DNA of 64,000 nucleotides from assembly GCF_007828955.1 (NCBI RefSeq), contig NZ_VIVR01000001.1:4464001-4528000 (forward strand). The letters are read 5' to 3'. The notes under the pieces were generated by a model. That model was not told where the DNA came from and did no database searches. It saw nothing but the letters and a program-made list of their open reading frames with translations. A program made the translations under genes and the position numbers. Below, piece by piece: positions 1 to 64,000 of this stretch. The DNA is from Kitasatospora atroaurantiaca (GTDB lineage: Bacteria; Actinomycetota; Actinomycetes; Streptomycetales; Streptomycetaceae). How positions within the stretch are numbered: position 1 is the stretch's first letter; every line of letters begins with the position of its first letter.

Positions 1-1
1 C

Positions 2-487
2 GCGGTCGCCGACACCGCCGACTCCTACGGCCGGTTCCTGATCCGGCTGGAGGAGATGAAGCAGTCGCTGCGGATCGTCGAGCAGTGCCTGGACCGGCTG
101 AAGCCGGGCCCGGTGATGGTGGCGGACAAGAAGATCGCCTGGCCCGCCCAACTGGCCGTCGGGGCCGACGGGATGGGCAACTCGCTCGATCACATCCGGA
201 AGATCATGGGCACCTCGATGGAGGCCCTGATCCACCACTTCAAGCTGGTCACCGAGGGCTTCCGGGTCCCGGTCGGGCAGGCGTACACGGCGGTCGAGTC
301 GCCCAAGGGCGAGCTCGGGGTGCACGTGGTCAGCGACGGCGGGACGCGCCCGTACCGCGTCCACTTCCGCGACCCCTCGTTCACCAATCTGCAGTCGATG
401 GCGGCGATGTGCGAGGGCGGCCAGGTCGCCGACGTGATCGTCGCGGTGGCCGGGATCGACCCGGTGATGGGAGGCGTGGACCGGTGA
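2..487 (+). CDS. nuoD: NADH-quinone oxidoreductase subunit D, C-terminal part (5' end outside window)
   Basis: The reading frame is open from the first bases and gives 161 residues of the 49-kDa subunit of complex I, which with NuoB helps form the quinone-binding site in the peripheral arm. The visible part contains the family's C-terminal signature: the stretch around GYPVGQAY-like text (here [20 protein letters not shown]) and the ending GGVDR. The stop overlaps the GTG start of nuoE by four bases (GTGA), so the two are translationally coupled. nuoA to nuoC would be expected upstream, outside the window. The ATG at 56 is internal and not a start. Confidence 0.96.
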
Positions 488-1224
488 GCAACGTCGAATT
501 GGGCCTGCCGGCGCTGCCGGCCAAGCCGTACCCGGCGGAGGTGCAGGCCAGGCTGGCGGAGGACGCCAAGGAGCTGATCGGCCGCTACCCCGTGGCCCGC
601 TCCGCGCTGCTGCCGCTGCTGCACCTGGTGCAGGCGGAGGAGGGCTTCGTCAGCCCGACCGGGATCCGGTTCTGCGCCGAGCAGTTGGAGCTGACCACCG
701 CGGAGGTCTCGGCTGTCGCGACCTTCTACACCATGTACCGGCGCCGGCCCGCCGGGAAGTACCACGTGGGCGTCTGTACCAACACGCTCTGCGCGGTGCT
801 CGGCGGCGACCAGATCTTCGACGAGCTCCAGGAGCACCTCGGGATCAGGAACAACGAGACCACCGCCGACGGCGAGATCTCGATCGAGCACATCGAGTGC
901 AACGCGGCCTGCGACTATGCCCCCGTGGTGATGGTCAACTGGGAGTTCTTCGACAACCAGACCCCCGAGAGCGCCAAGCAGCTGGTCGACGAGCTGCGGG
1001 CCGGCCAGGACCCGCAGCCCACCCGGGGCGCCCGGCTCTGCTCCTTCAAGGAGACCTCCCGCCTGCTGGCCGGCTTCCCCGACGAGCGCCCCGGCGCCGT
1101 GGACGCCTCCGGCGCGGGCGGCGCCCCCTCGCTGGCGGGCCTTCGGCTGTCCAAGGGCGAGGCCCTGCCCGGCACGCCGGGCACCAAGGTCGTCTCACCG
1201 CGCCACGAAGGGACCGAAGCGTGA
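484..1224 (+). CDS. nuoE: NADH-quinone oxidoreductase subunit E (24-kDa, 2Fe-2S)
   Basis: 246 residues. NuoE carries the N1a 2Fe-2S cluster of the NADH-oxidising module and sits next to NuoF. The four ligands are visible as C98, C103, C139 and C143 in a thioredoxin-like ferredoxin fold. The start chosen is GTG at 484, overlapping the nuoD stop, because the protein then begins just before the conserved helical region; the longer open frame upstream is a shadow of nuoD. About 80 residues after the last cysteine form a tail rich in Gly, Ala and Pro, common in actinobacterial NuoE. The stop overlaps the nuoF start. Confidence 0.96.
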
Positions 1225-2585
1225 TGACCTCCGCCGAGCCGGCCGAGAAGCTGCTCACCCCCGTACTCTCCGCCTCCTGGGACGACAACCGCCCCTGGAC
1301 GCTGGCCACCTACCGGCGCCACGACGGCTACCAGGGCCTGCAGGCGGCCCTCGCGATGCCGCCCGACGACGTCATCGCCCTGGTGAAGGACGCCGGACTG
1401 CGCGGCCGCGGCGGCGCGGGCTTCCCCACCGGCATGAAGTGGCAGTTCATCCCGCAGAACGACGGCAAGCCGCACTACCTCGTCGTCAACGCGGACGAGT
1501 CCGAGCCGGGCACCTGCAAGGACATCCCGCTTCTCTTCGCCAACCCGCACTCGCTGATCGAGGGCATGATCATCGCCTCGTACGCGATCCGCTGCGACCA
1601 CGCCTTCATCTACCTGCGCGGCGAGGTCGTCCCGGTGCTGCGCCGGCTCCAGGCGGCGGTCGCGGAGGCGTACGAGGCCGGGTACCTCGGGAAGAACATC
1701 CTCGGCTCGGGCATCGACCTCGATATCACCGTGCACGCGGGCGCCGGGGCGTACATCTGCGGCGAGGAGACGGCGCTGCTCGACTCGCTGGAGGGCCGGC
1801 GCGGCCAGCCGCGACTGCGGCCGCCGTTCCCGGCCATCGCCGGTCTGTACGCCTGCCCGACGGTGGTCAACAACGTCGAGTCGATCGCCTCGGTGCCGCC
1901 GATCCTGGCCCGGGGCAAGGAGTGGTTCAAGTCGCTCGGGACGGAGAAGTCCCCCGGCTTCACGCTCTACTCGCTCTCCGGGCACGTCACCAACCCCGGC
2001 CAGTACGAGGCCCCGCTCGGCATCACCCTGCGCCAGCTGCTGGACATCAGCGGAGGCGTGCGGGCCGGGCACCAGCTCAAGTTCTGGACCCCGGGCGGCT
2101 CCTCCACCCCGATGTTCACGGACGCGCACCTCGACGTCCCGCTCGACTACGAGGGCGTCGGCGCGGCGGGTTCGATGCTCGGCACCAAGGCGCTGCAGAT
2201 CTTCGACGAGACCACCTGCGTGGTCCGGGCGGTCACCCGGTGGACCGAGTTCTACGCCCACGAGTCCTGCGGCAAGTGCACCCCGTGCCGCGAAGGCACG
2301 TACTGGCTCGTGCAGTTGCTCAAGCGGATCGAGGCGGGCCAGGGCGTCGCCGGCGACCTGGAGAAGCTGCTCGACATCGCCGACAACATCAACGGCAAGT
2401 CCTTCTGCGCCCTCGGCGACGGCGCCGCCAGCCCGATCGTCTCCTCGCTGCAGCACTTCCGCGCCGAGTACGAGCAGCACCTCGCCGAGCGGCGCTGCCC
2501 GTTCGACCCGGCGGCCTCCACCGTCTGGGCCGACACCCACCGCACCGGCCACCAGTCCGCCACCGAGAGGGAGGTGCACGCATGA
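1224..2585 (+). CDS. nuoF: NADH-quinone oxidoreductase subunit F (51-kDa, FMN and NADH binding)
   Basis: 453 residues from ATG 1224 (a GTG three bases upstream is an equal candidate). NuoF oxidises NADH and passes electrons through FMN to the N3 cluster. The sequence shows the Gly-rich NADH motif [10 protein letters not shown] at 61-70, the FMN-binding stretch [13 protein letters not shown] near 172-185, and the 4Fe-4S ligands C349, C352, C355 ([13 protein letters not shown]) and C395. The stop overlaps the nuoG ATG by four bases (ATGA). Length and order match other streptomycete nuo operons. Confidence 0.97.
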
Positions 2586-5023
2586 CCATCACAGAGACAG
2601 GCACCGACCTCGTCACGCTCACCATCGACGGCGTCGAGGTCCAGGTCCCCAAGGGGACGTTGGTGATCCGCGCGGCCGAGCAGATCGGCACCCAGATCCC
2701 GCGCTTCTGCGACCACCCGCTGCTCGACCCCGCAGGCGCCTGCCGCCAGTGCATCGTCGAGATCGAGGGCCAGCGCAAGCCCGTGGCCTCCTGCACCATC
2801 CCGGTCGCCGAGGGCATGGTGGTCCGCACCCAGGTCAGCTCGCCGGTCGCCGAGAAGGCGCAGCGCGGCGTGATGGAGCTGCTGCTGATCAACCACCCGC
2901 TGGACTGCCCGGTCTGCGACAAGGGCGGCGAGTGCCCGCTGCAGAACCAGGCGATGACCACCGGTGACCCGGACACCCGCTTCGAGGGCATGAAGCGCAC
3001 GTACGAGAAGCCGATCCCGTTGAGCAGCCAGGTGCTGCTGGACCGCGAGCGCTGCGTGCTCTGCGCGCGCTGCACCCGCTTCTCCCAGCAGATCGCCGGT
3101 GACCCGTTCATCGAGCTGCTGGAGCGCGGAGCGCTGGAGCAGGTCGGCATCGGCGACGACGAGCCCTTCGCCTCGTACTTCTCCGGCAACACCATCCAGA
3201 TCTGCCCGGTGGGTGCGCTGACCTCGGCGGCTTATCGTTTCCGCTCCCGGCCGTTCGACCTGGTCTCCTCGCCGAGCGTCTGCGAGCACTGCTCCTCCGG
3301 CTGCTCGCAGCGCACCGACCACCGACGCGGCAAGGTGCTGCGCCGGCTGGCGGGCGAGGAGCCCGAGGTGAACGAGGAGTGGAACTGCGACAAGGGCCGC
3401 TTCGCCTTCCGCTACGGGCAGTTGCGCGACCGGCTGAGCAGCCCGCTGGTCCGGGGCGAGGACGGCGAACTCGTCGCCGCCTCCTGGCCGGAGGCGCTCG
3501 CCAAGGCGGCCGCCGGGCTGAGCGGCGCCCGGACGGCGGTGCTGGCCGGCGGCCGGGTGACGGTCGAGGACGCGTACGGCTACGCCAAGTTCGCCCGGGT
3601 CGTGCTCGGCACCAACGACGTGGACTTCCGCTCCCGCCCGCACAGCGGGGAGGAGGCGGACTTCCTGGCCGCGGCGGTCGCGGGCCGAGGCGTCGACCTG
3701 GATGGCGAGGGTGTCTCGTACCAGGAGCTGGAGAAGGCGCCGGCCGTGCTGCTCGCGGGCTTCGAGCCCGAGGAGGAGTCGCCGATCGTCTTCCTGCGGC
3801 TGCGCAAGGCCAACCGTGCCGCCGGACTGCAGGTCTTCTCGATCGCCTCGCACCGCTCGCGCGGCCTGGGCAAGCTGCGCGGTGCGCTGCTGCCCGCCGC
3901 GCCCGGGACCGAGGCCGAGTGGCTCTCCGCGCTGGCCGACGACGAGGCGCTCGGCGACGACGCCGGCCGGGCGGCCGGCCTGCTCCGGACGCCCGGTGCG
4001 GTGATCCTGGTCGGCGAACGGCTGGCTGCCGTCTCCGGCGCGCTGACCGCCGCACTGCGGCTGGCCCACGCCACCGGCGCCAGGCTCGCGTGGATCCCGC
4101 GGAGGGCGGGTGAGCGCGGCGCCGTCGAGGCGGGTGCGCTGCCCGGTCTGCTGCCCGGCGGCCGCCCGGTCTCCGTGCCGGCCGCCCGGGCCGAGGCCGC
4201 CGACGCCTGGGGCGTCGCCGACCTGCCGGCCAGGGTCGGCCGGGACACCGACCAGATCCTGGCGGCCGCCGCCCACGGTGACCTGGACGCCCTGGTGGTC
4301 GGCGGCGTCGGCCTGGAGGACCTGGCCGACCCGGCGCTTGCCGAGGAGGCGCTGACCCGGGTGCCGTTCGTGGTCTCGCTGGAGATCCGGCCCTCCGCCG
4401 TCACCGAGCGCGCGGACGTGGTCCTGCCGGTGGCCGCGGTGGCCGAGAAGGCCGGCACCTTCCTCGACTGGGAGGGCCGGGCGCGGATGTTCGAGGCCGC
4501 GCTCAAGCCGGACCAGCTGATGCGGCGCCAACTGCACTCCGACGTGCGGGTGCTGAACATGCTCGCCGACGCGATCGGGCGCCCGCTGGGCCTCCCCGAC
4601 GTCCGGGCCGCCCGGCTGGAGCTGGACCGCTTCGCTCCGTGGACGGGCGACCGCCAGGCCGCGCCGGCCGCGCACCCGGCCCCGCTGCCCCGCCCGGCCA
4701 CCGGCCAGGCCGTGCTCGCGGGCCACCGGATGCTGCTGGACAACGGCTCGCTGCAGGACGGCGACGAGCACCTGGCCGGTACCCGGCACCCGGTGGTCGC
4801 CCGGCTCTCGGCGGTCACCGCCGAGGAGATCGGCGCGTCCACGGCGGTACGGATCACCGGCCCGGGCGGTTCGCTCGTCCTGCCGGTGGAGCTCACCGCC
4901 GAGCTGCCGGACCGTACGGTCTGGATCCCGCTCAACTCCACGCCGGGCGGCGCCCATCGCGCGCTCGGCACCACGGTGGGCCACCTGGTCACCATTGCTG
5001 CGGCGGAGGAGGAGCAGTGCTGA
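2582..5023 (+). CDS. nuoG: NADH-quinone oxidoreductase subunit G (75-kDa, multi iron-sulfur)
   Basis: 813 residues. N-terminal 2Fe-2S ferredoxin domain with C43, C54, C57 and C71; the His-ligated 4Fe-4S motif H105, C109, C112, C118; a further 4Fe-4S set C158, C161, C164 and C208; and a fourth set C234, C237, C241, C269 for the off-pathway N7 cluster, which many bacteria keep and mitochondria have lost. The rest is a molybdopterin-oxidoreductase-like domain that in NuoG no longer binds Mo. It carries electrons from NuoF/E toward NuoI in the peripheral arm. The ATG overlaps the nuoF stop; the stop lies inside the start of nuoH. Confidence 0.97.
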
Positions 5024-6366
5024 ATCTCTCTGGGAGGCAGACCCTCGTCGCAGCCTACGAAACCCTGGGCTTCTTCGGACGCGACCCGTGGTGGCTGGTC
5101 CTGCTCAAGGCGGTGTTCGTCTTCGCCTTCCTGGTCGGCACGGTGCTGATCGCCATCGTCTGGGAGCGCAAGGTCGTCGCCTGGATGCAGCTGCGCATCG
5201 GCCCGAACCGGCACGGCCCCTGGGGCATGCTGCAGTCGCTGGCCGACGGGGTGAAGCTCGCGCTCAAGGAAGACCTGGTGGTCACCGGGGCCGACAAGGT
5301 GGTCTACGTGCTGGCCCCGATCGTCGCGGCCATCCCGGCGTTCATGGCCTTCGCGGTGATCCCGTTCGGCCCGGCGGACAACGAGGTCTCGATCTTCGGC
5401 ACCCGTACCCCGCTGCAGCTCACCGACCTGCCGATCGCCCTGCTCTACATCCTGGCCGTCGCCTCGGTCGGCATCTACGGGATCGTGCTGGCGGGCTGGT
5501 CCTCCGGCTCGACGTACCCGCTGCTCGGCGGTCTGCGCTCGGCCGCGCAGATGATCTCGTACGAGATCGCGATGGGCCTCTCCTTCGCGGCGGTGTTCAT
5601 CTACTCGGGGTCGATGTCCACCTCGGAGATCGTCGCCTCCCAGCAGCCGACCTGGTTCGCGGTGCTGCTGCCGGTCTCGTTCATCGTCTACATCATCGCG
5701 ATGGTCGGTGAGACCAACCGGGCGCCCTTCGACCTCCCGGAGGCCGAGGGCGAGCTGGTCGGCGGTTTCAACACCGAGTACAGCTCGTTGAAGTTCGCGA
5801 TGTTCATGCTGGCCGAGTACGTCAACATGGTCACCGTCTCCGCCGTGGCCAGCACGCTCTTCCTGGGCGGCTGGCGGGCGCCGTGGCCGATCTCGACCTT
5901 CTGGGCCGGCGCGAACCACGGCTGGTGGCCGATGCTCTGGATCGTCATCAAGATCCAGCTGCTGCTGTTCTTCTTCATCTGGCTGCGCGGCACGCTGCCC
6001 CGCCTGCGCTACGACCAGTTCATGAAGCTGGGCTGGAAGGTGCTGCTCCCGGTCTCGCTGGTCTGGCTGGTGATGGTGGCCAGCGTGCGCGCCCTGCGCA
6101 ACGAGGGCTACGACTTCGGCCAGGTGGTGCTGTACGTCGGCGCACCGATCGGCGCGATCCTGCTGCTGGCCCTGCTCCGGGACGTCTTCAAGCGCAAGCC
6201 CGAGCCCGAGGAGACGCCCCCGGCCGAGTTCGACCCGATGGCCGGCGGCTACCCCGTACCGCCGCTGCCGGGCCAGGAGTCCCCGCCCGTACCGCGCCGG
6301 CCCAGCCGCGCGCCGAAGCAACTCCAGGACGCCCTCAACGGGGCCGACCATCCCGAAGGGAGCTGA
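5017..6366 (+). CDS. nuoH: NADH-quinone oxidoreductase subunit H (membrane, quinone site)
   Basis: 449 residues from GTG 5017, which overlaps the end of nuoG by seven bases and follows the purine-rich GGAGGAGGAGCAG. NuoH is the membrane subunit joining the peripheral arm to the proton-pumping arm and lining the quinone tunnel. Conserved text is clear: [22 protein letters not shown] in the first cytoplasmic loop and [19 protein letters not shown] later, with about eight hydrophobic segments between. The C-terminus is extended by some 60 charged, Pro-rich residues after the last helix, as is usual in actinobacteria. Confidence 0.97.
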
Positions 6367-6368
6367 AC

Positions 6369-6953
6369 ATGTCGGACGACAGGACGGACAAGCCGTCGAT
6401 CCTCGGCCCGGCCGCAGGCTTCGGCGTGACCTTCAAGGCCATGTTCAAGAAGCGGCTGACCGAGCAGTACCCGGAGCTGAAGAAGCCCACCGCTCCGCGC
6501 TTCCACGGCCGCCACCAGCTGAACCGGCACCCGGACGGCCTGGAGAAGTGCATCGGCTGCGAGCTCTGCGCCTGGGCCTGCCCGGCCGACGCGATCTACG
6601 TCGAGGGCGCGGACAACACCGACGAGGAGCGCTACTCGCCCGGTGAGCGCTACGGCGCGGTCTACCAGATCAACTACGCCCGCTGCATCCTCTGCGGGCT
6701 CTGCATCGAGGCCTGCCCGACCCGCGCGCTGACCATGACCAACCAGTACGAGCTGGCCGACTCCTCGCGTGCGGACCTGATCTTCACCAAGGAACAGCTG
6801 CTCGTCGGCCTCACCGAGGGCATGGTGGACACCCCGCACGCGATCTTCCCGGGCGCCGACGAACAGGCCTACTACCGCGGCGAGATCACCGCGGCGGCGC
6901 CGGGCACGGTGCAGCAGGAGCGCACGGACCGCGAGAAGGAGGTGCAGCCATGA
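6369..6953 (+). CDS. nuoI: NADH-quinone oxidoreductase subunit I (two 4Fe-4S ferredoxin)
   Basis: 194 residues. NuoI carries clusters N6a and N6b and hands electrons toward N2 in NuoB. Two CxxCxxCxxxC motifs are present: C61, C64, C67, C71 and C106, C109, C112, C116. The ATG lies two bases after the nuoH stop with GAAGGGAG upstream as ribosome site. The stop overlaps the nuoJ start ATG by four bases. Residues after 130 ([16 protein letters not shown]) are an actinobacterial C-terminal tail. Confidence 0.97.
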
Positions 6954-7828
6954 CCTCCACGGGCGAAGCCGTACAGTTCTGGATCCTCGCCGTGATCGCC
7001 GTCGGCGGCGCACTCGGCATGCTGCTGATGAAGAAAGCCGTGCACAGCGCACTCTGTCTGGCGGCCACCATGATGGCGCTGGCGGTCTGTTACCTGGCCC
7101 AGGGCGCGGTCTTCCTGGGCGTGGTGCAGATCGTCGTCTACACCGGCGCGATCATGATGCTCTTCCTCTTCGTCGTCATGCTGGTCGGGGTCACCACCGC
7201 CGATTCGCTCAAGGAGCAGCTGAAGGGCCAGCGGGTCGCCGCCGTGCTCACCGGCCTCGGCTTCGGCATCCTGCTCTGCGCGGGCATCGCCAACGCGAAG
7301 CTCAGCCACTTCACCGGCCTCTCCGAGGCCAACGCCGAGGGCAACGTCCAGGGCCTGGCCCGGCTGATCTTCACCAAGTACGTCTGGGCCTTCGAGGTCA
7401 CCGGCGCACTGCTGATCACCGCCGCGATCGGCGCCATGGTGCTCACCCACCGCGAGCACGTGAAGGCCCCGCTCACCCAGCGCGAGCTGGCCGCCCAGCG
7501 GGTGAAGGACAACATCCAGGTGCCGCCGCTGCCGGCCCCCGGCGTGTACGCGAGGCACAACGCGGTGGACATCCCCGGCCTGCTCCCGGACGGCACCATC
7601 GCCGAGGACTCCGTGATGAACACCCTGCGCGAGCGCGGCCAGATCCGCGACGTCAGCCAGGCGATGCTGCAGCGGATGGCCGAGCTGGAGTCCACCACCG
7701 CCGACTGGCTCGGGCGGCCCCCGTCCGAGCGACCGCCGGTGACGGGCCCCCGCAAGGAGCTCGAGACGGTGCCGAAGAACGGCGTGCCGGAGAACGGCGT
7801 CCCCGAGAATGAGGAGGGTGGGGAGTGA
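6950..7828 (+). CDS. nuoJ: NADH-quinone oxidoreductase subunit J (membrane)
   Basis: 292 residues. The first about 170 residues contain five hydrophobic segments with the NuoJ core ([19 protein letters not shown]). NuoJ forms part of the membrane arm beside NuoK and NuoA and contains the helix whose movement is linked to proton transfer. The C-terminal about 120 residues are hydrophilic and include a short repeated text ([12 protein letters not shown]), a tail not needed in the enterobacterial protein. Overlaps nuoI and nuoK by four bases on each side. Confidence 0.95.
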
Positions 7829-8124
7829 ACCCCGTCAACTACCTCTACCTGGCAGCCCTGTTGTTCACCATCGGCGCCTCCGGCGTGCTGATCCGGCGGA
7901 ACGCGATCGTGCTGTTCATGTGCGTCGAGCTGATGCTCAACGCCTCCAATCTGGCCCTGGTCACCTTCTCCCGGCTGCACGGCAACCTGGACGGCCAGAT
8001 CATCGCGTTCTTCACCATGGTGGTCGCGGCGGCGGAGGTCGTGGTCGGCCTCGCCATCATCGTGAGCATCTTCCGGACCAGGCACTCGGCTTCGGTCGAT
8101 GACAGCAACCTGATGAAGCTGTAG
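7825..8124 (+). CDS. nuoK: NADH-quinone oxidoreductase subunit K (membrane)
   Basis: 99 residues, the usual family length, with three transmembrane helices. The two conserved membrane glutamates needed for proton transfer are visible in [10 protein letters not shown] and in [14 protein letters not shown] start overlaps the end of nuoJ (GTGA), preceded by GAGGAGGGTGGGGA as a strong ribosome site. NuoK is homologous to MrpC of Na+/H+ antiporters. Confidence 0.97.
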
Positions 8125-8138
8125 GCGGAGGGCCCACG

Positions 8139-10037
8139 GTGAACTCTCTCATTCCGCTGCTCGTGGCGGCTCCTCTGGTCGGCGCTGCCCTGCTCCTGCT
8201 CGGCGGGCGCCATCTCGACCGCTTCGGTCACTGGCTGGGTACGGCTGCTGCCGCGCTCTCCTTCGTCTTCGGCCTCGTGCTGTTCGCGAACATGCTGGGC
8301 AAGGCGGGGGACGACCGGACGGTCAACCTGTTCCTGTACAGCTGGATCCCGGTGAACGGCTTCCAGGCCGACGTCGCCTTCCAGCTCGACCAACTGTCCA
8401 TGACCTTCGTCCTGTTGATCTCCGGCGTCGGCTCGCTGATCCACCTCTACTCGGTGGGTTACATGGCGCACGACGAGCGCCGTCGCCGCTTCTTCGGGTA
8501 CCTCAACCTGTTCCTGGCCTCCATGCTGCTGCTGGTGCTGGCGGACAACTACCTGCTGCTGTACGTCGGTTGGGAGGGCGTGGGCCTCGCCTCGTACCTG
8601 CTGATCGGCTTCTGGCAGCACAAGCCGAGTGCCGCGACCGCCGCCAAGAAGGCCTTCCTGGTCAACCGGGTCGGCGACATGGGCCTGTCCATCGCGATCA
8701 TGGTGATGTTCACCCAGTTCGGCAGCTTCACCTTCGGGCCGGTCTTCGGGGCGGCCGGCCAGCTGAGCGAGGGCAAGCTGACGGCCATCGCACTGCTGCT
8801 CCTGCTGGCCGCCTGCGGCAAGTCGGCCCAGGTGCCGCTGCAGTCCTGGCTCGGGGACGCCATGGAGGGCCCGACCCCGGTCTCGGCCCTGATCCACGCG
8901 GCCACCATGGTGACCGCCGGCGTCTACCTGATCACCCGCTCCGGCCCCATCTTCAACCTCGCCCCCGACGCGCAGCTCGCCGTCGTGGTGGTCGGTACGG
9001 TCACGCTGCTCTTCGGTGCGATCGTCGGTTGCGCCAAGGACGACATCAAGAAGGCGCTGGCCGGCTCGACCATGTCGCAGATCGGTTACATGATCCTGGC
9101 GGCCGGCCTCGGTCCGATCGGGTACGCCTTCGCGATCATGCACCTGGTCACCCACGGCTTCTTCAAGGCCGGGCTCTTCCTCGGCGCCGGGTCGGTCATG
9201 CACGGCATGGACGACGAGGTGAACATGCGTCACTACGGCGGCCTGCGGAAGTACATGCCGATCACCTTCGTCACCTTCGGCCTCGGCTACCTCGCCATCA
9301 TCGGGTTCCCGGGTCTGTCGGGCTTCTTCTCCAAGGACAAGATCATCGAGGCGGCCTTCGCCAAGGGCGGCACCGAGGGCTGGATCATCGGCCTCTGCGC
9401 ACTGCTCGGCGCCGCCGTCACCGCGTTCTACATGACCCGGGTGATGATCCTGACCTTCTTCGGCGAGAAGCGCTGGCAGGCGGACGCCACCACCGGCGAG
9501 GAGCCGCACCCGCACGAGTCGCCGTCCACCATGACGCTGCCGATGATCGTCCTGGCCTTCGGCTCGGTCTTCGCCGGCGGGCTGTTCGTCCTGAACAACT
9601 CGTTCGTGGACTGGCTGGAGCCGGTCACCGGCCACTCCGAGGGCAACTCCCCGCTGACGCCGCTCACCGTCACCCTGATCACCACGGTCTGCATGGTGAT
9701 CGGTGTCGCCCTCTCGTACGCCATGTACGGGCGCTCGGCCGTCCCCGTCACCCCGCCGGTCGGCTCGCCGCTCACCCGCGCCGCGCGCCGCGACCTGCTG
9801 CAGGACGACTTCAACCACGCGGTGCTGGTCCGGCCGGGCTCGGCCCTGACCGCCTCGCTGGTCTACCTGGACAGCAAGGCGCTGGACGGCTTCGTCAACG
9901 GTCTGGCCGCCACCATCGGCGGCATCTCCAGCCGCCTGCGGCGGGTCCAGACCGGCTACGTCCGGTCGTACGCGCTCTCCATGTTCGGCGGCACGCTGAT
10001 CCTGGTCGCCACCACTCTCCTGATGAGGTCGGTCTGA
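8139..10037 (+). CDS. nuoL: NADH-quinone oxidoreductase subunit L (antiporter-like proton channel)
   Basis: 632 residues from GTG 8139. NuoL is the most distal of the three antiporter-like membrane subunits and carries the long lateral helix. About 14 to 16 hydrophobic segments are present. Family signatures include [16 protein letters not shown], the [15 protein letters not shown] segment with the lysine and histidine used in proton translocation, and [19 protein letters not shown]. Starts 14 bases after nuoK. It is followed by a 214-base gap, the only large one inside this operon. Confidence 0.97.
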
Positions 10038-10056
10038 TGATGGCCGCTATTCGCCC

Positions 10057-10221
10057 ACTCGCCTCCAGGCGCTCATACCCGGTGCCGACACTCTCCCCCA
10101 GCCTGGCGGCTGGGAGGTGCCCCCAGGCTCCGGCACTCTCCCCCAGCCTTCGGCCGGGGGGACCCCCATCGCTCGCTTGTCGCTCCTCCCTTTCGACACC
10201 GGCACGCCCTTCGGCTCGGGG
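10057..10221 (+). repeat. Dispersed repeat, copy 1, between nuoL and nuoM
   Basis: This gap contains a sequence that recurs in inverted orientation at 20822-20943 and in a shorter form at 26066-26165. Shared landmarks in order are GCCTCC, GCGCTCATA, CCGGTGCCGACACTC, then ATCGCTCGCTTGTCGCTCC, then CGACACCGGC and CCCTTCGGCTCG. Inside it are two hairpins of the CCCCCAGCC / GGCTGGGGG kind, one being the common streptomycete palindrome with core CCCCCAGCCTTCGGCCGGGG. No gene is seen here. Confidence 0.8.
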
Positions 10222-10251
10222 CGGCGACTGTTCACGTCAGGAGGTAAGGCC

Positions 10252-11868
10252 ATGAGTTACCTGCTGACCGCCACCTGCGCCGTCCCGGCGGCCGGCGCGG
10301 TGCTCACCGCCGCGCTGCCGGCCGGCTCCAGCGAGGCGCGCCGCCGTACCAGCAAGGCCGTGGCGCTGGTCGTCTCGGGCGCCACCCTGGCGCTGGCCGC
10401 CGTCGTGGCCGCCCGGTTCGAGCCGGGTGGGGCGCGCTACCAGCTCGCCGAGTCGTACAGCTGGATCCGCTCGTTCGGGATCTCCTTCTCGCTCGGGGTG
10501 GACGGCATCGCCGTGGTGCTGATGCTGCTCACCGCCGTGCTGGTCCCGGTGATCATGCTGGCCTCCTGGCACGACGCCGACCCGGCGCCCGCGCCGGAGG
10601 GCACGTTCGAGAACAAAAGGCGTACCCAGGGCTTCTTCGCCCTGGTGCTGGCCGTCGAGGCGATGGTGATCGTCTCCTTCCTGGCGACCGACATCTTCGT
10701 GTTCTACGTCTTCTTCGAAGCCATGCTGATCCCGATGTACTTCCTGATCGGCGGCTTCGGCGACCGTGCGGGCGGCCCCGAGTCCGGGGCGCAACGCTCG
10801 TACGCCGCGGTGAAGTTCCTGCTCTACAACCTGCTCGGCGGCCTGGTCATGCTGGCCGCGGTGGTCGGCCTGTACGTGATCGCGCAGGGCAAGGGCTTCG
10901 CCACCTTCGACCTGCCGACGCTCACCACGGCGATCGCGGACGGCAAGCTCACCATCGACCCCACCGCCGAGAAGGCGCTCTTCCTGGGCTTCTTCTTCGC
11001 CTTCGCCGTCAAGGCCCCGCTCTGGCCGCTGCACACCTGGCTGCCGAACGCGATGGGTGAGGCCACCGCCGGAACGGCCGTGCTGATCACGGCGGTTGTG
11101 GACAAGGTCGGCACCTTCGCGATGCTCCGGTTCTGCCTCGGGCTGTTCCCGGACGCGTCGAGGACCTTCGGCCCGACGATCCTGGTGCTCTCGCTGATCG
11201 GGATCGTCTACGGCGCGCTGCTCGCGGTCGGCCAGAAGGACATCAAGCGCCTGGTCGCGTACGCCTCGATCTCGCACTTCGGCTTCATCATCATGGGCAT
11301 CTTCGCCTTCACCAGCCAGGGCCAGAGCGGCGCCACCCTCTACATGGTCAACCACGGCATCTCCACCGCCGCGTGGATGCTGATCGCGGGCTTCCTGATC
11401 TCGCGGCGGGGCTCGCGTCTGATCGCCGACTTCGGCGGCGTGCAGAAGGTCGCCCCGGTACTGGCCGGCACCTTCCTGATCGGCGGCCTGGCCACGCTCT
11501 CGCTGCCGGGGCTCGCCCCGTTCGTGAGCGAGTTCCTGGTCCTGGTCGGGACGTTCAGCAAGTACCCCGTGATCGGCATCATCGCCACCTTCGGCATCGT
11601 GCTCGCCGCCCTCTACGCGCTGGTGCTCTACCAGCGCACCATGACCGGACCGGTCAAGGCGGGCGTCGAGGGCATGGCCGACCTCAAGGCGCGCGAACTC
11701 CTCGTGGTCGCCCCGCTGGTGGCACTGACCATCTTCCTGGGCGTGTACCCGAAGCCGCTCACCGACATCGTCAATCCGGCGGTGGACGCCACGCTCTCCC
11801 AGGTCCACCAGACCGACCCGGCGCCGGCCCACCCGGTCGCCGCCACCACCGGAGGTGAGCAGAAGTGA
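10252..11868 (+). CDS. nuoM: NADH-quinone oxidoreductase subunit M (antiporter-like proton channel)
   Basis: 538 residues from ATG 10252, which has a strong ribosome site (CAGGAGGTAA, about 7 bases upstream); the longer open frame runs back into the repeat and is not coding. NuoM is the second antiporter-like subunit. Conserved text includes FFEAMLIPMYFLIGGFG with the key glutamate, KAPLWPLHTWLPNAMGEA, and GQKDIKRLVAYASISHFGF with transfer lysines. About 14 hydrophobic segments. Stop overlaps nuoN GTG by four bases. Having its own strong ribosome site fits its separation from nuoL by the repeat. Confidence 0.97.
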   Translation: MSYLLTATCAVPAAGAVLTAALPAGSSEARRRTSKAVALVVSGATLALAAVVAARFEPGGARYQLAESYSWIRSFGISFSLGVDGIAVVLMLLTAVLVPVIMLASWHDADPAPAPEGTFENKRRTQGFFALVLAVEAMVIVSFLATDIFVFYVFFEAMLIPMYFLIGGFGDRAGGPESGAQRSYAAVKFLLYNLLGGLVMLAAVVGLYVIAQGKGFATFDLPTLTTAIADGKLTIDPTAEKALFLGFFFAFAVKAPLWPLHTWLPNAMGEATAGTAVLITAVVDKVGTFAMLRFCLGLFPDASRTFGPTILVLSLIGIVYGALLAVGQKDIKRLVAYASISHFGFIIMGIFAFTSQGQSGATLYMVNHGISTAAWMLIAGFLISRRGSRLIADFGGVQKVAPVLAGTFLIGGLATLSLPGLAPFVSEFLVLVGTFSKYPVIGIIATFGIVLAALYALVLYQRTMTGPVKAGVEGMADLKARELLVVAPLVALTIFLGVYPKPLTDIVNPAVDATLSQVHQTDPAPAHPVAATTGGEQK

Positions 11869-13502
11869 TCCACAGCCTGTGGACGGCTGCGGCGGGCGGC
11901 AACAGCCCGAGCATTCCCGCGCCGCACGTCGAGTACGGCCAGCTCTCCCCGATGCTGGTGGTCTTCGGAGCCGCGATCGCCGGCATCCTGGCCGAGGCCT
12001 TCCTGCCCCGCCGGTCGCGCTACGGCGCCCAGCTGGTCATCTCGCTGCTCGGCCTCGGCGGTGCCTTCGCCGCGGTGATCGTGCTCGCCGCCCAGGGGTA
12101 CGGCACCACCAAAGCCGGCCTGCTGGCGATGGGCGCTGTCGCGCTGGACGGCCCGGCACTGTTCCTGCAGGGCGTCATCCTGCTCTCCGCCGTGGTCGCC
12201 GTCCTCACCTACGCCGAGCGGCGGCTCGAGCCGCGCCTCAACGGCCACGGGGTGGACGCCTTCACCGCGCAGGGAGCGGCCGTACCGGGCGGTGAGCAGG
12301 AGCGGCAGGCCACAAAGCAGGGCTTCACCACCACCGAGGTCTTCCCGCTCACCCTCTTCGCCGTCGGCGGCATGCTGCTCTTCCCCGCCGCCAACGACCT
12401 GCTGACCATGTTCGTGGCGCTGGAGGTCTTCTCCCTCCCGCTCTACCTGCTCTGCGCCCTGGCCCGCCGCCGCCGGCTGCTCTCCCAGGAGGCGGCGGTC
12501 AAGTACTTCCTGCTCGGTGCCTTCGCCTCGGCGTTCTTCCTCTTCGGCACCGCGCTGCTGTACGGCTACGCGGGCAGCGTCCAGCTCGGCGACATCGCCG
12601 ACGTGGTCTCGGGCGTCGCCCCCGTCACCCCGGCCCTGGCGACCACCACCCAGAACGACGCGCTGCTGCTGATCGGTCTGGCCATGCTCGCCGTCGGCCT
12701 GCTCTTCAAGGTCGGCGCGGTGCCGTTCCACTCCTGGACCCCGGACGTGTACCAGGGCGCCCCGACCCCGGTCACCGGCTTCATGGCGGCGGCGACCAAG
12801 ACGGCGGCCTTCGGGGCCTTCCTGCGCCTCTTCTACGTGGCCTTCCCCGGCCTGCGGTGGGACTGGCGGCCGGTGATGTGGGGCGTCGCGATCCTCACCA
12901 TGGTGGTCGGCGCGATCCTGGCCGTCACCCAGCAGGACGTGAAGCGGCTGCTGGCGTACTCCTCGATCGCGCACGCGGGCTTCATCCTCACCGGCGTGAT
13001 CGCCACCAACAAGCAGGGCCTGAGCGCCGTCCTCTTCTACCTGCTCGCGTACTCCTTCGTCACGCTCGGCGCCTTCGCCGTGGTGACGCTGGTCCGCGAC
13101 TCCAAGGGCGAGGCCACCCACCTGTCCAGCTGGGCCGGGCTCGGCCGGCGCTCGCCGCTGGTGGCGGGTGTCTTCGCGCTCTTCCTGCTGGCCTTCGCGG
13201 GGATCCCGCTCACCTCCGGGTTCACCGGGAAGTTCGCGGTGTTCCAGGCCGCGGCGGCGGGCGGCGCCACGCCGCTGGTCATCGTGGGTGTGCTGAGCTC
13301 CGCGGTCGCGGCGTTCTTCTACATCCGGGTCATCGTGCTGATGTTCTTCTCCGACCCGCAGCCCAGCGGCCCGGCCGTCGCCGTCCCCAGTCCGCTGACC
13401 GCCACCGCGATCGGCGTCGGGGTCCTGGTCACCCTGGGCCTCGGCCTGCTCCCGCAGTACTTCCTCGACCTGGCCTCCAAGGCCTCGGTCTTCGTCCGAT
13501 AG
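11865..13502 (+). CDS. nuoN: NADH-quinone oxidoreductase subunit N (antiporter-like proton channel)
   Basis: 545 residues, last gene of the operon. NuoN is the antiporter-like subunit nearest to NuoK. Signatures: FVALEVFSLPLYLLCALARRRR with the channel glutamate, KVGAVPFHSWTPDVYQGAPTPVTGFMA, and QQDVKRLLAYSSIAHAGF. A hydrophilic insertion rich in Gln and Lys lies near residues 125-150, between the third and fourth helices, common in actinobacteria. GTG start overlaps nuoM stop. A strong hairpin 12 bases after the stop ends the operon. Confidence 0.97.
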   Translation: MIHSLWTAAAGGNSPSIPAPHVEYGQLSPMLVVFGAAIAGILAEAFLPRRSRYGAQLVISLLGLGGAFAAVIVLAAQGYGTTKAGLLAMGAVALDGPALFLQGVILLSAVVAVLTYAERRLEPRLNGHGVDAFTAQGAAVPGGEQERQATKQGFTTTEVFPLTLFAVGGMLLFPAANDLLTMFVALEVFSLPLYLLCALARRRRLLSQEAAVKYFLLGAFASAFFLFGTALLYGYAGSVQLGDIADVVSGVAPVTPALATTTQNDALLLIGLAMLAVGLLFKVGAVPFHSWTPDVYQGAPTPVTGFMAAATKTAAFGAFLRLFYVAFPGLRWDWRPVMWGVAILTMVVGAILAVTQQDVKRLLAYSSIAHAGFILTGVIATNKQGLSAVLFYLLAYSFVTLGAFAVVTLVRDSKGEATHLSSWAGLGRRSPLVAGVFALFLLAFAGIPLTSGFTGKFAVFQAAAAGGATPLVIVGVLSSAVAAFFYIRVIVLMFFSDPQPSGPAVAVPSPLTATAIGVGVLVTLGLGLLPQYFLDLASKASVFVR

Positions 13503-13513
13503 CCCGACCCGCC

Positions 13514-13542
13514 GGGGCCCGCAGTCCACCACTGCGGGCCCC
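13514..13542 (+). terminator. Hairpin terminator of the nuo operon
   Basis: Perfect 12-bp stem (GGGGCCCGCAGT with ACTGCGGGCCCC) around a 5-base loop, starting 12 bases after the nuoN stop. There is no T-run, which is normal for streptomycete terminators. Confidence 0.8.
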
Positions 13543-13697
13543 GACGCATGCCCGGCCTGCCTCGCCCGGCTCGCTTGAAGGAGCCGCACCCGCACGCCCG
13601 TGCAGTGATCCACTCGTGACCCGATACCCTCCTTGTAGGCCAGCGGCGGCACTCAGGGACCAGGCCGCAGAAACGACCAGGGACAGGAGTGGTCTTC

Positions 13698-14711
13698 GTG
13701 ACCGTCGTGGGGCCCTTCGGGCTGAGCGTGCAGGACCGCGATCTCACCCGCGACGTCCAGACAGGGATGGACGCAGTGGAGGCCTCGCTCGTCGAGGCGG
13801 TCAAGAGCGACGTCCCCTTCATCACGATCACCGCCAGCCACCTGATCGAGGCCGGCGGCAAGCGCTTCCGCCCGCTGCTGGTCATGCTGGCCGCGCAGTT
13901 CGGCGACCCGTACGCCCCCGGCGTCGTCCCGTCCGCCGTGGTCGTCGAGCTCACGCACCTCGCGACGCTCTACCACGACGACGTGATGGACGAGGCCCCC
14001 GTACGCCGCGGCGCCCCCAGCGCCAACTCGCGCTGGGACAACTCCGTCGCCATCCTCACCGGCGACTTCCTCTTCTCCCGGGCCTCCCAGGTGCTGGCCG
14101 ACCTCGGCCCGGAGGCCGTCCGGATCCAGGCCGACGCCTTCGAGCGGCTGGTCACCGGTCAGATCCTGGAGACCGCGGGCCCCCGCCCGGGCGACGACCC
14201 GCTGCAGCACTACCTGGACGTCATCTCCGGCAAGACCGGCTCGCTGATCGCCGTCTCCGGCCGCTTCGGCGCGCTGATGGCCGGTGCCGAGGACTGGATC
14301 GTCGACATCCTCACCCAGTACGGCGAGCGGATGGGCACCGCCTTCCAGCTCGCCGACGACGTGCTCGACATCGCCAGCGACAGCCACGAGTCCGGCAAGA
14401 CCCCCGGCACCGACCTGCGCGAGGGCGTCCCGACCCTGCCGATCCTGCTGCTCCAGCAGATGCCGGTGGACGAGGCCAACCCGGAGGACGTACGGCTGCG
14501 CGAGCTGCTCGACCGCGACCTCGCCGAGGACGACGAGCTGCACGCCGAGGCCCTGCGGCTGCTCCGCCGCCACCCCGCGCTCGAGCGCGCCCGCCGGGAG
14601 ACCCTGCGCTACGCCGAGGAGGCCCGCGCGCTGCTCACCCCGCTCCCGGAGTGCCCGGCCAAGGCCGCCCTGCAGGGGCTCTGCGACGCGGTGGCGATCC
14701 GGACCATGTGA
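13698..14711 (+). CDS. Long-chain polyprenyl diphosphate synthase (menaquinone side chain)
   Basis: 337 residues from GTG 13698, chosen because ACAGGAG lies 8 bases upstream and the protein then begins MTVVGPFG, the form I recall from streptomycete homologues; GTG 13689 is in frame too. The enzyme adds isopentenyl diphosphate units to an allylic diphosphate. Both Asp-rich Mg-binding motifs are visible: DDVMD at 94-98 and DDVLD near 220, plus GGKRFRP for isopentenyl binding at 53-59. The residues before DDVMD are small or aromatic (HLATLYH), as in medium- to long-chain enzymes. Position right after nuo suggests it makes the menaquinone tail (HepT/IspB type). Product chain length cannot be read from sequence. 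Confidence 0.9.
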   Translation: MTVVGPFGLSVQDRDLTRDVQTGMDAVEASLVEAVKSDVPFITITASHLIEAGGKRFRPLLVMLAAQFGDPYAPGVVPSAVVVELTHLATLYHDDVMDEAPVRRGAPSANSRWDNSVAILTGDFLFSRASQVLADLGPEAVRIQADAFERLVTGQILETAGPRPGDDPLQHYLDVISGKTGSLIAVSGRFGALMAGAEDWIVDILTQYGERMGTAFQLADDVLDIASDSHESGKTPGTDLREGVPTLPILLLQQMPVDEANPEDVRLRELLDRDLAEDDELHAEALRLLRRHPALERARRETLRYAEEARALLTPLPECPAKAALQGLCDAVAIRTM

Positions 14712-14735
14712 TCCGGAGCATCTGAGGGGCACCAC

Positions 14736-14896
14736 CAGGGGCGCGTGGGGGCACCTCCCGGCCGAAGGCTGGGGGAGAACTGCGCGAGGCGGAAGACAGC
14801 CGACCCGCAGCGAACCTTGGGGAGCAGGGTGCAGGTGCCCTCGGTGCCCGGTTGTCCGTGGTGCCCTGCCGTTTCGCGCAGTTCCCCGCGCCCCTG
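14736..14896. repeat. Nested pair of streptomycete palindromic repeats
   Basis: The outer element has arms beginning CAGGGGCGCG at 14736 and ending CGCGCAGTTCCCCGCGCCCCTG at 14875-14896. The left arm should read CAGGGGCGCGGGGAACTGCGCGA but is split: a second palindrome, GCACCTCCCGGCCGAAGGCT with GGGGGAG (14751-14776), lies between GGGG and AACTGCGCGA. A sister copy of the outer element at 21962-22055 lacks this insert. Nothing coding is seen between the polyprenyl synthase and the response regulator. Confidence 0.75.
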
Positions 14897-14955
14897 CCGG
14901 TGATGCGCGAGACTGGGGCCGTTGATCAGGAGCCGTACTCCCGAAGGGCCGTCCC

Positions 14956-15618
14956 ATGCTGCGCGTCGTCATCGCCGAGGACTCCGTACTCCTGCGGGAG
15001 GGGCTGACCCGGCTGCTCACCGACCGTGGGCTGGAGGTCGTCGCCGGGGTCGGGGACGGCGAGGCGCTGCTGATGACCATCCACGAGCTGGCCGCCGCCG
15101 ACGCGCTGCCGGACGTGGTGGTCGCGGACGTACGGATGCCGCCGACCCACACCGACGAGGGCGTCCGCGCCTGCGTCACCCTGCGCGGCCTCTACCCGCA
15201 GCTGGGCGTCCTGGTGCTCTCGCAGTACGTCGAGGAGCGCTACGCGGGCGAGCTGCTGGCGGGTTCCACCCGGGGTGTCGGGTACCTGCTCAAGGACCGG
15301 GTCGCCGAGGTCCGGGAGTTCGTCGACGCCGTGGTGCGGGTCGCGGGCGGCGGTACGGCGCTGGACCCGGAGGTGGTGCAGCAGCTGCTCAGCCGCAGCC
15401 GAAGGGGTGATGTTCTGGAGGGCCTGACCCCGCGCGAGCGCGAGGTGCTGGGCTTGATGGCGGAGGGCCGGACCAACGCGGCCGTCGCCAAGCAGCTGGT
15501 GGTCTCCGACGGCGCGGTGGAGAAGCACGTCAGCAACATATTCCTCAAGCTGGGCCTGGCCCAGAGCCCCGAGGACCACCGCCGGGTGCTCGCCGTGCTC
15601 ACCTATCTGAGCTCCTGA
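14956..15618 (+). CDS. NarL/LuxR-type response regulator, orphan
   Basis: 220 residues. N-terminal receiver domain with acidic pair E8-D9, likely phosphorylated aspartate D58 (VVVADVRMPP), S89 and K113 (YLLKDRV). C-terminal LuxR-type helix-turn-helix from about 155 to 198 (LTPREREVLGLMAEGRTN, then VEKHVSNIFLKL). It would be a DNA-binding transcription factor controlled by a histidine kinase, but no kinase gene lies next to it; the upstream 240 bases hold only repeats. Either it is a true orphan or the kinase is elsewhere. Targets unknown. Confidence 0.93.
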   Translation: MLRVVIAEDSVLLREGLTRLLTDRGLEVVAGVGDGEALLMTIHELAAADALPDVVVADVRMPPTHTDEGVRACVTLRGLYPQLGVLVLSQYVEERYAGELLAGSTRGVGYLLKDRVAEVREFVDAVVRVAGGGTALDPEVVQQLLSRSRRGDVLEGLTPREREVLGLMAEGRTNAAVAKQLVVSDGAVEKHVSNIFLKLGLAQSPEDHRRVLAVLTYLSS

Positions 15619-15816
15619 CGGCGGGATCTGCCGCCCGCCGGGTATGACCCGCGGCGGGGTGGGCGTTGGAATCCGTAGAGGAAACCACCGGCGACGCGGT
15701 TTGCCGTTGGTTACAACCTAGCCATCCTTGAGCCGCTTAGGATGCGATTGGTGCACCAGGCGGACGGGGCACACGGCTCACGCCCGCGGCTGGTGCCCAC
15801 GAGGAGGTCCGCGGCA

Positions 15817-17782
15817 GTGACCAGTCAGGTCGATCAGTCAGAGGCAGTGGACGGCTCGGACGGAGGCGAGGGCCGCCTGGGGCCCACCGCTCCGCCGGGC
15901 AGGCAGCACCCGCCCGCCAAGCCGATCCGTCGGCTGGACCGGGTGATCATCCGCTTCGCCGGTGACTCGGGCGACGGGATGCAGCTCACGGGTGACCGCT
16001 TCACCTCGGAGACGGCGTCCTTCGGCAACGACCTCTCCACCCTGCCGAACTTCCCTGCCGAGATCCGGGCCCCCGCCGGCACCCTGCCGGGTGTCTCCAG
16101 CTTCCAGCTGCACTTCGCCGACCACGACATCCTCACCCCGGGCGACGCGCCGAACGTGCTGGTCGCGATGAACCCGGCCGCGCTCAAGGCCAACCTGGCG
16201 GACCTGCCGCGCGGCGCGGAGATCATCGTCAACACGGACGAGTTCACCAAGCGCGCCCTGGCCAAGGTCGGCTACGCCGCCGACCCGCTGACCGACGGCT
16301 CGCTGCAGGCGTACCACCTGCACAAGGTGCCGCTGACCACGTTGACCGTGGAGGCGCTCAAGGACAGCGGTCTGGCCCGGAAGGACGCCGAGCGGGCCAA
16401 GAACATGTTCGCGCTGGGCCTGCTCTCCTGGATGTACCACCGGCCCACCCACGGCACCGAGAAGTTCCTGCGCACCAAGTTCGCCAAGAAGCCCGACATC
16501 GCCGAGGCCAACATCAGCGCCTTCCGCGCGGGCTGGAACTTCGGCGAGACCACCGAGGACTTCGCCGTCTCCTACGAGATCCCGCCGGCCAGGCTCCCCG
16601 CCGGGACGTACCGGAACATCTCCGGGAACCTGGCGCTCTCGTACGGGCTGATCGCCGCCTCCCAGCGCTCCGGGCTGCCGCTGTTCCTCGGCTCGTACCC
16701 GATCACCCCGGCCTCGGACATCCTGCACGAGCTGAGCCGGCACAAGAACTTCGGCGTCCGCACCTTCCAGGCGGAGGACGAGATCGCCGGCATCGGCGCG
16801 GCGCTGGGCGCGGCCTTCGGCGGCTCGCTCGGGGTGACCACCACCTCAGGGCCCGGGGTGGCGCTGAAGTCGGAGACCATCGGTCTCGCGGTCTCGCTCG
16901 AACTGCCGCTGCTGGTGGTCGACATCCAGCGTGGCGGCCCGTCCACCGGTCTGCCGACCAAGACCGAGCAGGCCGACCTGCTGCAGGCGATGTTCGGCCG
17001 CAACGGCGAGGCCCCGGTCCCGATCGTGGCCCCCGCCACCCCCGCCGAGTGCTTCGACGCGGCACTGGAGGCGGCCAGGATCGCGGTCACCTACCGCACC
17101 CCGGTCTTCCTGCTCTCCGACGGCTACCTGGCCAACGGCTCCGAGCCGTGGAAGATCCCCTCGGTCGACGAACTGCCGGAGATCGCACCCGACTTCGCCG
17201 ACGGCCCGAACCACACGCTGGAGGACGGCAGCGAGGCCTTCTGGCCGTACAAGCGCGACCCGCACACCCTCGCCCGCCCCTGGGCGATCCCCGGCACGCC
17301 GGGCCTCGAGCACCGGATCGGCGGTATCGAGAAGCAGGACGGCACCGGCAACATCTCGTACGACCCGGCCAACCACGACTTCATGGTCCGCACCAGGCAG
17401 GCCAAGATCGACGGAATCACCGTGCCGGCCCTGGAGGTTGACGACCCCACGGGCGAGGCGAGGGTGCTGGTGCTGGGCTGGGGCTCGACGTACGGGCCGA
17501 TCACCGCGGCCGTACGGCGGGTCCGGGCGGACGGCGGCCACGTCGCCCAGGCCCACCTGCGCAACCTCAACCCCTTCCCCGCCAACCTCGGTTCGGTGCT
17601 GAAGGGCTACGACCGGGTCATCGTGCCCGAGATGAACCTGGGCCAGCTGGCGCTGCTGCTGCGCGCCAAGTACCTGGTGGACGCGCAGTCCTACAACCAG
17701 GTGCGCGGACTGCCCTTCAAGGCGGCCCAGTTGGCGGACGTGCTGTGGGCGGCGATCGGAACGCTCGAAGGGGATGAGAGCA

Positions 17783-17790
<8 letters not shown>
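15817..17790 (+). CDS. korA: 2-oxoacid:ferredoxin oxidoreductase, fused gamma-alpha subunit
   Basis: 657 residues from GTG 15817, with GAGGAGG 9 bases upstream. The enzyme oxidatively decarboxylates a 2-oxoacid (most likely 2-oxoglutarate) with coenzyme A and reduces ferredoxin. The first about 200 residues after a disordered start form the gamma domain (FAGDSGDGMQLTGDRF near 49); the alpha domain follows with GSYPITPASDILHEL, the pyrimidine-side TPP domain, and EDEIAGIGAALGAAFGG. The beta subunit gene overlaps its 3' end. Actinobacteria use this pair beside or instead of the classical 2-oxoglutarate dehydrogenase. Substrate preference is inferred from family likeness. Confidence 0.92.
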
Positions 17791-18826
<1,036 letters not shown>

Positions 18827-18846
18827 CGCCCGTCGCTCCCGCCCCT

Positions 18847-18872
18847 GGCGCCCCCGCTCCGGCGGGGGCGCC
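18847..18872 (+). terminator. Hairpin terminator after korB
   Basis: Perfect 11-bp stem (GGCGCCCCCGC with GCGGGGGCGCC) with a TCCG tetraloop, 20 bases after the korB stop. No T-run. Confidence 0.75.
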
Positions 18873-18967
18873 GTCGTCATGCCCGGCCGCCCGGCCGCCC
18901 GGGCAGCGGGCTCGGGGCGGTACGGTCGGTCGCGATCTCGCTCACGACCGATCAACCGGAGAGTCCC

Positions 18968-19348
18968 GTGCGGAAGGCCGCCCTCGTCGCCACAGGTCTC
19001 GTCCTCGCGGCCGAGGCGCTTCTCATGTCCCTGCTGCTCGGGGCCGTCGTGGTGGTCGCGCTGACCATCGACCCGGAACCCGACAGGCCGTCGCCGCCCT
19101 GGACGGACAACCTGTGGCTCGGCCTGGCGGTGTGTTGGGTGGCGGTGTGCATCTGGGGGGCCGTCCGGACCTTCGGCCTGGTTCGCCGGCCGAGAACCGA
19201 CGGGTGGGCCGTGGAACTCGTGCTGGTCGCGGTCGGGCATGCGCTGGCCGCCCTGCCGATCGCACGGACCGAGCTGTGGCCGTACGCAGTGCTCCTTGCC
19301 GCCGTCGCCGGACTGACCACGCTGCTCGCCGTGCCCGCCACTGCGTGA
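18968..19348 (+). CDS. Small membrane protein of unknown function
   Basis: 126 residues from GTG 18968. Four hydrophobic segments are seen at about 5-33, 48-72, 80-98 and 103-124, with the Arg/Asp-rich loop RRPRTDG between the second and third. No enzyme motif or known family is recognised. It lies alone between the korB terminator and the convergent HxlR gene. A ribosome site is weak (GGAGAGTCCC just upstream). The gene call rests on GC3 pattern and membrane topology only. Confidence 0.6.
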   Translation: MRKAALVATGLVLAAEALLMSLLLGAVVVVALTIDPEPDRPSPPWTDNLWLGLAVCWVAVCIWGAVRTFGLVRRPRTDGWAVELVLVAVGHALAALPIARTELWPYAVLLAAVAGLTTLLAVPATA

Positions 19349-19377
19349 GCGTGCCCCCAAGATCTACCCGACAGGGC

Positions 19378-19764
19378 TCAGCGCGCGTCGTACGCCTCGC
19401 GGGCTTCCGCGACGGCGCACATGCGGGACTCGACCCAGTGTGCGAGCTCGGAGACCGGTCGGGCCACCTCCTCGCCGAGCGGGGTGAGGCTGTAGTCCAC
19501 CCTGGGCGGGATCACCGGGTGCGCCTCGCGCAGCACGAAGCCGTCGCGCTCCAGCGTCTGGAGCGTCTGCGCGAGCATCTTCTCGCTCACCCCGGCGACC
19601 CGGCGGCGCAGCTCGCTGAAGCGGTAGCCGCGCTCGCTCAGTGCCACCAGCACCAGCACGCCCCAGCGGCTGGTGACGTGCTCCAGGACCGCGCGCGAGG
19701 GGCACATCCGGTCGTAGACGTCCGGCATACGGTCCAGCAGCGAGGGCTCGTTCATTACCTGCAT
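19378..19764 (-). CDS. HxlR/DUF24-family winged-helix regulator
   Basis: 128 residues. HxlR-type regulators are small dimeric winged-helix proteins; many in the YodB/QorR/HypR group sense quinones or disulfide stress through one conserved cysteine near the N-terminus, which here is C21 in DRMCPSRAVLEHVTSRWG. The winged helix spans about 20-105 (FSELRRRVAGVSEKMLAQTLQTLERDG). ATG 19764 lies directly next to the operator; ATG 19755 (MNEPSLL) is an alternative start. It faces away from a quinone-oxidoreductase-like gene, the classic target arrangement, so it probably represses that gene and itself. Confidence 0.9.
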   Translation of the reverse strand: MQVMNEPSLLDRMPDVYDRMCPSRAVLEHVTSRWGVLVLVALSERGYRFSELRRRVAGVSEKMLAQTLQTLERDGFVLREAHPVIPPRVDYSLTPLGEEVARPVSELAHWVESRMCAVAEAREAYDAR

Positions 19765-19765
19765 G

Positions 19766-19794
19766 TAAGTACCCTACTTTGAAGTGCGTACTTA
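19766..19794. promoter_or_regulatory. Probable HxlR operator (interrupted palindrome)
   Basis: Outer arms TAAGTAC (19766-19772) and GTACTTA (19788-19794) are exact inverted repeats; an inner ACTT-TG-AAGT sits at the centre. The core TACTTTGAAGTG closely resembles the TACT-N6-AGTA type operator known for the YodB branch of this family. It lies immediately before the regulator's start and overlaps the -35 region of the divergent gene. Confidence 0.75.
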
Positions 19795-19808
19795 AAAAAG
19801 GTTAGTAC
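19779..19808 (+). promoter_or_regulatory. Putative promoter of the quinone oxidoreductase gene
   Basis: TTGAAG at 19779-19784 and TAGTAC at 19803-19808 are 18 bases apart, a fair match to a housekeeping -35/-10 pair, located about 55 bases before the start codon. The -35 lies inside the operator, so bound regulator would block it. Confidence 0.5.
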
Positions 19809-19862
19809 AGTCCCTAGGGTGAGTGAGGAACCGAAGGAAACCGCACACCTCAGGGAGTAGCA

Positions 19863-20711
19863 ATGATCGTCGTCACCGGTGCCACCGGACAGCTCGGCCG
19901 TTTCGTCGTCGAGGGGCTGCTGGCCGAGGTCCCCGCGAGCGAGGTGGCGGTCGCCGTCCGCTCCGCCGAGAAGGCCGCCGCGTGGGCCGCGCAGGGCGTG
20001 GACGTCCGGGTGGTCGACTACAACCGACCGGAGACCCTGGAGGGCGTGTTCGCCGCCGGTGACCGGGTGCTGCTGATCTCCGGCAACGAGATGGGCAGCC
20101 GGGTCACGCAGCACCGGGCGGTGATCGACGCGGCGAAGGCCGCCGGAGTCGCCCTGCTCGGGTACACCGGGGTGCTCGGCGGTGACGAGGCGAGCTTCCG
20201 CCTGGCGGACGAGCACAAGGCGACCGAGGCGGCGATCCGCGAGTCGGGCCTGCCCTTCGTCTTCCTGCGCAACGGCTGGTACACGGAGAACTACACCGCC
20301 GACGCGGCCGGCACGGTCGAGCGCGGCGTGGTGCTCGGCAGCAGCGGGGACGGCCGGGTGGCCACCGCGACCCGCCGGGACTACGCGGCGGCGGCGGTCG
20401 CGGTGCTCACCGGCGAGGGGCACGAGAACCGTGCGTACGAGCTGAGCGGCGACGTGGCCTGGAGCTTCTCGGAGTACGCGGCCGAGCTGGCGGCGCACTC
20501 GGGCAAGCCGGTGGTGTACCGGAACGTGTCGGCGGAGGAGCACCGCGAGGTGCTGCTCGGGGCGGGGCTGCCGGAGGTCTTCGCCGACATCTTCGTGGAC
20601 GTGGATGCGGCCATCGGGCGCGGCGACCTCGCCCGCACCACCGGTGACCTGGCCCGGCTGATCGGCCGCCCGACCACCCCGCTCGTCGAGACGGTCAAGG
20701 CCGCCCTCTGA
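19863..20711 (+). CDS. NAD(P)-dependent NmrA/QorB-like oxidoreductase
   Basis: 282 residues. Rossmann-fold atypical short-chain dehydrogenase beginning MIVVTGATGQLGRFVVEGLL (motif GATGQLG at 6-12). The text LLGYTGVLGGDEASFRLADEHKATE and PFVFLRNGWYTENY is typical of the NAD(P)H:quinone oxidoreductase type 2 (QorB/YtfG) group, so a role in quinone or electrophile detoxification is likely. It is divergent from an HxlR regulator, with a shared operator region. Ribosome site CAGGGAG lies 6 bases before ATG. The exact substrate is not known. Confidence 0.9.
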   Translation: MIVVTGATGQLGRFVVEGLLAEVPASEVAVAVRSAEKAAAWAAQGVDVRVVDYNRPETLEGVFAAGDRVLLISGNEMGSRVTQHRAVIDAAKAAGVALLGYTGVLGGDEASFRLADEHKATEAAIRESGLPFVFLRNGWYTENYTADAAGTVERGVVLGSSGDGRVATATRRDYAAAAVAVLTGEGHENRAYELSGDVAWSFSEYAAELAAHSGKPVVYRNVSAEEHREVLLGAGLPEVFADIFVDVDAAIGRGDLARTTGDLARLIGRPTTPLVETVKAAL

Positions 20712-20821
20712 CGCGGCTGTCATGACCAAAATGCGAATACGGAGATGACAGCCTGCCCTCCCGCCCGCTACCGTCGGCTCGACACAAGCGCGCGCGGAGG
20801 GCAGGTCGGTCTTCCTCACCA

Positions 20822-20943
20822 GCCGAAGGGCGCGCCGGTGGCGAAAGCGACAAGCGAGCGATGGGGTCCCCCCGGCCGAAGGCTGGGGGAGAGTGCCGGA
20901 GCGAGGAGCGTCGGCACCGGGTCAAGAGCGCCCGGAGGCAAGT
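20822..20943 (-). repeat. Dispersed repeat, copy 2, upstream of rarD
   Basis: Reverse-strand copy of the element at 10057-10221: read on the minus strand it gives CCCGGTGCCGAC, then CCCCCAGCCTTCGGCCGGGG, ATCGCTCGCTTGTCGCT and CACCGGCGCGCCCTTCGG. It ends just before the rarD ribosome site. The tail (GCGAGCGATGGGGTCCCC) shows the same palindrome in the other sense. Confidence 0.8.
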
Positions 20944-20954
20944 GAGGAGTCACA

Positions 20955-21941
20955 GTGGAGGGATCTCAGCAGGAGGCCGGCCGGGGATTCTGGTTCGGCT
21001 TCGCCGCGTACGGGATCTGGGGGTTGTTCCCGCTGTTCTGGCCGCTGTTGGAGCCGGGCAGGGCCGACGACATCCTGGCCAACCGGATGACCTGGTCGCT
21101 GGTGGCCGTCGTCCTGATGCTGCTGGTCCAGCGGAAGTGGGCCTGGATCCGGCCGCTGTTCGCCCAGCCCCGGCGTCTCGCGCTCCTGGCCACCGCCGCC
21201 GTGGTGATCTCGGTCAACTGGGGCGTCTACATCTGGGGCGTCAACTCCGGGCACGTCGTCGAGACCAGCCTCGGCTACTTCATCAACCCGCTGGTCACCA
21301 TCGCCTTCGGCGTCCTGGTGCTGCACGAGCGGCTGCGCCCCGCGCAGTGGGCGGCCGTCGGCATCGGCGCGGCCGCCGTCGCGGTGCTCACCGTCGGGTA
21401 CGGGCGGCTGCCCTGGATCGCGCTCACCCTGGCGCTGTCCTTCGCGACCTACGGGCTGCTGAAGAAGAAGGTCGGCCTCGGCGGGCTGGAGAGCTTCGCG
21501 GTGGAGAGCGCCGTGATGTTCCCGTTCGCGGTCGGCTACCTGGTCTACCTGGCCGTGCGCGGACAGGGCACCTTCGGGCACACCGAGGCCGGCTCCTACG
21601 GCTGGGGCCACTCCGGACTGCTGATGCTCAGCGGGCTGATCACGGCGATCCCGCTGCTCTGCTTCGGCGCCGCCGCGGTGCGGGTGCCGCTGACCACGCT
21701 CGGGCTGCTGCAGTACCTGGCGCCGGTGTTCCAGTTCCTGATCGGCATCGCGGTCTTCCACGAGTCGATGCCGCCGGCCCGCTGGGCCGGGTTCGCGCTG
21801 GTCTGGGCTGCGCTGGCGGTGCTCTCCTACGACGCGCTGCGCCAGCTGCGGCAGACCCGGGTACGCGCCGACCGGCCGGTGCCGCCCGTCTCCACGGAGG
21901 AAGCGGCGGCCCCGGCCGTCGCTCAGAGGCTCCGCCAGTAG
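20955..21941 (+). CDS. rarD: EamA/RarD-type membrane transporter
   Basis: 328 residues from GTG 20955, with TGAGGAGTCACA upstream. Ten hydrophobic segments in two EamA repeats. The N-terminal text FGFAAYGIWGLFPLFWPLL and the later VNWGVYIWGVNSGHVVETSLGYFINPL match the RarD (chloramphenicol-sensitive protein) group of drug/metabolite transporters. Substrate unknown; the chloramphenicol link is a family name, not proof. About 35 residues at the C-terminus are hydrophilic. Single gene with a palindromic repeat downstream acting as a convergent terminator. Confidence 0.9.
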   Translation: MEGSQQEAGRGFWFGFAAYGIWGLFPLFWPLLEPGRADDILANRMTWSLVAVVLMLLVQRKWAWIRPLFAQPRRLALLATAAVVISVNWGVYIWGVNSGHVVETSLGYFINPLVTIAFGVLVLHERLRPAQWAAVGIGAAAVAVLTVGYGRLPWIALTLALSFATYGLLKKKVGLGGLESFAVESAVMFPFAVGYLVYLAVRGQGTFGHTEAGSYGWGHSGLLMLSGLITAIPLLCFGAAAVRVPLTTLGLLQYLAPVFQFLIGIAVFHESMPPARWAGFALVWAALAVLSYDALRQLRQTRVRADRPVPPVSTEEAAAPAVAQRLRQ

Positions 21942-21961
21942 CTGGGGCAGCGGGCCAACCA

Positions 21962-22055
21962 CAGGGGCGCGGGGCCCTGCTTGATGAACTGCGTGCGCGA
22001 GGCGGGAGGCTACAGGCCGGTACCTTCCGATCTCGCGCAGTTCCCCGCGCCCCTG
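21962..22055. terminator. Long palindromic repeat, probable bidirectional terminator
   Basis: Arms CAGGGGCGCGGGG (21962-21974) and CCCCGCGCCCCTG (22043-22055) pair exactly, and AACTGCG ... CGCAGTT extends the stem after a 12-base interruption (CCCTGCTTGATG). Lies between converging genes. Same family as the outer element at 14736-14896. Confidence 0.7.
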
Positions 22056-22096
22056 GGATGCCCACACCTGAGCGGCGCACCTGTTGGCGGACGCCC

Positions 22097-23392
22097 TTAC
22101 GTGGCGTGCTTGGCCCCTGCCGCGGCCAGCGCGTCCTGGAACTTCGGCAGGTCGCGGCGGGTGGTGAAGTCGGCCAGCGCGGCGTCGATCTCGGCGTTCC
22201 ACTCGATCGGCGCCACCACACCGTGGGTCAGCGAGCCGACGATCTCGCACTTCTGCCACTGGTCCAGCGACCACTGCTGGTACTGGCCGAACAGTGCACG
22301 GGTGTCGGCCGGGAAGTCGGTGCGGGCCGGGATGGAGCCCTTGGCGCCGTTGAAGGCCAACTGCCCGTCCAGGCTGCCGCACTCGGTCAGCCAGGCGAGC
22401 GCGGCCTGCCGGTGCTTCGCCTTGGCGGGCAGGGTGAAGGAGTCCGAGAGGAACTGGAACATGCCCGACGTGCCCGGTACCGCGGCCCAGTTGTAGCCGC
22501 TGTCGGGGTGCAGGCCCAGACTGCCCTTGAGCGTGCCCTCGGCCCAGTCACCCATCACCTGGTACCCGGCCTTGCCGGCGCCAAGCAGCTTGGTCGCGTC
22601 GTCCCAGGACAGCGGGTCGGCGTCGGCGAGGTTGCTGAGCTGCAGGAGGTCGCGGAAGTCCTGCAGTGCGGCGGTCACCTGAGGAGAGCTCCAGCTGCCG
22701 CCCTTGCGCCACAGGGTGGACCACCGCTCGGCGCCGAGCCCGGCCAGCAGCACCGTCTCCAGCAGGTGCTTGCGCGTCCACGCCTCCCCGAGCACCAGCG
22801 GGATCCGGCCCGACCGCTTGACCTTCTGCAGACTCTCCAGGAAGGCCTCGATGCTCGTCGGGGCGGGATCGGCCTTCGCGGCGGTCAGCACCGCCGGGTT
22901 GGACCAGAGCATGTTGGCCCGGTGGATGTTGACCGGCACCGAGTAGTACGTGCCCTCGGTGCGGATCAGCGGGAGCAGCGCGGCGGGGAAGTGGTCCGCC
23001 CACTTCTCCTTCTCGTAGAGCGGGTTCAGCCCCTCCAGCCGGCCGGCCGCTATGTAGCCGGCGAGTTCGGCGCCGGCGTGGCCCTGGAAGCTGTCCGGCG
23101 GGTGGCCGGCCGCGAGCCGTGCGGCCAACTCCTCCTTGGCCTTGGCGCCGGCGCCGCCGGCCACCGCGCGGTTGACGAAGTCGAGCTTCGGCTGGTGGCC
23201 CTTGAAGTCGTCGAGCAGGGCCAGCAGTCCGTTCCGCTCGGCCCCCTCCGTCCACCACGAGAAGACCTCCAACTCGCCGGTCGGAGCGCCGGCCGTGGCG
23301 CCGCTCGGGTCGCTGCCGCCACAGGCGGACAGCAGGGCGGAGCCGCCGAGGGCTCCGGTGGCCAGCAGGAGTGACCTGCGGCTGATCGACAT
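22097..23392 (-). CDS. Extracellular solute (sugar)-binding lipoprotein, ABC type
   Basis: 431 residues. Signal peptide with MSISRRSLLLATGALGG, then lipobox LSAC with lipidated C24. The mature protein is an SBP_bac_1-type sugar-binding fold (LEVFSWWTEGAERNGLLALLDDF at the start, later AWTRKHLLETVLLAGLG and VMGDWAEGTLK). It would capture a sugar or oligosaccharide outside the membrane for an ABC importer, but no permease or ATPase gene lies beside it, so it either serves a distant importer or senses. RRS in the signal hints at, but does not prove, Tat export. Confidence 0.9.
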   Translation of the reverse strand: MSISRRSLLLATGALGGSALLSACGGSDPSGATAGAPTGELEVFSWWTEGAERNGLLALLDDFKGHQPKLDFVNRAVAGGAGAKAKEELAARLAAGHPPDSFQGHAGAELAGYIAAGRLEGLNPLYEKEKWADHFPAALLPLIRTEGTYYSVPVNIHRANMLWSNPAVLTAAKADPAPTSIEAFLESLQKVKRSGRIPLVLGEAWTRKHLLETVLLAGLGAERWSTLWRKGGSWSSPQVTAALQDFRDLLQLSNLADADPLSWDDATKLLGAGKAGYQVMGDWAEGTLKGSLGLHPDSGYNWAAVPGTSGMFQFLSDSFTLPAKAKHRQAALAWLTECGSLDGQLAFNGAKGSIPARTDFPADTRALFGQYQQWSLDQWQKCEIVGSLTHGVVAPIEWNAEIDAALADFTTRRDLPKFQDALAAAGAKHAT

Positions 23393-23799
23393 GACTGGCT
23401 GAGTCTCCCGGTGTGCGGACGGCGAGCGGGCCCGCGAGCGCCGAGGGGAGCGCCGCGCTGCCGTCCGCCCCGCCGGCCGGCAGCCAGGCGTGTTGCAGGG
23501 TGGGAGGGATCAAGGCGCCGGATGCGAACAGCAGTTGCACGTTCGATGACGCGCCCATCCCACCGTCCGGCGGGGGAGGCGTCAAGCGTCCGGACGCGAC
23601 CGGTTCAACGGATCGGACGACCCCCGCGCGGGCGGTCGGGAGGGCCGGAAGGCCGTTCGTGCCGGGAGCTCCTCCTGTGAAGAACTCGTTTCCAGATCTC
23701 CTCAACCGGGCCCCTCTCCTGCTAACGTCCGGGGTGCCGCAGCCACATGCCGGGGACACCCCGCCCGACAGGGCTGCCGAAGGGCACAGGAGGGTCGCG
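23393..23799. other. Intergenic region between divergent genes
   Basis: 407 bases with no supported gene. Two short similar stretches, TCAAGGCGCCGGATGCG and TCAAGCGTCCGGACGCG, occur about 70 bases apart (near 23509 and 23582); they could be regulator sites but this is not shown. No clear -35/-10 pair stands out. Confidence 0.4.
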
Positions 23800-24231
23800 A
23801 TGGTCCACCTCACGGGACAGCTCGCCAGGCCGTTCCGCCGTGCTGTACCAGGCCCGGCGATCGTCGACGCCACGGCCGTACTGGCCTCCGGCGGCGCGCT
23901 GCGGGTGCCTGCGGTGCGGCGCGAGATGGACGCCGCGGAGACGGGCGAACTGCTGCTCACCCCCGGCCCGGGCGGCGGCCCGGTGACCATCCAGTGGCAG
24001 CGGCACGGGCGCCCGGCCATAACGCTGGAGTCCCCGTACCGGCTGGACCGGGTCGACCTCAAGGGCTCCCACCGGGCGCGGCTGCACGGCCTCACCGCCG
24101 GTGTACGGCTGGTCTGCCCCGACTGGTCCCCGCTGTTCCTGATCGCGCCCGCCCAGCTTCCCGTCCTGGCCTGTGCGGCCGCGACCTCCCGGGTGGGCCT
24201 CGCCGGCCACGCGGCGACGCCCACCGGGTGA
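23800..24231 (+). CDS. Conserved actinobacterial hypothetical protein
   Basis: 143 residues from ATG 23800, with AGGAGGG six bases upstream; an open frame extending 390 bases further upstream has no support. The protein is soluble, with no signal peptide or membrane helix, and reads as beta-rich (TIQWQRHGRPAITLESPYRLDRVDLKG). I do not recognise a family. It stops six bases before the convergent ABC permease gene, so no terminator fits between them. Confidence 0.65.
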   Translation: MVHLTGQLARPFRRAVPGPAIVDATAVLASGGALRVPAVRREMDAAETGELLLTPGPGGGPVTIQWQRHGRPAITLESPYRLDRVDLKGSHRARLHGLTAGVRLVCPDWSPLFLIAPAQLPVLACAAATSRVGLAGHAATPTG

Positions 24232-24237
24232 CACGGG

Positions 24238-25104
24238 TCAGGCCGTGATGTCCCGGCTGGTGAACCGGGCCCAGGCGGCCGAGCCGAAGACGGCCACGTA
24301 GACCGCCTGGAGCCCGAGGTTCTCCAGCACGTTGTCCCAGTGCATCGGCTGCCGGAGCAGATCGCCGAAGCTCAGCCACTGGTGGGTGAAGAGGAACGGC
24401 TGGATCGCGTGCAGCTGCGGGAAGGTGTCGAGGATCTGCACGGTGATCACCAGGCCGACGGTGCTCGCCATCGCGGCGATCCCGCTGCCCGTCAGCGTCG
24501 AGATGAAGAGCCCGATCGCCACCAGCCCGGCCAGTGAGGCGGCCACCACGCCCGCCACCAGGACGGCCCGCAGCAGCGCCGCGGCCAGCCCGATGGTGTC
24601 CCCCGAGAGCAGGGTGACCTCGCCCAGCGGGAACAGCGCGGCCCCCGTCGCCAGCGCGGCTGCCGCCACCGCCAGCGTCGCCGCCAGGCAGAACGCCAGC
24701 CCCGCCGCGAACTTGGCCGCCAGCAGCCGTGACCGCCCGGCCGGGGCGACGAGCAGGTAGCGCAGCGTCCCCGTACTCGCCTCGCCCGCGATCGAGTCCC
24801 CGGCCACCACGCCGACCGTCATCGGCAGGAAGACCGGCAGAGCGACCGCCAGGGCGGTGAAGACCAGGAACAGCCCGTTCTGCGTCACCTGCGCGATGAA
24901 GGCCGGGCCCTCGCCCCGCCCGCTGTCGCCGGTCTGGAGCTTCACCACCACGCCGATCAGCACCGGCAGCACGGCCAGGATCGCCAGCAGGGCGATCGAC
25001 CTGGCCCGGCGGAAGGTCAGGCCCAGCTCACTGCGGAACAGGGCCAGGAAGCCGGCCGCCGTCTGCGGCCGCGGCCCCTGAAGCACCGCCTCAGCCTGCG
25101 ACAT
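24238..25104 (-). CDS. ABC-2 type transporter permease
   Basis: 288 residues with six hydrophobic segments in the ABC-2 pattern: one near 38-58, then FLVFTALAVALPVFLPMTVGVVAGDSIAGEASTGTLRYLLVAP, which is the typical loop between helix 2 and 3, and four more to the end. It forms the membrane path of an exporter with the ATPase encoded directly upstream; the two genes overlap by 14 bases. Substrate unknown; such pairs export peptides, drugs or envelope components. Confidence 0.92.
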   Translation of the reverse strand: MSQAEAVLQGPRPQTAAGFLALFRSELGLTFRRARSIALLAILAVLPVLIGVVVKLQTGDSGRGEGPAFIAQVTQNGLFLVFTALAVALPVFLPMTVGVVAGDSIAGEASTGTLRYLLVAPAGRSRLLAAKFAAGLAFCLAATLAVAAAALATGAALFPLGEVTLLSGDTIGLAAALLRAVLVAGVVAASLAGLVAIGLFISTLTGSGIAAMASTVGLVITVQILDTFPQLHAIQPFLFTHQWLSFGDLLRQPMHWDNVLENLGLQAVYVAVFGSAAWARFTSRDITA

Positions 25105-26047
25105 CGAAACCCTCCCCGGTCAGCGCCACGAAGGCGTCCTCCAACGTTCCCCGCTCCACTCCGAAGCCGTGCACCCGCACCCCGGCCTCGACCAGGGCGG
25201 CGCAGAGCTTGGGCAGCGCCTCGTCCCCGAGCTCGGCGGCGAGGCCGTCGACCCTGGCCTCGCTCGGCCGCAGGTCCGTGACCCGGTGCCCGCTCAGGAC
25301 CTCCGAGGCCGCCGCGACGTCCGGCGTACGGACCACCAGCCGCCCCTGTGCCCTGGCCGCCAGCTCGGCGACCGTGCCCTGCACCACCAGTCGGCCCTTG
25401 GACATCACCGCCGCGTGCGTGCAGACCTGCTCGATCTCGTCCAGGAGGTGGGAGGAGAGGAACACCGTGGTGCCCTCGGCCGCCACCTCCCGCACCAGGG
25501 CCCGGATCTCCCGCATGCCCTGCGGGTCGAGACCGTTGGTCGGCTCGTCCAGCACGAGCAGCTCGCGCGGTTGCAGCAGCGCCGAGGCCAACCCGAGCCG
25601 CTGCTTCATGCCGAGCGAGTACGCCCGCGCCTTCTTGCCGGCCGCGGCGGTCAGCCCGACCCGGTCCAGCGCCTCGCCGACCCGGCGGGCCCGGGTGCGG
25701 GGGTCGGCCGTCGGGTCGGCCGCGTCGATCCTCGCGAGGTTGTCGCGGCCCGACAGGAACCCGTACAGCGCCGGGCCCTCGATCAGAGCCCCCACCCTGG
25801 GCAGCACCGCGGCCACCGACTGCGGCATGGGCGCGCCGAGCACCGTCGCCACGCCCGCGGACGGGGCGATCAGGCCCATCAGCATCCGGATGGTGGTGGT
25901 CTTGCCGGACCCGTTCGGCCCGAGGAAGCCGAAGACACTGCCCCGGGGCACCGTCAGATCCAGCCCGTCCACGGCGAGCTGACCGCCACGGAACCGCTTG
26001 GTCAGTCCTGCCGTACGGATGACGTGGTCCGAGTCCACCGGCCGCAC
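25091..26047 (-). CDS. ABC transporter ATP-binding protein
   Basis: 318 residues from GTG 26047, chosen because GGGGGGAG lies just upstream and because the frame before it (to 26146) is made of the dispersed repeat 26066-26165, so annotating from there would add a spurious N-terminus. Walker A GPNGSGKT at 43-50, signature YSLGMKQRLGLA, Walker B LLVLDEPTNGLDP and the H-loop SSHLLDE are all present. The C-terminal about 90 residues are the extra domain of ABC-2 exporter ATPases. Partner permease overlaps downstream. Confidence 0.92.
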   Translation of the reverse strand: MRPVDSDHVIRTAGLTKRFRGGQLAVDGLDLTVPRGSVFGFLGPNGSGKTTTIRMLMGLIAPSAGVATVLGAPMPQSVAAVLPRVGALIEGPALYGFLSGRDNLARIDAADPTADPRTRARRVGEALDRVGLTAAAGKKARAYSLGMKQRLGLASALLQPRELLVLDEPTNGLDPQGMREIRALVREVAAEGTTVFLSSHLLDEIEQVCTHAAVMSKGRLVVQGTVAELAARAQGRLVVRTPDVAAASEVLSGHRVTDLRPSEARVDGLAAELGDEALPKLCAALVEAGVRVHGFGVERGTLEDAFVALTGEGFDVAG

Positions 26048-26065
26048 ACCGCTCCCCCCTTGGCT

Positions 26066-26165
26066 CGCCTCCGGACGCTCATAGCCGGTGTCGACACTCC
26101 TCACTCCGGCGCTCCTTCGTCGCTTGTCGATCGTCGCTTTCGACACCGGCGCGCCCCTCGGCTCG
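26066..26165 (+). repeat. Dispersed repeat, copy 3 (without the CCCCCAGCC hairpins)
   Basis: Shares GCCTCCGGACGCTCATAGCC, GGTGTCGACACTCC, TTCGTCGCTTGTCG and CGACACCGGCGCGCCC with copies 1 and 2 but lacks the CCCCCAGCC palindrome, showing that the palindrome is a separable part. It lies between two minus-strand genes. Confidence 0.7.
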
Positions 26166-26198
26166 CGGGCTTCTCCAGGGTGGGGGCACTGGTCACTA

Positions 26199-27365
26199 CT
26201 ACTTCACCCCGGCCGCGCTCTGCAGCACCGACGGCGTGACCGCACCGGCGAAGACCCGGCCGTCATCGGTGATCAGCACGTTCAGCACCTTGGTGCTGAT
26301 CAGCGAACCGCCGCCGACCGGCTTGCCGAGTGCCTTGGCGAAGGAGGAGATGCTCTGCGGGGTGCCCTTGCCGTGCTTGGCGGTACCGGCCGTGAGCTCG
26401 CCGGCGGGCAGCCGGGTGCTCAGCACCGTCGTCCAGCCTTCGCCCACGACGTTGAAGCCGTCCGGCCCGAGGCCCTCCGACGAAGGCTTGTGCTCGGTGG
26501 TCGCGGGCTTCGAATCGGCCTTTCGCTCCGTCACCTTGGCGCCCTTCGGCGCGGTGAACCGGAAGGTCTTGGCATCCGGCTTGGCGAAGGACACCGAGCT
26601 GAAGTGCGCGTCCAGCACGTTGCCACCGCTCGCCGACTTCACCAGCACCGCCAGCGGCACGCCGTGCTGGGCGTCCACCGAGATCCGCACCTCGCCGATG
26701 GTCGAACCGGACTGCTTGGGCTTGACGCTCAGCTGGTACGCCTTCTGGCCCGCCACCTCTGCCGTGCCGTCCACCGTGACCGAGGTGGTGCCGGCGCTCA
26801 GCGACAGGAACTGCCGGGCGATCTCCTGAGGTGTCGTCGGCACCCCCGTCAGCGGGGCCTTGCCGTGCTGCTTCTCGGTGCCGTGAGGTGCCGTCAGGTG
26901 CACGGCCTCGTTGCTGCTGCTGTCCCAGGCCCAGACCTGGTCGCCGTTGTGCACCACCTCGTACCCGGAGAGCCCGTCGATCAGGCCGATGCGCTGCCGG
27001 TCGGGCCCGTCCACCGCGACCCGCACCGTGTGCTCGCCGCCCAGCAGCTCGGTCAGCTTGGCCTCCGGGGCCGCGGAGCTCCTGCCGCCGCCACCCGGCC
27101 CGCCACCGGCCGCGCCGAGCAGCTGGGCCGGCACGCCCAGGTCCGCCTTCACCTTCACCGTGCCGGACAGCGCCTGGGTGTCCGAACCGAGCGCCTTCGT
27201 GACCAGCTGCTCCGCCGTCAGCGAGGGCAGGCTCGGCCCGGAGTCGCTGGCCAGCGCGGGCGCCAGCCCGAATCCCGCCGCCGCGACCGCGACCACACCG
27301 ACCGGCACCAGCACCCGCACGGCCGTCCGCCGACCCGACCGGTACGGCACGTCTTGCTCCACCAT
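26199..27365 (-). CDS. LolA-like secreted lipoprotein-carrier-fold protein
   Basis: 388 residues from ATG 27365, with GGAGGGGTTGG 10 bases upstream; the much longer frame beyond is a shadow of fbiC. N-terminal signal segment [27 protein letters not shown], then a LolA/LppX-like half-barrel domain: [86 protein letters not shown]. Gram-positive proteins of this fold are exported and thought to bind lipids or act in sigma factor signalling; here the ligand is unknown. A Lys/Ser-rich linker near 265-290 precedes a final domain with [27 protein letters not shown]. Confidence 0.8.
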
Positions 27366-27476
27366 GACGTCCAACCCCTCCGTAGCCACCAACTGGCTTG
27401 CTACTCCATTACAGACGGCCGGGGCCGTCCTGGCATCGCTCTTCAGGGCCAGATCGGGGTACGCCGATGGGCGCAG

Positions 27477-27503
27477 GTGACCCTGATCCCACCTCAGGGT
27501 CAC
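27477..27503. promoter_or_regulatory. Inverted repeat upstream of fbiC
   Basis: GTGACCCTG (27477-27485) and CAGGGTCAC (27495-27503) are exact 9-bp inverted repeats separated by nine bases, about 40 bases before the fbiC start, in the divergent gap with the LolA-like gene. Form and place suit a dimeric regulator's operator. TATCGT at 27531-27536, seven bases before the fbiC ATG, could be a -10 box for a leaderless transcript. Confidence 0.55.
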
Positions 27504-27542
27504 GTACACCCATGGGAGGAAACGCTCGCGTATCGTCACCCC

Positions 27543-30125
27543 ATGGATGCAACGGACACCCCGCAGCCGGTCCCCACCGCCAACGCGATGCGACGGGCGC
27601 TGCGTCGTGCACGGGACGGTGTGGCGCTCGACGTCACCGAGGCCGCGGTACTGCTCCAGGCCCGCGGCGAGGACCTGCGCGACCTGTGTGCGAGCGCGGG
27701 CAGGGTCCGTGACGCCGGCCTGGCGGCGGCCGGGCGGCCCGGAGTGATCACGTACTCCAAGAAGGTCTTCATCCCGCTCACCAGGCTCTGCCGGGACAAG
27801 TGCCACTACTGCACCTTCGTCACCGTCCCCGGCAAGCTCCGCCGGGCGGGGCACGGCATGTACCTCTCGCCGGACGAGGTGCTGGAGATCGCCCGCCAGG
27901 GTGCCGCGCTCGGCTGCAAGGAGGCGCTCTTCACCCTGGGGGACCGCCCCGAGGACCGCTGGCCCGAGGCCCGCGAGTGGCTGGACGCGCACGGGTACGA
28001 CGACACGCTCGCGTACGTCCGGGCGATGGCCATCCGGGTGCTGGAGGAGACCGGCCTGCTGCCGCACCTCAACCCCGGTGTGCTGACCTGGACGGACTTC
28101 CAGCGGCTCAAGCCGGTCGCGCCCTCGATGGGGATGATGCTGGAGACCACCGCGACCCGCCTCTGGTCCGAGCCCGGCGGCCCGCACCACGGCTCGCCCG
28201 ACAAGGAGCCGGCCGTCCGGCTGCGGGTGCTGGAGGACGCGGGCCGCAGCGCCGTCCCGTTCACCACCGGTGTGCTGATCGGCATCGGCGAGACGTACGA
28301 GGAGCGGGCCGACCCGCTGTTCGCGATCCGCCGCACGGCCCGGCAGTACCACGGCATCCAGGAGGTGATCGTGCAGAACTTCAGGGCCAAGCCGGACACC
28401 GCGATGCGCGCGATGCCCGACGCCGAGCTGGAGGAGCTGGCCGCCGCGATCGCCGTCACCCGGCTGGTGCTGGGCCCGTCGGCGAGGGTCCAGGCGCCGC
28501 CGAACCTGGTGGACGAGGAGTATCCGCTGATCATCGGGGCGGGCATCGACGACTGGGGCGGCGTGTCCCCGCTGACCCCGGACCACGTCAACCCCGAGCG
28601 CCCCTGGCCGCACATCGAGGAGCTGGCCGCCCGCACCGCCGCCGAGGGCTTCGAGCTCCGCGAGCGCCTGACGGTCCATCCGGAGTACCTGCTGGCCGGG
28701 GAGCCCTGGCTCGACCCGCGCGTCCTGCCGCACGTCCGGGCCCTTGCCGACCCCGTCACCGGCCTGGCCCGTGAGGACGCCAAGCCCGTCGGCCTGCCCT
28801 GGCAGGAGCCGGAGGACCTGCCGGCCTCGTACGGTCGCACCGACCTGCACCGCACCATCGACACCGAGGGCCGTACGGGTGACCGCCGGGCCGACTTCGA
28901 GGACGTCTACGGCGACTGGGATGCCCTGCGCGAGCAGCTGGCCGCCTCCGCGCCCGAGCGGCTCCCCGGCGACGTCCGGGAGGCGCTCGCGGTGGCCGCC
29001 GACGACCCGACGAAGCTGACGGACGACCAGGCCCTCGCGCTCTTCCACGCGGACGGCCCGGCGCTGGACGCGCTCTGCCGGATCGCCGACGACGTCCGCC
29101 GCTCGGCCGTCGGCGACACCGTCACCTACTGCGTCACCCGGAACATCAACTTCACCAACGTCTGCTACACCGGCTGCCGCTTCTGCGCCTTCGCCCAGCG
29201 GCGGACGGACGCGGACGCCTACACCCTCTCGCTGGAGCAGGTCGCCGACCGCGCCGCCCAGGCCTGGGAGGTCGGCGCCACCGAGGTCTGCATGCAGGGC
29301 GGCATCCACCCGGACCTGCCCGGCACCGCGTACTTCGACATCGCCCGCGCGGTGAAGGCCCGCGTCCCCGGCATGCACGTGCACGCCTTCTCGCCGATGG
29401 AGGTGGTCAACGGGGCCACCCGTACCGGGCTCTCGATCCGCGACTGGCTCCAGCAGGCCAAGGAGGCCGGGCTGGACACCATCCCCGGTACGGCGGCGGA
29501 GATCCTGGACGACGACGTCCGCTGGGTCCTCACCAAGGGCAAACTGCCCGCCGCCACCTGGGTCGAGGTCGTCTCCACCGCCCACGAGCTGGGCATCCGC
29601 TCCTCCTCCACCATGATGTACGGCCATGTGGACACCCCCGCCCACTGGCTGGGACACCTGCGGCTGCTGGCGCAGATCCAGCAACGCACGGGCGGGTTCA
29701 CGGAGTTCGTCACCCTCCCCTTCATCCACACCAACGCCCCGGTCTACCTGGCGGGCATCGCCCGCCCCGGCCCGACCGCCCGCGACAACCGGGCCGTCGT
29801 CGCCATGGCCCGGCTGCTGCTGCACACCCACATCCCCAACATCCAGACCAGCTGGGTCAAGCTGGGCGCCGAGGGCGCGGCCGAGATGCTCCGCTCGGGT
29901 GCCAACGACCTCGGCGGCACGCTGATGGAGGAGACCATCTCCCGGATGGCCGGCTCGGCCTACGGCAGCTACAAGTCGATCCGCGACCTGGAGGCCATCG
30001 CCGAGGCCGCCGGCCGCCCGCACCGCCAGCGCACCACCACCTACGGCGAGGTGCCCGCAGAACGCCGCGCGGCGGCGCTGGCCTCGGACGGACACCTGCC
30101 GGAGCTGCTGCCGGTGCTGGAGTGA
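27543..30125 (+). CDS. fbiC: FO synthase, fused CofG-CofH (coenzyme F420 biosynthesis)
   Basis: 860 residues from ATG 27543. Two radical-SAM domains in one chain make 7,8-didemethyl-8-hydroxy-5-deazariboflavin, the chromophore of F420, from tyrosine and a flavin-pathway pyrimidine. The CofG half carries C83, C87, C90 (CRDKCHYC) and the CofH half C541, C545, C548 (CYTGCRFC). The fused form is the actinobacterial one; archaea have two proteins. No F420 partner genes (fbiA, fbiB, cofC) lie nearby, which is usual. No good ribosome site is next to the ATG (GGGAGGAAA is 22 bases away), so translation may be leaderless. Confidence 0.96.
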
Positions 30126-30280
30126 CCGGCCTTCCCAATCCGCCCGGGTATTCGAATACAGTGCGGGTGCGCTCGAAGCTCGGAGCTCCGATCCGGGCCC
30201 GAACCCTTGACGGGCGCGGCCTCCACCCCCGCTGACCGGGCCGGCTCCGCAGCCTGCCCCCGGACGAAAGGTGCCGACCC

Positions 30281-31390
30281 GTGATGCCACTGTGGTCACG
30301 CGCGCAGCAGCAGGACTTCCGCAGCCGGGTGCGGGGCTGTCTGCTCGGCGGGGCGATCGGTGACGCGCTCGGCGCCGGCATCGAGTTCGAGTCGCTGGAG
30401 AAGATCCGCGCCGCGCACGGCCCGCAGGGCGTGACGGGGTACGTGCCCGCGTACGGGCGGCGCGGGTCCGTCACGGACGACACCCAGATGGTGCTCTTCA
30501 CCGTCGACGGGCTGATCCGCGCCCACATCCGCCGGGACGGCGGCAGCTGGCACCCGCCCACCGACGTGCACCAGGCGTACCTGCGCTGGGCCGCCACCCA
30601 GCGCGACTGGGGCCCGGACGAGCGCCGGGCCGACCTCGGCTGGCTCGGCCGCGAGGAGTGGCTGTACGCCCAGCGGGCGCCCGGCCAGGCCTGCCTCTCC
30701 GGTCTCACCGGGCCTGACGCGGAGCGGCTCGGCACCCTGGACGCGCCGCGCAACCCGCACTCCAAGGGCTGCGGCACGGTGATGCGCGCCGCGCCGTTCG
30801 GGCTGCTGGTGGCCTGGGAGCCCGGACTGGTCTTCCAGCTGGCGGTGGAGTGCTCGGTGCTGACGCACGGACACCCGACCGGCTACCTGGCGGCCGGAGC
30901 GCTGGCGGTGATCGTCCATGCGGTGGCCCGGGGCGGCACCCTGGAGGAGGGCGTGCACCTCGCTCTGGCGCTGCTCTCCGAGCGGCCGTCGCACGAGGAG
31001 ACCACGGCGGCCCTGCGCGGGGCGCTGGACGCCGTACGGGCGGGGGAACCGTCCGCCGAGCGGATCGAGGCGTTGGGGGAGGGCTGGGTGGCGGAGGAGG
31101 CGCTGGCCATCGGGGTGTACTGCGCGCTGGTGGCCCACGACGTGAAGTCCGGTCTGCTGCTGGCCGTCAACCACTCGGGGGACAGCGACTCCACCGGGGC
31201 GATATGCGGGAATCTGCTCGGGGCGCTGCACGGGGAGACGGCGCTGCCGCCGACGCTGCTGGCGGAGTTGGAGGGGCGGGGAACCCTCCTGGAGCTGTCC
31301 GACGACTTCGTCCTGGAGCTGCTGCACGGGCCGGAGCTGCACGGCGGCGAGCTGCGCACGGTGTGGGCGGAGCGCTACCCGATCGCCTGA
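30281..31390 (+). CDS. ADP-ribosylglycohydrolase family protein
   Basis: 369 residues from GTG 30281 (ATG 30284 is next). The family removes ADP-ribose from proteins such as arginine-ADP-ribosylated nitrogenase reductase (DraG) or other targets. Metal-binding motifs are intact: GCLLGGAIGDALG at the start, SVTDDTQM near 62-69, and NHSGDSDSTGAICGNLLGAL near 293-312, whose Asp residues bind two Mg or Mn ions. GAAAGG lies 12 bases upstream. It stands alone; the target protein is unknown. Closed by a hairpin shared with the convergent DUF397 gene. Confidence 0.93.
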   Translation: MMPLWSRAQQQDFRSRVRGCLLGGAIGDALGAGIEFESLEKIRAAHGPQGVTGYVPAYGRRGSVTDDTQMVLFTVDGLIRAHIRRDGGSWHPPTDVHQAYLRWAATQRDWGPDERRADLGWLGREEWLYAQRAPGQACLSGLTGPDAERLGTLDAPRNPHSKGCGTVMRAAPFGLLVAWEPGLVFQLAVECSVLTHGHPTGYLAAGALAVIVHAVARGGTLEEGVHLALALLSERPSHEETTAALRGALDAVRAGEPSAERIEALGEGWVAEEALAIGVYCALVAHDVKSGLLLAVNHSGDSDSTGAICGNLLGALHGETALPPTLLAELEGRGTLLELSDDFVLELLHGPELHGGELRTVWAERYPIA

Positions 31391-31395
31391 CCGAG

Positions 31396-31425
31396 GGTGC
31401 CCGCCGCGCAAGGACGGCGGGCACC
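31396..31425. terminator. Hairpin terminator between converging genes
   Basis: Perfect 11-bp stem GGTGCCCGCCG / CGGCGGGCACC with an 8-base loop, five bases after the ADP-ribosylglycohydrolase stop and 17 before the DUF397 stop. Confidence 0.75.
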
Positions 31426-31442
31426 GGACCGCAGAGGGTGCG

Positions 31443-31652
31443 TCAGACCTCGCCGAACACACCGGAACCGGCGGCGGCGGCGAAGGCGGCCCAGGCCTCG
31501 TTGGAGAAGTGCAGCTGGGGGCCCTCGGGGTCCTTGGAGTCACGGACGGCGATGGTGGCGGTGTCGGGAACGGCGATCTCGACGCAAGCGCCGTTGCCAC
31601 CGCTGTGGCTGCTCTTGCGCCAGATCAGGTTGCTCGTGGACTTGGTGGTCAT
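31443..31652 (-). CDS. DUF397 domain protein
   Basis: 69 residues. Hallmark DUF397 text: WRKSSHSGGNGACVEIAVPDTATIAVRDSKDPEGPQLHF, and FSNEAWAAFAAA. Streptomycetes have many such small proteins, nearly always directly after an XRE regulator with a DUF5753 domain, as here. BldB and WhiJ-associated proteins belong to such pairs, which act in development and antibiotic control; the partner is thought to be modulated by the small protein. Its ATG overlaps the stop of the upstream regulator's true 3' reading frame by four bases. Confidence 0.93.
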   Translation of the reverse strand: MTTKSTSNLIWRKSSHSGGNGACVEIAVPDTATIAVRDSKDPEGPQLHFSNEAWAAFAAAAGSGVFGEV

Positions 31653-32505
31653 CTCTTGAACCCCTCTGCATGGTTGTGTATCAGCGACCGGCTCTCCGCG
31701 ACGCTGAGCGCTGCGGCCCGCAGGTGGTCGTACAGATTGGTATAGCGGCGGACGTCGGCCTCCTTCTCAAGGTAGAGGTCGCTCGTCACTCCTTCGAAGT
31801 AGACAACGGTCGAATCCGCTGACTCCGGGAACTCCATCAGGGAGATGTCCCGGTCATGCCGGGATGGGCGCCGTGCTTGAACGGGATGACCTGAAGGTTG
31901 ATGTTGGGCCGCTCGCCCAGGTCCAGCAGCTGCAGGAGCTGATCGGCCATCACCTGGCGGCTCCCCACCTCCCGGCAGAGCACCGCCTCGTCTATGACCA
32001 CCCAGAGGCTGCCGAGCTGGTCCTCGCCGTATATCCGGCTCTGCCGCTTCAGCCGTACGTCCACCCGCCGCTTGATCGCGCCCGGCTCGGTGTCGGGCTG
32101 GGTGCCGAGCACCACCGCCTCGGCGTACTCGCGGGTCTGCAGCAGACCGGGGACGAAGGAGGACTCGTACGCGCGGATCGAGGAGGCCTCGGCCTCGAGG
32201 CCGATGTAGACGCTGTACGGGATGTCGCCGAACTCGTGCCACCAGCCGCGCTGGCGGGACTCGCGGGCCATCTCCATCAGCCCCGCGCGCACCCGCTCGT
32301 CGGCGACCTCGTACACCTCGCACAGGTCGCGGACGTCGCGCTGGCTGATGCTGCGACGGCCGTTCTCCAACCTGCTGATCTTCGACTGGGAGACCATCAG
32401 GCGGCCGGCGACCTCCTCGGCCGTCATCCCCTTCAGCTCGCGCAGGCGCCGCAGTTCGGCGCCGAGTCTGCGTCGCCGAACTGTCGGATTGATGTTGGCG
32501 GACAC
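31649..32505 (-). pseudogene. XRE/DUF5753 regulator, broken by a one-base frameshift
   Basis: Start GTG 32505 has GGAGG eight bases upstream. Residues about 14-68 are an XRE helix-turn-helix (EEVAGRLMVSQSKISRLENGR); DUF5753 follows (SSFVPGLLQTREYAEAV, then LGERPNINLQVIPFKHGAHPGMTG). In this frame a stop comes at 31837, but the conserved C-terminus (SLMEFPESADSTVVYFE through DLYLEKEADVRRYTNLYDHLRAAALS) continues in another frame to 31649, where its stop overlaps the DUF397 start. Adding one C to the CCC run at 31849-31851 restores one protein of about 285 residues. Either a real mutation or a base-calling error; coding pattern on both sides is intact. Confidence 0.85.
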
Positions 32506-32807
32506 ATCGACCTCCGGCCGGACCTCTGGCACACCCGGGAGCGGTGCGCCGCGGAACACTGTGGAAATTGGTACCAACCCCCCTGACTTGGAGCAGCATG
32601 TCATCTCGGCTCAGGTCGGCGCCGGGGAATCGCAGTAGCGCACTAGAACAGATCATCGGAAAAGCGCCCAATCGGGATCGCCCCTCTTGCGCCATCCGCG
32701 CAGAACCGATAAAGCCCCCCGGGAAACGCCGACGGGGCGGTCCGTCCGGCAACGGTGTGCCGGGCGGACCGCCCCGAGATGCACCTCTGGCTAACGGCGC
32801 GAGCCGT
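32506..32807. other. Intergenic region before the XRE gene
   Basis: 302 bases between two minus-strand genes. It contains the GPP34 terminator at 32734-32775. The part next to the regulator (32580-32640) is less GC-rich and presumably holds its promoter, but no box is convincing. Confidence 0.4.
32734..32775 (-). terminator. Hairpin terminator of the GPP34 gene
   Basis: 18-bp stem (GGGGCGGTCCGTCCGGCA with TGCCGGGCGGACCGCCCC, one G-T pair) around ACGGTG, 33 bases past the GPP34 stop on the minus strand. Confidence 0.75.
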
Positions 32808-33566
32808 TCATCGCACGCCCACCCGGGCCGCCACGCCCCGGCCGCCCGCGGCCGGCCGGGCCACCACGGGCCGTCCGGCGGGCACCGGACGCCCGGCCGC
32901 CGGGGATCCGGCACCGGCCGCCGTGGCGCGGCCCTGCTGGGCCGGCAGGCCGTTCTGGACGTCCATCACGGCGTGCGCGACCATCCCGCCGAGCGGGTCG
33001 TAACGGATCAGGTCGCGCAGTCGTGACCGCGAGGACCTCCCCTCGTTACCGGGGTACAGATGCTTGCCCAGACCCACCGCGTGCGCCAGTGCGGCCAGCG
33101 CGGCCGTCCTGGGGTCCGGTGGTACGCCGGTGCGGATTGCGGTGTCCAGACGCTGCTTGATGGCGGCGTTCGTACAGTCGTCCGACGCCTGATAGCGCGT
33201 CGTCGGCAGCACGCCGCACACCTGGCCCGGCACCGCCGTCACCATGCCGCACCGCTCCAGGTGCGCCAGGTACGTCTGACGGAGCCCCAGCCGGGGTCCG
33301 CCGATCCAGTGCGCGGCCCGCACCGGGCTGCCACGTCGGCGCAGCAGTTCCAGTGCGTGGTCCAGAGTCGGGTCGCCGGTCGGCCGTGGCAGCACCACGG
33401 CGATCCGGTCCCCGTCCGGGACTATCCGTCCGGCCAGGGACAGCTCGACGAGCTGTGCCCCGGCGAGTCCGAGGTCGAGGGTCTGCGGCTGCGCCGTGGT
33501 GCCCGTGGTCGGGTCCAGAGCGAGCAACAAGAGTTCCTCGGGAATTGTTCTGCGGCTCTTGCCCAT
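32808..33566 (-). CDS. GPP34 (GOLPH3/Vps74-like) family protein
   Basis: 252 residues. GPP34 fold features: the opening TIPEELLLLALDPTTG, GLAGAQLVELSLAGRI, TGDPTLDHALELLRRRGSP and the later TAALAALAHAVGLGKHLYP with RSRLRDLIRYDPLGGMVAHAVMDVQ. In eukaryotes the fold binds phosphatidylinositol 4-phosphate at the Golgi; streptomycetes carry several copies with unknown role, often near developmental regulators. The last about 40 residues are low-complexity Ala/Gly/Pro/Arg. ATG 33566 has GGGAGGC upstream. Confidence 0.9.
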   Translation of the reverse strand: MGKSRRTIPEELLLLALDPTTGTTAQPQTLDLGLAGAQLVELSLAGRIVPDGDRIAVVLPRPTGDPTLDHALELLRRRGSPVRAAHWIGGPRLGLRQTYLAHLERCGMVTAVPGQVCGVLPTTRYQASDDCTNAAIKQRLDTAIRTGVPPDPRTAALAALAHAVGLGKHLYPGNEGRSSRSRLRDLIRYDPLGGMVAHAVMDVQNGLPAQQGRATAAGAGSPAAGRPVPAGRPVVARPAAGGRGVAARVGVR

Positions 33567-33918
33567 CCAAGCCTCCCCGCGTGGATGAATGACAGAGTGA
33601 CGCCTCTCACAGTGGCTTGTCGAGTACGCCTCCGAATCGTGACCTTGCCCCGGAGGCCTGGAACCACGGGCCGCAGGCCTCGCGTCTGACCCTGGGAACG
33701 GCCGCAGGAGGGCCCGGACGGGAGAATAACGGCCGGTCGGGCGGGGTGTGGGCGGCCGGATCGGCCGCCGGTGGCGGAGACTGTACAGCTACAGGTGCGC
33801 GGCGAGAAGCCGCGCAAAGTCATGTGTTGATCGTCAGGTCGGTCCGGGTCGGTTCGGGACGGGCCGACCGGGGCTCGAGCGGCGGGCGGCCGGCGGGCGG
33901 ATGAGGAGGATGGGTCAC
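33567..33918. other. Divergent intergenic region
   Basis: 352 bases between the GPP34 gene and the carboxypeptidase gene. A short hairpin, GCGCGGC / GCCGCGC with loop GAGAA, lies at 33797-33815 and could be an attenuator or a regulator site. No gene is supported, although the carboxypeptidase frame stays open here. Confidence 0.4.
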
Positions 33919-35907
33919 GTGGGCGAGTCCCCCGACAGTGTCCGGCGCGACGGGGAAGCGGAGGCGTCCGTACCCGAGGTGACGGCCGAGGAGGCCGCCA
34001 CCGGTACGGAGCAGAGCAGCTCCACCGTGCAACTGAGGGTCCGCGATGTGGACACCAGGACCACGGCGCTCCGACTGCCGGTGGACAACACGACCACCGC
34101 GTTGCGACTGCCCCCGGAGGTGCTCGCACCCCCGGTGAGCGGCAAGGATGACAAGGACGCCGAGGAGGGCAAGGACGGCGGGGCTGGCGCGGCGACCGCG
34201 TCGGCCGCGGAGTCCGCGGAGCCGGCGAAGGCCGACCCGCGTCTCGCGATGCGGGACGGGCGGGAGTCGGCGGGCGCCGCGCTGAAGGTGGACGCGGCCC
34301 CCGGGAAGCCCTCGGTCGGTACGGTCCCCGAGCCGGTGCCCGAGCCCACCCCGGAACCCGAGCCGACCCCCGAACCGGAACCGACCCCCGAACCGGAACC
34401 GACCCCCGAACCGGAACCGACCCCCGAGCCCGAGCCCGGCCCCGCGCCGCGCCCGGCCCCGCGTCCGGTACCCGAGCCGACCCCGGCACCCACGCCGCTG
34501 CCGGTCCCCGACCCGGGACCGGTACCGCCGCCGATGCCCCCGGTCCCGCCCGCACCGCCGGCCCCGCAGCCCGGTCCTGCGCTGGAGCCCGAAGCCGGCC
34601 TGCAGCCCGGCCCTGCCCCGCTGTCGATGCCCGAGACCACCTCCGAGGCCATGGAGGTGCTGGCCGCCCTCAGCGCCCGCCAGGTCACCCCGTTCCAGCG
34701 GGGGGTCAAGCGGGCCACCATCTGGGCGGTCTTCCTGGCCTTCGTCCTCGGCGTGGTGGTCGTCGCCCAGCTGCTGCGCCCGCTGCCCGGCCCCCAGGCC
34801 AAGCTCTCCCTCGCCCGCTCGTACACCTTCGGCGGCGACACCCTGACCGTGCCCTGGCCGGCCAAGGGCCAGGCTGCCGCCGAGGTGGTCGGCGTGGGCA
34901 GTCTGGGGAGCTCGGGGCAGCAGACCCCGGCACCGATCGCCAGCGTCACCAAGGTGATGAACGCCTACCTGATCCTGCAGGCCCACCCGCTCAAGAAGGG
35001 TGAGAACGGCCCCAGCATCACCGTGGACAAGCAGGCCGCCGCGGAGTCCACCGACGGTGACCAGTCCCGGGCCAAGCTGGCCGAGGGCCAGCAGCTCAGC
35101 GAGTACCAGGCGCTCGAACTGCTGATGCTGCCCTCGGCCAACAACGTCGCCCGGCTGCTCGCCCGCTGGGACGCCGGCTCGGAGGAGGCGTTCATCAAGA
35201 AGATGAACGACCAGGCCGCCAAGCTCGGCATGACCAACACCACCTACGCCGACCCGGCCGGGTACGACTCGGCCACCAAGAGCACCGCGACGGACCAGCT
35301 CAAGCTCGCCGAGCAGGTCATGAAGGACGACATCTTCCGGCAGATCGTCGCCGAGCCCGAGATGCGCTACAACGGCGAGCGGATCTCCAACACCAACGAC
35401 CTGGTCTACACCCAGCGGGGCAGCGTCATCGGCGTCAAGACCGGCTCCTCGACCCCGGCCGGCTCCTGCCTGATGTGGGCCGCCGTGAAGGAGATCGGCG
35501 GCACCAAGCGGCTGATCCTCGGCGTCACCCTGGGCCAGCCCGCGGTCAAGGGCGTGGACCTGGCGAAGGTCGCCCAGACGCCCAGTCTGAAGATCATCAA
35601 CACCGTGCAGAGCGGCCTGGCCGGCCAGACGCTGGCCAAGCAGGGCGATGTGGTGGGCTACGTCGACGACGGTCTTGGCGGCCGGGCGCCGGTCGTCGCC
35701 GCCAAGGACGTCACGGTGGCCGGCTGGTCCGGCATCACCGCCGAGGTCAAGCTCGACAGCGCCAAGCTCGGCCACAGTGCCAAGGCCGGCACCCAGGTGG
35801 GCACCATCACGGCGGGGGAGGGCGAGGGCAAGGTCGAGGTGCCGGTCACCCTCAAGTCCGACCTGGCGCCGCCGTCCATCCTGTCGCGCCTGCTGCGCTT
35901 CCTCTGA
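33919..35907 (+). CDS. D-alanyl-D-alanine carboxypeptidase (S11) with long Pro-rich cytoplasmic N-terminus
   Basis: 662 residues from GTG 33919, nine bases after GAGGAGG; ATG 33901 and 33910 are alternatives. Penicillin-binding S11 peptidase that trims the terminal D-Ala of peptidoglycan stem peptides. Catalytic motifs are S342-V-T-K345, S406-A-N408 and K507-T-G. A single transmembrane helix lies at about 267-287 ([19 protein letters not shown]), so residues 1-265 should be cytoplasmic. That part is acidic, then holds five PEPEPT-like hexapeptides (about 143-172) and more Pro-rich text. The catalytic domain is outside. Most S11 enzymes have a signal peptide and no such tail. Confidence 0.92.
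34345..34434 (+). repeat. Five tandem 18-bp units coding PEPEPT-type hexapeptides
   Basis: The unit CCGACCCCCGAACCGGAA recurs exactly at 34363, 34381 and 34399, with variant units at 34345 and 34417. It encodes Thr-Pro-Glu-Pro-Glu-Pro in frame, so copy changes would keep the frame. Confidence 0.85.
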
Positions 35908-35913
35908 CGGCCC

Positions 35914-35944
35914 GTGGGGCGGGCGTCACTTGCGCCCGCCCCAC
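35914..35944. terminator. Convergent hairpin terminator
   Basis: 12-bp perfect stem GTGGGGCGGGCG / CGCCCGCCCCAC with a 7-base loop. It follows the carboxypeptidase stop and overlaps the last codons of the convergent YihY gene. Confidence 0.7.
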
Positions 35945-36840
35945 GCGCCCGGCTCGGTGGGCGTCCCCAGCAACTGCGCGGCCACCGGCTCCTCCGAGAT
36001 CACCCGCCCCAGTGCGATCGCCAGCGTCACGGCCGTGAACACCACGATCAGCCAGGACAGCGAGGTGAACACCACCCCGTACGGGCCGAACTTCGTGATG
36101 CTGCGTGACACCGCTCCGGGCAGGTAGTACTTCGCGGCGATCCCCAGCCCCACCACCGCAGCGCCGCACAGCAGGGCCCCCGGCAACAGCGGGTACCAGC
36201 GCACGCGGCCGCCCAGCAGCAGGTGCTGCGTCCACCACCACAGTGCGGTCGAGGCCACGAAGATCAGCGGCACGCCGAGCCACGCCCCCACGCCGAAGCC
36301 CTCGCGGATCGGCGCCTGGAAGACCAGGAAGACCAGCCACACCATCAGCCAGGCCAGCCAGCGCCAGGCCGCCACCCTGGTGCCGCTCTTGGGCAGCTCC
36401 CAGCACCGTTCGCAGACCCGCTGCATGGCACGGCTCAACGCCGTCGCCGACAGCAGCGTCACCAGCGCGCCGAACGCACCGAAGCTCTGCGCCACTTCGT
36501 CGTGCGGGGCCGACATCACCTGCCGTACCTGCTCCTGCGTGGCCCCCTTCACCCCCAGCTGGTCGCGGAGCGTGTTGGTCACACCGTCCCGCACCGTCGC
36601 CGGGGCGAAGACCGCCACCACGAACAGGGCCGGCAGCGCGCTGAGGAAGGCCTGCGCGGCCAGCCTGGTGGCATTGTCCAGCAGGCTCACCCGGAGGAGC
36701 TGGTGGACGGCCCGGCCGACCATCGGCACCTGGTCAGGCATGGCCTTCGCAGTGGCGGCCATGGCGGCGGCCCTGCCCTTGGTACGGGCCCACCGGCCGG
36801 ACCCCGGCCCAGCCTGACCCGGTGACTCAGGCACACGCAC
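35926..36840 (-). CDS. YihY/virulence factor BrkB family membrane protein
   Basis: 304 residues with six hydrophobic segments at about 58-80, 120-140, 165-180, 186-205, 220-240 and 252-275. Family text: RLAAQAFLSALPALFVVAVFAP, LVTLLSATALSRAMQRVCERCWELP, SRSITKFGPYGVVFTSLSWLIVVF. Formerly misnamed ribonuclease BN; the true function is unknown, possibly transport. ATG 36840 lies downstream of the mannosyltransferase terminator, so this is a separate transcription unit. Confidence 0.88.
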   Translation of the reverse strand: MRVPESPGQAGPGSGRWARTKGRAAAMAATAKAMPDQVPMVGRAVHQLLRVSLLDNATRLAAQAFLSALPALFVVAVFAPATVRDGVTNTLRDQLGVKGATQEQVRQVMSAPHDEVAQSFGAFGALVTLLSATALSRAMQRVCERCWELPKSGTRVAAWRWLAWLMVWLVFLVFQAPIREGFGVGAWLGVPLIFVASTALWWWTQHLLLGGRVRWYPLLPGALLCGAAVVGLGIAAKYYLPGAVSRSITKFGPYGVVFTSLSWLIVVFTAVTLAIALGRVISEEPVAAQLLGTPTEPGAWGGRK

Positions 36841-36895
36841 CTCCGGGACTCGGGGGCTTCATGGTCACCCGGAGCCGCCCGCCCCGCACCCGGAC

Positions 36896-36940
36896 GGCAG
36901 CGGGCCCCGTGCACCGTTCGGGTGCACGGGGCCCGCTGCC
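36896..36940 (-). terminator. Perfect 20-bp stem terminator of the glycosyltransferase operon
   Basis: Arms 36896-36915 and 36921-36940 are exact complements around GTTCG; key halves GGCAGCGGGCCCC and GGGGCCCGCTGCC. It lies 24 bases after the mannosyltransferase stop on the minus strand. Confidence 0.85.
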
Positions 36941-36963
36941 GCTGGGCCGCCTTCTGGTCGGCG

Positions 36964-37737
36964 TTACTTCTTCCCGGGCTTCTTTCCGGTGAGCTTCTGG
37001 ATGCGGGATCCGATGCCCCAGCCGGTGACGCGCCAGAGGGCTTCGACGAGGATGGCGCGGCTCATCTTGGAGGCGCCGAATTCGCGTTCGACGAAGGTGA
37101 TGGGGACCTCGACGACCTTGAAGCCGGCCTTCACGGTGCGCCAGGCGAGGTCGACCTGGAAGCAGTAGCCGGCGGAGGCGACCTCGTCCATGCCGAGGCC
37201 GAGGAGGGTCTCCTTGCGGAAGGCGCGGTAGCCGCCGGTGACGTCCTTGATGGGGACGCCGAGCATGAGGCGGGAGTAGAGGGAGCCGCCGCGGGAGATC
37301 AGCAGGCGGGACTTGGGCCAGTTGACGACCTTGCCGCCGGGGACCCAGCGGGAGCCCTGGACGAGGTCGGCGGTGCGCAGGGCGGTGAGCAGGCGGTGGA
37401 GTTCCTCGGGCTGGTGGGAGCCGTCGGCGTCCATCTCGACGAGGACGTCGTAGCCGTTGTCGATGCCCCAGCGGAAGCCGGCCAGGTAGGCGGCGCCGAG
37501 GCCTTCCTTGCCCTTGCGGTGCATGACGTGGACGTGGTCGTCCTCGGCGGCGATCTTGTCGGCGAGTTCGCCGGTGCCGTCGGGGCTGTTGTCGTCGGCC
37601 ACCAGGACGTGGACCTCGGGGACGGCGGTACGGACCCGGGAGGTGATCCGCTCGACGTTCTCGGCCTCGTTGTAGGTCGGGATGATCACCAGCACCTTGC
37701 CGAGATCGGCGAAGGTGCTCTCCTCAGGGGCAGTCAC
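36964..37737 (-). CDS. Polyprenol monophosphomannose synthase (GT2)
   Basis: 257 residues from GTG 37737 (AAAGG eight bases upstream; GTG 37752 is in frame). It moves mannose from GDP-mannose to polyprenyl phosphate, giving the lipid-linked donor for protein O-mannosylation and glycolipids. GT2 motifs: [42 protein letters not shown] and the [14 protein letters not shown] stretch. It lacks the C-terminal or N-terminal membrane domain seen in mycobacterial Ppm1 fusions. It follows a GT-C glycosyltransferase gene by about 20 bases, so donor and user enzymes may share a transcript. Confidence 0.93.
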
Positions 37738-37758
37738 GTCTGTGCCTTTCACGTTGGT

Positions 37759-39264
37759 CTACGGATGCCTGCGTACCAGCAGTGACACCGTCAGTCCGCG
37801 GACATGCCGGACCTCTGTCGGGATGAAGACCGCCCGCAGTGCCGCCGCCTGCCCGGCAGGAAGGCTCTGGTACGGGTCATCACCAGTGCCGATGGTAACG
37901 ACCCACACCCGGGTCTCGTCACCGATGCACCTCAGGGGCACCGGGCACTCGACCGGGTACAGGTCGTCCGCCTGGGCGGCGGTCCGCTCGATGAAGAGCG
38001 GTCTCGGGCGGACGTCTTCCGGCAGATAGTAGGCAACGGCCGGTCCGACCATCATCCACGCCTCCCATCCGGCGACCGCCACGACCCCGTCCCCGGCCCG
38101 GTAGCCGGCCGCCGCCAGCTCCGCCGCACCCCGGTAGTCGGTGCCGGTGTGCGCGGTGACGTCCCGCAGCTGCTGCTGCTCGGACAGCCCGAGCAGGGCC
38201 GGTACGGCGACCAGCGCGACCGCCAGGACCACCGCGAGGCGCCGGGGCACCGCCCTCCGCAGCGCGGCGTGCAACGCCCCGATCCCGCCTCCCGACAGCG
38301 AGGCCCACGCGGGCAGCGTGAAGAGCAGATAGCGGTCGAGGAAGTACGAGGTGTGGCCCTGCGAGACCAGCCAGACGCCGACCACGGGCACCGAGGCGAC
38401 CAGCAGCAGCTGGAACGCGGCCCAGCGGCGTCCGGGCCACAGCAGCGCGAGGGCGGCCAGCGCCAGGAAGGCGTAGAGCACGTGGTACGAACCGAACAGG
38501 CCCTGCCAGAAGAACCGCAGATCCCGCTGCGACGGGGTGAGGATCCAGCCGAGCTGCCGCCCGGACTGCTGCTGCCCGAGCAGCATCACCGGGACGGCCG
38601 GGGCCATGAACACCAGGACGGCGAGTGGGAACTGCCACAGCACCCTGCGGTTCTCCGCCCGTCTCTGCCCTCTTCCGCCCCGCCAGTGGGCCGCGACCAG
38701 GACGAGCTGTCCGCCCAGACTGCTGAGCGAGACGAGGTGGAGGGTCGCGGCGACCGCCATGGCGAGGCAGTACCAGGCCCAGCGGCGGATGCCGGGCCGG
38801 TCCAGGGCCCGCAGCAGGAACCAGGTCGCCGCCGCGACCGCGCAGGTGACCGCCGCGTACGCCCGGGCCTCCTGGGCGTACCGGGAGATCGTGGGGACGG
38901 TCGCGAGCAGCAGCCCGGCGCCGAGCCCGGCCACCCGGCTGTCGAAGAGCCGCTGCGCCGTGAGCGCGGCGAAGGCCGCGGCACCGGCCATGGCCAGCGC
39001 GGAGGGGAGGCGCAGGCTGAGCACCGAGTCGCCGAGGGCGGTGGTCCAGACGTGCAGCAGCACGTAGTACGCGCCGTTGCTGGCGTCGACGTTCCCGAGC
39101 ATTCCGAACAGGTCGCCCAGGCTTCGGGTGGCGGCGCTCCAGCTCGACACCTCGTCCCGCCAGAGCTCGGGCCGGCGGATCCGGAAGAGGCCGACCACCA
39201 GCGCCGCCAGGGCGGGCCACAGCCAGGCGCTGCGCGCGAGTGATCTCGGGAGGGAGTAGCTCAA
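37759..39264 (-). CDS. GT-C (family 39-like) membrane glycosyltransferase
   Basis: 501 residues, about ten hydrophobic segments. The N-terminal loop has RRPELWRDEVSSWSAATRS, with the Asp-Glu pair that binds lipid-phosphate sugar in GT39/GT83 enzymes. Such proteins take sugar from a polyprenyl phosphate donor on the outer membrane face. Its downstream partner makes that donor, which supports a mannosyltransferase role; the acceptor is unknown. The C-terminal about 110 residues are extracytoplasmic (DYRGAAELAAAGYRAGDGVV). First gene of a two-gene operon; the region before the ATG is AT-richer than average. Confidence 0.88.
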   Translation of the reverse strand: MSYSLPRSLARSAWLWPALAALVVGLFRIRRPELWRDEVSSWSAATRSLGDLFGMLGNVDASNGAYYVLLHVWTTALGDSVLSLRLPSALAMAGAAAFAALTAQRLFDSRVAGLGAGLLLATVPTISRYAQEARAYAAVTCAVAAATWFLLRALDRPGIRRWAWYCLAMAVAATLHLVSLSSLGGQLVLVAAHWRGGRGQRRAENRRVLWQFPLAVLVFMAPAVPVMLLGQQQSGRQLGWILTPSQRDLRFFWQGLFGSYHVLYAFLALAALALLWPGRRWAAFQLLLVASVPVVGVWLVSQGHTSYFLDRYLLFTLPAWASLSGGGIGALHAALRRAVPRRLAVVLAVALVAVPALLGLSEQQQLRDVTAHTGTDYRGAAELAAAGYRAGDGVVAVAGWEAWMMVGPAVAYYLPEDVRPRPLFIERTAAQADDLYPVECPVPLRCIGDETRVWVVTIGTGDDPYQSLPAGQAAALRAVFIPTEVRHVRGLTVSLLVRRHP

Positions 39265-39374
39265 GAGGCTTATCTGATCATCCGTAGAAATGACTCAAAG
39301 TCACCCTAAATGTGCAAACCGGACGACAGAATACGTGAGACCCGCTCCGCTCGGTTCTCGCGCGGGCGCGGGCC

Positions 39375-40898
39375 CTACGGCCGAGCGCTCCCCAGGCGCC
39401 GGTTACGGCGCGCCCTGGCCGCCAGCCGCGCCGCCTCCGGCTCCGCCGCCAGCGCGGCCAGGGCCGACGCGACGGCGCTGCCCACCCGGGCGCAGAACTC
39501 GGCCGGCTCCTCGGCCGCGTCGGGGTACTCGGGCAGCACCTCGTCCACCAGACCGACCGCCGCCAGGTCGTACGCGCCGATGCCCTGTGCTCGCGCCAGC
39601 TCGGCGGCATGGTCGCCGTCCCGGTGGACGATGGCCGAGGCGCCCTCGGGCGGCAGCGGCGCCAGCCAGGCGTGCTGGGCGGCGAGGACGCGGTCGGCAG
39701 GCAGCAGCGCGAGCGCGCCGCCCCCCGAGCCCTGGCCGAGCAGCACCGCGAGCACGGGGGTGCGCAGGGCCACCAGCGTGTTCAGGCACCGGGCGATCTC
39801 CAGGGCCACCCCGTCCAGCTCGGCCTGCACCGAGAGCTCGGCACCGGCGGTGTCCACCACCGTCACCAGCGGCAGGCCGAGCTGCTCCGCCATCCGCGCC
39901 GTGCGGCGGACGCACTGCAGGTCGGCGGCGGTGAACGGGCGATCGCTGCCGGTCACTTGCCGCTGCTGTCCGACCACCACCGCCGGCTGCCCTTGGAAGC
40001 TCGCCAGCGCACGGACCAGAGCGCCGCTCCCGCCGCCGTTCCCACCGCCGCTCCCGCCGCCCGGAGCTGACAGCGGCAGCAGGCCCTCGGCCGTCCGGTC
40101 GAGCAGCTCCCGGGCCCCGGGGCGCTCCGGCCGTCGCGTCCGCCGCACGGCCTCCCAGGCGTCCGGCGGCGGGGCCGCGGCCTCTTCCCGTTCCACCCCT
40201 GCCGTCGGGGTGGCCGGCCGGCCACCGAGCACCGCGAGCGCGCGGTCCAGGACACCCGCCAGCTCGCCCGGCGGCACCACGGCGTCGATGAGCCCCCGTG
40301 CGGCGAGCGTCTCGGCGCGCTGCACCTCGGCGGGCAGCTGGACGCCGCGCAGCTCCTCGTACACCCGCGGCCCGAGGAACCCCAGGCGCGCACCGGGCTC
40401 GGCCAGCACCAGATGGCCCAGCGTCCCCCAGGAGGCGAACACGCCGCCCATGGTGGGGCTGCGCAGATAGGTCAGGTACGGCAGGCCGGCGGCCTGGTGG
40501 GCCTGCACGGCGGCGGTGATCCGGACCATGCAGAGGAAGGCCGCCGAGCCCTCCTGCATCCGCGTCCCGCCCGAGACGGGCAGAGCAAGCAGCGGCAGCC
40601 GCTCGGCCGTCGCCCGCTCCACCGCCAGCGTGATCCGCTCGGCGGTCGCCACCCCGATCGAGCCGCCCAGGAAGCCGAACTCCGACACCACCAGCGCCAC
40701 CGGCCGGCCCGCCACCAGGCCGTGCCCCGTCGTGACGGCCTCGTCCAGCCCGGTCCGCTCGCGGGCCCTCCCCAGCGCCGCCCGGTACCCCTCGTCCGCC
40801 GGGGCAGCCTCGACCGGGACGTCCCAGCAGGTGAAACTGCCCGGATCGAGCAGCAGGTCGATCAGTTGACGCGCCGTCAGTCCGGTCCCGATGGTCAT
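39375..40898 (-). CDS. Acyl-CoA carboxylase carboxyltransferase, fused beta-alpha type
   Basis: 507 residues from ATG 40898 (MTIGTGLTARQ); the ATG at 40940 adds 14 residues without a better ribosome site. N-terminal half is AccD-like (GFLGGSIGVATAERITLAVE, SGGTRMQEGSAAFLCMVRI, SPTMGGVFASWGTLGHLVLAEPGARLGFLGPRV) and C-terminal half AccA-like (VVDTAGAELSVQAELDGVALEIARCL, GQGSGGGALALLPADRVLAAQHAWLAPLPPEGASAIVHRD). It transfers carboxyl from biotin to acyl-CoA. No zinc ribbon is seen. A Gly/Ser linker near 295-310 joins the halves. No biotin carboxylase or carrier gene is adjacent. Confidence 0.9.
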   Translation of the reverse strand: MTIGTGLTARQLIDLLLDPGSFTCWDVPVEAAPADEGYRAALGRARERTGLDEAVTTGHGLVAGRPVALVVSEFGFLGGSIGVATAERITLAVERATAERLPLLALPVSGGTRMQEGSAAFLCMVRITAAVQAHQAAGLPYLTYLRSPTMGGVFASWGTLGHLVLAEPGARLGFLGPRVYEELRGVQLPAEVQRAETLAARGLIDAVVPPGELAGVLDRALAVLGGRPATPTAGVEREEAAAPPPDAWEAVRRTRRPERPGARELLDRTAEGLLPLSAPGGGSGGGNGGGSGALVRALASFQGQPAVVVGQQRQVTGSDRPFTAADLQCVRRTARMAEQLGLPLVTVVDTAGAELSVQAELDGVALEIARCLNTLVALRTPVLAVLLGQGSGGGALALLPADRVLAAQHAWLAPLPPEGASAIVHRDGDHAAELARAQGIGAYDLAAVGLVDEVLPEYPDAAEEPAEFCARVGSAVASALAALAAEPEAARLAARARRNRRLGSARP

Positions 40899-41079
40899 CC
40901 GCCCGCCGTCCCCCAGTTCTACGAGTGATCCAGCGTACACACCGCCCCACCGCCCCTCGGGTCATCCACCCGACCTGCCCGCACCAGGTGTCCTGCGAAT
41001 AGGGGGCGATCTCCACGGATCAGATCCGGTACCCTGTCGGAGGTTGCGCGGCCGTCACCAACAGGCCGGACGCACCCCC

Positions 41080-41152
41080 GCCTCAGTAGCTCAGGGGATA
41101 GAGCACGGCTCTCCTAAAGCCGGTGTCGCAGGTTCGAATCCTGCCTGGGGCA
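41080..41152 (+). tRNA. tRNA-Arg (anticodon CCT)
   Basis: 73 bases fold as a full cloverleaf: acceptor GCCTCAG/CTGGGGC (one T-G pair), D stem GCTC/GAGC, anticodon stem CGGCT/AGCCG with loop CTCCTAA (anticodon CCT, reading AGG), T stem GCAGG/CCTGC with loop TTCGAAT, discriminator A. The CCA end is not encoded (CAC follows). Confidence 0.97.
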
Positions 41153-41179
41153 CACCGCCGGAGACGGCGACGCGCGTGG

Positions 41180-41223
41180 AAAGGGCCGGCTCACGAGGTA
41201 TGAACCTCGGGAGCCGGCCCTTT
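41180..41223 (+). terminator. Terminator of tRNA-Arg
   Basis: 20-bp stem with one mismatch: AAAGGGCCGGCTC-A-CGAGGT (41180-41199) against ACCTCG-G-GAGCCGGCCCTTT (41204-41223), loop ATGA, ending in TTTGT. It lies 27 bases after the tRNA. Confidence 0.85.
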
Positions 41224-41323
41224 GTCGTCGGTCCGGTCACCGGGGCGGGAACCCCCAGGATGCGATCACGGCGTGCCCGCATGACGATGGCGGTGGGGCA
41301 ATGATCGAACTAGGAGAGTCCCG

Positions 41324-41686
41324 ATGGCTGGTCTCGTTCGCAAGAGCTTCGATTCGGCTGAGGAAATCCGCCAGTTCGAAGCGGGCAAGGGCAAGCTCGA
41401 ACTCGTCAACCTCGACGCCGGGGCGGTGGGTCGGTCGACGTTCGAGCCCGGCTGGCAGTGGTCCAAGCACATCAAGCCGATCGCGGGGACCGACAGTTGC
41501 CAGGCCTTCCACACGGCCTACTTCATCTCAGGGCGCATGAAGGTCGTGCTGGATGACGGCGAGGAGACGGAATACGGCCCGGGCGACTTCGGGATCATCC
41601 CGCCCGGTCACGACGCCTGGGTCGTCGGCGATGAGCCATCCGTGGTCGTCGACTGGACGGGCTTCGGGGACTACGCCAAGCGGTAG
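41324..41686 (+). CDS. Cupin-domain protein
   Basis: 120 residues, ATG 41324 with CTAGGAGAGTCCCG upstream. One conserved beta-barrel cupin domain: WSKHIKPIAGTDSCQAFHTAYFISGRMKVVLDDGEETEYGPGDFGIIPPGHDAWVVGDEP. The metal-binding positions of the first motif are partly kept (H48 in WSKH, H63 in FHTAY), and H94 in PPGHDAW fits motif 2, so metal binding is possible. Function unknown; such small cupins act as sugar isomerases, sensors or dioxygenases. Single gene, converging on the ECF sigma gene. Confidence 0.85.
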   Translation: MAGLVRKSFDSAEEIRQFEAGKGKLELVNLDAGAVGRSTFEPGWQWSKHIKPIAGTDSCQAFHTAYFISGRMKVVLDDGEETEYGPGDFGIIPPGHDAWVVGDEPSVVVDWTGFGDYAKR

Positions 41687-41737
41687 CGGCTCGCCTACGT
41701 GCGAGTTCTGGCACGTGCGAGTTCTGACACCGAGCAC

Positions 41738-41771
41738 GACGAGGCCTCAGCCCATGGGCTGAGGCCTCGTC
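41738..41771. terminator. Perfect palindrome, bidirectional terminator
   Basis: A 34-base perfect palindrome, half-sequence GACGAGGCCTCAGCCCA, between the converging cupin and sigma genes. A 16-base sequence (GTGCGAGTTCTG plus ACAC or GCAC) stands twice in tandem just before it, at 41700-41730. Confidence 0.8.
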
Positions 41772-41792
41772 ACGGCGGACACCGTTGCCGTG

Positions 41793-42677
41793 CTAGTCGT
41801 CGAGGACCGTCAGGTCGAGCCGGTGGAGGCGTTCGGGGTCGGACAGGACGTCGATGGCGACGATCCTCCCGTCCGTGACGGTGAAGGCCATGACGGACAG
41901 CGGTCGGCCCTCTGCGGCGACCACCACGCCGGCGGCTCCGTTGATCAGTGCCGGTCGTACGAACGGGGAGAAGCGGCTGAAGGTGACCGCCTGGCCGGCC
42001 ACGGTCCGTGCGCCGGAGATCACGACGGTGTGGCGGGCACGCGCGACGCCGCCGTCGGACCGCAGCACGACCTCGGGGTCGAGCACGGCGACGAGCCCCT
42101 CGAAGTCGCCGTCGCGGGCGGCGGCGAAGAACGCGTTGACGATCTCACGCTGACGGGTGCGGTCAGGGTCGGGAACGGGGGCCTGCCCCTGCACCCGGCG
42201 GCGGGCGCGGCTCGCGAGTTGCCTCGTGGCGGCCGGGGACCGCTCGATCATCGGAGCGATCTCGTCGAAGGGCACGGCGAACATGTCGTGCAGCACGAAC
42301 GCGAGCCGCTCGGCCGGCGCCAGCGTCTCCAGCACCACCAGCAGCGCCAGCCCGACCGAGTCGGCCAGCAGCGCTTCCTGCTCGGGGTCGACCCCCTTCT
42401 CGTTGCTGATGACCGGGTCGGGCATACGCAGCTCGAGAGGGTCCTCGCGCCGCTGCTCGCGCGAGCGCAGCATGTTCAGGCACACCCGTGCCACCACCGT
42501 GGTCAACCACCCGGCAAGGTTCTCGACGTCGCTGGTGTCGGTGCGATCGAGGCGCAGCCAGGCTTCCTGGACGGCGTCATCGGCCTCGGTGAGCGAACCG
42601 AGCATCCGGTAGGCCACCGCTCGCAGACGGGGCCGGTGCTCCTCGAAGCGCTCTATCAGCCGTGCACTCTCGTCCAC
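41793..42677 (-). CDS. ECF41-type sigma factor with C-terminal SnoaL-like domain
   Basis: 294 residues from GTG 42677. Region 2 (LRAVAYRMLGSLTEADDAVQEAWLR, 18-42), region 4 near 110-160 (LETLAPAERLAFVLHDMFAVPFDEIAPMIERSPAATRQLASRARRRV), then an NTF2/SnoaL-like domain to the end. The two motifs that mark ECF41 are recognisable as SDGGVARA (207-214, for DGGGK) and SDPERL (279-284, for NPDKL). There is no anti-sigma gene: in ECF41 the C-terminal domain does that job. The divergent gene is an oxidoreductase/epimerase, the typical ECF41 partner. Start codon next to a candidate ECF41 promoter. Confidence 0.93.
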   Translation of the reverse strand: MDESARLIERFEEHRPRLRAVAYRMLGSLTEADDAVQEAWLRLDRTDTSDVENLAGWLTTVVARVCLNMLRSREQRREDPLELRMPDPVISNEKGVDPEQEALLADSVGLALLVVLETLAPAERLAFVLHDMFAVPFDEIAPMIERSPAATRQLASRARRRVQGQAPVPDPDRTRQREIVNAFFAAARDGDFEGLVAVLDPEVVLRSDGGVARARHTVVISGARTVAGQAVTFSRFSPFVRPALINGAAGVVVAAEGRPLSVMAFTVTDGRIVAIDVLSDPERLHRLDLTVLDD

Positions 42678-42679
42678 CG

Positions 42680-42706
42680 TGTCACATTCCTTCCTCGCGG
42701 CGGGTC
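42680..42706 (+). promoter_or_regulatory. Candidate ECF41 promoter of the partner oxidoreductase gene
   Basis: TGTCACA at 42680-42686, a 16-base spacer, then GGTC at 42703-42706. The published ECF41 consensus is TGTCACA-N16-CGTC, so the -35 is exact and the -10 has one change. It points to the oxidoreductase gene 74 bases downstream. Confidence 0.65.
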
Positions 42707-42779
42707 ATAGCTGTAGACCCACGAACGCAACGGTTGTATCCGGGAGATCGACTCCCGGGCGAGCGAATTGGAGATCACC

Positions 42780-43544
42780 GTGACGACCTCACCCATCCTG
42801 GTCACCGGCGGCACCGGCACGCTTGGCGGCCACGTCGTCCCCCTGCTGCGGGCAGCGGGCCGCGAGGTGCGGGTGCTCAGCCGGCACCGCCGTGAGTCCG
42901 GGGACGGCATCGAGTACGTGGCCGGCGACCTGCTCAAGGGCGAGGGGATCGAGGCCGCGGTGGACGGGGTCGAGATCGTCCTGCACCTCGCGGGTGGCCC
43001 CAAGGGCGACGACGAGGCGACCCGGAACCTGGTGCGGGCCGCGTCGAAGGCGGGGGTGCGGCACCTGGTGTACATCTCGGTCATCGGGGCGGACAAGGTC
43101 CCGCTGGGCTACTTCAAGGCCAAGCTGGGCGCGGAGCAGGCCGTGGCCGACTCCGGCATCCCGTGGACGACGCTGCGTGCCGCCCAGTTCCACGACCTGG
43201 TCCTGACGGTGGTGGAGAAGATGGCGAAGCTTCCGGTGATCCCGGTCCCGGGCGGACTGCGGTTCCAGCCGGTCGACTCGCGCGAGGTGGCCGCCCGGCT
43301 CGTGGAACTGACGCTCGGCAAGCCGGCCGGCCTGGTACCCGACCTGGCCGGGCCGAAGGTGTACGGGATGGCCGATCTGGCTCGCGGACACCTGCAGGCA
43401 CGCGGCAAGCGCCGGTTGATGATGCCGGTACGGATGCCGGGAAAGGCCGGCCGCGCGTACCGGGCCGCCGAGAATCTGTCTCTCGAGGGGGCTGCTGTGG
43501 GCGAGCGGACCTGGGAGGACTTCCTGGCCGAGCGGGTCGGCTAG
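42780..43544 (+). CDS. NAD(P)-binding NmrA/epimerase-type oxidoreductase, ECF41 partner
   Basis: 254 residues from GTG 42780 with TTGGAGATCACC upstream; a TTG at 42768 is in frame. Rossmann motif VTGGTGTLGG near the start, later LHLAGGPKGDDEATRNLVRAASKAGVRHLVYISVIGADKVPLGYFKAKLGAEQAV, typical of the SDR_a5/NmrA group, and a GIPWTTLRAAQFHDLV segment. This is the epimerase/oxidoreductase class of genes (COE) that are the conserved targets of ECF41 sigma factors; substrate unknown. It stops four bases into the convergent MarR gene. Confidence 0.9.
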   Translation: MTTSPILVTGGTGTLGGHVVPLLRAAGREVRVLSRHRRESGDGIEYVAGDLLKGEGIEAAVDGVEIVLHLAGGPKGDDEATRNLVRAASKAGVRHLVYISVIGADKVPLGYFKAKLGAEQAVADSGIPWTTLRAAQFHDLVLTVVEKMAKLPVIPVPGGLRFQPVDSREVAARLVELTLGKPAGLVPDLAGPKVYGMADLARGHLQARGKRRLMMPVRMPGKAGRAYRAAENLSLEGAAVGERTWEDFLAERVG

Positions 43545-44065
43545 TACTCGGCCGCAGTCGGACCCTGGCCCGTCCCCGGTCCGGGCTTCGTCAGGGTCAG
43601 GACCGGGAGGGTGGACAGGCTCCGCAGAGCCCGGAGGAATCCGTTGCGGTCCGCGGCCGGCAGCTGGGCGAGCAGGCGCTCCTCGCCCTCCTGGACGGCG
43701 GATTGGACGGCGTCCCGCAGCCGCCGGCCCTCGGCGGTGAGCGACAGCAGGCGCACCCGCCGGTCAAGGGGGTCGGGCTGGCGGCGGATCAGTTCGCGGG
43801 CCGCCAGGTCGTCGAGGACGGCGATGATGCGGGTCTTGTCCGCCCGGATGGCCTCGGCGAGTGCGGCCTGGGTGCGGATCGGCGTCTCGTCGAGGTGCAG
43901 CAGCACCGAATACGCCCACATGGTCAGGCCGTGGGCGTCGAGGATCGGCTGCTCAGCGGCCATCAGGGCACGGCCGAGCGGCACGACCATCGCCGCGAGG
44001 TCGGGGCGGGCCGGCCCTCCCCGCGGTGTGGTGCTCCCGCTCCCGTGAGCTGCGTTCTCGGCCAT
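43541..44065 (-). CDS. MarR-family transcriptional regulator
   Basis: 174 residues from ATG 44065; GTG 44071 is also possible and the TTG 44089 unlikely. Winged-helix MarR fold: LTMWAYSVLLHLDETPIRTQAALAEAIRADKTRIIAVLDDLAARELIRRQPDPLDRRVRLLSLTAEGRRL, with the beta-wing DPLDRRVRLL. Dimeric repressor of the kind answering phenolic ligands. It faces the DinB-like gene across about 50 bases, which hold TTGACA (44083) and a CATATG palindrome and may form the shared control region; it also abuts the NmrA gene. Confidence 0.9.
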   Translation of the reverse strand: MAENAAHGSGSTTPRGGPARPDLAAMVVPLGRALMAAEQPILDAHGLTMWAYSVLLHLDETPIRTQAALAEAIRADKTRIIAVLDDLAARELIRRQPDPLDRRVRLLSLTAEGRRLRDAVQSAVQEGEERLLAQLPAADRNGFLRALRSLSTLPVLTLTKPGPGTGQGPTAAEY

Positions 44066-44117
44066 GGCCACGAAAATACCCGTTGACAATTCATATGCTC
44101 ACGCAGATCGTAAGCAC

Positions 44118-44798
44118 ATGCATACGGATTGGGAGCGGACGGACTTCGACCGCACACGACGCCTCCATGCCCAGGCGGTCCGGGACAGCGTGACCCTGGT
44201 GGGCCAGGTGACCCCCGAGGATCTGCCCCTGCCGACGCCCTGCGCAGCGTGGGCGCTGAGCGATCTGCTCGCCCACATGACGGCCCAGCACCGGGGATTT
44301 GCGGCGGCCGCGCTCGGGCACGGCCAGGACCTGACGCACTGGGAGGTCCGGCCGCTCGGCGGGGACGCCGTCGAGCAGTACGGCGAGGCAGCCGAGCAGG
44401 TCATCGCGGCGTTCGCGACCGTGGCCGCCCCGGACCGCGCCCTCACCCTCCCCGAATTCACCGCAGCCCGGACGTTCCCCGCAGCCCGGGCCATCGGCTT
44501 CCACCTCATCGACTACGTGGTGCACAGCTGGGACGTCGCCCGCAGTCTCGGTCTCGCGTACGACCCCGGGCCCGAACTCCTGCAAGCCGCGCTGCCGATC
44601 GCCCGCGCAGTGCCGGACGGCGACTCCCGGGTCGCCCCGGGCAGCCCCTTCCGGCCGGCGCTGGCCGCGGACCCCGACGCGGGCCCGCTGGAGCTGATCC
44701 TGACGGCCCTGGGCCGGTCGCCGGACTGGCGGAGCCCGGTCCGGGATGCGGCAGCCGGCTCGCCCCAGGGCACCGCAGTCTGCGACACGACATGCTGA
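44118..44798 (+). CDS. TIGR03086-family metal-binding (DinB-like) protein
   Basis: 226 residues from ATG 44118 (MHTDWERTDFDRTRRLHAQAV); the earlier ATG 44064 would overlap the MarR start. The family belongs to the maleylpyruvate isomerase/DinB superfamily, helical-bundle proteins that often use mycothiol. Visible: PLPTPCAAWALSDLLAHMTAQHRGFAAA, with H53 in LLAHM, and FHLIDYVVHSWDVARSLG, with the His residues that bind a metal. Function unknown; the divergent MarR gene suggests induction by a small toxic compound. Overlaps the next gene by 7 bases. Confidence 0.88.
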   Translation: MHTDWERTDFDRTRRLHAQAVRDSVTLVGQVTPEDLPLPTPCAAWALSDLLAHMTAQHRGFAAAALGHGQDLTHWEVRPLGGDAVEQYGEAAEQVIAAFATVAAPDRALTLPEFTAARTFPAARAIGFHLIDYVVHSWDVARSLGLAYDPGPELLQAALPIARAVPDGDSRVAPGSPFRPALAADPDAGPLELILTALGRSPDWRSPVRDAAAGSPQGTAVCDTTC

Positions 44799-45223
44799 GG
44801 TCCTCCTGGACGCCCGGCCAGGACCACGGCCACGGCGGCCCGGTACTGGTCAGCGTCACCGACTTCACGCTCGACAGGATCGCGGACCTGCCCGGCGTCT
44901 ACCGCGCGGCCCGCCGGCTCGCGGCGGACTGGGCTGAGCTGGAGGGGGCGCACGGGTTGTGGCTGTGGGCGGTCCCCACGGCCCGTCGGTGCGGTGCCGT
45001 CGCCGTGTGGAGCGACGCGGCCGCTCTGCACCGCTTCATCGCCTGGCCACCCCACGTCGCGATCATGCGCCGGTACAAGGGGCGCGGCACCCTGGCCTCA
45101 ACCACGTGGCAGGCTGAGGGATTCGACCCGACGGCCACCTGGACCCGCGCCCGAGCCGCCCTCGGGGCCGGGCAGACGGGAGTCGGCCGACCGGGGCCTC
45201 CGGGATGCATCCGCGCCGGGTGA
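44792..45223 (+). CDS. Small soluble protein, possibly monooxygenase-like (dimeric alpha/beta barrel)
   Basis: 143 residues from ATG 44792, overlapping the previous gene by seven bases, so probably co-translated. The pattern VLVSVTDFTLDRIADLPGVYRAARRLAADWAELEGAHGLWLWAVPTARRCGAVAVWSDAAALHRFIAWPPHVAIMRRYKGRG resembles the beta-alpha-beta layout of antibiotic-biosynthesis-monooxygenase or DUF3291 proteins, where His in PPHVAIM is conserved. No firm family. A long hairpin follows its stop. Confidence 0.7.
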   Translation: MLRSSWTPGQDHGHGGPVLVSVTDFTLDRIADLPGVYRAARRLAADWAELEGAHGLWLWAVPTARRCGAVAVWSDAAALHRFIAWPPHVAIMRRYKGRGTLASTTWQAEGFDPTATWTRARAALGAGQTGVGRPGPPGCIRAG

Positions 45224-45229
45224 GCACGT

Positions 45230-45284
45230 CTCAGGTCGGTGAGCCGGGCGACGTACCCGTCGCCGTCAGACTCACCGACCTGAG
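45230..45284. terminator. Two-part hairpin, bidirectional terminator
   Basis: Outer 14-bp perfect stem CTCAGGTCGGTGAG (45230-45243) with CTCACCGACCTGAG (45271-45284); inside it a second 7-bp stem GGCGACG / CGTCGCC (45247-45264). It lies between converging genes. Confidence 0.8.
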
Positions 45285-45314
45285 TGTCCGGCAGACCCTG
45301 GTCTGTCCACCTGG

Positions 45315-46778
45315 TCAGAGCGCTGCGGCTGCCCGCTCCTCGGTCGAGCGGCGAAGGAGGAGCGCGATGACCAGGGCGGCGAGCAGCACCACGCCCGCGT
45401 CGATGGCCAGGGCCAGGCGGACGCCCGAGAGCACCGCCTCGCTCGTCGAGTGGGTCGCCTCCAGGGCGTGGATGCGGCTGGTCGCGACGGCGCTCAGCAC
45501 CGGGATGCCCGCGGCGAGGCCCACCTGCTGGGTCATCGTGGCCAGACCGGTGGCGAGCCCCTGCTCCTCGTCGGGGAGGCCGGAGGTCGCGGTGATCATG
45601 TACGAGACGACGGCGGTCAGGTGGCCGAAGGCGCCCACCGTCAGCGCGGCGAGCACCAGGGCGATGCTGCTGCTGTCCCCGGCGACCAGGAACATCCCGA
45701 GCGGCGCGACCGCCTGCAGCACCATGCCGCTGACCAGGCCGAGGCGGTTGCCGAAGCGGCCGACGATCCGCGGGGCGATGACCCCGCCGAGGAAGGCCGA
45801 GACGCCCAGTACCGAGAAGGCGAGACCGGTGGCCATCGCCGAGTACCCGATGACCTCCTGCAGATAGAGGGTGGCCAGGAAGATCACCGCGGTCTGCATG
45901 GTGATGGCGATCAGGCCGCCGAAGTTGCCCCACCGCACGCTCGGCTTGCGCAGGATCCACACGGAGGCGAGCGGGGCGTCCGAGCGCAGCTCGATCCGCC
46001 AGAACGCGCCGAGCAGGACGACGCCGAGTGCGATGAAGCCGAGCACCAGCGGGCTGCCCCAGCCCAGGCCGCCGGCCCGGGAGACGCCGTACACCAGCGA
46101 GACCAGGCCGACGCTCACGGTGACCGCGCCGGGCACGTCCATCCTGGCCCGCTCGGTGATCTTGCTCTCGGCGAGCAGCAGCGGGGTGAGGACGATGATC
46201 GCAACGCCGACCGGCACGTTGATCAGGAAGGCCCAGCGCCAGCTCAGCAGGTCGGTGAGCAGGCCGCCGACGACCGCGCCGACGGTGAATCCGGCCGAGA
46301 TCATCGCGCCGTTCACACCCAGCGCCTTCGCGCGCAGCGGACCCTCGGGGAACGACGTGGTGAGCAGGGCCAGGGCGGACGGGGTGGCCATCGCGGTGGC
46401 CACACCCTGGGCGACCCGCGCCGCGATCAGGACGGCGGGCTCGTTCGCCGCGCCCCCGACCAGCGAGGACAGCACCAGGAGCGCGATGCCGGCCAGGAAG
46501 ATCCGGCGGCGGCCGTAGATGTCGGCGACGCGGCCGAAGAGCAGCGTGAACCCGGCGGCGGTGAGGGCGAACGCCGTGGCGATCCACTGCAGGTCCCCGA
46601 CCGCGAAGCCGAGTCCGTCGCCGATGACCGGGATGGCCACGTTGAGCAGGGAGAAGTCGGCGGCGAGCAGGAACGTCGTGCTGAGCAGCAGTACCAGGAT
46701 CGCTCGCTGCCGCCGCGTCATGCGCGGCTGCGGTGGGCTGGCGCTGTCCGGGATCGCTCGCTCGTCCAGGACGGACAT
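45315..46778 (-). CDS. MFS drug exporter, DHA2 (14-helix) type
   Basis: 487 residues from ATG 46778 (MSVLDERAIPD); GTG/other starts up to 46787 are possible. About 14 hydrophobic segments. Motif A-like loop FGRVADIYGRRRIFLAGI, motif C-like GAVVGGLLTDLLSWRWAFLINVPVG and motif D1 region SLLNVAIPVIGDGLGFAVGDLQWIATAF place it in the EmrB/QacA group of H+-driven exporters. Divergent from the DsbA-like gene and next to the fatty-acyl cassette, so it may export the product of that cassette; this is inference. An AT-rich near-palindrome lies 36 bases upstream. Confidence 0.92.
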   Translation of the reverse strand: MSVLDERAIPDSASPPQPRMTRRQRAILVLLLSTTFLLAADFSLLNVAIPVIGDGLGFAVGDLQWIATAFALTAAGFTLLFGRVADIYGRRRIFLAGIALLVLSSLVGGAANEPAVLIAARVAQGVATAMATPSALALLTTSFPEGPLRAKALGVNGAMISAGFTVGAVVGGLLTDLLSWRWAFLINVPVGVAIIVLTPLLLAESKITERARMDVPGAVTVSVGLVSLVYGVSRAGGLGWGSPLVLGFIALGVVLLGAFWRIELRSDAPLASVWILRKPSVRWGNFGGLIAITMQTAVIFLATLYLQEVIGYSAMATGLAFSVLGVSAFLGGVIAPRIVGRFGNRLGLVSGMVLQAVAPLGMFLVAGDSSSIALVLAALTVGAFGHLTAVVSYMITATSGLPDEEQGLATGLATMTQQVGLAAGIPVLSAVATSRIHALEATHSTSEAVLSGVRLALAIDAGVVLLAALVIALLLRRSTEERAAAAL

Positions 46779-46813
46779 GGTGAACACCTTTCGCTCTGAC
46801 TCAGCACGCTATG

Positions 46814-46828
46814 TGAATTTAATTTTCA
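46814..46828. promoter_or_regulatory. AT-rich near-palindrome upstream of the exporter
   Basis: TGAATTTAATTTTCA, outer arms TGAA/TTCA, within an otherwise GC-rich region, 36 bases before the exporter start and about 210 before the DsbA-like gene. It could be a TetR- or MarR-type operator or promoter element. Confidence 0.4.
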
Positions 46829-47037
46829 ATAAAACGGATGGGAAGGGACTCTGACGATGGTTCGACAGTGGGGGATGCGCGGTCGACCCGGAGGGAGTCA
46901 CTTCGTCAGGTCCGGGGAGCCGCAAGAGAGGTGACGGAGTCACCGGGCGCCGGTTCCGTCGGGTGTGGGGCCCTGGCCAGAATGCCGCCATGCCGCACGT
47001 CGGCATTGCAACCCCCTACGGCCCGGAGGAGAGACTC

Positions 47038-47793
47038 ATGGCCACGCAGGTCGAACCAGGCACGCGCCCCACGCCGGACGCCCCGCAGAGCACGGACGGA
47101 CTGTTCTCGCCCGACCTGGGGACGGTGACCGTCTGGTCGGACATCGGCTGCCCCTGGGCGACCCTGGCCCTGCACACCCTGCACGCCGCAGCCCGGCGGC
47201 GCGGTGAGCAACTCCTCGTCGACCACCGGGTCTTCCCGCTGGAGCTGTTCAACCGTCAGTCCACACCCAAGCCGATCATCGACGCCGAGATCGTGGCGAT
47301 CGGGGCCAAGGCTCCCGAGCTGGGTTGGCGGCTGTGGTCGTCGCCCGAGTGGAGCTACCCGGTGACGACGCTGCCCGCGATGGAGGCCGTCCAGGCCGCC
47401 AAGGCCCCGGCCGTCGGCGGCCTGGCGGCCAGCGACGAGCTGGACACCGCGCTGCGCCGCGCCTTCTACGCCCAGGGCCGGTGCATCAGCGTCCCGTCGG
47501 AGATCCTCGACGTCGCCGCGGAGTGCGAGTCGGTGGACGAGGCGGCGCTGGCCGAGGCGCTGGAGCGTGGTGCGGGGCGGGCCGAGATCTACCGGGACTT
47601 CGCGGTGGCCAGCGGCCCGCGGGTCCAGGGCAGCCCGCACATGTTCACCGCCGCCGGCGTCGATGTGCACAACCCGGGCGCCACCTACCGGTGGACGGGA
47701 GACCCCTATGACGGCGGTTTCCCGGACTTCACGGCCTACTCGGAGGCCTGGGCGGAAGAACTGCTCGACAGCCTGCAGCAGAAGCCCAGCTGA
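47038..47793 (+). CDS. DsbA-family protein with a single active-site cysteine
   Basis: 251 residues from ATG 47038, six bases after GGAGGAGA. DSBA-like thioredoxin domain (FrnE/2-hydroxychromene-2-carboxylate isomerase type): TVTVWSDIGCPWATLALHTLHAAARRRG, then an alpha-helical insertion with LRRAFYAQGRCISVPSEILDVAAE, and VQGSPHMFTAAGVDVHNPG with the cis-Pro region. The usual CxxC is C38-P-W-A41, so the second cysteine is missing. That argues against ordinary dithiol oxidoreductase work and for glutathione/mycothiol-transferase or isomerase-like chemistry. No signal peptide, so cytoplasmic. Precedes the FabH/ACP cassette. Confidence 0.88.
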   Translation: MATQVEPGTRPTPDAPQSTDGLFSPDLGTVTVWSDIGCPWATLALHTLHAAARRRGEQLLVDHRVFPLELFNRQSTPKPIIDAEIVAIGAKAPELGWRLWSSPEWSYPVTTLPAMEAVQAAKAPAVGGLAASDELDTALRRAFYAQGRCISVPSEILDVAAECESVDEAALAEALERGAGRAEIYRDFAVASGPRVQGSPHMFTAAGVDVHNPGATYRWTGDPYDGGFPDFTAYSEAWAEELLDSLQQKPS

Positions 47794-47946
47794 AAGGCGA
47801 GCTCTGGTCAATTGCGGCCCCCGGGCCACCTGACAGAGTAGATTTCCGGAATTTGCCCGGCCCGGCGCGTTCGCATTCCAATTCCATGGAAGGCAGTTGC
47901 CGTCAGCGCGGATACGTACCCAATTCCCTGTGTGGAGGCCAAGGCC

Positions 47947-48969
47947 ATGAGCATTACGCCGCAGTCCGAGCAGCGCGTCGCGGTTCTCAAGGGACTGGGG
48001 ACCTATCTTCCCCCGCGTGTGGTCAGCAACGAGGAACTGTCCGGGCGGCTCGAGACGAGCGACGAGTGGATCAGGACCCGGACCGGGATCCGGCAGCGCC
48101 ACTGGGCCGACCAGGGGACGGCGACGGGCGATCTCGCCTTCGAGGCGGGGGCCCGCGCGCTCAAGGCCGCAGGCGTCGAGAAGGTCGACGCGGTGGTCCT
48201 GGCCACCACCACCCCCGACCACCCCTGCCCGGCGACCGCCCCGGCCGTCGCCGCCCGCCTCGGGCAGGGGACGGTGCCCGCCTTCGACGTCTCCGCCGTC
48301 TGCGCCGGCTTCGTCTACGCCACGGCCGCCGCGTCGAGCCTGATCGTGGCGGGACTGGCCGAGCGCGTTCTGGTGATCGGTGCGGAGACGTACTCCACCA
48401 TCCTCAACCCGGAGGACCGGACCACCTCGGTGATCTTCGGTGACGGCGCGGGGGCGATCGTGCTGGAGGCCGGCACCGCGGGCGAGCCCGGAGCGCTGCT
48501 CGGCTTCGACCTCGGCAGCGACGGCGAGTACCCGGACCTGATCAGCATCCCGGCCGGCGGCTCCCGGCAGCGCTCGGAGGGCACCGCCCCCGACCCGTCC
48601 GCGTACTACTTCTCGATGCAGGGCAAGCAGGTCTTCGCCCACGCGGTGAACAGGATGGGCGAGTCCTCCGCCGCCCTGCTCGAGCGGATCGGCTGGCCGA
48701 CGGAGTCCGTCGACCGCCTGGTCGGGCACCAGGCCAACGTCCGCATCCTCCACTCGCTGGCCGATCTGCTCGGCGTCGAGCGTGAGCGCGCGGTGGTGAA
48801 CCTCGACCGGGTGGGCAACACCTCCGCGGCGTCCATCCCTCTCGCCCTGGCCGACGCCGTGAACGGCGGGGCCGTCAAGCCGGGTGACCGGGTGCTCATG
48901 ACCGCCTTCGGCGGCGGCCTCGCCTGGGGCTCGACCGCGCTGGTCTGGCCGGACGTCGACGTCGTCTGA
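47947..48969 (+). CDS. Beta-ketoacyl-ACP synthase III (FabH-like)
   Basis: 340 residues from ATG 47947 (GGAGG eight bases upstream). FabH condenses an acyl-CoA with malonyl-ACP to start fatty acid or polyketide chains. The catalytic triad is complete: C119 (SAVCAGFVYA), H261 (GHQANVRIL) and N291 (GNTSAASIP); GDGAGAIVLE is the conserved second half. It is likely a paralogue for a specialised product, not the housekeeping FabH, because it stands with its own ACP and a second KAS III rather than with fabD/fabF. Leader region 47810-47946 is AT-richer, with the palindrome TTCCATGGAA. Confidence 0.93.
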   Translation: MSITPQSEQRVAVLKGLGTYLPPRVVSNEELSGRLETSDEWIRTRTGIRQRHWADQGTATGDLAFEAGARALKAAGVEKVDAVVLATTTPDHPCPATAPAVAARLGQGTVPAFDVSAVCAGFVYATAAASSLIVAGLAERVLVIGAETYSTILNPEDRTTSVIFGDGAGAIVLEAGTAGEPGALLGFDLGSDGEYPDLISIPAGGSRQRSEGTAPDPSAYYFSMQGKQVFAHAVNRMGESSAALLERIGWPTESVDRLVGHQANVRILHSLADLLGVERERAVVNLDRVGNTSAASIPLALADAVNGGAVKPGDRVLMTAFGGGLAWGSTALVWPDVDVV

Positions 48970-49035
48970 CCCCTTGAACGAAAACTGCGCCGGAGAGGTG
49001 CAGAAGAAGCAGACAGGAAAGCGAGAGGAATCGCG

Positions 49036-49317
49036 ATGAGCGCGACCGAGAAGCGTATCGACATGCGAATTGCCGAGCACATTGTCGAGATCCTGGTGGA
49101 GAAGTACGAGATTCCCACCGAGACCCTCGAGCTCACCGCCGAGTTCGAAACGATGGAGCTGGACTCGCTCGTCCTGGTCGAACTGGCGGTGATCCTGCAG
49201 AAGCACTACGGGGTCAGCGTCGACGACTGGGAGATCGAGGCCGCGAAGACCATCGAGAACACCGTCGCCATGCTCCACGACAAGGGAGTTCCGGCACCCG
49301 CGTCGGCCGCCGTCTGA
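49036..49317 (+). CDS. Acyl carrier protein
   Basis: 93 residues from ATG 49036, after GAAAGCGAGAGGAATCGCG. The phosphopantetheine attachment serine is S44 in MELDSLVLVEL. Helix I (RIAEHIVEILVEKYEI) and helix III are clear; the protein is acidic as expected. It differs from primary-metabolism AcpP by the LDSL (not ADSL) core and the long Ala/Pro C-terminal tail, which fits a polyketide or specialised fatty acyl carrier. Sits 66 bases after the FabH-like gene and is most likely its partner. Confidence 0.93.
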   Translation: MSATEKRIDMRIAEHIVEILVEKYEIPTETLELTAEFETMELDSLVLVELAVILQKHYGVSVDDWEIEAAKTIENTVAMLHDKGVPAPASAAV

Positions 49318-49376
49318 CGAATCGGCCGGCCGCCGCTGCCGCCGTTCCCTTCAGCCCGGGTACAGGGGGAATCCTG

Positions 49377-49622
49377 ATGACTTCACGATTCATTGGCAAG
49401 GTCACGCGGGTCACCGGAGGGGGCTCCGGGATCGGCAGGGCGAGCACGCGGGCCCTCGCCCGGGAGAGTGCCGCCGGGCCGGCGCCGTCGGGTCCGCGGG
49501 AGACCGTGGCGCCGGCCGAGGCGGAGGGCCCGGACGGGTTCAACACCTCCTGGATAGGGCTGTTCGACGCGATCGGTGCACAGCTCGAGCAGAACCTCCT
49601 GGCTCTGAGGCCCCGGTGCTGA
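49377..49622 (+). pseudogene. Remnant of a short-chain dehydrogenase/reductase gene
   Basis: 81-residue open frame with GGGGGAATCCTG before its ATG. The N-terminus MTSRFIGKVTRVTGGGSGIGRASTRALARE is a textbook SDR cofactor site (TGGGSGIG), but text then jumps through low-complexity Ala/Pro residues to GFNTSWIGLFDAIGAQLEQNLLAL, which resembles the SDR helix with N-x-x-G-x-F-x-A found about 100 residues later in normal enzymes. The NNAG, catalytic Ser and YxxxK are absent. So a 240-residue ketoreductase gene seems to have lost its middle and end. Confidence 0.7.
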
Positions 49623-49682
49623 CCGTCCGCCCTCAGGCCTCCCCGTCTCGATGATGTTTCGGAATCGGAAGGAAGTGCACAG

Positions 49683-50738
49683 ATGAAGTACGAGGACCTG
49701 TACATATCCGGCGTCGGCTCGTGGTACCCGAAACCGGTGCCGGTGGACAAGGCCATCGATGCCGGCTGGTACGACGAGGGGACCCGGCGGCGTACCGGGC
49801 AGCTCAGCGCGACCGTGGCCGGGGACGACGACTCCCAGCCGGAGATGGCCGCCCGCGCAGGCACGCTGGCGGTACGTCAGGCAGGCCTCGCGCAGAGCGA
49901 CTTCGGGCTCCTGCTGCACGCCACCACCGGGTTCTGCGGCCTGGACGGATGGAACGTCGGCTCCTATCTGCAGCACGAGGTCCTGGGCGGGCACGGCGTC
50001 GCTTTCGAGGTCCGGCAGCAGTCCAACGGCGGCATGGCCGCGATCGAGCTGGCCGCGGCCTACCTGGCGGCCGGGACCGACCGCACCGCAGCCCTGATCA
50101 CCGCCTCGGACCGCTTCGCCGAGCCGGTCTGGGACCGCTGGCGGGCGTACACCGGGCTGGTGCTGGGTGACGGTGCGAGTGCCGCGGTGCTCTCCCGGCA
50201 GCCCGGCTTCGCCCGGGTGCTGTCGGTGGCGACCGAGAGCCGCGCGGAGCTGGAGGGTGCCCAGCGCGGCGACCTGCCGTTCCGGGCCAACCCCGACCCG
50301 AGCGACGCGGACGCGTACCCGATCAGCCTGATCAACCGTATGAAGGGCTTCGCGTCCAACGGGATGGGCCTGTCGGAGATCTTCCGGCGGATGAACGCCT
50401 CGCTGATCAAGGCGGTGGCGGTCGCGACGGATGAGGCGGGGATACGCCCCTCGGACGCCGATCACCTCATCTTCCCCAACTTCGGCCGGACGATGCTGCA
50501 GCAGGAGGTTCTGGAGCCGCTGGGCCTGGACCTGGACCGGACGCTCTGGCAGTGGGGGCGGGAGATCGGCCACGCGGGTGCGACCGACCAGTTCGGCGCC
50601 CTGGACCACCTCGGCCGTGAGGGGCTGCTGGAGCCCGGTCAGCGGGTCCTGATGACGGGAATCGGGCTGGGATTCAACTGGACGTCCGCCGTGGTGGAGA
50701 TCCTCGAGCGGCCCACTCCCGTCGGGCCCCAGCTGTGA
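49683..50738 (+). CDS. KAS III-fold acyltransferase with Ser-His-Asp triad (DpsC/CerJ type)
   Basis: 351 residues from ATG 49683 (GGAAGGAAGTGCACAG upstream). KAS III fold, but the active-site cysteine is replaced by S114 (VRQQSNGGMAAIELA), the usual His position reads FPNFGRTML, and the Asn motif is replaced by GHAGATDQ with H297 and D302. A His-Asp pair five residues apart is the arrangement known in CerJ (Cys-His-Asp) and the serine is like DpsC, the propionyl starter enzyme of daunorubicin. Such enzymes transfer acyl groups without decarboxylative condensation. Likely partner of the upstream ACP and FabH-like enzyme; acyl group unknown. Confidence 0.9.
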   Translation: MKYEDLYISGVGSWYPKPVPVDKAIDAGWYDEGTRRRTGQLSATVAGDDDSQPEMAARAGTLAVRQAGLAQSDFGLLLHATTGFCGLDGWNVGSYLQHEVLGGHGVAFEVRQQSNGGMAAIELAAAYLAAGTDRTAALITASDRFAEPVWDRWRAYTGLVLGDGASAAVLSRQPGFARVLSVATESRAELEGAQRGDLPFRANPDPSDADAYPISLINRMKGFASNGMGLSEIFRRMNASLIKAVAVATDEAGIRPSDADHLIFPNFGRTMLQQEVLEPLGLDLDRTLWQWGREIGHAGATDQFGALDHLGREGLLEPGQRVLMTGIGLGFNWTSAVVEILERPTPVGPQL

Positions 50739-50743
50739 CGGCA

Positions 50744-50777
50744 GGGTGACGCCCCCTCAGGGGGCACCCCGTCACCG
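50744..50777 (+). terminator. Terminator of the KAS III cassette
   Basis: Stem GGTGACG (50745-50751) with CGTCACC (50770-50776) and an inner CCCCC/GGGGG hairpin with a small bulge, right after the acyltransferase stop. Confidence 0.65.
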
Positions 50778-50824
50778 CAGGTGAAAGCCGTGTGAAATGA
50801 TCCGCGCACCGTTCATCGGATGCG

Positions 50825-53224
50825 GTGGTACAACCCCCTTCCGGTGGGCGAGCGAATCCACTTCTTTCGCCTTTGGGGGGCATCATCAAGACACGAATAG
50901 GCGCTCTGACCGGCGCCGTGGTGCTCGGCGTCGTGGGCCTGCCGGCCCTCGGCGCCAGCGTCGCGGCGGCCGACGGCGCGAACCTCTACGTCAACAACGC
51001 GGCCGGGGCGCACTGCTCCGACTCCGGCCAGGGCACCCAGCTGCAGCCGTACTGCACCATCTCGGCGGCCGCCGCCAAGGTGCAGGCCGGCCAGACGGTG
51101 AACATCGCTTCGGGCGACTACCCCGAGCAGGTCACCATCACCCACTCGGGCACCGCCCAGGCCCCGATCACCTTCACGGGCACGATCGGCCCGCTGACCG
51201 GGTATCCCTTCCCGGACACCCGGGTCGGCGGCGGGTGGAACAGCTCCTTCGCGCACGGCTTCGCGCTCAAGGGAGCGGAGCACGTCCGGATCCGCAACGT
51301 CGACGTCAATGCCAAGCAGGAGGCGGTGCTGGTCGACGGCGGCTCCGACGTCACGATCTCCCAGAGCCTGCTCTCGGGCGGCATGCCCTCGGGCAACATC
51401 TACGGGTTCCCGGCCGTCCGGGTCACCGGGTCCGCCAAGGCGGTGACGCTCGTGCAGAACGGCACCGTCGGTACGGGCGGCTTCGCCAAGCTGGAGTCCG
51501 GGGTCCAGGGCACGGTGATCTCGGCCAACGACCTCCGTACCTCGCGGCTCACCGGCGTCGTGGCGGACTCGGCGCCGGGCACCGTGATCGTCGGCAACAC
51601 CTTCTCGGCCCAGTGCCACGACGTGGTCGAGCTGGCCGGGGCGTCCACGGGCGCGACCGTCGAGAACAACGTGATCTCGACCTCGGACGCGAACAACCAC
51701 CTCAACCCGCTCTGCGCGGAGGCCTCGACCTTCGTCGGCCTGCGGGTGGCCGCCGAGGCGGTGACCGGTACCAAGGTCGCGTACAACGTGTACGACGCCC
51801 AGGACGGCAGCCCCGCCTACAGCTGGGCGGGCAAGACGTACGACGACGTCGCCCTGTTCGCCGCCGCCACCGGCCAGGGGGACCACGACGTCATCGGCGA
51901 GGCCGAGCTGCGCGGCTGGGAGGGCGACTCGGGCGGCAAGGCCTCCCCGATCGTCGACTCGGCGGACGAGAACGCGCCCGGCATGCCGGCCGGCGACAGG
52001 TTCGACGTCCGCGCCGTGGACGACCCGTGGGTGGCCGACACCGGCACCGGCTCGGGCCGACGCGACCGCGGTGCGCACGAGCTGGACAACTTCGGTACCC
52101 GCTACACGCCGGTCGGCCCGGTCCGGGTGCTCGACACCCGTGGCGGTACGGGCGTCGATGCGGGTGCCGTACCGGCGCACGGCACCGTCGAGCTGCCGCT
52201 CACGGGTCTGAACGGCGTCCCGGCGGACGGGGTCACGGCCGTGACGATGAACGTGACGGTGACCGAGGCCGCCGCTGCCGGATACCTGACGGTCTTCCCG
52301 CACGGGGACGACCGCCCGACGGCCTCGAACCTCAACTGGACCGCGGGGCAGACCATCCCGAACCTGGTGACCGTCCAGGTGAAGGACGGCAAGGTGTCGT
52401 TCTACAACGGCAGCAGCGGCACCGTGCACGTGCTCGCCGACCTGCTCGGCTACTTCAGCACCACGGGCAGCGGCTTCACCTCGACCACGCCGCACCGGCT
52501 GCTGGACACCCGGTACGGCACCGGCGCCCCCAAGGCGCCGCTGTCGGCGGGCGGCACGCTGGACCTGCAGGTGGCGGGCGTGAACGGCGTCCCGGCCACC
52601 GGCCTGACCGCCGTGACCCTGAACGTCACGGTGACCGAGCCGACCGACCACGGCTACCTGACCGCGTACCCGCACGGCGGTGACCGTCCGACGGCCTCGA
52701 ACCTCAACTGGTCGAAGGGACAGACGATCCCGAACCTGGTCACCGTCCCGGTCAAGGACGGCAAGGTCTCGCTGTACAGCGGCGGCGGCTCGGGGACGGT
52801 CCAGGTCGTCGCGGACCTGGCCGGGTACTTCACCGCGACCGGCGGCGACAAGTACCACGCGGTCGCGCCGCGGCGCGTGATCGACACCCGGGCGCCGTGG
52901 TTCTCGGACGGCATCGGCGAGTGGCAGCCGGCCAAGCCGGTCGGCGCCGGCCAGGTCCAGGTCGTCCGTGACGTCGGCTACTCGAACGCCACCGCAGTGG
53001 CCCTGAACGTCACCGTGACCGGCGGAACCGCGCCCGGCTACCTGACGGTCTACCCGCAGGGGGCCACTCGTCCGACGGCCTCCAACCTCAACTGGACGGC
53101 CGGCCTGACCATCCCGAACCAGGTGGTCGTCGCGACCAGCGAGTCCGGCCAGAACAGCTTCTTCAACGGAAGCGCGGGCAGCGTGGAGCTCATCGCCGAC
53201 ATCAACGGCTACTACGCCCCCTGA
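50825..53224 (+). CDS. Secreted right-handed beta-helix protein with three C-terminal LDTR domains
   Basis: Up to 799 residues. The start is unclear: GTG 50825 gives a long leader; TTG 50873 would give LGGIIKTRIGALTGAVVL as signal peptide, and no good ribosome site fits either. Mature N-terminus is likely after GASVAAADG. Residues about 50-420 look like a parallel beta-helix (pectate-lyase/DUF1565-like: VNIASGDYPEQVTITHSGT, VRIRNVDVNAKQEAVLVDGGSDVTISQS, GTVISANDLRTS, ATVENNVIST), a fold of polysaccharide lyases and cell-surface proteins. Residues 420-799 are three copies of about 120 residues with VxVLDTR, LNVTVT, TASNLNW and IPNLV landmarks. Confidence 0.85.
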   Translation: MVQPPSGGRANPLLSPLGGIIKTRIGALTGAVVLGVVGLPALGASVAAADGANLYVNNAAGAHCSDSGQGTQLQPYCTISAAAAKVQAGQTVNIASGDYPEQVTITHSGTAQAPITFTGTIGPLTGYPFPDTRVGGGWNSSFAHGFALKGAEHVRIRNVDVNAKQEAVLVDGGSDVTISQSLLSGGMPSGNIYGFPAVRVTGSAKAVTLVQNGTVGTGGFAKLESGVQGTVISANDLRTSRLTGVVADSAPGTVIVGNTFSAQCHDVVELAGASTGATVENNVISTSDANNHLNPLCAEASTFVGLRVAAEAVTGTKVAYNVYDAQDGSPAYSWAGKTYDDVALFAAATGQGDHDVIGEAELRGWEGDSGGKASPIVDSADENAPGMPAGDRFDVRAVDDPWVADTGTGSGRRDRGAHELDNFGTRYTPVGPVRVLDTRGGTGVDAGAVPAHGTVELPLTGLNGVPADGVTAVTMNVTVTEAAAAGYLTVFPHGDDRPTASNLNWTAGQTIPNLVTVQVKDGKVSFYNGSSGTVHVLADLLGYFSTTGSGFTSTTPHRLLDTRYGTGAPKAPLSAGGTLDLQVAGVNGVPATGLTAVTLNVTVTEPTDHGYLTAYPHGGDRPTASNLNWSKGQTIPNLVTVPVKDGKVSLYSGGGSGTVQVVADLAGYFTATGGDKYHAVAPRRVIDTRAPWFSDGIGEWQPAKPVGAGQVQVVRDVGYSNATAVALNVTVTGGTAPGYLTVYPQGATRPTASNLNWTAGLTIPNQVVVATSESGQNSFFNGSAGSVELIADINGYYAP

Positions 53225-53239
53225 TCCACCGGACAACAG

Positions 53240-53281
53240 CTGTGGCCCCGGCCCCCGCCGTAGCGGGAGCCGGGGCCACAG
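53240..53281. terminator. Hairpin between converging surface-protein genes
   Basis: 18-bp stem with one mismatch: CTGTGGCCCCGGC-CCCCG (53240-53257) against CGGGAGCCGGGGCCACAG (53264-53281), loop CCGTAG. It serves both converging genes. Confidence 0.8.
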
Positions 53282-53299
53282 TGCTGTGCGGACCAGGCG

Positions 53300-56200
53300 T
53301 CAGTTGGTGTAGTAGCCGGTGATGTCGGCCAGCAGGTCGGCGCTTCCGGCCCGGTTGAAGAAGGCGACCTTGCCGTTCACGACCGGGACGACGACCAGGT
53401 TCGGGATCACCTGGCCGGCCTTGAAGTTGAGGTTGGAGACGTTCGGGCGGGTGGTGCCGTCCGGGTAGACGGTGACGAAACTGTCCGCCGAGGGGAGCAC
53501 CGCGGTGACGTTGAGGACCACGGCCGTCACCCCGGAGCTCGGCAGCCCGGCCTTGCCGGCGACCTGGAGGGTCAGGGTGCTGCCGGCGCCGACCTTGGCC
53601 TGCGGTGCGCCGAGGCCGGACCGGGTGTCCAGCAGCCGGGTCGGGCCCGCGCTGGTGAAGGTCGAGGCGCCGTCGGGCGCGTAGTAGCCGGTGATGTCGG
53701 CGAGCAGGTCGACGCTGCCGGCCCGGTTGAAGAGGCTGACCTTGCCGTCGGTGATCGGGACGATCACCAGGTTCGGGATCGTCTGCCCGGCGGTGAAGTT
53801 GAGGTTGGAGACGGTGGGCATGGTGCTTCCGTGCGGGTAGACCGTCACGAAGCTGTCGGCGGTCGGGCCGGTCGCCGTGACGTTGAGGATCACGCCCGTG
53901 GCGTTGGCGGGCACGCCCGCGTTGCCGGCGACCTGCAGGGTCACCTCACCGCCGGCGCCGACCTGCGCCTTGGGCGCGCCGGTGCCCTCCCGGGTGTCCA
54001 GCAGACGGGTCGGCGTGGTGGTGGTCAGCTTCGAGGTGCCGTCCGGCGTGTAGTAGCCGGTGATGTCGGCGAGCAGGTCGACGCTGCCGGCCCGGTTGTA
54101 GAAGTTGACCTTGCCGTTGACGACCGGGACGACCACGAGGTTCGGGATGACCTGCCCGGCACTGAAGTTGAGGTTCGACGCCAGCGGGCGGGGCTGCCCG
54201 TCCGGGTAGACCGTCACGAAGCCGTTGGACGTGGGCGCGACGGCGGTGACGTTCAGGATCACCGAGGTGGCGTTGGCGGGCACGCCGGTGTCGCCGCCGG
54301 TGACCTGCAGCGAGACGGTGCGGTCGGCGCCGACCTTCGCCGCCGGCGCGCCGAGACCGGACCGGGTGTCCAGCAGGCGGGTCGGGCCGAAGGGGGTGTA
54401 GCCGCTCGGCGCGGGCGTGGTAGCGGCGACCACGTCGACGTCGTCAGCCTTCACGTACGCGATCCGGTGGTTGTACCGGATCTCGTAATACTTGGTCGAG
54501 CCAACGATCACACTGTTCTTGGCCCAGTCGGAGCCGTCGTCGTTCGCCACGTGGTAGTTGTCACTGATCACCGGGCCGGAACCGAGAACGGCGTAGAGCT
54601 GTCCGGTCGGGACGGTGGCTGTAGGAGAGAGCGGGGTGACGTCGTCCGCCTTGATGCCGGCCGGATACGCCAAGGCCTCGGGGAAGGCACGCCCGTACAC
54701 CGGGGCGTCGTTGTTCTTCGGCTTGACCAGGAGCTGCTTCGTCCGGTCATCCGCAACGCCGTTCTGGCCGTTCGGGTTGTAGAACCAGGCCTTGGAGCCG
54801 CCGAACCAGATGGCTGTCCAGTCACCCTTGAGGTCTGCAATGACGAAGGACTGTCCCGACACCGCCTTGGCGCGACCGTCAGAGGCGTCGGTCCCGCCAC
54901 TGTTCACCAGCGCGTAGCTGGTGCCGGGGCCGGTGTACAGGTAGACGAAGTTTCCCGGCATGGTGGGGCAGGGCTGGCCAGGGTACTCCCTGCTCGGGTC
55001 GGGGCCGCAACCGGTGACGCTCGGCTGGTTGGCCGTGGTCAGCGGAGGGTCGATGACGACCTTTCCGCCGACGAGCAGCGAGCCGCCGCCGTTGGACCTG
55101 ATCGGTGAGCCGAGCAGGTCCATGTAGTGGTCCCAGTCCCAGAGCGTCCCCGGATCCCAGTGCTCGCCGCCGAGGTTGTACGCGGGGACGGGAACGTCGT
55201 CGTGACCGAGAATGTGCTGGCGGTCCAGCGGGACGCCGAAGCGGTCGGCCAGGTACTTGGTGAGCAGCGCGGAGTTCTGGTACTGCTGATCGGTGTACCA
55301 GGAAGCGTTGGGGATGGCCCAGCCCTCATGCTCGATCCCGATGCTATGCATGTTCACATAGCGGTTGCCCGCATGCCAGGCGACATCCTTGGTGGCCACC
55401 AGCTGGGTCACCTTGTTGTTGTTGCCCCCGACCAGGTAGTGGGCGCTAGCCTGCTTGGCCGGGTTCTTGAAGACCGAGAGCGCACCATCGTAGGCGCCCT
55501 CGGTGTCGTGGACGATGATGTAACGGATGTCCTGACCGTCTGCCGGACGGTTGAACTTGGCGTAATTGCCGTAGCTCAACGAGCTACCGCTTCCCGTCGA
55601 CTGGTAGGCGGCATTGACGATGTCGCAGTTCAGGGTCGGTGGGCACTCGACGGTGGACACGTCGCGCGGCGAAGCCGCGAGCACTGGGGTCGACACCTGG
55701 GCGTTGGGCCCCAGAGTGACGTGCTGTCCCTCGACGGTCGTCCGCTCGGCGCCGGTCTTGATCGTTCTGTACACACGGTCGGCGAACTGCCGCCCGCCGT
55801 CGGCAGCCGGCGACTGACTGAAGCGCACCACCGCGTCGTACCAGGCGGAGGCGTCAGCGGAGGCGGGCTTGCCGATCTCCTTCTGGTACTTGGCGATCAA
55901 TGCGGCGCCGCCACGGACACTCTGCGCGGTGTCGGTGCGCAACGCAGCCGTCGGCTGACCGATCAGGCGCGCGGCGGCCTCCAGGGTGTGCAGTGCAGGG
56001 CTGTCGATCGGTGCGGTCGTGCTGCTCGGCGTGGCGGCGGACTTCGCGACGGCGTGGGCGTCCTCGCCGGCGCCGCCTTCCTCGCCCTGGGTGATGGCCA
56101 CGGCGGCGGGATCGACCTGGGTCAGGCCCATCACGTTGTAGTTGCCCGTGGTGCTCGGCTGCCCCTGGTGGGACTCCCAGCGGGTCTCCTGGTACGAGAG

Positions 56201-56425
56201 CGCCAGCAGCACGCTCTGCGGCACGTGGAACTCGGCGGCCGCGGCGGCGAACTGGCGCTGCAGCGCGTCCGACCCCGCCGAGGCGGCGGCGGGAGTGGTG
56301 CTCGCGCCGGCGAACAGGGCGAACCCGGTGGCAGTGGCGGCAGCGGCGGCGGTGACCGCCAGCGGTATCCGCAGCTTGTGTCTGCGGCGGTGCGAGGCGC
56401 GGTGTGCTCGGTGTGTGGCAGTCAA
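53300..56425 (-). CDS. Secreted N-acetylmuramoyl-L-alanine amidase with three C-terminal LDTR domains
   Basis: 1041 residues. Signal peptide at about 1-49 (RRHKLRIPLAVTAAAAATATGFALF ... AAASA). Residues about 52-220 form a lysozyme-like/transglycosylase-like helical domain (LLALSYQETRWESHQGQ, NYNVMGLTQVDP). The Amidase_2 zinc domain spans about 298-425: zinc ligands H306 (IIVHDTEG) and H408 (ILGHDDVP), with E366 in IGIEHEG. A linker and SH3-like stretch (YLYTGPGTSYALVNSGG) lead to three about 120-residue repeats with TRLLDTRSGLGAP, LNVTA, SNLNF and IPNLVVVPV. It should cut peptidoglycan at the wall. Paired tail-to-tail with the beta-helix protein that carries the same repeats. Confidence 0.92.
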   Translation of the reverse strand: MTATHRAHRASHRRRHKLRIPLAVTAAAAATATGFALFAGASTTPAAASAGSDALQRQFAAAAAEFHVPQSVLLALSYQETRWESHQGQPSTTGNYNVMGLTQVDPAAVAITQGEEGGAGEDAHAVAKSAATPSSTTAPIDSPALHTLEAAARLIGQPTAALRTDTAQSVRGGAALIAKYQKEIGKPASADASAWYDAVVRFSQSPAADGGRQFADRVYRTIKTGAERTTVEGQHVTLGPNAQVSTPVLAASPRDVSTVECPPTLNCDIVNAAYQSTGSGSSLSYGNYAKFNRPADGQDIRYIIVHDTEGAYDGALSVFKNPAKQASAHYLVGGNNNKVTQLVATKDVAWHAGNRYVNMHSIGIEHEGWAIPNASWYTDQQYQNSALLTKYLADRFGVPLDRQHILGHDDVPVPAYNLGGEHWDPGTLWDWDHYMDLLGSPIRSNGGGSLLVGGKVVIDPPLTTANQPSVTGCGPDPSREYPGQPCPTMPGNFVYLYTGPGTSYALVNSGGTDASDGRAKAVSGQSFVIADLKGDWTAIWFGGSKAWFYNPNGQNGVADDRTKQLLVKPKNNDAPVYGRAFPEALAYPAGIKADDVTPLSPTATVPTGQLYAVLGSGPVISDNYHVANDDGSDWAKNSVIVGSTKYYEIRYNHRIAYVKADDVDVVAATTPAPSGYTPFGPTRLLDTRSGLGAPAAKVGADRTVSLQVTGGDTGVPANATSVILNVTAVAPTSNGFVTVYPDGQPRPLASNLNFSAGQVIPNLVVVPVVNGKVNFYNRAGSVDLLADITGYYTPDGTSKLTTTTPTRLLDTREGTGAPKAQVGAGGEVTLQVAGNAGVPANATGVILNVTATGPTADSFVTVYPHGSTMPTVSNLNFTAGQTIPNLVIVPITDGKVSLFNRAGSVDLLADITGYYAPDGASTFTSAGPTRLLDTRSGLGAPQAKVGAGSTLTLQVAGKAGLPSSGVTAVVLNVTAVLPSADSFVTVYPDGTTRPNVSNLNFKAGQVIPNLVVVPVVNGKVAFFNRAGSADLLADITGYYTN

Positions 56426-56638
56426 CGGAGTCTGTGGACCTTCCCGTGTCCGAACCGGCTGTGGGGGCCGGGCGCGTATGCGGGCCTCCAGGGGGCACTC
56501 GGTCGGCTGGTCGTGGCTTGCCGGTGCGCCTGATCACTCGGAGGCTGGGCCGACGCTAACACCTGATCGAGTGCCCACCATCGACCGGGGTCGGTTCGAC
56601 ACGCCGCGGGCCGCGGACGAACAGGCGGGATACGAAGC

Positions 56639-56675
56639 GCCTCCTGACGGAGCGTCGGACGGTCCGTCAGGAGGC
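56639..56675 (-). terminator. Terminator of the murJ-like gene
   Basis: Perfect 13-bp stem GCCTCCTGACGGA / TCCGTCAGGAGGC with an 11-base loop, 26 bases beyond the stop on the minus strand. Confidence 0.8.
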
Positions 56676-56700
56676 CCGGCAGGCTCCTCTTCCGGGGTTC

Positions 56701-58647
56701 CTAACGGCGGTGCTTACCGCCGACGGCGGCCGGGGCCGGGTACGGGATCCGCAGCTTGCGCGCCAGCGGCGCCACCGCCGCGCCGGCGCCCAGCGGGCGG
56801 GCCAGCACGAAGAGCGAGAGCAGGACGGCGAGCGACCCGGCGGAGAGGCCGGCCAGGTTGCCGATCATGCCGCCGCCCAGCGCGCTGCCGCAGCGGGCGG
56901 CGATCCAGTGCGCGGCCAGCGCACCCGGCGCGCAGGCCAGCGCGAGCGACAGGTGCAGCAGCACCACCCGGCCGCCGTCCAGACCGCTGCGGGTGCTCGG
57001 GCGACGGGCGCCGCCGAGCTCCACGGTGGCGTCGGCGGGCAGCGCGGCCGCGGCCTCGGCGCGCAGCCGGCGCCCGAGGGCGCGGCCGGTGATGATCATG
57101 CCGATGGTGGCGGCCGCGGTGTGCGCGCCGCCCATGCCGACGATGATCCAGCGGGCCGGCAGCAGGAAGTACGCGACGGCGGAGAGCGCCACGTTGCTGC
57201 CCGCGATCACCGTGGTCAGCCAGAACGGCGTCCGGGCGTCGCTCATCGCGTAGAAGCCGCGTGCCAGGGCGTACTGGGCGCAGAAGGCCGGGAGGCCGAT
57301 CCCGAAGACCATCAGCATCTGGGCCATCACGGAGACGGCGAAGTGTGTCGTCTGGCCGTGACCGTAGGCGAGTCCGGTGATCTGCGGGGCGAGCGCGATG
57401 AAGAGCGCGGCGGCCGGCACGATCATGCCGGCCGAGCTCCGAAGGGTCTGCGACAGCTCGGCGCCGAGGTCCTCGAACCGGCCCGCGCTCACCGCACGGG
57501 ACATGCTCGGCAGGATCGCGGTGACCAGCGAGATCGTGATGATGCCCTGCGGGACGACGAAGAGCAGGTAGGCGTTGTTGTACGAGACGTAGCTGAGGCC
57601 CGAGGGAAGGCCCTCGTGGATGGCCTGCGACTCGGCTCCGGTGGCGAGGCGGGTGATGGCCAGGAACGCGAGCTGGGTGACCACCACGAGCAGCAGCGCC
57701 CAGCCGGCTGCGCGGAGCGGGGTCATCAGACCGGAGCCGCGCCAGTCGAAGCGTGGCTGATAGCGGAAGCCGGACGAGCGCAGCGAGGGCAGAAGTGCCA
57801 GCGCTTGGACGAGGATGCCGAAGGCGCTGCCCAGGCCGAGCAGCATGGTCGCGCCCGAGGTCATCTGCCCGGCGTTCTCGGCGTGGGTGCAGATGGCCAT
57901 GTACAGCCCGAAGACGGAGATGACCACGACGTTGTTGAGCACCGGGGCCCACATCATCGCGCCGAACTTGTCCCGCGAGTTGAGCACCTGCCCGAGGAGG
58001 CCGAAGAGCCCGTAGAACAGGATCGCCGGAAGGCAGTAGCGGGCGAGCGCGACCGTCAGGTCCCGTTGGACCTGCTCGTCCGGCCCGTAGTGGGCGTAGG
58101 TGTCCACCACCCAGGGCGCGCCCACGGAGGCCGCGAGGGTGATCACCAGCAGCGCGACCCCGCAGACCGTGAGCAGGCGGTTGGTGTAGGCGACGCCGCG
58201 GTCCTGATGGGTCTGGGCGGCGCGTACCAGCTCGGGCACGAAGACCGAGTTCAGCACGCCGCCGATGAGCATGATGTAGACGGTGTTCGGGAGCATCGTC
58301 GCCACCGCGTAACCGGTGCCGAGCGGGCCGGCGCCCAGGGCACCGGCGATCACGCCGGCCCGGACGAAGCCGAGGGCGCGGGAGGTGAGCGAGCCCAGGG
58401 CCATGATCAGGCCGTTGCGGGCGGTGGAGGAGGCCTTGGCCGCCGGGGCTTCCTGCGGCTCGTCCTCGGCCCGGCGCTGACCGGGCACCTGCTGGCCGAG
58501 CTGGACGGTCGGCTGGCCGCCGCCGTACTGACCGCTTCCGTACTGACCGCCGTACTGGCCGGCGGGCCCGGTGGGAAGCTGCCGGAGCGGCATGGTGGGC
58601 GGGTCCGCGTACGAGCCGGAGGACTCGTCCGTCGTGTGCATGGTCAT
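56701..58647 (-). CDS. murJ: MurJ/MviN-family lipid flippase
   Basis: 648 residues, 14 hydrophobic segments beginning near residue 75. MOP-superfamily text: LGSLTSRALGFVRAGVIAGALG, LPNTVYIMLIGGVLNSVFVPELVRA, RYCLPAILFYGLFGLLGQVLNSRDKFGAMMWAPVLNN, LLFVVPQGIITISLVTAILPSMSRA, LARGFYAMSDARTPFW. The family flips lipid II across the membrane. The N-terminal about 70 residues are cytoplasmic, rich in Gln, Gly, Tyr and Pro (GQYGGQYGSGQYGGG), the actinobacterial form. The usual streptomycete murJ lies beside sigM and parAB; here the neighbours are an amidase and a PAP2 phosphatase, so this could be a paralogue. Confidence 0.92.
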   Translation of the reverse strand: MTMHTTDESSGSYADPPTMPLRQLPTGPAGQYGGQYGSGQYGGGQPTVQLGQQVPGQRRAEDEPQEAPAAKASSTARNGLIMALGSLTSRALGFVRAGVIAGALGAGPLGTGYAVATMLPNTVYIMLIGGVLNSVFVPELVRAAQTHQDRGVAYTNRLLTVCGVALLVITLAASVGAPWVVDTYAHYGPDEQVQRDLTVALARYCLPAILFYGLFGLLGQVLNSRDKFGAMMWAPVLNNVVVISVFGLYMAICTHAENAGQMTSGATMLLGLGSAFGILVQALALLPSLRSSGFRYQPRFDWRGSGLMTPLRAAGWALLLVVVTQLAFLAITRLATGAESQAIHEGLPSGLSYVSYNNAYLLFVVPQGIITISLVTAILPSMSRAVSAGRFEDLGAELSQTLRSSAGMIVPAAALFIALAPQITGLAYGHGQTTHFAVSVMAQMLMVFGIGLPAFCAQYALARGFYAMSDARTPFWLTTVIAGSNVALSAVAYFLLPARWIIVGMGGAHTAAATIGMIITGRALGRRLRAEAAAALPADATVELGGARRPSTRSGLDGGRVVLLHLSLALACAPGALAAHWIAARCGSALGGGMIGNLAGLSAGSLAVLLSLFVLARPLGAGAAVAPLARKLRIPYPAPAAVGGKHRR

Positions 58648-59070
58648 CGGACCCCCGTCACTCGGTGCCTGGGCAGTGGGGCTGCGGGGCCTCCGCAGCG
58701 GCTGTCCGGCGCATCTTCGGTGTAAGGAGCCTCGGTGTACGGAGCCGGTGCTGCCTCGTACGACCGGCTCGGTCCGCGCCGTCGTGCTTGGTTCCCCCGG
58801 GTCGGGCGCAGGAGCACCCAGCCGGAGAAGTCTGCCCTACGGCGGCACTCCGTGTGGACCCCTGTGCCGTGTGCTGGAGATCTCCGCGGGCTGCTCAGCG
58901 GCGCAGCGGCCGCCGCCGTGAGGCTCGGATCCGGGTCGATTGCCCGGTTTTGTGGCCATTTGGACGGTGCCGGTACGGACTGATTTGGTTGGTGAGCCAC
59001 TGCCCCGATCCCTCCCCCGTGCCGCCGGGCGGCAGTGTGACGTTTCTCACTGTCCGTCAGGATCCGCTGC
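58648..59070. other. Intergenic region upstream of the murJ-like gene
   Basis: 423 bases. A minus-strand frame of about 118 codons (59000 to 58644) overlaps the murJ start and contains PYTEAPYTEDAP, a composition like the Pro/Tyr-rich N-termini of MurJ proteins; it may be a decayed extension of murJ or chance. No other gene is supported. The murJ promoter presumably lies here. Confidence 0.4.
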
Positions 59071-59874
59071 TCAGCGGCCCTCCCGCGGTGGCGGCGGCGA
59101 GGAGCTTCCGGAAGCCAGGACGCGCTGCACCCGGGGTCTGGTTCGCCAGTTGACCCGCCGGACGTCCCGGGTCAGCGCGCCGGGCCGCCACAGCTCCACC
59201 GCGACCGTCACCCCGCCCAGGACGAGGCCGGCGGCCAGCCAGCCGCCCAGCACGTCGCTGGGCCAGTGCACCCCCAGCGCGATCCTGGTCCAGCCGATCG
59301 TGAGCACGGTCAGCGTTGCGACGGTGACGGCGACCGCCCGTCCGGCCCGGTTGGCCTGCGGCCAGACCAGGATCACCAGCGCGGCGCAGGTGATCGCGGA
59401 GGCGAGCGCGTGGCCGGACGGGAAGGCCGCACCGGACGCGTGGGCGACCGGGTCCACGAAGTGCGGCCGCGCGCGGCCGACGGCGGCCTTGCCCGCCCAG
59501 TTGACCAACCAGCCGACCAGGCACTGCACGGCGGCCCAGGCGGCGAGGGCCCGGGCGCCGATCGCCCAGAGCCAGACGGCCGCCAGCCCGAGCAGGGTGC
59601 GCATGGTGATCGTCCCGCCGATGTCGGAGAGCGTCTGCACCGAGGCGGTCCACACGGTGTGGCGGCGGGCGTAGCCGTGCAGCGAGTCGACCCATCCGTG
59701 GTCCAGTCGGGCCAGCGGACCCCAGCCGCTCTGCACCAGGGCCAGCAGTACCCCGAGCAGGGCGGCGCAGCCCAGTGCCAGCCCCGCGGCTCTCAGTAGC
59801 CGCCGGTGATGGCGTGGGTCGGGGGCGGCGTCGGCCCCGGAGTCTGCGGGGCCGGCGTCGGTGGACGGGTGCAT
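59071..59874 (-). CDS. PAP2-family membrane phosphatase
   Basis: 267 residues from ATG 59874 (GGGAAGG about 9 bases upstream). Six hydrophobic segments. The three phosphatase motifs are intact: K129-AAVGRA-RP137, PSGH at 152-155 with catalytic H155, and TRIALGVHWPSDVLGG with the nucleophilic His. The family removes phosphate from lipids such as phosphatidic acid or undecaprenyl diphosphate; next to an amidase and MurJ homologue, a role in recycling undecaprenyl diphosphate is likely but not proven. Faces hrdD across 360 bases. Confidence 0.93.
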   Translation of the reverse strand: MHPSTDAGPADSGADAAPDPRHHRRLLRAAGLALGCAALLGVLLALVQSGWGPLARLDHGWVDSLHGYARRHTVWTASVQTLSDIGGTITMRTLLGLAAVWLWAIGARALAAWAAVQCLVGWLVNWAGKAAVGRARPHFVDPVAHASGAAFPSGHALASAITCAALVILVWPQANRAGRAVAVTVATLTVLTIGWTRIALGVHWPSDVLGGWLAAGLVLGGVTVAVELWRPGALTRDVRRVNWRTRPRVQRVLASGSSSPPPPREGR

Positions 59875-60101
59875 GGCTGACACCTTCCCAGCGGGAGGCT
59901 TGGTTCCGGCTCCGCGCCGATAGCAATTTGGCATCTTTTGTGGGGAGAAGCTGCGGACGGCCGGTGTCGTTCGTTGTTCCGATACGGAGGCGGTGGGCCG
60001 CACTGCGGCTGAACTCCAGGTGTCGGCGCGGTCACCCATGGTTGATGATCACGGGGAAAAATCTGCAGGATACTGCATCGCCGGAAGAATCTGGGCGAGT
60101 T

Positions 60102-60128
60102 GGGAATGTTGTCCGAATTCTGTGCGTT
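60102..60128 (+). promoter_or_regulatory. SigR-type promoter of hrdD
   Basis: GGGAAT (60102-60107), 18-base spacer, GTT (60126-60128): an exact match to the SigR consensus GGAAT-N18-GTT. It lies 108 bases upstream of the hrdD ATG. The rest of 59875-60235 holds no gene; the stretch 60049-60100 is AT-richer and may carry further promoter elements. Confidence 0.85.
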
Positions 60129-60235
60129 GGATCGTTACGTGTGAGCCTCCACGAGGCCCGCATCTCTTTGCCCCGGGCTCGCCCCGGCGGGGCGAATACC
60201 AAGGCAGACCCGGCACCAGCAGCAAGGGAGCAAGC

Positions 60236-61207
60236 ATGGCCACTCGTGCCGTCGTTCGCGACAGGGCCGACCGGACCCGCTCGGCCCGCCCCAACAACCT
60301 TGAGGCCGACCGCGACCTTGTCGGCATGTACCTCGACGAGATCGCCAGGACTCCCCTGCTCGATGCCGCCGAGGAGGTCGAGCTCTCGCTGCGCATCGAG
60401 GCGGGCGTCTACGCCCAGCACCTGCTGGAAGAGGACGCCCTGCCCAAGGGTGCGAAGCGTGAGGAGCTGGAGGCGATAGCCGAGGATGCCGAGCGGGCGA
60501 AGGACGTCTTCATCCGTTCCAATCTGCGACTGGTGGTCGCCGTGGCCCGGCGCTACCCGCGCAGCGGCCTCCCGCTGCTCGACCTGATCCAGGAAGGCAA
60601 CGCCGGCCTGGTACGGGCGGTCGAGAAGTTCGACTACGCCAAGGGCTTCAAGTTCTCGACCTACGCGACGTGGTGGATCCGGCAGGCGATCACCCGGTCG
60701 ATCGCCGACCAGTCGCGCACCATCCGCCTGCCCGTGCACCTGGTCGAGGAGCTCGGGCGGATCCGCCGGGTGCAGCGTGAGAAGGCGAAGGAGCTGGGCC
60801 GGGAGGCCGACCCCGCCGAGGTCGCGGCGGAGCTCGACACCACCGAGCAGCGCGTCAAGGACGTACTGGACTGGGCCCGGGACCCGGTCAGTCTGAACAT
60901 GTCGGTCGACGACGAGGGCGAGACCCAGTTCGGCGACCTGGTCGAGGACACCGGCGCGACCTCCCCGGAGGACGCCGTGATGGTGATGCTCCGCCGCGAG
61001 GAACTGGACGACCTGATCGGCCGCCTCGACGACCGGACGGCCTCGATCATCCGCTCCCGCTACGGGATGGAGGACGGCCGCGAGCGCACGCTGACGGAGG
61101 TGGGCAAGCAGCACGGGCTCACCCGGGAGCGGATCCGCCAGATCGAGAAGCACGCCCTGGCCGAACTCAAGAAGATCGCCGACCACGCGGGCTTCGAGGC
61201 CGCCTGA
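60236..61207 (+). CDS. hrdD: RNA polymerase group 2 sigma factor HrdD
   Basis: 323 residues from ATG 60236 (AAGGGAG five bases upstream). Sigma-70 regions 1.2 to 4.2 complete: DRDLVGMYLDEIARTPLLDAAEEVELS, region 2 AKDVFIRSNLRLVVAVARRYPRSGLPLLDLIQEGNAGLVRAVEKFDYAKGFKFSTYATWWIRQAITRSIADQ, region 3 and region 4.2 DGRERTLTEVGKQHGLTRERIRQIEKHALAELKK. It starts MATRAV and has no long acidic N-terminal extension, as in HrdD rather than HrdB. hrdD is dispensable in S. coelicolor and is switched on under thiol stress by SigR; the matching promoter is present here. Confidence 0.93.
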   Translation: MATRAVVRDRADRTRSARPNNLEADRDLVGMYLDEIARTPLLDAAEEVELSLRIEAGVYAQHLLEEDALPKGAKREELEAIAEDAERAKDVFIRSNLRLVVAVARRYPRSGLPLLDLIQEGNAGLVRAVEKFDYAKGFKFSTYATWWIRQAITRSIADQSRTIRLPVHLVEELGRIRRVQREKAKELGREADPAEVAAELDTTEQRVKDVLDWARDPVSLNMSVDDEGETQFGDLVEDTGATSPEDAVMVMLRREELDDLIGRLDDRTASIIRSRYGMEDGRERTLTEVGKQHGLTRERIRQIEKHALAELKKIADHAGFEAA

Positions 61208-61233
61208 GCCGCCTCCCACCCGCTCCGCCATGG

Positions 61234-61263
61234 CCCCCGGTACGGCTTCGGTCGAACCGGGGG
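61234..61263 (+). terminator. Weak hairpin after hrdD
   Basis: 8-bp stem CCCCCGGT / ACCGGGGG, 14-base loop, followed by TTCT. It lies 26 bases after the hrdD stop. Confidence 0.5.
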
Positions 61264-61328
61264 TTCTGTGCGGCCTACGCTGAAAGGGCGGTATGAGCTG
61301 TGCTGGAGAGACCGGAGGAGCGGGACAG

Positions 61329-61541
61329 ATGGGCGAGCAGCGGGCAGAGCGGCCGGAGGCCGTGAGCACCTCCGACAAGCCGGACCGGCCGAAGGCGAAG
61401 CTGGTCTTCGACGACCCGCTGGACCGGCAGACCGGCGACGACACGGACAGTGGCTGGGGTGAGCGCCCGGGCGGCTCGGACGGGGGCGGCGGACGCGGCC
61501 TGGACTGGTACCTGAGCCAGCGGCCGCCGCACCACGGATAG
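61329..61541 (+). CDS. Small conserved actinobacterial protein of unknown function
   Basis: 70 residues from ATG 61329, with GGAGGAG nine bases upstream. Highly charged, no membrane segment. The core KLVFDDPLDRQTGDDTDSGWGE and the ending LDWYLSQRPPHH recall short streptomycete proteins I know only as hypothetical. It is separated from hrdD by a weak hairpin and converges on mscL with 7 bases between stops. The strong ribosome site and conserved core make it a real gene; function cannot be stated. Confidence 0.75.
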   Translation: MGEQRAERPEAVSTSDKPDRPKAKLVFDDPLDRQTGDDTDSGWGERPGGSDGGGGRGLDWYLSQRPPHHG

Positions 61542-61548
61542 TGGGGCC

Positions 61549-61965
61549 TCAGGCCTGGCGGACCAGGGCGTCGCGGATCTCGGTGAGCAGGACCACCTCC
61601 TTGGCCTCGGCGTCGGCCGCCACCTCCTCGGGCGTCTGACGGCCGGCCATGTAGCGCCGCATGGGGACGATGAGCACGAAGTAGACGACTGCGGCCGTGA
61701 TCACGAACTGCAGTGCGGCGCTCAGCACGGAGCCCCACAGGATGTAGATGCCGGAGGTGACGTTGCCCGCCGCGTCCTTGCTGCAGGGGCCCTTGAGGCA
61801 GGAGGCGTAGGTCGCCAGGTCCTTGCTGCCGAACAGACCGATGAGGGGATTGATGACGCCTTTCACGAAGGCGTTGATGATGTTCGTGAATGCCGCACCG
61901 ATGACGACAGCCACGGCGAGGTCGATGATATTGCCGCGGAGCAGGAATTCCTTGAAGCCCTTCAT
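61549..61965 (-). CDS. mscL: Large-conductance mechanosensitive channel
   Basis: 138 residues, the family length. MscL opens under membrane tension to release solutes on osmotic downshock. First helix GNIIDLAVAVVIGAAFTNIINAFVKGVINPLIG with the hydrophobic gate, a periplasmic loop with two cysteines (ASCLKGPCSKD), second helix FVITAAVVYFVLIVPMRRY and a C-terminal helix (EEVAADAEAKEVVLLTEIRDALV). It is a homopentamer. The loop cysteines are unusual compared with E. coli MscL but occur in actinobacteria. Confidence 0.96.
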   Translation of the reverse strand: MKGFKEFLLRGNIIDLAVAVVIGAAFTNIINAFVKGVINPLIGLFGSKDLATYASCLKGPCSKDAAGNVTSGIYILWGSVLSAALQFVITAAVVYFVLIVPMRRYMAGRQTPEEVAADAEAKEVVLLTEIRDALVRQA

Positions 61966-62048
61966 GCCGCGCTGAACGACAGCGGCATCGAAAGGTCACG
62001 GGTGAATGTCGGGTCGCCCGGTTGACGGGTCCGGGCTGTTCGGAGGGA

Positions 62049-62405
62049 TCATCGGCCGGCCGGCGGCGTGCCGGTGCAGCGGGGGGTGCCGGCCGGTTCG
62101 GCGGCCGCCGCGGAGCTTGCGGCCGGGGGAGGCGAGCCCGGACGGAGCGGCCCGGACGCCAGAGCGGTGGCGGCGGCGAGCAGCCCGGCCACCACCACCC
62201 CGGGCCGGTGCCGGACGGCCTGCTGGAGCCGGTGCCGCCCACCCGCGCCACGCCGGATCGGCGGGAAGGCCGGGACGGCGCGCCGCGGCGGGACGGCGGG
62301 TGCCGCCGCGGGCGCAGCGGCACGCGAGTGCTGCGGGTGCTGCGAGTGGTGGGACGACACGGTCACGGGGGAGAGGGGCAGCAGGGGCGCAAGGTACGTG
62401 GTCAT
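62049..62405 (-). pseudogene. Truncated membrane-anchored protein, likely SAF-domain (CpaB-like) remnant
   Basis: 118-residue frame between mscL and fmdB. It has an Arg-rich cytoplasmic part (AVRHRPG), one membrane helix (VVVAGLLAAATALASGPL) and stops shortly after. In other streptomycetes a SAF-domain protein of this build sits between fmdB and mscL, with a further periplasmic domain of about 100 residues; here only Ala/Pro-rich residues follow the helix. The SAF part thus appears deleted. ATG 62405; ribosome site only fair (GAGGCGG). It could still make a short membrane peptide. Confidence 0.5.
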
Positions 62406-62568
62406 CGCTGGGCACCGCCTCGGATCGGAGTTCGCGAGCCCGGTACCGGACTCGCGAGATCAGAGTGCGGCCTCCGCAATGGACCGGGAATACCTCACCG
62501 AATTCCTGTGGACAACCCCGGCCTGTGGATAACTGTTGTCACTCACAGGAGTGACGCAGTCGTATAAA

Positions 62569-62600
62569 AAGGGCCCGGGATCAGAGAATCCCGGGCCCTT
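62569..62600 (-). terminator. Intrinsic terminator of fmdB
   Basis: Perfect 13-bp stem AAGGGCCCGGGAT / ATCCCGGGCCCTT with a 6-base loop; on the minus strand it is followed by a T-run (AAAAA at 62566-62570 on the given strand). One of the few canonical terminators in the window. Confidence 0.9.
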
Positions 62601-62641
62601 CACGCATGACGTTCCACGTGTGTCTGCGTCAGCTGGCAGCG

Positions 62642-62950
62642 CTAGCCGGCAGCGCTGCCGCTCGTGCTCGACGCCGCAGCCGCGGGTGCGGCGGCAGTGG
62701 ACGGCGCCGACGAGGTCGACGACGAGGTCGAGGAGGCCGACGACGAGGACGAGCTCACCGTGCTGCTCGACGAGGAGCGGCTGTCGGTGCGGTAGAAGCC
62801 CGAGCCCTTGAAGACCACGCCCACCGCCGAGAAGACCTTGCGGAGCTTCCCCTCGCAGTCCGGGCACGTGGTCAGCGCCTCGTCGGTGAACTTCTGCACC
62901 GCCTCGAGGCCGTTGCCGCACTCGGTGCACTGGTACTGGTACGTGGGCAC
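62642..62950 (-). CDS. FmdB-family zinc-ribbon regulatory protein
   Basis: 102 residues from GTG 62950, five bases after AGGAGGAA; an ATG-type start at 63010 is too early. N-terminal zinc ribbon with C8, C11, C29 and C32 (PTYQYQCTECG, CPDC) and FSAVGVVFKGSGFYRTDS, the FmdB core. The last about 50 residues are almost all Ser, Thr and Ala. FmdB was linked to formamidase control in Methylophilus; the true role in actinobacteria is unknown. It usually stands near the folate cyclo-ligase and mscL genes, as partly seen here. Confidence 0.93.
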   Translation of the reverse strand: MPTYQYQCTECGNGLEAVQKFTDEALTTCPDCEGKLRKVFSAVGVVFKGSGFYRTDSRSSSSSTVSSSSSSASSTSSSTSSAPSTAAAPAAAASSTSGSAAG

Positions 62951-63076
62951 TTGTCTTCCTCCTGCACTTCCCCCTGGCACTCTCGCCTGATGAGTGCTAA
63001 CGACGGTCAATGATGCGGCATTCCGCTGGATCAGTCCAGCGCTCCTGGTGTGAGCTACCTCCGGCGGAGGACGGCC

Positions 63077-64000
63077 TCAGCCCTTCCCGACACCCGCCAG
63101 CGCCGGCGAGGCGCTGCTCCGGGCGACGGTGCGGCTCGGCGTGCTGGGCGCGACCAGCAGCCGTCGCAGCGACACCAGCGCGGCCAGGCCGAGCCCGGCC
63201 CCGGCCACCGGTACGACGAACCCGGCCGAAGCGCCGTACCCGTCGATCAGCTGCCCGGCCGCGGTGGAGCCCGCGGCCAGACCCAGGCCGATCGCGCCGG
63301 TCAGCCAGGTGAAGGCCTCGGTCTTGGCGCCGTCCGCGACCAGCGTCTCGACCAGGGTGTAGCCGGTGATCAGCGTCGGTGCGATGGCCAGTCCGCAGAC
63401 CAGCCCGGCGACCGCGAGGGCGGTCAGGTTGGGCATCGCCCAGAGCGTGGAGCAGCCCAGGACCAGCAGTGCGTAGCTGCCCAGCATCCGCTGCCGGGCC
63501 GAGCGCCGCCAGGCGACCATGCCGTACAGCACGCCGGCCAGCATGCTGCCGCCCGCGAAGATGCCGTAGACGGTGCCGCTGACGCCGGGCTGGCCCGCCG
63601 CCTCGGCGAAGGCGGTCACGGAGACCTGCATGGCTCCGAAGACCGTCCCGACGCCCAGGAACGAGCCGGCCAGCAGCCGTACGCCCGGCGAGGCCAGGGC
63701 GGACACCCGCCGCGCGCCCGGCACCCGCGGGTGGCGGGCCGGGGCGGTGCGGCGCTGGGCGGCGAAGGCCAGTCCGCCGACCACGGTCAGCGCGGCCTCG
63801 GCGATCAGCCCGGCGGACGGCGAGACCCCGGTCGCGATGGCGGTGGCCAGCACCGGGCCGACCACGAAGGTGAACTCGTCCGTCACGGACTCGAAGGCGA
63901 ACGCGGTGTTCAGGGTCTTGGGGGAGTCGGCGGACAGCTTGCCGACCCAGCGGGCCCGGACCATCGCGCCGATCTGCGGCACGCTGGCACCCGCCGGAGC
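63077..64000 (-). CDS. MFS transporter, C-terminal part (5' end outside window)
   Basis: The frame is open through the last base, so the gene is cut by the window edge; about 307 residues are visible. The GTG at 63982 is internal. Nine or so hydrophobic segments remain. The text FAFESVTDEFTFVVGPVLATAIATGVSP, then GTVYGIFAGGSMLAGVLYGMVAWRRSARQRMLGSYALLVLG and AGLVCGLAIAPTLITGYTLVETLV, is typical of a 12-helix MFS group common in streptomycetes with unknown substrate. No ligand can be assigned. No clear terminator after the stop. Confidence 0.88.
   Translation of the reverse strand, partial: APAGASVPQIGAMVRARWVGKLSADSPKTLNTAFAFESVTDEFTFVVGPVLATAIATGVSPSAGLIAEAALTVVGGLAFAAQRRTAPARHPRVPGARRVSALASPGVRLLAGSFLGVGTVFGAMQVSVTAFAEAAGQPGVSGTVYGIFAGGSMLAGVLYGMVAWRRSARQRMLGSYALLVLGCSTLWAMPNLTALAVAGLVCGLAIAPTLITGYTLVETLVADGAKTEAFTWLTGAIGLGLAAGSTAAGQLIDGYGASAGFVVPVAGAGLGLAALVSLRRLLVAPSTPSRTVARSSASPALAGVGKG

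Follow-up and report, generated by a model that had tools for sequence, protein, structure and literature searches.

An acyl-building and acyl-transfer module in Kitasatospora atroaurantiaca, probably separated from the rest of a 3-hydroxyanthranilate pathway

A compact group of acyl-transfer genes within a 64,000-nucleotide stretch of the Kitasatospora atroaurantiaca genome (hereafter the window) is probably the part of a 3-hydroxyanthranilate (3-HAA) pathway that builds and transfers an acyl group; the remaining genes of this pathway lie approximately 0.78 Mb away in the same genome. The module comprises five ORFs, coding for a DsbA-like protein, a FabH, an acyl carrier protein (ACP), a reductase stub and a KAS III-like enzyme, together with a divergent DHA2 exporter. 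A previous sequence-only reading had described four units in a row; the genes proved to be real, with a strong codon-position GC bias in all of them except the reductase stub, while the count had to be corrected. The same reading regarded the set as a complete compact pathway, which was not supported, as its genes belong to a larger cluster in two other genomes and the other part of that cluster is found at a second locus of the same genome.

Besides K. atroaurantiaca, only Kitasatospora sp. SUK 42 and Streptomyces curacoi were found to carry orthologues of the module, and in both genomes these are spread through one cluster of about 20 genes with 3-HAA-derived chemistry. Both contiguous clusters combine the module with DAHPS, PhzE, PhzD, DhbA, EhpF, EhpG, an AKR, a FAD mono-oxygenase, an SDR, WrbA, a multicopper oxidase and AroA, and also hold AroC (whole in SUK 42). 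PhzE, PhzD and DhbA homologues give 3-HAA (PMC5958127), and these clusters are predicted to make it from chorismate; the presence of DhbA after PhzD, in place of PhzF, points to 3-HAA and not to a phenazine. The gene order described in the sequence-only reading is thus largely the edge of a conserved larger cluster, yet we found no description of that parent cluster in the literature. As candidates for the parent, the clusters for nybomycin, paulomycin and carbazoles were rejected, since each shares parts with it and none the set.

In the window, no homologues of DAHPS, PhzE, PhzD or DhbA were detected, and the module has no neighbouring gene for making an acceptor. These four homologues occur together at 3727.1–3732.0 kb, in a second locus (3.706–3.732 Mb) that also holds EhpF, EhpG, the AKR, the FAD mono-oxygenase, the SDR, WrbA, the multicopper oxidase, AroA and AroC. 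This locus lacks an exporter, DsbA, FabH, ACP and acyltransferase, precisely those that the window carries. EhpF was assigned from its match to the PDB entry of EhpF (E 2e-85), and its adjacent partner belongs to the aldehyde-dehydrogenase family (Aldedh, E 7e-14), the pair being of a predicted carboxylate reductase type. The multicopper oxidase was discarded as a specific cluster marker, as a homologue is present in 19 of 70 genomes of the genus. Because the module genes sit in 3-HAA clusters elsewhere and the second locus is kept in the window's genome, the acceptor that had been left unnamed now has a strong candidate class, that of 3-HAA-derived compounds, and with it a concrete, testable identity.

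The two loci are also tied at the DNA level. In the reductase ORF (49377–49622), only the first ~32 residues are recognizable as SDR, and the segment from 49362 to 49529 (forward strand), spanning the degraded leader and 5′ portion of an SDR gene, matches the second-locus SDR gene (3716070–3716178; 80 % DNA identity over 110 bp, E 1.5e-20). No other strong DNA match to the segment was found in the 7.87-Mb genome (next match, 5e-4), and it showed 78–80 % identity over 160 bp to the SDRs of three relatives (G053, G039 and G033). On this match, the 'gutted reductase' is a scar that marks an old junction between the ACP and the acyltransferase. In addition, the block from 39375 to 50738, which carries genes for a carboxyltransferase-domain protein, ECF-like sigma, NmrA-like and MarR-like proteins, the exporter and the acyl module, has no counterpart in relatives: in one (G038) the gene of 37759–39264 adjoins the β-helix gene of 50825–53224 with nothing of the block between them, and in another (G009) it adjoins MurJ. 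The block is therefore an insertion missing from relatives, although a search for direct repeats or an IS element flanking it gave nothing convincing. We infer that the module was once part of a full-type cluster and was displaced from it, with the SDR fragment remaining between ACP and acyltransferase. Through the DNA scar the cluster fission is clearly marked here, and one-locus cluster-finding tools would misread either part.

Both parts have diverged from SUK 42 to a similar extent (dS 0.42–0.80 for the module and 0.36–0.76 for the second locus), and dN/dS values of about 0.2–0.5 show that both are under constraint. In relatives G053 and G039 the second locus is present at the orthologous site without AKR-EhpF-EhpG and without the module, and no orthologous acyltransferase was found in either of them, so that the second locus can work alone. 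In the core-gene tree, the second locus of the window's genome did not group as sister to the SUK 42 and S. curacoi clusters, which leaves it unproven that both parts were inherited together, and co-occurrence statistics are weak for a module known from three genomes.

Within the module, the FabH-type KAS III (47932–48969, forward strand) bears the Cys-His-Asn triad C119/H261/N291, numbered from the ATG at 47947, and scored 340 bits against TIGR00747 (cutoff, 292), in agreement with the complete KAS III initially proposed. It matches its SUK 42 and S. curacoi orthologues at 77–79 %, while it is only 37 % identical to the FabH of the housekeeping fabD-fabH-acpP-fabF copy at ~2.096 Mb, and in the tree it falls within a secondary-metabolism clade, far from that enzyme. 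Given this identity and tree position, the window FabH does not group with the housekeeping enzymes and is classed as non-housekeeping, and its triad and family score indicate a condensing type. The dedicated ACP (49036–49317, forward strand; Ser44) has a PP-binding domain with the DSL serine (PF00550, E 1.2e-10) and scores under every NCBIfam cutoff for housekeeping ACPs, which upholds its earlier assignment as non-housekeeping; its orthologues were found in two other genomes among 395 of the family, and it is the least conserved gene of the module (57 %).

The KAS III-like acyltransferase (49683–50738, forward strand) had been assigned to transfer by its S114/H297/D302 triad, taken as the arrangement of DpsC and CerJ. 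Its best PDB matches by phmmer over the whole length were DpsC (4e-68), CerJ (1e-65) and ChlB3 (1e-60). The triad was confirmed, but not its value as proof, since condensation is the activity described for DpsC (Ser-His-His; PMC9573744) and Ser/His/Asp alone therefore cannot separate transfer from condensation. By alignment, the distinction is made by Asn266, which replaces the DpsC histidine needed for decarboxylative condensation and, like the triad, is invariant across the three orthologues. The same replacement was argued to be a mark of transfer in Pau29 of the paulomycin pathway (PMC4425429), which has an identical Ser-His-Asp triad and is also encoded within a 3-HAA cluster; whether it is Pau29 that adds paulic acid is disputed, as PMC4802897 assigns that step to Plm19. 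CerJ and ChlB3 share the fold family, the nucleophile-His-Asp triad and the replaced condensing histidine, with an asparagine at this position in ChlB3 as well, but they use Cys, while the window enzyme uses Ser and has a FabH and an ACP as dedicated partners. The enzyme is thus probably of the transfer type. A structure model built from the three-sequence alignment (mean pLDDT 48.9) was too poor for use.

From these features we infer substrates, acceptor, acyl group, product and a continuing co-operation of the two loci, with FabH, the dedicated ACP and the transfer-type enzyme probably working together. FabH would condense malonyl-ACP with a short acyl-CoA, such as acetyl-CoA, to a β-ketoacyl-ACP, most simply acetoacetyl-ACP; the second locus has an intact SDR, which may reduce this intermediate to 3-hydroxybutyryl-ACP. 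Ser114 of the KAS III-like enzyme would then accept the acyl group, and because the enzyme has no condensing histidine, the group would be passed to a nucleophile, likely the aryl amine or a hydroxyl on a 3-HAA derivative. EhpF/EhpG may have reduced the carboxyl of this derivative, its ring may be further oxidized, and the product would be exported by the DHA2 pump.

Known systems share parts of this scheme. NzsF/NzsE of neocarazostatin make acetoacetyl-ACP, and NzsE/NzsF (CqsB6/CqsB5) are, like the window pair, a dedicated KAS III and free ACP serving a non-polyketide scaffold (PMC7466098), although there the subsequent KAS III-like enzyme forms a C–C bond and the scaffold derives from tryptophan and not from 3-HAA. 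The chorismate/DHHA route to 3-HAA of limazepine, paulomycin and the benzoxazoles shares DAHPS, PhzE, PhzD and DhbA with the second locus and both contiguous clusters, in which the route is instead joined to EhpF/EhpG and the acyl module, with neither the NRPS of limazepine nor a recognizable BomJ/BomN pair. The second-locus EhpF homologue and its partner resemble EhpF/EhpG of D-alanylgriseoluteic acid and GriC/GriD of grixazone, the latter reducing an aminohydroxybenzoate (PMC10179220), but they would act on 3-HAA or one of its derivatives and not on a phenazine or 3-amino-4-hydroxybenzoate. EhpF/EhpG clusters that are related but lack the module (L104 and L109) carry a KAS III, and L109 additionally has an arylamine N-acetyltransferase, which points to an aryl amine as the acceptor. 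That combination is analogous to nybomycin NybM/NybK, an acetoacetyl-CoA synthase and an N-acyltransferase proposed to acetoacetylate an aryl amine (PMC6265801), while in the window the donor would be bound to ACP and the transferase would have a KAS III fold.

Other explanations were weighed against a split pathway. A self-sufficient route, in which FabH, ACP and acyltransferase act on an unrelated acceptor independently of the second locus, would fit five intact genes under constraint that stand alone in the insertion; the SDR scar, the orthologues inside 3-HAA clusters in the only other genomes found and the absence of an adjoining acceptor-making gene make it doubtful. That the module is a stranded, non-functional relic, decaying since it left its cluster, is unlikely: the SDR is destroyed, the partner genes are not adjacent and the ACP is the least conserved gene, but an intact counterpart of the lost SDR exists at the second locus, the exporter, DsbA, FabH, ACP and acyltransferase retain both their full length and their catalytic residues, and dN/dS is about 0.2–0.5 against SUK 42/S. 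curacoi at dS ~0.4–0.8.

Quite unlikely is a KAS III-like enzyme that still forms a C–C bond, as CqsB1/NzsJ do with 3-hydroxybutyryl-ACP, in place of N- or O-transfer. The diverse condensing activities of KAS III-like enzymes (PMC7466098) and the same FabH-ACP supply logic would allow it, against which stand the Ser nucleophile, Asn266 in place of the condensing histidine of DpsC and the fact that its best relatives CerJ and ChlB3 are transferases (PMC9573744). A spare FabH/ACP pair topping up lipid synthesis is highly improbable, even with a FabH above its family cutoff, as the genome has a full fab operon, the ACP is divergent, the set is limited to three genomes and the FabH belongs to another clade; on the basis of operon and tree, a housekeeping or plain fatty-acid role of this enzyme was rejected.

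Under the preferred split pathway, co-operation of the two parts would likely yield an acylated aromatic amine or quinone that neither locus alone predicts. Searches of the literature on 3-HAA, Kitasatospora and EhpF clusters and on split clusters returned no matching product, and no paper was found to describe 3-HAA supply, EhpF/EhpG reduction and a FabH-ACP-acyltransferase set together. A more specific and speculative version, to which we assign a low probability, has a dedicated FabH/ACP pair and an ACP-dependent KAS III-fold N-acyltransferase placing a β-ketoacyl group on a 3-HAA-derived amino-aldehyde, which would close to a quinoline or quinolone; two co-operating loci would then make a new product class missed by single-locus cluster finders.

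The DHA2-family MFS exporter (45315–46787, reverse strand; TIGR00711, E 4e-57) matches its counterparts in the SUK 42 and S. curacoi clusters at 73 and 72 %, respectively, and since it is kept with the module in both, it belongs to the set, as had been suggested from its adjacency. The DsbA/FrnE-like thioredoxin-fold protein (46963–47793, forward strand; PF01323, E 1.7e-8) matches its contiguous-cluster counterparts at 69–76 % and gave no match in a search against the PDB. Its second Cys is missing (SDIGCPWA), and CPWA in place of CXXC is found in the window, SUK 42, S. curacoi and a further genome (G166), indicating that it is likely not a disulfide oxidoreductase; in G166, the DsbA-like homologue adjoins EhpF.

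The module's five ORFs, together with its divergently oriented exporter (window 45315-50738), were all present where the sequence-only reading had placed them, and every ORF except the reductase stub showed the codon-position GC bias typical of genuine genes. The active-site residues that it had named were likewise found, namely Cys119/His261/Asn291 in FabH (numbered from the ATG at 47947), Ser44 in the ACP and Ser114/His297/Asp302 in the KAS III-fold enzyme. In family searches, FabH scored 340 bits against TIGR00747 (cutoff 292), the ACP lay far from housekeeping ACP models, and the acyltransferase, which has a KAS III fold, scored under every curated FabH cutoff. Compared with solved structures, the acyltransferase gave full-length matches to DpsC, CerJ and ChlB3 (E 4e-68 to 1e-60), in agreement with the proposed kinship to CerJ and DpsC; taking DpsC as a transferase did not hold, since it is reported to condense, with a Ser-His-His active site (PMC9573744). 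At the diagnostic position, the DpsC His in 'LPHMGW' corresponds to Asn266 ('FPNFGR') in the window acyltransferase, unchanged across its orthologues, and the enzyme resembles Pau29 of paulomycin biosynthesis, which has both Ser-His-Asp and the same exchange of the condensing His for Asn (PMC4425429). The DsbA-like protein (46963-47793) carries CPWA in place of CXXC, keeping only the first Cys, conserved in four genomes; judged from this motif it is therefore unlikely to be a disulfide enzyme, and might act as an isomerase or a thiol-transferase instead of an oxidoreductase.

The window FabH is not the housekeeping copy. Gene order and encoded sequences placed the genome's own fabD-fabH-acpP-fabF operon at ~2.096 Mb, and its FabH was 37% identical to the window protein and distant in the tree, where the latter clustered with FabH of Kitasatospora sp. 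SUK 42 and Streptomyces curacoi (support 0.987), surrounded by copies mostly adjoining an ACP gene. A further FabH-ACP pair of this genome (G000:C1 5077797-5078786; 59% to the window FabH) has a different gene neighbourhood.

Among 395 genomes of the family searched with the ACP, three carried the module, namely this genome and two comparison genomes (G045 and G307), and an acyltransferase scan across genomes of 84,980 species returned the same two others, SUK 42 and S. curacoi DSM 40107. Identities to these were 72-73% for the exporter, 69-76% for DsbA, 77-79% for FabH, 57-59% for the ACP and 67-70% for the acyltransferase. In both, the module genes are scattered within one larger cluster that also encodes PabAB, class II DAHP synthase, 2,3-dihydro-2,3-dihydroxybenzoate dehydrogenase, PhzD-like and PhzE-like proteins, a full SDR, an EhpF homologue with an EhpG-like aldehyde-dehydrogenase-family partner, an AKR, an FAD mono-oxygenase, WrbA, a multicopper oxidase, AroA and AroC (whole in SUK 42 only). 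Together these genes constitute the chorismate/DHHA pathway to 3-hydroxyanthranilate (3-HAA) shown for limazepine (PMC5958127), with a carboxylate reductase added.

None of these extra genes occurs in the 64-kb window, and searching the whole genome gave matches to EhpF (78%) and PhzE (67%). They belong to a second locus at 3706-3732 kb, which holds PhzE, PhzD, DhbA and DAHPS together with AKR, EhpF, EhpG, AroC, FAD mono-oxygenase, AroA, SDR, WrbA and multicopper oxidase. This locus, read within 3.68-3.76 Mb, lacks exporter, DsbA, FabH, ACP and acyltransferase, and also two members of the contiguous clusters, PabAB and a 160-residue AtaL-like protein (PF08982, assigned on the homologue in comparison genome G053). 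Divergence from SUK 42 was alike for the module (dS 0.42-0.80) and the second locus (dS 0.36-0.76), with dN/dS about 0.2-0.5. A second PhzE-like gene lies at a third locus (G000:C1 1765890-1767782; 57% to SUK 42 PhzE). The second locus also encodes a DDE_5 transposase-like protein (G000:C1 3719820-3721073, minus strand; Pfam match made on the homologue in cluster locus L168), a conserved component of the 3-HAA clusters (L166, L167, L168, G166, G307 and G027) with 86-87% identity in relatives and 44-46% in others; this conservation suggests that it is domesticated, possibly regulatory. A domain of ~40-47% identity is common to the beta-helix and amidase proteins beside the module (window 50825-56425) and to large repeat proteins at G000:C1 3752-3760 kb, ~20 kb from the second locus; this is probably a coincidence.

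The strongest evidence in the analysis, a direct DNA link of the module to the second locus, comes from the 'gutted reductase', a stub separating ACP from acyltransferase in which the beginning of an SDR gene survives in decayed form. Including the ribosome-binding region, this scar matches the second-locus SDR gene at 80% identity across 110 bp (E 1.5e-20), the next-best match anywhere in the 7.87-Mb genome being 5e-4. The SDRs of comparison genomes G053, G039 and G033 are about as similar (78-80% over ~165 bp), and the SUK 42 and S. curacoi SDRs are much less so; the scar thus resembles SDRs of this genus, and the module therefore once adjoined an SDR of that type. In G053, G039 and G033 the AtaL-like gene lies between SDR and WrbA; its absence from the second locus of this genome adds another irregularity at that junction. 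The case is an unusual and well-marked split biosynthetic cluster; the earlier observation and guessed roles stood, and the free-standing undescribed pathway mostly did not.

The counterpart of window 37759-39264 adjoins the beta-helix gene (50825-53224) in comparison genome G038 and MurJ in G009, which marks window 39375-50738 as an inserted block within surroundings that are otherwise conserved. Gene content from the PMT-like gene to the MurJ paralogue (37759-58647) varies among relatives, and this looks like a variable spot inside a conserved region. The inserted block also has an ACCA-like carboxyl-transferase-domain protein of acyl-CoA carboxylase type (39375-40940, minus strand; PF01039), which could supply malonyl-CoA; the contiguous clusters yielded no counterpart. 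In G053 and G039 the second locus occupies the orthologous site, with matching flanks on either side, but these two genomes lack AKR-EhpF-EhpG as well as the acyl module. The two gene groups thus occur together here and are jointly missing there, as expected if they served one modification; an orthologous acyltransferase was found in none of G033, G039 and G053. In a tree of seven core proteins, the second locus was not sister to SUK 42 and S. curacoi, so that relatives may have lost the module, or it may have moved or been gained with EhpF/EhpG.

The residues, loci and scar were observed directly, and for the mechanism we infer the following steps. FabH would form a beta-ketoacyl-ACP, as NzsE/NzsF do in yielding acetoacetyl-ACP (PMC7466098). 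Reduction by the SDR may follow, and the Ser-His-Asp enzyme would move the acyl group to N or O. The acceptor would most likely be a 3-HAA derivative with its carboxyl reduced by EhpF/EhpG, for which GriC/GriD are a precedent (PMC10179220). A separate, recurrent class of EhpF/EhpG clusters (L103, L104, L106, L107 and L109) combines 3-HAA genes with an ACP-less KAS III (41-43% to the window FabH), accompanied in L104 by an adenylosuccinate-lyase-family protein and in L109 by an arylamine N-acetyltransferase (PF00797), a pairing reminiscent of NybM/NybK of nybomycin (PMC6265801); these clusters lend support to an aryl amine in the acceptor role. If the aldehyde were free, an N-acetoacetyl amide might, speculatively, close to a quinolone.
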